IMG/VR virus record: IMGVR_UViG_3300005829_000010 | Location: 1 to 20,036 of that record | Reading direction: 5' to 3' (one strand) | Origin: a virus | DNA: 20,036 bases | Part shown: positions 1-20,036 of the stretch, piece after piece | How positions within the stretch are numbered: position 1 is the stretch's first letter | How the letters are laid out: each line of letters begins with the position of its first letter | Notes under the pieces: model-generated | Database searches by the model: none | Seen by the model: only the letters and a program-made list of their open reading frames with translations | What the model was told of the DNA's origin: nothing | Position numbers and translations under genes: made by a program

Positions 1-676
1 CTGCCACTAACGCTGATGCTTGTCCTCCTGCATCACGAGGACCATACTTGCCCATCTTGAGGTTCTCATAGTGTAGGGCTTGCTGGAAGGGGACAGGAAG
101 GATCTGATCACGGTCTATAGTTTGTGTCGGTACACGCGACTGTCCCTCACCAGGGCTATGATAAAATGAAGGGGCCATGGCATTCGCGTTATATGGATTC
201 ATACGACCCACTTGTGTTGGATCATTCGCAGGATTATGCTGAAGGGAATCAATGTTCCAATCAGGTTGTCCATTAGGGAGCTGGCGATCTGGAACAAGGG
301 ATTGTGGGGCAGACACTGATCCTGGTGTTATGGCACTTCTTGGTAAAGGGATATCAGGATGGAGATCCTGCATATCGCCTACCGTTCCTCCTTGAGCTCG
401 TTTTATTTTTAATTCCAAGTATTCATTATACTTAGGCGCTAATTCCTGCTCTCGGCGAAAAGCCGTGCGTCCCTTTTGGACCCGTGGTGTGACAATCCCC
501 ACTTCATTGAAGAAGTTATCCATCGCATCAGGCGGAGGGAGATCCTTATGCGTCTCAGGAGAAATGAGTTCAAAGAACTGCCGAGGAGTGAAAATCTCAT
601 TTGTCGAAAGTGCTTTCATCACCGCATTCTTATCTGGATTTGCTTTGATCTCACCTTCTTGAAGTAGCTCAGCCAT
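1..676 (-). CDS. Large virion or ejection-type protein, N-terminal part (runs off window)
   Basis: The reading frame is open from ATG 676 to the window edge (225 codons visible, no stop), so the gene is truncated by the window. An AAGGAG lies at 682-687, overlapping the stop codon of the gene before it. Two consecutive ATG codons follow, and the second (676) has the better spacing of 5 nt. The visible N-terminus is mostly charged and helical (MAELLQEGEIKANPDKNAV), with a short segment resembling a small helical domain (TPRQFFELISPETHKDLPPP). After about residue 110 it becomes Pro/Asn/Gln-rich and low in complexity. I recognise no enzymatic motif. It follows a GNAT-like protein and a Gly-rich small protein, in the place where T7-like phages encode a large internal virion protein (gp15 or gp16). 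An ejection role is therefore an inference from position only; a tail-associated protein is equally possible. Confidence 0.7.
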   Translation of the reverse strand, partial: MAELLQEGEIKANPDKNAVMKALSTNEIFTPRQFFELISPETHKDLPPPDAMDNFFNEVGIVTPRVQKGRTAFRREQELAPKYNEYLELKIKRAQGGTVGDMQDLHPDIPLPRSAITPGSVSAPQSLVPDRQLPNGQPDWNIDSLQHNPANDPTQVGRMNPYNANAMAPSFYHSPGEGQSRVPTQTIDRDQILPVPFQQALHYENLKMGKYGPRDAGGQASALVA

Positions 677-685
677 CATGACTCC

Positions 686-1252
686 TTATACAAGCCCTGG
701 TGCTGACCCAGGTCCACCACCAGACATGCCCACATGTTGACTCTCGCCATGGTAGGTTGAAGAACTACCTAACCCAGGAGCTGACGCAGACAATGGCGAC
801 ATCAGATAGCCTAATCGGTTCATCTTTAACTGTTCAGGGAGATAGTTCTTATACTTCGAGAACTCGGTAATCAAGGGAGCTAAGAACTGCCCAATATTTT
901 GTAAGGCCCCACCCACAATCCCAGAGGTATTTTGTGGTTGGAGATTCCCTGTCATGGCTCCACCCGCTGACGCATTGGCAAACATTTTATTCCCATATCC
1001 CTGGAGTGCCATGGTCACTTCAGGGGGAAGGCCATTAACAGTTGGTGTCAATTCATCAGCAGACTTCCCTTGAAAGTACCCATAGCGGGAGTCTGCGGTG
1101 TCAGATGCTGTCTGAAATCCCTTCGCAGCTAAGTCTGAATACCCTTTCGCAAACTCAGGAAATTGATTGGTCCCCCGTAATCCACTGTATGATTGACTAT
1201 CTTGACTGGATGTGCTTTCACTAAATCCACCACCACCTGCGCCAACTCCCAT
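686..1252 (-). CDS. Gly/Ser-rich virion protein, possible internal protein (gp14-like position)
   Basis: This 188-residue protein starts MGVGAGGGGFSESTSSQDSQ. The frame extends five codons upstream to 1267, but GGAGG at 1261-1265 lies inside that extension with ideal spacing to ATG 1252. That ATG also overlaps the previous stop codon as TAATG, so I choose 1252. The ends are Gly/Ser-rich and flexible. The centre (residues about 30-150) is predicted helical, with an Ala/Gly segment NASAGGAMTGN and a more hydrophobic stretch IVGGALQNIGQFLAPLITEF at about 110-130 that could associate with membrane. T7 gp14, an internal virion protein of 196 residues, sits in the same place between gp13 and gp15. 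Similar length, order and composition make an ejection-protein role plausible, but I see no sequence motif that proves it. Confidence 0.6.
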   Translation of the reverse strand: MGVGAGGGGFSESTSSQDSQSYSGLRGTNQFPEFAKGYSDLAAKGFQTASDTADSRYGYFQGKSADELTPTVNGLPPEVTMALQGYGNKMFANASAGGAMTGNLQPQNTSGIVGGALQNIGQFLAPLITEFSKYKNYLPEQLKMNRLGYLMSPLSASAPGLGSSSTYHGESQHVGMSGGGPGSAPGLV

Positions 1253-1674
1253 TATAAGGCCCTCCATTGAGAGGTTTCAGTCCATCTCGTTGATTTCATT
1301 GATGGTATTGCTCTTGCTCGGTGAGAAAACTGTGCGCCTTGATCCTTCCCCCACTGCTCGCATTCCTGCCATACCTGCGTGATGTCCCGTTTAGGGCAGT
1401 TTTCTCGTGCAAACCAGGCCCACTCGGTCATGATCAAGGGGTGAGGAGGGGTCAGTGTTTTCACGAGCGCCACAGCACAGAAACTGTGTACTTGCTGACC
1501 GTCCTGGGCATGTTTCACGGCAATGTAATACCCAGGTTTCTCAGAAACCAGGAGTAGGTGCGTGGCCAGCATCTCGTAATTCCATTCAACTTGCACCCCG
1601 CCAAAGCAGGTCTTTTGCTTGCCTGCATACCAAAGCTGAGCAATCTGAGGAATGTCTTGCTGTTGCATCCTCAT
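1252..1674 (-). CDS. GNAT-like small virion-module protein (gp13-like position)
   Basis: This 140-residue protein has an acetyltransferase-like layout. The opening MRMQQQDIPQIAQLWYAGKQ resembles the first strand and helix of GNAT folds. A central strand pair reads PGYYIAVKHAQ then HSFCAVALVKTL. Near the C-terminus, after TEWAWFARENCPKRDITQVW, the helix continues into EQWGKDQGAQ, the place of the usual acetyl-CoA-binding loop and the helix after it. The canonical Q/RxxGxG/A loop is not obvious (CPKRDITQVW occupies that place), so catalytic activity is doubtful. T7 gp13, a 138-residue internal protein, has a similar GNAT-like fold by my recollection and a matching map position. The start ATG overlaps the collar gene's stop as ATGA and lacks a clear Shine-Dalgarno, so translation is probably coupled. 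The fold assignment is moderate; a virion role is inferred. Confidence 0.6.
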   Translation of the reverse strand: MRMQQQDIPQIAQLWYAGKQKTCFGGVQVEWNYEMLATHLLLVSEKPGYYIAVKHAQDGQQVHSFCAVALVKTLTPPHPLIMTEWAWFARENCPKRDITQVWQECEQWGKDQGAQFSHRARAIPSMKSTRWTETSQWRAL

Positions 1675-2633
1675 GTTTTAATGATATAATTTGCCGTGAG
1701 AAAGGGATTCATGATGTTCATAGCTGCATTATTACCTGTTGATTGGGAGACACTGGAACGTAAGGTATTTGCCGAAGAAGTAGCGTAGCCCTCACTAGAC
1801 CCTGAACCTGCAATACCAAGTGTTTGGGTATCCGCTGTGGTGGCATGTGTATGAGCCAACTGTTCCGTTTTGTTCATGGCGTGTGTTGCTTCTCCCCCAT
1901 ACTCACCTAATGTACGTGTCGGTAAGGTATGTGTTAAGGTCCACACAGGACTACTTTTTGCAGTAAAATCAATCGCCGTAGCATTTTGAGCATTAGCGAG
2001 ACTTGACGCCAATTTCACAGTGGTAGTCGTATCACGAATAATATAATAGGTATTCCCTGATGTCAATCCTGTAATGGTTCCAGAGGACAAGGTAAAGACA
2101 ACTACCATACCAGTAATCCAGGTGACTGTATTTGAGGTCACTGCAAGGGTATCTCCTGCCGTTGACACTCCAGAATCAGTTCCTGTGGCTACCAGAGTGC
2201 TCGTTCCTGCTCCAATGATCATACGACTATAGCCTTTCGGGATACCAAACGTCGTACTCCCGTCCCCAGCGCCCCAGGTTGTCCCATAAGCCGCAAACAA
2301 TCCTGGATACGTCGTCCGACTCTTATCAACCCCATCAGCCATGATAAACCCTGTGGGAGCTGACACCCCCCCATATGGCCAGATGACCCCAGCAGGGATG
2401 ACAATTCCCGCAGGAGACATTTGTACCGCTAACCGAGCAACGAGATCCGCAAGACTTCCTTTGAGAGCGGTTCCTGTTCCCAGGATTGCTTCAATTTGTA
2501 GAATGGCCGCAGCCAGTCCATTTGGGTGTTTGGCATCAACAGGTGTGAGCAGAGAATTATTAACGACCGTTGTTGCCGTATCGTTCACTCCTGATGCGTA
2601 TGTTGACGATCCACTAAGGATAAGATCAGACAT
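1671..2633 (-). CDS. Tail collar / short tail fibre protein with HxH tip motif
   Basis: A 320-residue protein with a recognisable phage tail-collar segment at about residues 78-143: PAGVIWPYGG, APTGFIMADG, then YPGLFAAYGTTWGAGDGSTT and FGIPKGYSRMIIGAG. The N-terminal 75 residues (VDAKHPNGLAAAI, LADLVARLAV) form a helical lead-in of a kind common in fibre proteins of environmental phages. Residues about 152-239 look like an inserted beta domain (DTLAVTSNTVTWITGMVVVF, TSGNTYYIIRD, VKLASSLANAQNATAIDF). The C-terminal tip has HTH at 261-263, the HxH pattern that binds iron in T4 gp37-type fibre tips, and closes with MNPFLTANYIIKT. Likely role: distal fibre or receptor contact. AGGAG overlaps the previous stop codon and sits 6 nt before ATG 2633. 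Confidence in the collar call is high; the receptor is unknown. Confidence 0.88.
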   Translation of the reverse strand: MSDLILSGSSTYASGVNDTATTVVNNSLLTPVDAKHPNGLAAAILQIEAILGTGTALKGSLADLVARLAVQMSPAGIVIPAGVIWPYGGVSAPTGFIMADGVDKSRTTYPGLFAAYGTTWGAGDGSTTFGIPKGYSRMIIGAGTSTLVATGTDSGVSTAGDTLAVTSNTVTWITGMVVVFTLSSGTITGLTSGNTYYIIRDTTTTVKLASSLANAQNATAIDFTAKSSPVWTLTHTLPTRTLGEYGGEATHAMNKTEQLAHTHATTADTQTLGIAGSGSSEGYATSSANTLRSSVSQSTGNNAAMNIMNPFLTANYIIKT

Positions 2634-2641
2634 GCTCGCTC

Positions 2642-4285
2642 CTACGGTTTGGTTCGCTGTGGTTTCGCAATCATCCAGAGATGGCTTAAAACAAACTCAC
2701 TCCCAGTATGCTCAATACGAGGACTAAAATAATGGGCATGGGTTTCATAGTTGACCAGTGATTCTTGGCTTAACCCATCAAAGGACCCATACAGTGTTCC
2801 ATTCCCATACAGTGTGCCATCCCCATAGAAATGGACCACAGAGGACTCATAATCGACAGGCAAGACCTCAAAGGTCTGTGGACTCATCAGGGCTTGTCGT
2901 AAACTAAACAAGGTGAGAGTTGGGTTCACCGCTGAAACATTCGTTTCTATGTGCGTTTCTTGGTGATACTTCTGGTGAGCAGGAAGACCAAAGGACTTAT
3001 AATACGGTTGGTAGGTCATGGAAATTGCTGTAGACGTAGACTCACCAACATGATCCACGAATACGGATGGGACCCGTAGTTGATACAGCATACTCAAGTT
3101 ATCGGGATTGCCTTCTCCCCCAATCACTTGGTTGTCTCCTTGTTGGTTTTCGACCCACGCACAGTTCAGCGTCTGCCCAATCATGGGTCCATACCAGACA
3201 GGCCCACGATCAGGGTGTTCTTGGAGTGATCGTGTATCAAGCCACCATTGAATTGACGTGTACTGGTTCGTTCCAATGGGGATAGCAAGCATCAACCGTT
3301 CATTGTGATAGACCATCCACGCTTTATCCAGCGCCGCACGGTAGGCACTTTCAAGCCCTGCGGTACTTACGGTGGATTGAAGTTTGTCCCCCACGAACCG
3401 TCCTGTAAGCGCATTCGTGGGAATCCAGTATACGTTATAGTCTGATGTGAGCCAAAAAATACCTACATTTGGAACCGCACAAACACTTCGAGGGCTGGCA
3501 GTGCCGACGGTCCCATCGAGGATCACGATCTTTGTGTCCAATCCTGTTGAAGGAGAAAGACTGGTCACGTCATCCCCAAAGTCTGTGCCTGTAATGAGAT
3601 AATAGGCACGTTCTTGAAAGGCCAGGGCACCAGGGTAGATGGTATCCTGCCCATAAATGGTATATGGGTAGATCGCCGTAAATAGCCCAGGCCGTTGTGG
3701 ACGGTACGTGGCCCAACTACTATTGTTGGACCAGATATTATCGACACGGGCATTCGTCCGTTCAATACCATTGCCCGTAATGGCAAGCAGTCGATCTAAA
3801 ATAGGAACCACATCAGTCTTGGGAATAATGGTATGCACGTTTGGGGTCAACGTGGTTCCATCAAACTTGGCGAGTGCATCTGTCCCATTGGTGATATACA
3901 CGCTGTCCGTGATCGACCAGGTTGAGAAGTAGGTTGTTAAATCAGGCGTTCGACTTGTCGTCAAGACAGTTTCAACACCACTATTACTAATTGTACTCAC
4001 GGCATTATGATATGCGGTAAGGCGATAACTAACCGCTCCGCTTCGTCCTTGATAGTACTTATGTCCACCAAGGATTGGATAGGTACGAGTGGGATTCCCA
4101 GCACCGAGACTATTGGCAAACAATCGCTGGCACCCACGGCGAATCCGCACTCCTCCATAGAACTCACAGTTTTGCATCAGCCGTGCTTCACCAGAAACAA
4201 GATTCTCTTCACTTGCACGGAGGTTTACGCCATAAATTGGGTCTTGAAAGGCCGCAGCACTTTCTGAGAATTGGTCTCGTAACAT
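2642..4285 (-). CDS. Tail nozzle / DNA-stabilisation-like protein
   Basis: A 547-residue beta-rich protein. The N-terminus carries the pattern GVNLRASEENLVSGEARLMQ followed by NCEFYGGVRIRRGCQRL, typical of podovirus tail-hub, nozzle or packaged-DNA stabilisation proteins. In those, an early G-x-N-L-R then E-A-x-x-x-x-N then R-x-R-G motif precedes a beta-propeller. The rest alternates short strands and loops with many aromatic residues (YYQGRSGAVSYRLTAYHNAV, ERAYYLITGTD, NVGIFWLTSDYNVYWIP), consistent with propeller blades. A Gly/Tyr duplication FYGDGTLYGNGTLYGSFDG lies at about 488-506. The gene starts immediately after the stop of the adaptor-like gene (TAA then ATG, no gap) with only a weak Shine-Dalgarno, so coupling is likely. 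Position after the adaptor and before the collar fits a protein at the end of a short tail. Family naming is by pattern only. Confidence 0.65.
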   Translation of the reverse strand: MLRDQFSESAAAFQDPIYGVNLRASEENLVSGEARLMQNCEFYGGVRIRRGCQRLFANSLGAGNPTRTYPILGGHKYYQGRSGAVSYRLTAYHNAVSTISNSGVETVLTTSRTPDLTTYFSTWSITDSVYITNGTDALAKFDGTTLTPNVHTIIPKTDVVPILDRLLAITGNGIERTNARVDNIWSNNSSWATYRPQRPGLFTAIYPYTIYGQDTIYPGALAFQERAYYLITGTDFGDDVTSLSPSTGLDTKIVILDGTVGTASPRSVCAVPNVGIFWLTSDYNVYWIPTNALTGRFVGDKLQSTVSTAGLESAYRAALDKAWMVYHNERLMLAIPIGTNQYTSIQWWLDTRSLQEHPDRGPVWYGPMIGQTLNCAWVENQQGDNQVIGGEGNPDNLSMLYQLRVPSVFVDHVGESTSTAISMTYQPYYKSFGLPAHQKYHQETHIETNVSAVNPTLTLFSLRQALMSPQTFEVLPVDYESSVVHFYGDGTLYGNGTLYGSFDGLSQESLVNYETHAHYFSPRIEHTGSEFVLSHLWMIAKPQRTKP

Positions 4286-5152
4286 TTAATCTCGATATCC
4301 TACTTGGACCACACGACTCGTTTGAGATCCTAGTGCATCAAGCATATAGTTATAGACTTGCAGTTCTTTTTGATAACGGTCTTCATCGAATCGCTGCATG
4401 GACTTCACCGTGATACCTTGTATCCATACCGAACGCCATTCTGTTAGCAACTGGGTAAATAACGTACTTGATTCATCCAGTGAACTCAGGTCAACCCAAT
4501 AGCGATTGATCAACCCATAGGTTGATTTATCAGGTACAGGATACAGCAGGAACTCCTGCCCTGAAAGTGACGCAAGTACTGGAGTACCAATGGTCGTTGG
4601 GGCATCCAACCGATCAAACTCTGTGGTTATGTCACTCGGCCAAAGTTGTGTATACTGGGTGACAATGAGGTACGTGGTCCCCACAGTGGGGGCACTTAAC
4701 CACTCAAGGTCAAGGGTGGCTGTTTTGGTGGCAGGTGTATAGGCAATAATCTCCCGATATTGCTCAATCCCAGGTTCACTGGTAAGCAGGACATACTTGC
4801 CGATAATACTCTCTTCCGTGACATCTAATGTTGCCGCAAAGATAATGGATGTGGCTGACCCACCTTGACACGTCCCTCGAAGGCTATCAGGTCCATCCAG
4901 TAACGTAATCGACTGTTGCTCATTATGGTCAGGAGGAATGGCATAGCGTTGTTGCCCGCGAGTGGTAACGGTCGTTGCAGTGGCCAGTAAGTTTGGATGG
5001 GTAGCTGCGACAAGCATCAAATCCGCTTTGACTTCCTGTAACTGATGATCCAAAGCTTCTTGGATTTGTGTACTTGAAGGGGTCGTGCGTCCTGCACGTT
5101 TGAGAGCTTGCGTGACAAGGCTTGTGGGGGTGGGTGAGACTGGCACAGCCAT
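4286..5152 (-). CDS. Head-tail adaptor-like (connector) protein
   Basis: A 288-residue protein. The N-terminal helices TSLVTQALKRAGRTTPSSTQ and EALDHQLQEVKADLMLVAAT match the common opening of podovirus adaptor proteins (ALKRAG followed by an AL...L...L helix). The C-terminal half contains LASLSGQEFLLYPVPDKSTY, then NRYWVDLSSLDESSTLFTQL, then a helical end with W-x-x-x-W and DRYQKELQVYNYMLDAL. This order (strand, YPxPD turn, RYW strand, helix with D-x-Y-x-x-E) is what I associate with gp4/gp11-type ring proteins that bind under the portal. A beta insertion (about 95-165) is Ser/Thr/Ile-rich. It is followed without a gap by the nozzle-like gene. I infer that it builds the ring joining portal to tail. 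The exact family (P22 gp4-like or T7 gp11-like) cannot be fixed without a profile search. Confidence 0.6.
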   Translation of the reverse strand: MAVPVSPTPTSLVTQALKRAGRTTPSSTQIQEALDHQLQEVKADLMLVAATHPNLLATATTVTTRGQQRYAIPPDHNEQQSITLLDGPDSLRGTCQGGSATSIIFAATLDVTEESIIGKYVLLTSEPGIEQYREIIAYTPATKTATLDLEWLSAPTVGTTYLIVTQYTQLWPSDITTEFDRLDAPTTIGTPVLASLSGQEFLLYPVPDKSTYGLINRYWVDLSSLDESSTLFTQLLTEWRSVWIQGITVKSMQRFDEDRYQKELQVYNYMLDALGSQTSRVVQVGYRD

Positions 5153-5162
5153 ACGGGGCTCC

Positions 5163-6386
5163 TTACACTCCTGGTGACCCTTGTTGGGTATCCCATGTTG
5201 AGGTTCGATTGGGTTGGCGTGACACCGCAGCAGGCTGAACAGACTGCCGTCTCCATCGGCCTCTATGAGAGGACCGGAGGTTGACTATGGTACCTAGTAC
5301 CGTATAACTTCCACTTTCAACAGAGAAATGTGTTGAACGGAGAAACACATCAGGAGAGACAATGGTATATTGCCCAGGCCCTGCGTCCACATAACTGATT
5401 CGCTGAAGTGTCGTAACAGGACTTGCGACGAGGTACACCCCTTTCTTTGCAATAAGATTATAGATGCTACGTCGAGGAACCGCCGCACTTCCTGAGAGTC
5501 CATAGGTGCCTGAGACAGCTGTTAATTGTCGTGCAACTTGTCTGAAAATAACATCTGTACCCGTGAGATAGTATGCTCCTGGAGCCGCGACTTCTTTGAA
5601 CCGAACTGCTGTTCCTGACTGCGTATACGAGCCACTGGTTGCTGTGAGTAATCGAGTAGGTCTAAGCGTACTATTGGTACCTGTGAGTACATAACTATCA
5701 GTATTGATGACCATGACATAATCCGACGATGTGCTTCGTCGAAGTGTCGTAATGGCCCCTGTAATACTATAGCTGGTACTGGCAGCAGGAAAATGACGGG
5801 ATTGTTCTAAGCGAGTTGCCGTGCCCCCTATAAATTCATATGTCCCTGCACTTGCAACAAGGTTTTTCCCTTTACGGAATATAACAGTTGTTCCTGTAAG
5901 TTGATAGTCACCTGAGTCACTGGGTCTCTCATACAGAAGTCCAACTGCCTGACCAGTTACACTGTAACTACCACCAACTGTGGAACTACTCAACCCCAGG
6001 GTGAATCGGTCCAGCGTAGCCGCTGTGCCGGTATAGGCATACGCTCCTGTTCCTGTAACAAGAGCAGTACTCAGTTGGACATTTGTGCCAATCAGCGCAT
6101 AGGACCCTGTGGCACTCGCAAACACCAAGCGATTCGTTTTTGAGAGGGTAACCGCCGATCCATTCAGGAGGTACCCAGCAGGTTCTGTGGCAATACGGCG
6201 AGTTTGGATAGCGGTCCCTGTGACCGTGTAGCTTCCAGAAACCGCTGTAACCCCTTTTCCAAGGATTGTCCCAGCTGTTGATCCAGTGAGTGTATAACTC
6301 CCTGCGGCAATAATGAGGGCAACCGCAGTCGCTGACGCTGCTCCAACAAGTGTATAAGCACCAGCATTACAAACAAGACTTGCCAT
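5163..6386 (-). CDS. Tandem-repeat beta protein, 17 copies of a G-S-Y-T-L-T-G-T unit
   Basis: A 407-residue protein built almost wholly of tandem units of about 18-25 residues, with core G-[ST]-Y-x-[LV]-[TI]-G-[TS]-x-[AV]-x-[LF]-R followed by a variable Arg/Leu/Ala spacer. I count 17 units between residues 9 and 373, for example GSYTLTGSTAGTI, GAYAYTGTAATLDR, GDYQLTGTTVIFRKG, GTYGLSGSAAVPRR and GSYTVLGTIVNLRSS. The last 34 residues are a different, basic tail (HRGRWRRQSVQPAAVSRQPN). The regular aromatic and glycine spacing suggests a beta-solenoid or a string of beta-hairpins. No catalytic motif is present. A second gene at 12311-12895 carries 7 units and the gene just upstream (6395-7063) ends in one unit. 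An AAAGGA precedes ATG 6386. Its place before the adaptor gene suggests a virion appendage, but the function is unknown. Confidence 0.75.
   Translation of the reverse strand: MASLVCNAGAYTLVGAASATAVALIIAAGSYTLTGSTAGTILGKGVTAVSGSYTVTGTAIQTRRIATEPAGYLLNGSAVTLSKTNRLVFASATGSYALIGTNVQLSTALVTGTGAYAYTGTAATLDRFTLGLSSSTVGGSYSVTGQAVGLLYERPSDSGDYQLTGTTVIFRKGKNLVASAGTYEFIGGTATRLEQSRHFPAASTSYSITGAITTLRRSTSSDYVMVINTDSYVLTGTNSTLRPTRLLTATSGSYTQSGTAVRFKEVAAPGAYYLTGTDVIFRQVARQLTAVSGTYGLSGSAAVPRRSIYNLIAKKGVYLVASPVTTLQRISYVDAGPGQYTIVSPDVFLRSTHFSVESGSYTVLGTIVNLRSSHRGRWRRQSVQPAAVSRQPNRTSTWDTQQGSPGV
5268..6362 (-). repeat. 17-unit protein-level tandem repeat array
   Basis: The units are 18-26 codons long and differ widely at the DNA level, so this is an old array held by selection on the protein rather than a recent DNA duplication. 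The conserved positions are Gly, an aromatic (almost always Tyr), Thr/Ser-Gly, and a Leu/Phe-Arg pair. Unit 12 is the shortest and units 6 and 10 the longest. The boundary with the basic tail is near 5268. Confidence 0.75.
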
Positions 6387-6394
6387 GTAATCCT

Positions 6395-7063
6395 TTATTT
6401 ACGGTAGCGAAGCCATGTCGTAGCACCGATTCGTAAAACCATAGCAATACCAGTGGAAACATATTCACCAGTGGCAGCAAGGATGGACTTGCTTGCGAGG
6501 TTGCCACCTTCCCAGGCGGATAATCCATTACCGCTAGTTGAGGTAGAGGAATGCCCGACGCCTGCACGCCCAGACGCAATCGGAGAGGTATCCGTCCCAG
6601 AGGCAAACGTGGAGCCATTTTTTTTCAGCACCCAGTCCGCATTGGCTCCGTTCGTCATAATGGACAGATAGAGCGTGTCGCCGGAGGTAAACGTCGTGCC
6701 AGCCCCAGACGATAAAGAGGTAAACGTGCCTGCCACCTTCCGCCCCAATTCATACCCTGAACCATTGCCAACCACACGATAATACGTCCTGGTCGCGCCA
6801 GTGGCCGCACGACAGGTCGGCCCAAATCCCGCACCCACGCCGTCAGACGACGTAGTTCCAAAGGTGACTTGACCGTACTGATCGTCGGGCCAAGAGACCG
6901 TGTTGTTGGTCTCAGACGAATCTCTAGTCACATCCGATGCAACTGCTCGGTTCGAGGCAATATCCAGTCCGTCTGGGCCTGATTCTCCCGTACACTCATC
7001 CCAATTCGTCCCAAGATCGGCGGCATCCGCACGGGTGAAATTATCGGTCGCTAAGATAGCCAT
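6395..7063 (-). CDS. LamG / concanavalin-like jelly-roll protein with one C-terminal repeat unit
   Basis: This 222-residue protein begins MAILATDNFTRADAADLGTN, the usual opening of phage- and bacteria-borne concanavalin-like domains (DxFxRADxxxLGxxW). It continues with strand-like segments (QYGQVTFG, RTYYRVVGNGSGYELGRKV, SGDTLYLSIM, WVLKKNGSTFASGTDTSPI, SGRAGVGHSS) that fit a jelly-roll binding domain of about 190 residues. Residues 194-212 are ILAATGEYVSTGIAMVLRI, one clear copy of the repeat of the next gene downstream. The region encoding the jelly roll is GC-rich (lines 6541 and 6781 count about 63 and 68 percent), while the repeat copy is not (line 6421, about 43 percent). No Shine-Dalgarno is visible before ATG 7063. 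A likely role is glycan binding on the virion surface. That role is inferred from fold type; the ligand is unknown. Confidence 0.65.
   Translation of the reverse strand: MAILATDNFTRADAADLGTNWDECTGESGPDGLDIASNRAVASDVTRDSSETNNTVSWPDDQYGQVTFGTTSSDGVGAGFGPTCRAATGATRTYYRVVGNGSGYELGRKVAGTFTSLSSGAGTTFTSGDTLYLSIMTNGANADWVLKKNGSTFASGTDTSPIASGRAGVGHSSTSTSGNGLSAWEGGNLASKSILAATGEYVSTGIAMVLRIGATTWLRYRK
6428..6484 (-). repeat. Single copy of the G-x-Y-x-x-T-G repeat at the end of the jelly-roll protein
   Basis: The segment ILAATGEYVSTGIAMVLRI matches the unit of the downstream 17-copy array (A-A-x-G-x-Y-x-x-T-G-x-x-x-x-L-R). It lies at the point where base composition changes from about 43 percent GC to over 55 percent, so it may mark a recombination joint. 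Confidence 0.65.
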
Positions 7064-7111
7064 GCTAGGTGTTCAGTTTCGTCAGATGATTGAATACCGT
7101 GACAACTTTCA

Positions 7112-8446
7112 CTATTTGCCTTGCACATACACCCGTTGGATGGGCTGTGGAACCGCACTAATCGTGATCCCAGTTGGTGCCGCTGGAGGCGTAATATCAT
7201 TTGTACCAGAGCTAAAGCCGATCTGGGCGCAGGAGACAGGGGTCCCAGCTCGTACATGCACATTATCCTCATACCGAAACGTCAGGGCTGTCGAGGCCAC
7301 ATAGCCTCCCCCTTGATTGGTATTGGCGTAGGCATTCCAATACATACCGTTATAGCCGTTTTTACTGTCCAGCGTAGTGCCATCAATCGTCACGTCAATG
7401 ATGGGCCGCTCGCTCGTCATATTCGGTCCCTGGAACCAGATCCGCATACGCTGATTAGAGAGGCCAGCGTTCTCCATCAGGCCCCGCACACATCCCCAGG
7501 TCCCCCAGGGCCAATCCGTCGGTTGGCTATAATTAGCTGGGCTATTCCAGATCATGATCGTTTGGTCTGAGGAGCAACTGGCTCTGCCCAGGGTCGCTAT
7601 AATGGACCCTGCCTTGCAGACGTGATCCTGAAAGCTCCCGAAAAATCCGGCAAAGGGGCGTCCATTTCGTGGGCCATCTTGATTGTAGAAAATAAAGAGC
7701 CCATCAAACCCACCGTTGGGCGTGTAGACCGTCGCCCATTCATTGTGCTTCCATGAAGCCGGGACCCCTGCCGTACCCCAGATCCCCGAGGAGTCTGAAT
7801 TCAGGGGGTAGGCGATGGCAGCCGTATAGCCAATGGTGCGAGTCGTACTAAACGATTTAAACCCTGTGATCCCATGCGTTGATCCAACCGGAATGCGGTT
7901 AACTAGATTGGCGTTCCCGTCGAATACGCCGGACCCTCCGCCTGCCGCATGAGAGGGCGCTGTTAAGGCAGCATTTTCAGCGGTGTAATCAGCCGTGGAG
8001 TCATAGATAGCCACTTTAGGCGTATAGGCATTCGCACTCCACCGATTCGTATCATCCCACGTCTTCATCCCTGTACACTGAGCAAACGCAGTACACGGCG
8101 TTCCGAACGTGGGGCTAGAGGGCTGGCCACTCACCCAGTCAATGCCCGCATCAGAGTTGCCATATTTCTGATTCCAATAACTATTGTGTCCACGGTCTCC
8201 ACTAGATCCGGTGTCGTCATACCAGGGGCCATAGTAAGGGGCGCCGTTCCCGACGCCTTGATTCAACCGCAAAGTAGGTGCCTCAAAGTCCTCACAGATA
8301 AGAAGCAGAGGGTCATTGAGACTTCCCCCCTTTACCTTGTCGCAGTAGCAGTCGGTGCCTGGTGTACATGCAGCCTCGCTCAGTCCAACCCACCAGAATA
8401 GACTGGTAGACATCAGGAGTAGACTAAGGTATACAAGTCGTTGCAT
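7112..8446 (-). CDS. Secreted-type Cys-containing protein with signal peptide, jelly-roll-like
   Basis: The open frame reaches 8524, but I start at ATG 8446. GGAGA at 8456-8460 precedes it, and the protein then opens with a textbook signal peptide (MQRLVYLSLLLMSTSLFWWV, then GLSEA before ACTPG, with cleavage probable near residue 25). The mature part has ten Cys, starting C-x5-C-x-C and then LLLICEDFEAP, an opening I associate with bacterial extracellular glycan-binding or lyase-like jelly-roll proteins. Other segments are GNAPYYGP-like aromatic loops, FNQDGPR-like loops (FIFYNQDGPRNGRP) and the late strand RPIIDVTIDGTTLD. The C-terminus ends DITPPAAPTGITIS, the linker that normally introduces an FnIII domain, but no FnIII follows in frame. 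High GC and an export signal are unusual for a virion gene and suggest recent acquisition from a bacterial genome. The enzymatic activity, if any, is unknown. Confidence 0.7.
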   Translation of the reverse strand: MQRLVYLSLLLMSTSLFWWVGLSEAACTPGTDCYCDKVKGGSLNDPLLLICEDFEAPTLRLNQGVGNGAPYYGPWYDDTGSSGDRGHNSYWNQKYGNSDAGIDWVSGQPSSPTFGTPCTAFAQCTGMKTWDDTNRWSANAYTPKVAIYDSTADYTAENAALTAPSHAAGGGSGVFDGNANLVNRIPVGSTHGITGFKSFSTTRTIGYTAAIAYPLNSDSSGIWGTAGVPASWKHNEWATVYTPNGGFDGLFIFYNQDGPRNGRPFAGFFGSFQDHVCKAGSIIATLGRASCSSDQTIMIWNSPANYSQPTDWPWGTWGCVRGLMENAGLSNQRMRIWFQGPNMTSERPIIDVTIDGTTLDSKNGYNGMYWNAYANTNQGGGYVASTALTFRYEDNVHVRAGTPVSCAQIGFSSGTNDITPPAAPTGITISAVPQPIQRVYVQGK

Positions 8447-8455
8447 TATCTGTTG

Positions 8456-8460
8456 TCTCC
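8456..8460 (-). promoter_or_regulatory. Shine-Dalgarno fixing the start at 8446
   Basis: GGAGA lies 9 nt before ATG 8446. There is no comparable site before the upstream in-frame ATG codons of this frame, and the start at 8446 places a signal peptide at the N-terminus. Confidence 0.6.
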
Positions 8461-8491
8461 TTTTGGACACCAATAAAACCATCGACACACT

Positions 8492-8542
8492 AGGCTCCGC
8501 CAACCAGTGACACTTAGACAACAACGAGGCCAGTCGGAGCCT
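8492..8542. repeat. 8-bp perfect inverted repeat at the end of the FnIII gene
   Basis: AGGCTCCG at 8492-8499 pairs with CGGAGCCT at 8535-8542 across 35 bases that hold the FnIII stop codon. There is no T-run next to either arm, so it is not a plain terminator. It lies at one edge of the GC-rich insert and could be a chance match or a relic of the joint. Confidence 0.3.
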
Positions 8543-8804
8543 GGGGAGGGACCAGATCTACCACCTTATGCACAGTCGCTGACAGTACGGATTCGTTGTT
8601 CGCGGTATCGACCGCCGTAAGGCCATAGAAATAGTCACCATCTGTCGTGATGGTATCAACATAGGTTGCTAGAGTCGCTGGGACACTTGCATAGAGATTA
8701 CTCGCGGTACGAGTCGGTGCAACACCAACAGCCCGATAGATATTGTACTTCGCCACATCAGGTTCGAGATTCTTGTTCCAGGTCAGAGTATTGGTTGTTG
8801 CCAT
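8514..8804 (-). CDS. Single fibronectin type III domain protein
   Basis: A 96-residue protein that is essentially one FnIII domain. It opens TNTLTWNKNLEPDVAKYNIY, continues with ATYVDTITTDGDYFYGLTAV and DTANNESVLSATVHK, and ends with a domain linker VPPQAPTGLVVV. The W-x-x-N-x-E-P-D-x-x-x-Y and Y-x-Y-x-x-x-A-x-D-x-x-x-N-E-S patterns are characteristic. The frame extends upstream to 8906, but AAAGGAG at 8810-8816 sits 5 nt from ATG 8804, so I use that start. The end looks like a linker leading into a further domain, and the next gene downstream also ends with such a linker, so a longer multi-domain fibre may have been split. FnIII domains in phages usually decorate virions and may bind carbohydrate on the host surface. 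The gene overlaps the small gene upstream by 22 nt. Confidence 0.8.
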   Translation of the reverse strand: MATTNTLTWNKNLEPDVAKYNIYRAVGVAPTRTASNLYASVPATLATYVDTITTDGDYFYGLTAVDTANNESVLSATVHKVVDLVPPQAPTGLVVV

Positions 8805-8965
8805 GAAGACTCCTTTGTGCAGACTTCTGCACGGGTGGGAATAAAGGTTAACAGTTGACCTTGCTTTGTATAGACAGTACCTTGTCCAGGCAATGGTTGC
8901 TGGCAAGTCTGACAGATCCCTTCGCGGACGGTATGTCGTATAGGATTAAATACTGTCGTAAACAT
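8783..8965 (-). CDS. Small Cys-motif (zinc-ribbon-like) protein, 60 residues
   Basis: A 60-residue protein beginning MFTTVFNPIRHTVREGICQT. It has TAAGGAG five bases before ATG 8965, a strong initiation site, and fills the space between the two FnIII genes. It contains ICQTCQQPLP (a CxxC knuckle), a short strand-rich middle (GTVYTKQGQLLTFIP) and a third Cys in EVCTKESS. This could be half of a zinc site or a dimerising zinc ribbon. The 3-prime end overlaps the FnIII gene start by 22 nt. A second small Cys-motif gene (11309-11512) lies on the other side of the tailspike gene. I do not recognise the family, and the function is unknown. Confidence 0.55.
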   Translation of the reverse strand: MFTTVFNPIRHTVREGICQTCQQPLPGQGTVYTKQGQLLTFIPTRAEVCTKESSWQQPIL

Positions 8966-8974
8966 CCTTGCTCC

Positions 8975-9559
8975 TTATCGCCGGCGTTGCAAGGTGTTGG
9001 CCGTGCGAATAACCCGGCGAGAAACCACGCTACTGAGTGCAGACTCATTGGCACTGGTATCATAGGCAGAGACTGCAAAGTACCAGAGCCCATCGTTAAC
9101 CAACTGGGGTAAGACAACAATCGTTGTCACAAGACCGACATCTGCTGAGAAGGAAAAACTCGTCGATGACCGTCCACCATAGAGACGATACCCTGCCAAG
9201 TCAGGCTCAGTATTCGCATTCCAGGTCACACGGATGCTGTTTAAGGGTTCTTGAGGGGTGAAATTTATCTCACCAGTTGCTGTGGCACAGCCAAACCATT
9301 GTAGGTTATTGGCATCCAAAAGAGTCGCCCATCGCTGACCGATGACACTTGTGCCACTTGTTAGTGTCACAATGCCTGTATTACTCATTGAGGGAATCCA
9401 GACCGTTGCATCCACTGCACTTTGAAATACAGGGGGTGTCGGAGTTACGATTGCACCACCAGAAGTCCAGGTCAACATACCTCGTGTAGACACGGTTGGC
9501 ACCCAGACAGTTGCATCAGGAGATTGCAGGCTCCAAGCAGTGATTTGTACTAAGGCCAT
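8975..9559 (-). CDS. FnIII-domain virion protein with an N-terminal 2-unit repeat
   Basis: A 194-residue protein. Residues about 15-70 hold two related units: DATVWVPTVSTRGMLTWTSG and, about 35 residues later, DATVWIPSMSNTGIVTLTSG. This looks like a small beta domain duplicated in tandem. Residues about 108-185 are a fibronectin type III domain (IRVTWNANTEPDLAGYRLYG, WYFAVSAYDTSANESALSSV), closely resembling the FnIII gene two positions downstream. The C-terminus is basic (RTANTLQRRR). ATG 9559 follows the tailspike stop by 8 nt, without a clear Shine-Dalgarno. It sits directly after the tailspike and ahead of more appendage genes. It is probably a fibre or spike accessory protein; this role comes from domain content and position. 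Confidence 0.75.
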   Translation of the reverse strand: MALVQITAWSLQSPDATVWVPTVSTRGMLTWTSGGAIVTPTPPVFQSAVDATVWIPSMSNTGIVTLTSGTSVIGQRWATLLDANNLQWFGCATATGEINFTPQEPLNSIRVTWNANTEPDLAGYRLYGGRSSTSFSFSADVGLVTTIVVLPQLVNDGLWYFAVSAYDTSANESALSSVVSRRVIRTANTLQRRR

Positions 9560-9567
9560 CGGTTTAG

Positions 9568-11319
9568 TTAACTCGTAGGGGCTCGAAATTTACGATAGAA
9601 TACGGTAATACGAATGACCCCTGCACCAGGAGTACCCGTCGTGGTGATCCGCACTTTGGCATTTGCTGTTTGACGAGGCCCAGCGGCACCCGTTTGATCG
9701 ACATGCACCGTGCCTACACTCGTCGTACCCGCAGTCATTGTGGAGTTCGCCGCAGCAAACCGTGCTGGCGTGGTCGGATCACCGACAGTCCAATCTGTGG
9801 CAGTAGTAATCGTCGTGGTCACACGCGCCACGACCGCCTCGATCACTGAGTCCGCTGGGAGTAGATTTGCTGATGTGTTGGTTGTCGTCCCTGACGTGGA
9901 CAACGTGAGCAGTTCGCTCGCTTCAGCACGCTCCCAGAATGCACCGTTAGTCGTGGATTGGAATAAGGAATTCTGCATGTTTATCGTGCCAACACCCTTG
10001 AAGGTCCCTGACGGATCACCAATCATGACACCATCTTTGAATTGCGTCTGAATGGTATCCGTTCCGGCATTCTTTGTGACCACTCTGAGCGTTCCATCCT
10101 CTACCCCTGCTGTAGTAGTGGCTTGAATCGCACGCAGGAACACATAGGTTTTTTCTGCTGAAGCAGAGTCGTAACCACCCCAGCTAAAGTCTCCAAGCTG
10201 ATCGCCTGCCGAATTTGTGGAACGCATGAGCGTATTCACAGGGGCTTGTGCTTCCAGCATCAAGCGACACTTCCCGTTACTCTTTTGGAAGTTCAGCGTT
10301 GAACCAAGTTCAATAATGGGGTCAGGTGTACCGTTTGAGTTGCTGTAGGTGATAATATGATTGTCCTTGGCTGGTACGGCTCCTGACGCGAACCCTTGTG
10401 AAATCAGTCCGCCCGCGTTGGCCTGGAGATAGACGATGACGTTTTCACGCACATAACGTGTGCCTGATCCTGCGTGAAAAATGACGCCTGTTGCAGTTCC
10501 TGATGGGTGGCGAAAAATTGTGACATCACCAAATACGTTATTATCAGCTTTGAACATATCTAAGGCGGTATTGTTTCGATGTAACAAACGAATCCGGCCA
10601 AAGTGACATTCTGAGACATCGCCACCCCCAGCAGTATCAGGACCATCCATACGCATACACCCACCAGCAGCTGCGTCTAGCTGGATGATGTTGATGGCCT
10701 CGAACCAACAGGATTGTGTCGATGGTGGGTCAAGCACGACCGTTTCTTCGGTTTGCATATCCATCGCATAGCCGGTCGTCTCAGCCAGTACCATGTTAAA
10801 CAACCCGCCACGAACACTCCGTATTTTAAATGCTGTCCCAGCCAGCTTATTCCCATCCAAGAATATTCCAACAATTCCACCACCAGTCACGTTATGGTCT
10901 GCTCCGATGGCTGGTCCAAGATCATACAGTGTTGCGCCTGCTGATCCTGTCCATTTCCAAATCGTTGCGGCACTCCCAGAATCGTCATCTCCATCACGAT
11001 TACTTCCAGCCCCTGCCCCATCTAATAACACGTTATTATAGATATTGACGAGTGGAACTGATAAATCATACCGTCCCGCCTTGTGTTTCAAACGCCCCCC
11101 AAGCACGGTTCCACCAACATAGTTAATGGCAGTCTGCAAGGTTGTGCTGTTTGTTGCACTCGATCCACCATTAGGCGTAAAGTCTCCAAAGTCATCGACC
11201 CAGTATTCTCGCGCAAACCGAGACTCTAATGCTGTAGGCGCCGTTGAACCGATGGCAGTAACAAGTTTATTCGTTAACGTTTGGATACTAGTTGTATCAA
11301 CAAGTTCTCTAGTTGCCAC
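9568..11319 (-). CDS. Tailspike / fibre with pectate-lyase-type beta-helix
   Basis: A 583-residue protein. After a short N-terminus, VDDFGDFTPNGGSSATNSTT and LQTAINYVGG at about 42-70, then GGRLKHKAGRYDLSVPL, form the standard entry to a right-handed parallel beta-helix (pectate-lyase-like fold). Such folds in phage tailspikes often degrade or bind surface polysaccharide. The helix probably runs to about residue 330. The last 120 residues (LLTLSTSGTTTNTSANLLPA, RVTTTITTATDWTVGDPTTP, VGTVHVDQTGA, GVIRITVFYRKF) match a C-terminal domain I know from many environmental phage fibres, perhaps for trimerisation or receptor binding. The start is GTG 11319, with AGGAG at 11329-11333 and no other Met until about residue 175. 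The virion anchor before the helix is short (about 40 residues). Active-site residues cannot be assigned by eye. Confidence 0.82.
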   Translation of the reverse strand: MATRELVDTTSIQTLTNKLVTAIGSTAPTALESRFAREYWVDDFGDFTPNGGSSATNSTTLQTAINYVGGTVLGGRLKHKAGRYDLSVPLVNIYNNVLLDGAGAGSNRDGDDDSGSAATIWKWTGSAGATLYDLGPAIGADHNVTGGGIVGIFLDGNKLAGTAFKIRSVRGGLFNMVLAETTGYAMDMQTEETVVLDPPSTQSCWFEAINIIQLDAAAGGCMRMDGPDTAGGGDVSECHFGRIRLLHRNNTALDMFKADNNVFGDVTIFRHPSGTATGVIFHAGSGTRYVRENVIVYLQANAGGLISQGFASGAVPAKDNHIITYSNSNGTPDPIIELGSTLNFQKSNGKCRLMLEAQAPVNTLMRSTNSAGDQLGDFSWGGYDSASAEKTYVFLRAIQATTTAGVEDGTLRVVTKNAGTDTIQTQFKDGVMIGDPSGTFKGVGTINMQNSLFQSTTNGAFWERAEASELLTLSTSGTTTNTSANLLPADSVIEAVVARVTTTITTATDWTVGDPTTPARFAAANSTMTAGTTSVGTVHVDQTGAAGPRQTANAKVRITTTGTPGAGVIRITVFYRKFRAPTS

Positions 11320-11512
11320 GTAGCATTGCTCCTAAACTACCAGGTTCAGCAAACAACCGGCGATAGATATGATTACATTCCTTACAGATCGTGATCCGTA
11401 AGTCAGCCCGTTCCCAAAATTGGACAATGTTCCGTTTGTCCTGGCAGCACTCAGGAAGATCTGCCAGGGTTTTGGGTGACTGATTGGGTTGATGTGTAAG
11501 AATCGGTTTCAT
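11309..11512 (-). CDS. Small CC...CxxC protein, 67 residues
   Basis: A 67-residue protein placed three bases after the stop of the gene upstream, overlapping the tailspike start by 11 nt. The central part holds LPECCQDKRN and, about 18 residues later, ITICKECNHIYRRLF. A CC pair and a CxxCxH cluster could together bind one zinc ion. The only ribosome-site candidate, TAAGG, is almost adjacent to ATG 11512 and therefore poor, so coupling to the upstream gene would be needed. Gene packing and the metal-site pattern support a real gene. Possible roles are a small folding helper or regulator near the tailspike; nothing in the sequence decides this. Confidence 0.5.
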   Translation of the reverse strand: MKPILTHQPNQSPKTLADLPECCQDKRNIVQFWERADLRITICKECNHIYRRLFAEPGSLGAMLRGN

Positions 11513-11515
11513 GCC

Positions 11516-11941
11516 TTAGGCGAGAGTAAAGATGGAACTACCAAAGTCTACGGTAAACGTTTCACCATTTCCAAGCACAAGACCTGACCCATAATCCCAC
11601 CAGGCAATCAGGGGATCAGCAGGAGACGTCTGGGTGTCATTGTAGAGGACTACATATCGGAAGGTATTCCAGTCAGCGGCACCAGCCGTCCAGACCACAT
11701 CCACACCAGTCATCGACGCTGTACCCGCCGTTTCCGTATAGCCATTCTGAGTATCTGTTCCACCTGCGGTATATCCTGTTCCACCAGCAAACTCTGTCAA
11801 ATCTGCTTTGACCGCCATTGTGGCAGCGTTCGGTGTGGTATTACTGAGGTAGACCTTGCAGACATGACCTGCTGCGGACAAGTCATGCTTGGCAAGACCA
11901 AGTTGTTCAACGAAATCCTGGAACTTGTTATAAGCGGCCAC
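11516..11941 (-). CDS. Small virion protein of a widespread environmental-phage family
   Basis: A 141-residue protein starting at GTG 11941, with AAAGGAG seven bases upstream. The opening AAYNKFQDFVEQLGLAKHDL, then VCKVYLSNTTPN, ADLTEFAGGTGYTAGG and the end FRYVVLYNDTQTSPADPLIA, DYGSGLVLGNGETFTVDF, fit a family I recall as common among structural-region genes of environmental phages (NKF-DFVEQL ... GYTAGG ... FRYAVLYNDT ... WWDYGS). Those proteins have no established function, to my knowledge. The composition (Gly/Thr/aromatic strands) suggests a beta-sandwich decoration or fibre subunit. It sits in a run of similar small beta proteins between capsid and tail genes. Confidence 0.75.
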   Translation of the reverse strand: MAAYNKFQDFVEQLGLAKHDLSAAGHVCKVYLSNTTPNAATMAVKADLTEFAGGTGYTAGGTDTQNGYTETAGTASMTGVDVVWTAGAADWNTFRYVVLYNDTQTSPADPLIAWWDYGSGLVLGNGETFTVDFGSSIFTLA

Positions 11942-11967
11942 GCTAGTACTCCTTTGTTAGAATAAAG

Positions 11968-12309
11968 TTATCGACACTTCCATAGTTGTACATCAGCCGT
12001 TGCAGTGCTTGCCCCACCACGCGTCGTCGTACACGCCAATGTCAACCCATCTCCCCGTGTCCGCCAGCCTGAGCCCCCAAAGTTAATGGTCGCACCCCCT
12101 GACGCGGGGAGTGGAATGACGACATCAGGGACGGTCGTACCTACGGTTACTGATGCCGCAAGTTTGTAAAAAACCTGGAGGTAACTAATGGCTGCGGCAT
12201 TGTTCAAGATATGGTATGCCCCAATGTCCATTGGTTGGGCGGAGGCTTGTACTTTTGTACCGGTCACTGATGCACTAAACGCACTGTCATAACATCCTGC
12301 TCCTGCCAT
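11968..12309 (-). CDS. Small beta-sandwich virion protein, 113 residues
   Basis: A 113-residue protein with MAGAGCYDSAFSASVTGTKV, IGAYHILNNAAAISYLQVFY, VTVGTTVPDVVIPLPASGGA and GGSGWRTRGDGLTLACTTTR. The pattern (strand, NN-A-A-A-x-x-YLQ-x-F, GTTxPxxxIxLPxxG, a late GL-x-x-ACTTTR strand) is one I recall from many metagenomic phage structural regions. It looks like a single beta-sandwich. The preceding gene ends GGGGGATAA directly before ATG 12309, so its 3-prime end supplies the ribosome site. Function is unknown; a role in capsid decoration or a fibre is suggested by neighbours only. Confidence 0.7.
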   Translation of the reverse strand: MAGAGCYDSAFSASVTGTKVQASAQPMDIGAYHILNNAAAISYLQVFYKLAASVTVGTTVPDVVIPLPASGGATINFGGSGWRTRGDGLTLACTTTRGGASTATADVQLWKCR

Positions 12310-12310
12310 C

Positions 12311-12895
12311 TTATCCCCCTAATCCCATCATGGCTAATAAGTGTGTGGTCACACTGCCTCCTGAAAAGGTTAACTGCGTTGTCTCACTCTCGACAATCAG
12401 ATATTGTCCATTTGTCAGTGTGATCAACCGTGCACTGTTAAGGGTGACTGTTGATCCTGAGATTGTATAACTTCCTGCTGCAATCCCTACAACTCGTGCC
12501 GCACGCAGTGTTTCACTGGTACCCGTTAGTGTATAGGTTCCTCCTGCTGAGAGACACCGACTGCCATAGAAGACCCCAACGGAGGTTCCTGTAAGGGTAT
12601 AACTTGTGGTCTCAGCATTACTTCGAAACCCACCAAAGAGACCAGTACTGGTACCCGTTAGACTGTAACTTCCACTATCAGCAGGAAGGGTTTTATTTGT
12701 TGAGAAAACGGTAAGACTGGCAGCCACGCCTGTGTAGGTATAGGTACCAGTAACACACGTTAGACTAAAGGCATTAATTGATGCCTGTCCAACGAGCCCA
12801 TAACTTCCACTCTCTACCGAAAGACTAAGCTGCTGAGCGGTCAGTCCATGGGCGACCAGCGCATGACTGGGAATTGACCGCCCAATCTGTGCCAT
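12311..12895 (-). CDS. Tandem-repeat beta protein, 7 copies of the G-S-Y-T-L-T-G-T unit
   Basis: A 194-residue protein with a 29-residue helical lead (MAQIGRSIPSHALVAHGLTA), then seven units of about 20-25 residues, such as GTYTYTGVAASLTVF, GSYSLTGTSTGLFGG, TSYTLTGTSVGVFYG, GTYTLTGTSETLRAA and GSYTISGSTVTLNSA. A C-terminal cap (LLAMMGLGG) follows. The unit is the same as in the 407-residue protein encoded about 6 kb downstream. The last unit of that protein and the first unit here even share SVESGSY. The two are therefore paralogues or products of repeat exchange with different copy numbers. Length variation by repeat number suggests a structural rod or solenoid. ATG 12895 follows the previous stop by 3 nt without a clear ribosome site. 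Function unknown. Confidence 0.75.
   Translation of the reverse strand: MAQIGRSIPSHALVAHGLTAQQLSLSVESGSYGLVGQASINAFSLTCVTGTYTYTGVAASLTVFSTNKTLPADSGSYSLTGTSTGLFGGFRSNAETTSYTLTGTSVGVFYGSRCLSAGGTYTLTGTSETLRAARVVGIAAGSYTISGSTVTLNSARLITLTNGQYLIVESETTQLTFSGGSVTTHLLAMMGLGG
12359..12808 (-). repeat. 7-unit protein-level tandem repeat array
   Basis: Seven units of the same type as the array at 5268-6362. Units 3-5 are the closest to one another (SYSLTGTS, SYTLTGTS, TYTLTGTS), so part of this array may have been duplicated more recently than the larger array. Confidence 0.75.
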
Positions 12896-12898
12896 AGT

Positions 12899-13360
12899 TT
12901 ACGCTCTCGACCATTTGACCCACGCAAGGACATTGACGTTGGCAGTGACATTAATACGTAAGAGAAAACTATCTGCTGTTCCCGCAGGAGAGACAGGTTC
13001 TAATCCTAAGGGATTCTGGAGAACAAAGATCCCCATATACTGGGGTACATACACCCCCTGATGGATTGTATATGTCGTTCCTTCAGCAGAGAAATTCTGC
13101 CCTAGCGTAATCCCATGAGCAATGGTAGCTCCTTTGATCTGGGTGGTCACAGGCGTCCCAACTGATGTGCCTGCCGAGGTCTCGTCAGAAGTCCCCCACT
13201 CCAATGTTGCAGGGACCGCTGAACTCGTCACCCCATCCATAGAGACCCCAATCTCATGGATTTTGAGGTTGAACCCTGTGGGGCTAATCAGCTTGAGAAG
13301 GGTCTTCGCCCCAGCGGTGGCAGCAAAAGCCGTATTACGAGAGACATAAACAGCATCCAT
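12899..13360 (-). CDS. Small structural-region protein of environmental-phage type, 153 residues
   Basis: A 153-residue protein. AAKT-like opening (AATAGAKTLLKLISPTGFNL), then IHEIGVSMDGVTSSAVPATL, TSVGTPVTTQIKG, NFSAEGTTYTIHQGVYVPQY and a close with LLRINVTANVNVLAWVKWSR. I recall this order (K-T-x-x-x-I-x-P-T-G-x-x-x-K-I then G-V-T-S-x-A-V-P) from many small genes beside the capsid in environmental phages. It looks all-beta. AAGGAA precedes ATG 13360 with good spacing. A virion decoration or appendage role is inferred from context and composition. Confidence 0.7.
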   Translation of the reverse strand: MDAVYVSRNTAFAATAGAKTLLKLISPTGFNLKIHEIGVSMDGVTSSAVPATLEWGTSDETSAGTSVGTPVTTQIKGATIAHGITLGQNFSAEGTTYTIHQGVYVPQYMGIFVLQNPLGLEPVSPAGTADSFLLRINVTANVNVLAWVKWSRA

Positions 13361-13369
13361 AGTCGTTCC

Positions 13370-14056
13370 TTAATAGCTGGCAGCTCGATGAATCGCTTGA
13401 CCAATGACAGAGACTTTTCCTGGTGTGTCATCAAACATGACACTTGTTGAAATTGCTACCCATGGGCGATACGTGGTTCCTGTCGTGGAATCATCTGCGG
13501 GGAGATCCCCACTTGATGCACTACACCCAAATCGGATCGAGCAGTTATGTCCATTGACACCTGATGCTGCCGTTGGTGTACCCCCACAGCCAACCTCAAT
13601 AACAAGCCGATCTCCCTTGATACACGTGTATCCTGCCAAGGCCGTAGAAGGAAAGTTTCGATTGGTGAGTGACGTGGCAACCTCATTCGTGGTATCACGC
13701 GTGACATCAAGCAAGGTTGCTCGTACAGTCGTGCCATCATTACTACAGACAAGAAGTTTGAGGGTGAGAAACTGATTGCACCCCGTATTTACTTCTGTCA
13801 TCTGAAACTGAGCGGTGACATTTCCCCCCAGCGTTTGAGCAATCAACGGACCACTCACATACTGCCGATGTAACGCATCACCTGATACCAAGTCATCAGC
13901 GGCATCAGGAGTATAGGCTGTTGTTGTCAGGGTACTTCCATCAGGGGTCGTCAATAAGGACCGAGTGACCGTATTGATATGTTCCCATGCGGCTGCCGCA
14001 GCGGGAGGCGTAACTGGTGCCGCTAAGGTCTCAGGAAAATAAAAGGTCGTCGCCAC
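13370..14056 (-). CDS. Small structural-region protein of environmental-phage type, 228 residues
   Basis: A 228-residue protein starting at GTG 14056, six bases after TAAGG. It begins ATTFYFPETLAAPVTPPAAA, a pattern (MATTFYFP... W-E) I recall as the start of a recurring structural-region protein. Further segments are LHRQYVSGPLIAQTLGGNVT (Q-Y-V-S-x-P-x-x-A-Q-x-x-x-G), SLTNRNFPSTAL, CIKGDRLVIEVGCG and TYRPWVAISTSVMFDD. All point to a beta-sandwich. It contains six Cys (CNQF, LVCS, YTCI, VGCG, HNCS, FGCS), more than its neighbours. No enzymatic motif is seen. It probably forms part of the virion surface; this is from context. Confidence 0.7.
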   Translation of the reverse strand: MATTFYFPETLAAPVTPPAAAAAWEHINTVTRSLLTTPDGSTLTTTAYTPDAADDLVSGDALHRQYVSGPLIAQTLGGNVTAQFQMTEVNTGCNQFLTLKLLVCSNDGTTVRATLLDVTRDTTNEVATSLTNRNFPSTALAGYTCIKGDRLVIEVGCGGTPTAASGVNGHNCSIRFGCSASSGDLPADDSTTGTTYRPWVAISTSVMFDDTPGKVSVIGQAIHRAASY

Positions 14057-14064
14057 GAATTACC

Positions 14065-14529
14065 TTACAGACTGGCCTTAAAGGCAATGAGCTTCTGCTT
14101 GATATCCTGGTAGGCTTTATCAGCGACAGCTTTGTCAGCCTGTAACTGGTTGATATCTAAGGACAACCGTTCAGCAACTCGCGTTTGTTCCAGAATCGTA
14201 CTGTCCAGGCTGGCGATCTGCTCAGTTTTCACACGAATTTGTGTGTTCAGCGCAGCTTCTTTGTCAGCGTGAGCCTTGGCCAGGGCTTGCCCTTTTACCT
14301 CGAACGCATCACATAATTGTCGTGCTTTCTGGGCTTCCGTGGCCTCCATGGCAGCCAGACGAGTCTCGAATTCTGCCACCTGCGCCTGACGGCTGACAAT
14401 CGCCTTGTCCAGTTCTGCTTGTGTGTCTTTCAAGGTGAGCAGTTGAGACAGCACTTCATCAAGACTATTGAAGAACTGATGCTGAGAAATATAATACCGC
14501 ACTCCGCTAACGAGTTGTTCTAATTCCAT
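14065..14529 (-). CDS. Coiled-coil protein, 154 residues
   Basis: A 154-residue protein that is almost entirely helical. From about residue 25 to 148 it shows continuous heptad-like hydrophobic spacing with many Ala, Gln, Lys and Glu (LKDTQAELDKAIVSRQAQVA, EFETRLAAMEATEAQKARQL, LDSTILEQTRVAERLSLDIN). This predicts one long coiled coil, perhaps in a bundle. The first 24 residues (MELEQLVSGVRYYISQHQFF) form a short separate helix. There is only one Cys and no transmembrane segment. AAGGA lies seven bases before ATG 14529. It stands out among the beta-rich neighbours. Possible roles are an appendage stalk, chaperone or assembly helper. The gene before it is separated by 57 bases containing a strong hairpin. 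Confidence 0.65.
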   Translation of the reverse strand: MELEQLVSGVRYYISQHQFFNSLDEVLSQLLTLKDTQAELDKAIVSRQAQVAEFETRLAAMEATEAQKARQLCDAFEVKGQALAKAHADKEAALNTQIRVKTEQIASLDSTILEQTRVAERLSLDINQLQADKAVADKAYQDIKQKLIAFKASL

Positions 14530-14543
14530 CGTGTTATCCTTGT

Positions 14544-14574
14544 GGGGGCCAGCGACTAACTGCCACTGACCCCC
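14544..14574 (-). other. GC-rich hairpin between two structural genes
   Basis: On the minus strand GGGGGTCAG and CTGGCCCCC face each other: five G-C pairs, then T-G, C-G, A-T and G-C, with three weaker inner pairs around a loop of about 7 bases. No T-run follows on either strand, so this does not fit a standard intrinsic terminator. It may be an RNA processing, stability or partial termination element in the otherwise nearly gapless operon. Confidence 0.45.
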
Positions 14575-14586
14575 ATGAAGGTTTAC

Positions 14587-15231
14587 TTAATTCGCACCCT
14601 TATTGGAGTTGATATACGTCGGAGCTTTTGCTTCCTTCTGCATCCCTGTGTTCCCCAGGAGACGCTTGGGAGTATAGCGGAGACCTAGACCCACAAAGGT
14701 CACAGTGGTAATTGTGGCCAAAGCGTGCATCTGGACCGTGAACTGCACCATCTCAGTCGTATCAGGGAACTTCGCTCCGTTGATCCGCATCTCAGGGGTC
14801 CGCATCATCGTGTAGGCAACACCTGCCATGGTCTGAGCAGCTCCTACCTTATCAAAGGCAGTCGCGGCTTCTGCTGACCCTAGGACGGTACTATTGGCGA
14901 TAAACGCCTTGTAAAACATTTCCCAGTCTGCGGACCCAGAGGTATTGTTCGCAGTCCAGTATACACGGGCATACAGCGGATAGGCAAGATCCATATCTCC
15001 AGGAAGTTCCATGAGATGACAGACCGTGTTATCGGCTGTCGTCATATCAATACCCACGATCCCACTGGTATTGATTTCCTTGGTAATCAAGTTCGTGGAC
15101 GAGGGTGTTCCCGTACCAATGGACTTGATATTCGCCGCACCTGTGGCTTCGTAGCCGATACCAGCAAACTGCCACGCCGGAATGTAGATGCGTCCTGGTT
15201 TCCAGAGGACTTCCTTATCATGCTTTATCAT
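14587..15231 (-). CDS. Structural-region protein, 214 residues, beta-rich
   Basis: A 214-residue protein with the best Shine-Dalgarno of the window (AAAGGAGG ahead of ATG 15231). It starts MIKHDKEVLWKPGRIYIPAW. Segments such as LPGDMDLAYPLYARVYWTAN, SADWEMFYKAFI and QFTVQMHALATITTVTFVGL fit a beta-sandwich whose D-x-x-x-P-x-x-A-R-V-x-W strand and W-x-x-x-Y-K partner recur in environmental phage structural proteins. The C-terminus (YTPKRLLGNTGMQKEAKAPT) is basic and probably extended. Strong translation signals and a place soon after the capsid gene suggest an abundant virion protein, perhaps a capsid decoration or head fibre. I do not recognise a named family. Confidence 0.65.
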   Translation of the reverse strand: MIKHDKEVLWKPGRIYIPAWQFAGIGYEATGAANIKSIGTGTPSSTNLITKEINTSGIVGIDMTTADNTVCHLMELPGDMDLAYPLYARVYWTANNTSGSADWEMFYKAFIANSTVLGSAEAATAFDKVGAAQTMAGVAYTMMRTPEMRINGAKFPDTTEMVQFTVQMHALATITTVTFVGLGLRYTPKRLLGNTGMQKEAKAPTYINSNKGAN

Positions 15232-15242
15232 AAGGTCCTCCT

Positions 15243-15548
15243 TTAGCGACCAGCAATGAAGGCATAGACCTTCGTGTTCTCATTCACAATGGCATTGGAC
15301 GCTGGTAGGACAAAGCCATGATCAGTCACCGTGATCACCGCAGCCGAGGTCGCTGCCAAGGCGACGACTGAGACCACGTTCGCTAAGTCGTTGACCGTCC
15401 AAAAGTACTGGGTATCGCCATCCGTAATATTATAGGCTTGAATCCACGAAGGACGGAAACCAATTGTCACAGTCTGTGCAGCAGTCGTACCCGTGTACGT
15501 ACCACTGACCACCGAAGGGGCTACTGCTGAATTTGCATCGAGGGCCAT
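15243..15548 (-). CDS. Small beta protein after the capsid module, 101 residues
   Basis: A 101-residue protein with GTYTGTTAAQTVTIGFRPSW, YNITDGDTQYFWTVND and an end with ITVTDHGFVLPASNAIVNEN then TKVYAFIAGR. The last part (F-x-V/L ... A-x-V/I-N-x-N-x-x-x-Y-x-F-I-A) is a pattern I associate with small fibre-head or decoration proteins of phages. AAGGAGA precedes ATG 15548. It probably forms trimers on the capsid or a fibre. The role is inferred; the gene itself is well supported by its ribosome site and tight packing. Confidence 0.7.
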   Translation of the reverse strand: MALDANSAVAPSVVSGTYTGTTAAQTVTIGFRPSWIQAYNITDGDTQYFWTVNDLANVVSVVALAATSAAVITVTDHGFVLPASNAIVNENTKVYAFIAGR

Positions 15549-15557
15549 AGTCTCTCC

Positions 15558-15869
15558 TTAGTTTTTGAATTCCATAAAAAAATCTCGGTCTACTTCCTCT
15601 TGACACATAATGGGGTCTTCTCCTGCTTTATGAGGAGACGCTTCATTCGCTTCCACATCAGGGATATTGGTATACCGGGGATTATCAAACTTCCCTTTCA
15701 GGAAGACATAAATTTCCTCAGGAACCGCAGTCCAGACGTTTGGACGAATGGTCGCTTTAATACGACCTTTGCTTTCTGTGTCAAGAGTCACAGGAAGCGG
15801 CCATCGAAGACCCCTCAGACGGACTCGGCCCCCTGAGTGATCCAGTGAGATGGAGGGTGACTTAGCCAT
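15558..15869 (-). CDS. Small capsid-module protein of unknown function, 103 residues
   Basis: A 103-residue protein whose ATG overlaps the previous stop codon as TAATG, with AGAGGAG about 12 bases upstream. The N-terminal half is basic and strand-like (VRLRGLRWPLPVTLDTESKG, RIKATIRPNVWTAVPEEIYV). The C-terminal half is acidic and polar (PDVEANEASPHKAGEDPIMC, DRDFFMEFKN). I do not recognise it. Its position, two genes after the major capsid protein and coupled to another small gene, would fit a head-completion or minor capsid role, but no motif supports this directly. Confidence 0.6.
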   Translation of the reverse strand: MAKSPSISLDHSGGRVRLRGLRWPLPVTLDTESKGRIKATIRPNVWTAVPEEIYVFLKGKFDNPRYTNIPDVEANEASPHKAGEDPIMCQEEVDRDFFMEFKN

Positions 15870-16120
15870 TATGTGATATACTCCTCTTTAATAATGCGTT
15901 GATACTTCCCTGCTTTGACATCAGCATACCGCTCGTCAAAATCCCGCTCGGTTGCCGTGTCCCGTTTGACTTCCACGTGGTCCCCCATATCCTTATGCTT
16001 CATCAGACCACGTTTCCATCGTTCGCCTTGCCACTTTTCTGCTTTCACTCGTGCGGCTGCTTCTGAAAGTCCTTTGAAGAGGGGAACTCCATTGACCGTC
16101 ACCATAAAATACTGTGGCAT
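15869..16120 (-). CDS. Small charged protein directly after the major capsid gene, 83 residues
   Basis: An 83-residue protein beginning MPQYFMVTVNGVPLFKGLSE, followed by a highly charged helical part (AARVKAEKWQGERWKRGLMK, RDFDERYADVKAGKYQRIIK). The first 20 residues form a short hairpin (V-T-V-N-G-V-P-L). It is coupled to the next gene by a 1-base overlap and lies 11 bases after the capsid stop codon. An AAGAGA is the only ribosome-site candidate. I do not recognise the family. Position would suit a small head or connector accessory protein. Confidence 0.6.
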   Translation of the reverse strand: MPQYFMVTVNGVPLFKGLSEAAARVKAEKWQGERWKRGLMKHKDMGDHVEVKRDTATERDFDERYADVKAGKYQRIIKEEYIT

Positions 16121-16131
16121 TGTTCTCTTTC

Positions 16132-17142
16132 TTATAGAGAGGCAGCAGTTTGTAACTCGACCAAGAAGTTCTGGTTGAGCACCTTCCTCGTATCATACTG
16201 CTTCCAGCCGACTGTCATCTTCATATTGAGAGGATCGGCAGTACCCGCTGAGCCGAGACCCTTGCGGATAATTCCACCATTCCCACCAGCAAGAGAAACT
16301 CCAGCCACAGCTTGCTGACCAACAATGAAGATACTGTAGATATCCGCAAAGGATGCAGTATTCTTCACATCAGTAGCCGCAATGGTCACACCAGTTGCAC
16401 CAGCGAGTTTGTACCCGTTCGGTGAAGCCATGAACCGAATGCCATTCTTGTCTGCCCCAAATTCACCGGCGATGACTCCACCCTTGCCAGCGTACTCACT
16501 GACCAGGAGAAAATCTGCCGTGTGTCTCAGGTCAAAGGCTACGTCCTCATGACACATCGCCCAGTACCCAGGCATGACAGGACCAGTGCCCACATTCTGG
16601 GAGGCCATAATCATCGGGGTAAAGGTCTTGGCTTTGTTATTGCGGATCAAACGATACGCACGATCCAGATCGTTCTTGTCTACGATCTCAGACACGGTCA
16701 CCGTGCTGGTTCCATTCGCATAGACAATCTGCGTGGCATCCGCATAAACATCACGATACAATTGATCAAAGGTCTCACCCCGTTGCTGACCGAGCAGCTC
16801 GACATTCTCTGTCGTCTGAGGATCGGGCTGGGTGGACTCAATCATATCACTGTCTTCAATGAAATCCCCATAGGGGGCGATCAACGCCGAGACATCCGTC
16901 TTGGACTTGGTTCTGCCAGCAGGATTCTCACCCTCTGTTAAGGGATTGGTCGCTAGAGTCAGGGCTTCATAGCGTCTCCAGATCATGGTCTTCCCTGACT
17001 TACGGGCAAGACTCTTCTGGACAACCGGCACTTGGTGGATGAGTTCATACTGCCCACGAATGAGCAAGAGGGTATCGAAAAAGGACTGCGTAGCATCACT
17101 TGATGTACCGTCAGTAAACGCTGTAGTTTTATGTATAGCCAT
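16132..17142 (-). CDS. Major capsid protein, N4-gp56-like (HK97 fold)
   Basis: A 336-residue protein with the hallmarks of N4-gp56-type capsid proteins. SGKTMIWRRYEALTLATNPL runs into LTEG at 68-71, with a following Pro. IAPYGDFIEDSDMIES lies at about 88-103, and RGETFDQLYRDVYADATQIV with YANG follows. An LDRAYRLIRNNKAK helix comes next, then YWAMCHEDVAFDLRH at 193-207 (the usual place of IHPxVxxDLR) and GEFGADKNGIRFMAS at 226-240 (GExG...GxRF). This order is diagnostic to my eye and the length is usual. GAGGAG precedes ATG 17142. It follows the scaffold candidate and would form the icosahedral shell. The N-terminus shows no long delta domain, so scaffolding is probably supplied by the separate upstream gene. 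Confidence 0.9.
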   Translation of the reverse strand: MAIHKTTAFTDGTSSDATQSFFDTLLLIRGQYELIHQVPVVQKSLARKSGKTMIWRRYEALTLATNPLTEGENPAGRTKSKTDVSALIAPYGDFIEDSDMIESTQPDPQTTENVELLGQQRGETFDQLYRDVYADATQIVYANGTSTVTVSEIVDKNDLDRAYRLIRNNKAKTFTPMIMASQNVGTGPVMPGYWAMCHEDVAFDLRHTADFLLVSEYAGKGGVIAGEFGADKNGIRFMASPNGYKLAGATGVTIAATDVKNTASFADIYSIFIVGQQAVAGVSLAGGNGGIIRKGLGSAGTADPLNMKMTVGWKQYDTRKVLNQNFLVELQTAASL

Positions 17143-17182
17143 TATTGGTCTCCTCGGGGAGCCAAGTCAACAACAGATGAAC

Positions 17183-18205
17183 TTAGCCGCTTTTCACTCG
17201 ACGAACTTGCTCCTCAAAGGCAGACAAGTCCTCTCGTGAGTTAACTGATGTTTTGAGGGTCACCGCTCCAGAGGGAGCCGTCCCTCCTTTATGGAAGGCT
17301 TTGTCTGCGGCCTTCTCAATGTTGTCTAACACTTTTCCTGTGGCGTCAGAGATAACTTTCTTGCCAATCAGATGTGGGTTCTTCGCAATCGCTTGGGCTG
17401 TGGCGATCAGTTCACCGAGTGGACCCAGCTTCTTCATCAGATGAGGAAGAGCCGAGTACTCTTTCTGTCCTGCCTTCCAAATCGCACTGTCCTTGTCCTT
17501 GAGTTCAGGGACCGCAGCATAGGCCTCAGCGAACAGCTTTTCTGTGTCACTGACCAGCCCTTTCTGCTCATCTGCCTCAGAGGTACTTTTCGTCGATTGC
17601 ACGGTGATCCGACGGCTTTTCTCGGTATCGTAGGCCTTGAGCATCGACCTGGCATTCACAATGCGTTGATTCATCTCTTTAACAAGTGGTTGGTCCCCAT
17701 CTCGTTCAGCTTGACGGATCACTGCACGGGCATCAGCCAGTTCGTCTTCCCATGAGATACGATTATCAGCCACTTGATCGTCAGTCAACTGTGCAAGTTT
17801 TTCAGCAAGTACGTCAGTGGTCCCAGTCTTATTCAAGACCTTCAACTGCCCTTCGGCATTGGCCAGTCTCTCCTTGAGGGTGACCACTTCCTCTGAACTA
17901 CCTGTCCTCTGATTTCTGATTCGTGCGAGTTCTGCTTTGAGACCGGAGACTTGATGTTTCAGATTGCCAATATCATCACCTGGCACGTCAACGTCAGTCT
18001 CTTCCTTATCCCTGGTGTCAGTGGCAGACGACGCCTCTTTCTGTTCATCCTTCTTTTCGTCCTTTTCTTCGACCATGGAAGTGTCAGGGGTTACAGTGAG
18101 CTTCTCAACCGCAGCCATCTGAGCACTCGCAAGCATATCCTGAAAGGGTTTGCCTGCGGGGTCCATCAGCGATCCACCTTCAACGATTTCCACATCTTTT
18201 GGCAT
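17183..18205 (-). CDS. Scaffolding protein candidate, acidic coiled coil
   Basis: A 340-residue protein immediately upstream of the major capsid gene. Residues about 45-78 are very acidic and disordered (MVEEKDEKKDEQKEASSATD, KEETDVDVPGDD). Residues about 79-130 form a coiled coil (IGNLKHQVSGLKAELARIRN, VTLKERLANAEGQLKVLNK). More helices follow, with Lys/Glu throughout, and a basic C-terminus (FEEQVRRVKSG) of the kind that contacts capsid protein in other scaffolds. There are no Cys residues and little predicted beta structure. GAGGAG precedes ATG 18205. The lack of catalytic motifs argues against a protease; the protein could instead be a substrate of the HExxH protein encoded upstream. The scaffold role is inferred from position, charge and coiled coil. 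Confidence 0.75.
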   Translation of the reverse strand: MPKDVEIVEGGSLMDPAGKPFQDMLASAQMAAVEKLTVTPDTSMVEEKDEKKDEQKEASSATDTRDKEETDVDVPGDDIGNLKHQVSGLKAELARIRNQRTGSSEEVVTLKERLANAEGQLKVLNKTGTTDVLAEKLAQLTDDQVADNRISWEDELADARAVIRQAERDGDQPLVKEMNQRIVNARSMLKAYDTEKSRRITVQSTKSTSEADEQKGLVSDTEKLFAEAYAAVPELKDKDSAIWKAGQKEYSALPHLMKKLGPLGELIATAQAIAKNPHLIGKKVISDATGKVLDNIEKAADKAFHKGGTAPSGAVTLKTSVNSREDLSAFEEQVRRVKSG

Positions 18206-18291
18206 ACCATCTCCTCAACCGCCCGAACTTCGGCGACAAGCTGTGCGGCGACCACAGAGTTACGCCCGATTATGCTTATAAACAATACTGA

Positions 18292-18714
18292 CTACACATA
18301 ATGACCCACTTGATGCTTCTCAGGTATTTCTTTAGTTGGGTGCACTTCTCGGTAGAGTTTCACCATCGCACGTGACACGTGATTGACGACTTGTTCTTCA
18401 GCCCACTCTACTTTTGATTCCATTTCCACACACTTCAGATGCAGTAACTCATGAAGAATCGAGATATCATAGTCTAACGCTTCATTCTCTGGCCAGTCTC
18501 GTTCAACTGGGGGAATGTCATTGGGATGTCTGACAACCAATGTGGCTGTCTTTTGATTGCGTGACCAGGTAATGCGTGACACATGTCCGTCAAGAGCGTC
18601 ATGTGGCCAAATAACCGTTTTGATCTCCCAGTCTTGCAACTTCAGGAGCTTTTGCCAGTACTGGAGTTGACAATCAAGTGCATTATTGAAATCCGAAGGT
18701 GAGTCGTTTTCCAC
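18292..18714 (-). CDS. HExxH metallopeptidase-like protein between portal and scaffold
   Basis: A 140-residue protein with the zinc-metallopeptidase motif HELLH at residues 88-92 in a typical setting (DYDISILHELLHLKCVEMES). EE follows at about 106-107 in KVEWAEEQVVNHVSRAM, where a third, glutamate ligand would be expected. The N-terminal part (CQLQYWQKLLKLQDWEIKTV) and the strand TATLVVRHP before the catalytic helix give the small SprT/ImmA-like minimal fold. The start is GTG 18714, with GGAGG at 18720-18724; the gene overlaps its upstream neighbour by 32 nt. No other prohead protease candidate is visible between portal and capsid gene, so it may mature the head or scaffold. A role in cleaving a host protein is possible too. 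Catalytic motif: seen. Substrate: unknown. Confidence 0.75.
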   Translation of the reverse strand: MENDSPSDFNNALDCQLQYWQKLLKLQDWEIKTVIWPHDALDGHVSRITWSRNQKTATLVVRHPNDIPPVERDWPENEALDYDISILHELLHLKCVEMESKVEWAEEQVVNHVSRAMVKLYREVHPTKEIPEKHQVGHYV

Positions 18715-18859
18715 GTGAGCCTCCAGGTTTTGGCATGGCCATCATCGGTTTCATGGGCATGAACTTCTTGCCTTTCACCGCTGAGCCTTTCTTTTGAGCG
18801 TTACGACCTGCCATTCCCTTGCGCCCACCGCCATGATATTTAAACCCTGGGACTCCCAT
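18683..18859 (-). CDS. Very basic Gly/Met-rich small protein, 58 residues
   Basis: The frame opens at 18946, but I start at ATG 18859, which overlaps the previous stop as TAATG and has AGAGGA about nine bases upstream. The 58-residue product is dominated by Gly, Lys, Arg and Met (GVPGFKYHGGGRKGMAGRNA, KKGSAVKGKKFMPMKPMMAM, PGGSRGKRLTFGFQ). It is likely disordered and nucleic-acid-binding, or it may line the portal region. Acidic residues are absent. The 3-prime end overlaps the metallopeptidase gene start by 32 nt. I do not recognise the family, and no function can be assigned beyond charge. Confidence 0.55.
   Translation of the reverse strand: MGVPGFKYHGGGRKGMAGRNAQKKGSAVKGKKFMPMKPMMAMPKPGGSRGKRLTFGFQ
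18720..18724 (-). promoter_or_regulatory. Shine-Dalgarno deciding the GTG start at 18714
   Basis: GGAGG lies five bases before GTG 18714, inside the coding sequence of the overlapping upstream gene. It supports independent initiation of the metallopeptidase-like protein. Confidence 0.6.
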
Positions 18860-19047
18860 TAGACGTGATCCTCTGTGTGTGTAACTTGAGGATACCCGTG
18901 ATTCAATGCCCATCGGTACCCTTGGATGAGTGCTTGCAGTCTCCATAAGGCTACGGTCATCCCTAGAGTGCCTGGAAGAGCCTCAGCATCTTTTACTTGC
19001 TGTTCCATCTGTTCAAACCCTGTCACGGTAAGGATAGGTAGATCCAC
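18859..19047 (-). CDS. Small helical protein after the portal, 62 residues
   Basis: A 62-residue protein starting at GTG 19047, overlapping the portal stop codon as TAGTG, with GGAGG six bases upstream inside the portal gene. The sequence is mostly helical (FEQMEQQVKDAEALPGTLGM, ALWRLQALIQGYRWALNHGY) and ends in a charged tail (THTEDHV). Coupled translation with the portal suggests a stoichiometric partner or an assembly factor. No motif identifies a family, and the function is unknown. Confidence 0.6.
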   Translation of the reverse strand: MDLPILTVTGFEQMEQQVKDAEALPGTLGMTVALWRLQALIQGYRWALNHGYPQVTHTEDHV

Positions 19048-20036
19048 TAAAGACCTCCAGGACCAGGGCCACCGGAGTCACTCTCATGACCCCCTTTCGC
19101 TTGATTAATGGCACTCGCAGCTCCCCCACTCGCCCCTTGCTGCATAGGCATGGTTGGTGGTTGTGCAGCGTCTCGCTTCATGCCTTCGGCTAATCGAGAG
19201 GGCATCTCTGACATATCCACTAACGCTTGCAGAGTATTGGGACCAGGCACACGGCCTGTCTGCATCATCAAAGTAGTCAACTGCACGGCTCGTTCAAACA
19301 ACGCTTCACGGGCTGTCGAATCAATAGGCGCAAGTTTTAAGGAAAGGTCAAACGACAAATTCGAGACATGAACCAGCATTTCATAGATCGCTTGGTCATC
19401 CATCGGGTTGCCTGTCACGGGATCAGCAAAGACTGAGGTCTGTCCAGGTGAGGTCCCTGCAAGTTCCGCAAGACCAATAATACGTTTGAGTTTTGCTGGA
19501 GGATAATACTGTTGGATACGACTGAGGAGGAGTTCTGCCACGTCCAGCATGGCTTCGTCAAAGTTCATCAATCGTGGCTTGAGGATCGTCTGTCCACCTT
19601 CTTGACGAGCATTAATCGCTCGACCTGAGACAGTCTTCTGGGTCGTACTGCCTACCATCTCTGCGTTTACCCCAGAGATACGAAGAATCTGCTGAGCGGA
19701 ACTCTGGGCAATCGCAAAATGTCCTTGGCTCAGTTCCACCGGCTTGATTTGTTGAGGAGCGACAGCGGTAAATTCTACGACCACGCCAGGAGCGGACCCC
19801 ATCGTTTTCAATTGGTCAGTGTTTGCGCCTGTGCCCTTCTTGTTCAACCAGCCACTATGCGAGGAGCTATTCAGATGTCCTAACAGATTGCTATACCGCT
19901 TGTTTAGTTCATCTTGCGGGTCCCACAGGTTACGGACGATCCCCATAATACTTTCAGGATCATCTTGGAACATACGGGAAACGTATGGCACATAGGGGGA
20001 TTTTCTGTCTCGGGTGTAGGGTGTTTTGCCTTCAGC
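19047..20036 (-). CDS. Portal protein, P22-like, C-terminal part (runs off window)
   Basis: The frame stays open to the window edge (329 residues plus stop), with about 15 codons upstream of the first in-window GTG (19991), so the N-terminus lies outside. SIMGIVRNLWDPQDELNKRY at about residues 29-48 has the D-P-Q-x-E-x-N-K-R signature of P22-type portals (kDPQreiNkRrS). NAEMVGSTTQKTVSGRAINA then RQEGG, FDEAMLDVAELLLSRIQQYY and DLSLKLAPIDSTAREALFER continue the usual wing and stem order of these proteins. The C-terminus is Gly/Ser/Pro-rich (ESDSGGPGPGGL). The portal is the DNA channel and packaging motor dock at one capsid vertex. The gene heads the visible operon; the terminase would be expected further to the right. 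Confidence 0.82.
   Translation of the reverse strand, partial: AEGKTPYTRDRKSPYVPYVSRMFQDDPESIMGIVRNLWDPQDELNKRYSNLLGHLNSSSHSGWLNKKGTGANTDQLKTMGSAPGVVVEFTAVAPQQIKPVELSQGHFAIAQSSAQQILRISGVNAEMVGSTTQKTVSGRAINARQEGGQTILKPRLMNFDEAMLDVAELLLSRIQQYYPPAKLKRIIGLAELAGTSPGQTSVFADPVTGNPMDDQAIYEMLVHVSNLSFDLSLKLAPIDSTAREALFERAVQLTTLMMQTGRVPGPNTLQALVDMSEMPSRLAEGMKRDAAQPPTMPMQQGASGGAASAINQAKGGHESDSGGPGPGGL

Follow-up and report, generated by a model that had tools for sequence, protein, structure and literature searches.

Two genes of the window (by which we mean the whole stretch of DNA analysed here, a linear IMG/VR virus record of 20,036 bases whose recognisable genes all lie on the minus strand) encode tandem arrays of one 22-residue protein repeat. 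Since the unit occurs in hundreds of uncultured viruses of unrelated kinds, usually beside the same partner gene and often joined to domains that resemble sugar-binding ones, the array is probably a stalk of adjustable length. We think it rather probable that the arrays are the stalks of a virion surface appendage, each a beta-solenoid rod with sugar-binding-like heads, and that the partner is a constant component of it. A broader proposal has, in our judgement, an even chance of being right: that the arrays belong to a virion module not described before, horizontally mobile, frequent in uncultured tailed phages and nearly missing from isolates, which combines a constant phrog_644-like component, a variable-length stalk of 22-residue beta-solenoid coils, and unrelated glycan-binding heads (as fusions, insertions or neighbouring subunits), the length of the stalk evolving by gain and loss of units. 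The features of the window that bear on these proposals are:

19047 to 20036, minus strand: portal protein, cut by the end of the record (context; phrog_156, E=6.4e-36)
16132 to 17142, minus strand: major capsid protein (context; phrog_1357, E=4.9e-49)
13370 to 14056, minus strand: gene for a stand-alone domain, 228 aa; in another virus, locus L117, this domain forms the N-terminal part of the array protein (45% identity over 211 aa, E=2e-56)
12899 to 13360, minus strand: gene of 153 aa immediately upstream of array C; in 12 other loci, relatives likewise precede an array, most of them next to it
12311 to 12895, minus strand: array C, 194 aa, with the leader MAQIGRSIP, then units at about 12419-12811 and one degenerate unit (73.3 bits with a non-window unit HMM)
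11968 to 12309, minus strand: small gene of 113 aa that separates array C from the partner and for which no relatives were found
11516 to 11941, minus strand: partner gene, 141 aa (phrog_644, E=3.7e-15)
6395 to 7063, minus strand: protein of 222 aa immediately upstream of array A, resembling a jelly roll by eye, with no Pfam or PHROG match
5163 to 6386, minus strand: array A, 407 aa, with units at about 5265-6365, then a basic C-terminal tail (83.0 bits with the same HMM)
4286 to 5152, minus strand: gene after array A, putatively adaptor-like by position and by eye (context); no PHROG match, one relative (locus L081)
1671 to 2633, minus strand: tail-collar-like protein (PHROG search)

Both arrays thus sit in a stretch of genes without assigned function between the capsid and tail genes. 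It is gene order that suggests an adaptor at 4286-5152. An iterative profile search placed relatives of 12899-13360 in 13 loci (the window included), all upstream of the array and on its strand, nine of them within 150 bp.

The arrays themselves are real. The unit HMM has 22 positions and was built from 412 distinct units of other viruses; units of the window were left out of it to avoid circularity, and a check confirmed that none was present. Against the scores of 83 and 73 bits listed above, the highest score among 1,000 shuffled versions of each protein was 16.5 bits for array A and 15.8 for array C. A direct tblastn comparison also matches the two arrays with each other (E = 2.4e-13, 35% identity). 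The first-pass annotation, which proposed two tandem arrays of one unit, is borne out on this point, while its counts by eye, 17 units in A and 7 in C, become 15 and 6 by HMM, with degenerate units uncalled: two units near the C-terminus of A (about 5316-5444) have no TG core, and the last unit of C is degenerate. By eye, the leader of array C resembles those of arrays in other loci (MARFGRSFP in L027 and L069, MARHGRGFP in L079).

Across the 412 units, glycine occupies position 2 (96%) and position 8 (100%), tyrosine or phenylalanine position 4 (98%), leucine, valine or isoleucine position 6, alanine positions 11 and 21, and leucine positions 13 and 19. The modal spacing between units is 22 (776 of roughly 1,600 spacings). 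Positions 4, 6, 11, 13, 19 and 21 are hydrophobic in 93-100% of cases and carry charged or large polar residues in at most 1%, with charge concentrated at positions 14-18.

No described family covers this unit. Neither array A nor array C has a match above cut-off in Pfam, PHROGs or NCBIfam (CBM_X2, EutA, DUF1010 and DUF4369 matched weakly, all below cut-off), a search of PDB sequences with an array gave nothing usable and no family covering the unit, and the literature, searched by unit strings and by topic, does not describe it. The repeat family is therefore undescribed in the libraries searched, as had been suspected when the arrays were first noticed, and the finding is solid at the level of sequence. 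Membership in Big_4 (PF07532) was considered and rejected: a whole-protein sum of 1.8e-7 was obtained with the array of L015, but no stretch passes by itself, the best covering only positions 42-57 of the model's 59, and the window arrays have no Big_4 match.

The fold of the array is likely a beta-solenoid, judging from unit statistics and structural models. The units behave as coils of fixed length in which alternating, inward-type residues are free of charge. AlphaFold2 (AF2) gave a pLDDT of 68.5 and a pTM of 0.67 for array C of the window; for eight consecutive 22-residue units of the relative L079, with a gap-free alignment of 39 rows, it gave a solenoid model with pLDDT 88.0 and pTM 0.80. 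In this best of five models no residue falls below 70, and the other four score 67-83, so that one model exceeds pLDDT 85. For perfect repeats, AF2 has been documented to produce spurious solenoids at high confidence, with charges buried inside (PMC11795689). The repeats considered here are diverged and natural, and their buried-type positions are without charges, so the fold is rated likely despite that bias, and the earlier suggestion of a solenoid gains support to the same degree. Foldseek matches are mostly to beta-solenoids, none of them significant (best E 0.31). The unit pattern also shows the alternation of inward and outward positions that a solenoid coil made of short strands should have.

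Two other proposals of the first-pass annotation fared less well. It placed a single fused unit at the end of the 6395-7063 protein (about 6428-6484), where TGEYVSTGIAMVLRIG is indeed present. That string scores 3.9 bits on the position matrix, a value equalled in 132 of 3,000 shuffles and by 32 of 1,427 non-array genes, and the unit HMM calls no unit at the end of this protein. The score is not significant, and the terminal unit was rejected. The annotation also saw exchange between the arrays in a string, SVESGSY, which both do contain (18 of 21 nucleotides identical). SGSY is the consensus of the family, however, DNA similarity between units of A and C is about 50-75%, and a long shared stretch is absent, so the string does not indicate exchange. 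Units differ between arrays about as much as within them, no long DNA repeat was found linking A and C, and the longest DNA shared between the arrays of any multi-array locus is about 25 nucleotides. Exchange of units between arrays was accordingly rejected.

Copy number does change, as had been proposed, in some close relatives. Between L076 and L077, which share 99.99% identity over the first 8.7 kb, the difference is exactly one 66-bp unit, and the junction falls in sequence common to two adjacent units. In the pair L022 and L028 the difference amounts to 11 units, which lie between two identical copies of one unit, and L022 also has a duplicated block of three units; these differences come from short-read contigs, in which assembly may collapse repeats. 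An identical internal repeat of at least 50 nucleotides occurs in 8 of about 100 arrays, and in most other close pairs unit number is kept. From the differences between relatives, together with the lack of shared DNA beyond the 25-nucleotide class, it appears that arrays gain and lose units from time to time without visibly exchanging them with one another.

Relatives were sought with DNA patterns for two consecutive units and with an alignment search, exact-peptide searches with the window arrays having returned none because the units are diverged. In IMG/VR, the pattern scans returned 22 and 32 stretches, and the alignment search matched 390, of which 254 were confirmed. The same alignment, with automatic patterns that differed slightly, gave a single confirmed locus in 84,980 bacterial and archaeal genomes (L060, in Mesorhizobium sp. 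WSM3626); within the genus Mesorhizobium, 2 of 147 genomes have a match. One carrier was found amongst GenBank phages, a Manatee Spring podovirus (four records), and no array was found in the plasmids scanned. The carriers have capsids of at least four families, phrog_1357 (the window), phrog_283 along with a tape measure (L079), phrog_617 (L108) and phrog_334 (L054), and L088 has a B-family DNA polymerase of T4-like type (phrog_262). Given such different backbones, the module has evidently moved between phage lineages. The first-pass annotation did not mention the breadth of the repeat family, the partner gene, or the pairing of 13370-14056 with a fused counterpart.

The neighbour kept most widely among array loci is the partner gene, 11516-11941. 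It belongs to phrog_644, a family of unknown function (the match covers model positions 11-136 of 174), as does its homologue in L009 (1.5e-11). An iterative profile search of the array set found homologues in 98 loci. Of the 104 copies, 94 lie within 3 kb of an array, and all are on the array's strand. The linkage is reciprocal. A search from the partner alone, which used an alignment built from array loci and covered loci that often have short flanks and are not fully independent, showed that 47 of 80 loci have an array within 6 kb, on the partner's strand in every case. Where flanks were complete, an array was present in 21 of 26 loci, and in two of the remaining five (L188 and L210) diverged arrays are visible by eye. 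A cluster of opposite-strand genes in 28 loci looks like the antisense frame of the partner gene and was set aside. Searches of PDB sequences gave nothing usable for the partner, the 2642-4285 protein or the capsid protein. The partner is homologous to gp9 of Pseudanabaena cyanophage Pam1 (ON014753, E=4e-22), which is annotated as hypothetical. Pam1 gp10 was considered as a possible array, on account of two units similar by eye, and was rejected at 0.2 bits by HMM. The structure of the Pam1 particle has reportedly been published.

The proteins that carry arrays are varied. The 108 distinct array ORFs have 2 to 29 units each, and one locus found later has 37. Often an array makes up a small protein on its own, behind a short leader (24-50 aa of N-terminal sequence), and many have long N-terminal domains. 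A LamG domain is N-terminal in L032 (1e-9) and inserted between units in L076 (E=3.3e-21), with Laminin_G_3 (PF13385) scores of 39.1 and 76.4 bits, respectively, against a cut-off of 27.6; a LamG-type domain, shared according to phmmer, is C-terminal in L060. By eye, L055 has a pectate-lyase-like head. No Laminin_G_3 match was found in the window proteins tested, and the array proteins of the window have no fused lectin domain, so that what had been proposed as fusion to a binding domain is real in relatives, in lectin-like form, and fails for the single copy in the window. Domains fused to arrays recur as separate genes in other array loci (L010/L041, 1e-72; L102/L116; L100/L046), and 13370-14056 in the window is such a stand-alone counterpart, that of L117. 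Fusion in one virus and adjacency in another are good evidence that array and domain work together.

If these pieces are put together, each 22-residue unit would form one coil of a beta-solenoid, tandem units would stack into a rod, and the number of units would set its length. Domains resembling those that bind or cleave sugars could be placed at the N-terminus of the rod, in its interior, at its C-terminus, or in the products of neighbouring genes, where they may serve in adhesion. The phrog_644-like protein would be the constant component, perhaps a base joining rod or heads to the particle. Recombination or slippage within a single array would add or remove units, and the module as a whole would have moved between unrelated phage backbones.

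That the arrays are virion proteins at all is suggested by their setting among portal, capsid and tail genes, on the strand of the structural genes, which supports the structural context first proposed for them. The setting also invites a different reading, in which the arrays, instead of being host-binding stalks, cover the particle as head (capsid) decoration or head-fibre proteins and contribute to stability or low-affinity attachment to surfaces. Both window arrays follow the capsid gene, the module of L079 lies between the portal and capsid genes, and its occurrence on podo-, sipho- and T4-type backbones means that it is not tied to one type of tail. We regard this reading as unlikely, however, as LamG and pectate-lyase-like heads are more typical of host-binding parts, and the partner is found between tail genes in Pam1 and, in EBPR siphovirus 2, next to a tail-like gene. 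Less likely still, the arrays might be shaft repeats of ordinary trimeric tail fibres or tailspikes, with attachment and tip encoded by neighbouring genes. Their position near tail genes would fit (1671-2633 and 8975-9559 match tail fibre or minor tail families), but the arrays match no fibre or tailspike family and are so often small proteins complete in themselves. It is quite improbable that they are non-virion proteins produced within the infected cell or released by it, such as sticky surface or matrix proteins: some arrays do end in an acidic-hydrophobic tail, but the linkage to structural genes is tight and on the same strand, and no start resembling a signal peptide was noticed by eye in array proteins.

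An adjustable stalk with exchangeable heads, if that is what the arrays are, would be a general phage strategy to reach and switch surface targets, one missed by a phage biology based on isolates, and many virion genes now without annotation could be annotated at once. Hundreds of uncultured viruses have the repeat protein and the partner gene, both left as unknown by databases. It is the reciprocal linkage to the partner and the breadth among uncultured viruses that lift the finding, and the linkage gives both genes a testable role.

Several known systems resemble the proposed stalk in part. Ig-like (Big-type) accessory domains are small beta modules on virion proteins of tailed phages, occur in tandem and move between unrelated phages; they are about 80-100 residues long, however, as against 22 for the array unit, and no Ig model covers it. 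Pam1 has the partner homologue in a tail setting, but no array was detected beside gp9. The extender repeats of an RTX adhesin (6xi3) each contain the string GSYSLTG, and the array profile (A4) matches them with E=6.9e-8 in sum, but their period is wrong (about 100 residues), no stretch is significant by itself (i-E 0.2-1.1), and homology was rejected. Beta-solenoid adhesins and tailspikes (SRRP, 5nxk; CBA120 TSP2, 5w6p) share with the array a predicted fold class and, plausibly, an adhesive role, with a fold match short of significance (best E again 0.31) and no sequence relation found. Comparable in kind is gp34-36 of Alishewanella phage LSH1, an optional module of three virion proteins also present in IMG/VR phages (PMC13243795). 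Its parts include an adhesin/lyase domain of beta-helix type, beta-helical spacers that model poorly, a small Ig-like protein, and a protein resembling the GP4 fibril (8JOU), which links adhesin to nozzle collar. The array (A4) and partner (A6) profiles found no 8JOU chain among PDB sequences. As a precedent in kind, an optional cluster of structural genes, the LSH1 module is nevertheless useful for the system proposed here.

Separate arrays of the 22-residue unit, two or three to a virus, occur in some of the compared loci (L086 and L128), as they do in the window. In one virus group, many contigs start or stop within an array (L008, L009, L016-L020, and L023-L026), as would be expected if short-read assembly were broken by identical units; the unit counts of such contigs are lower bounds.

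Of 135 distinct array C-termini, 19 have an acidic run and then a short hydrophobic tail (e.g., DEDEDEIALLLELIS), as against 4 of the 1,167 other genes of the array loci. Neither array of the window has this ending. Array proteins that carry it include:

L010 2448-3941
L037 12599-13453
L045 193-1707
L055 1254-2891
L080 5506-7074
L170 10104-11348

The array is often followed immediately by a small protein, about 110-130 residues long, which by eye appears baseplate-upper-protein-like or Ig-like:

L079 9139-9525
L210 9473-9802
L017 3929-4306

Within the window, two adjoining proteins (8514-8906 and 8975-9559) both appear by eye to contain fibronectin-III-like segments (NKNLEPDVAKYNIYRA and NANTEPDLAGYRLYGG). 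The protein at 8975-9559 also has a weak match to a family of minor tail proteins.

After the tail-collar gene, the window encodes a 140-aa protein (1252-1674) that by eye is acetyltransferase-like. Compared directly with the acetyltransferase of Pseudanabaena phage Pam1, it gave no match. Pam1 (L141 7889-8308) and MW202473 (L143) each have an annotated acetyltransferase amid their tail genes. Pam1 also encodes, in the gene following its homologue of the window's phrog_644 gene (11516-11941), gp10 (L141 7161-7892), whose N-terminus has two SPA-L-GG units. Their spacing resembles that of the array unit, and they are not recognized by the HMM of that unit; possibly they represent a second repeat type occupying the same place as the array.
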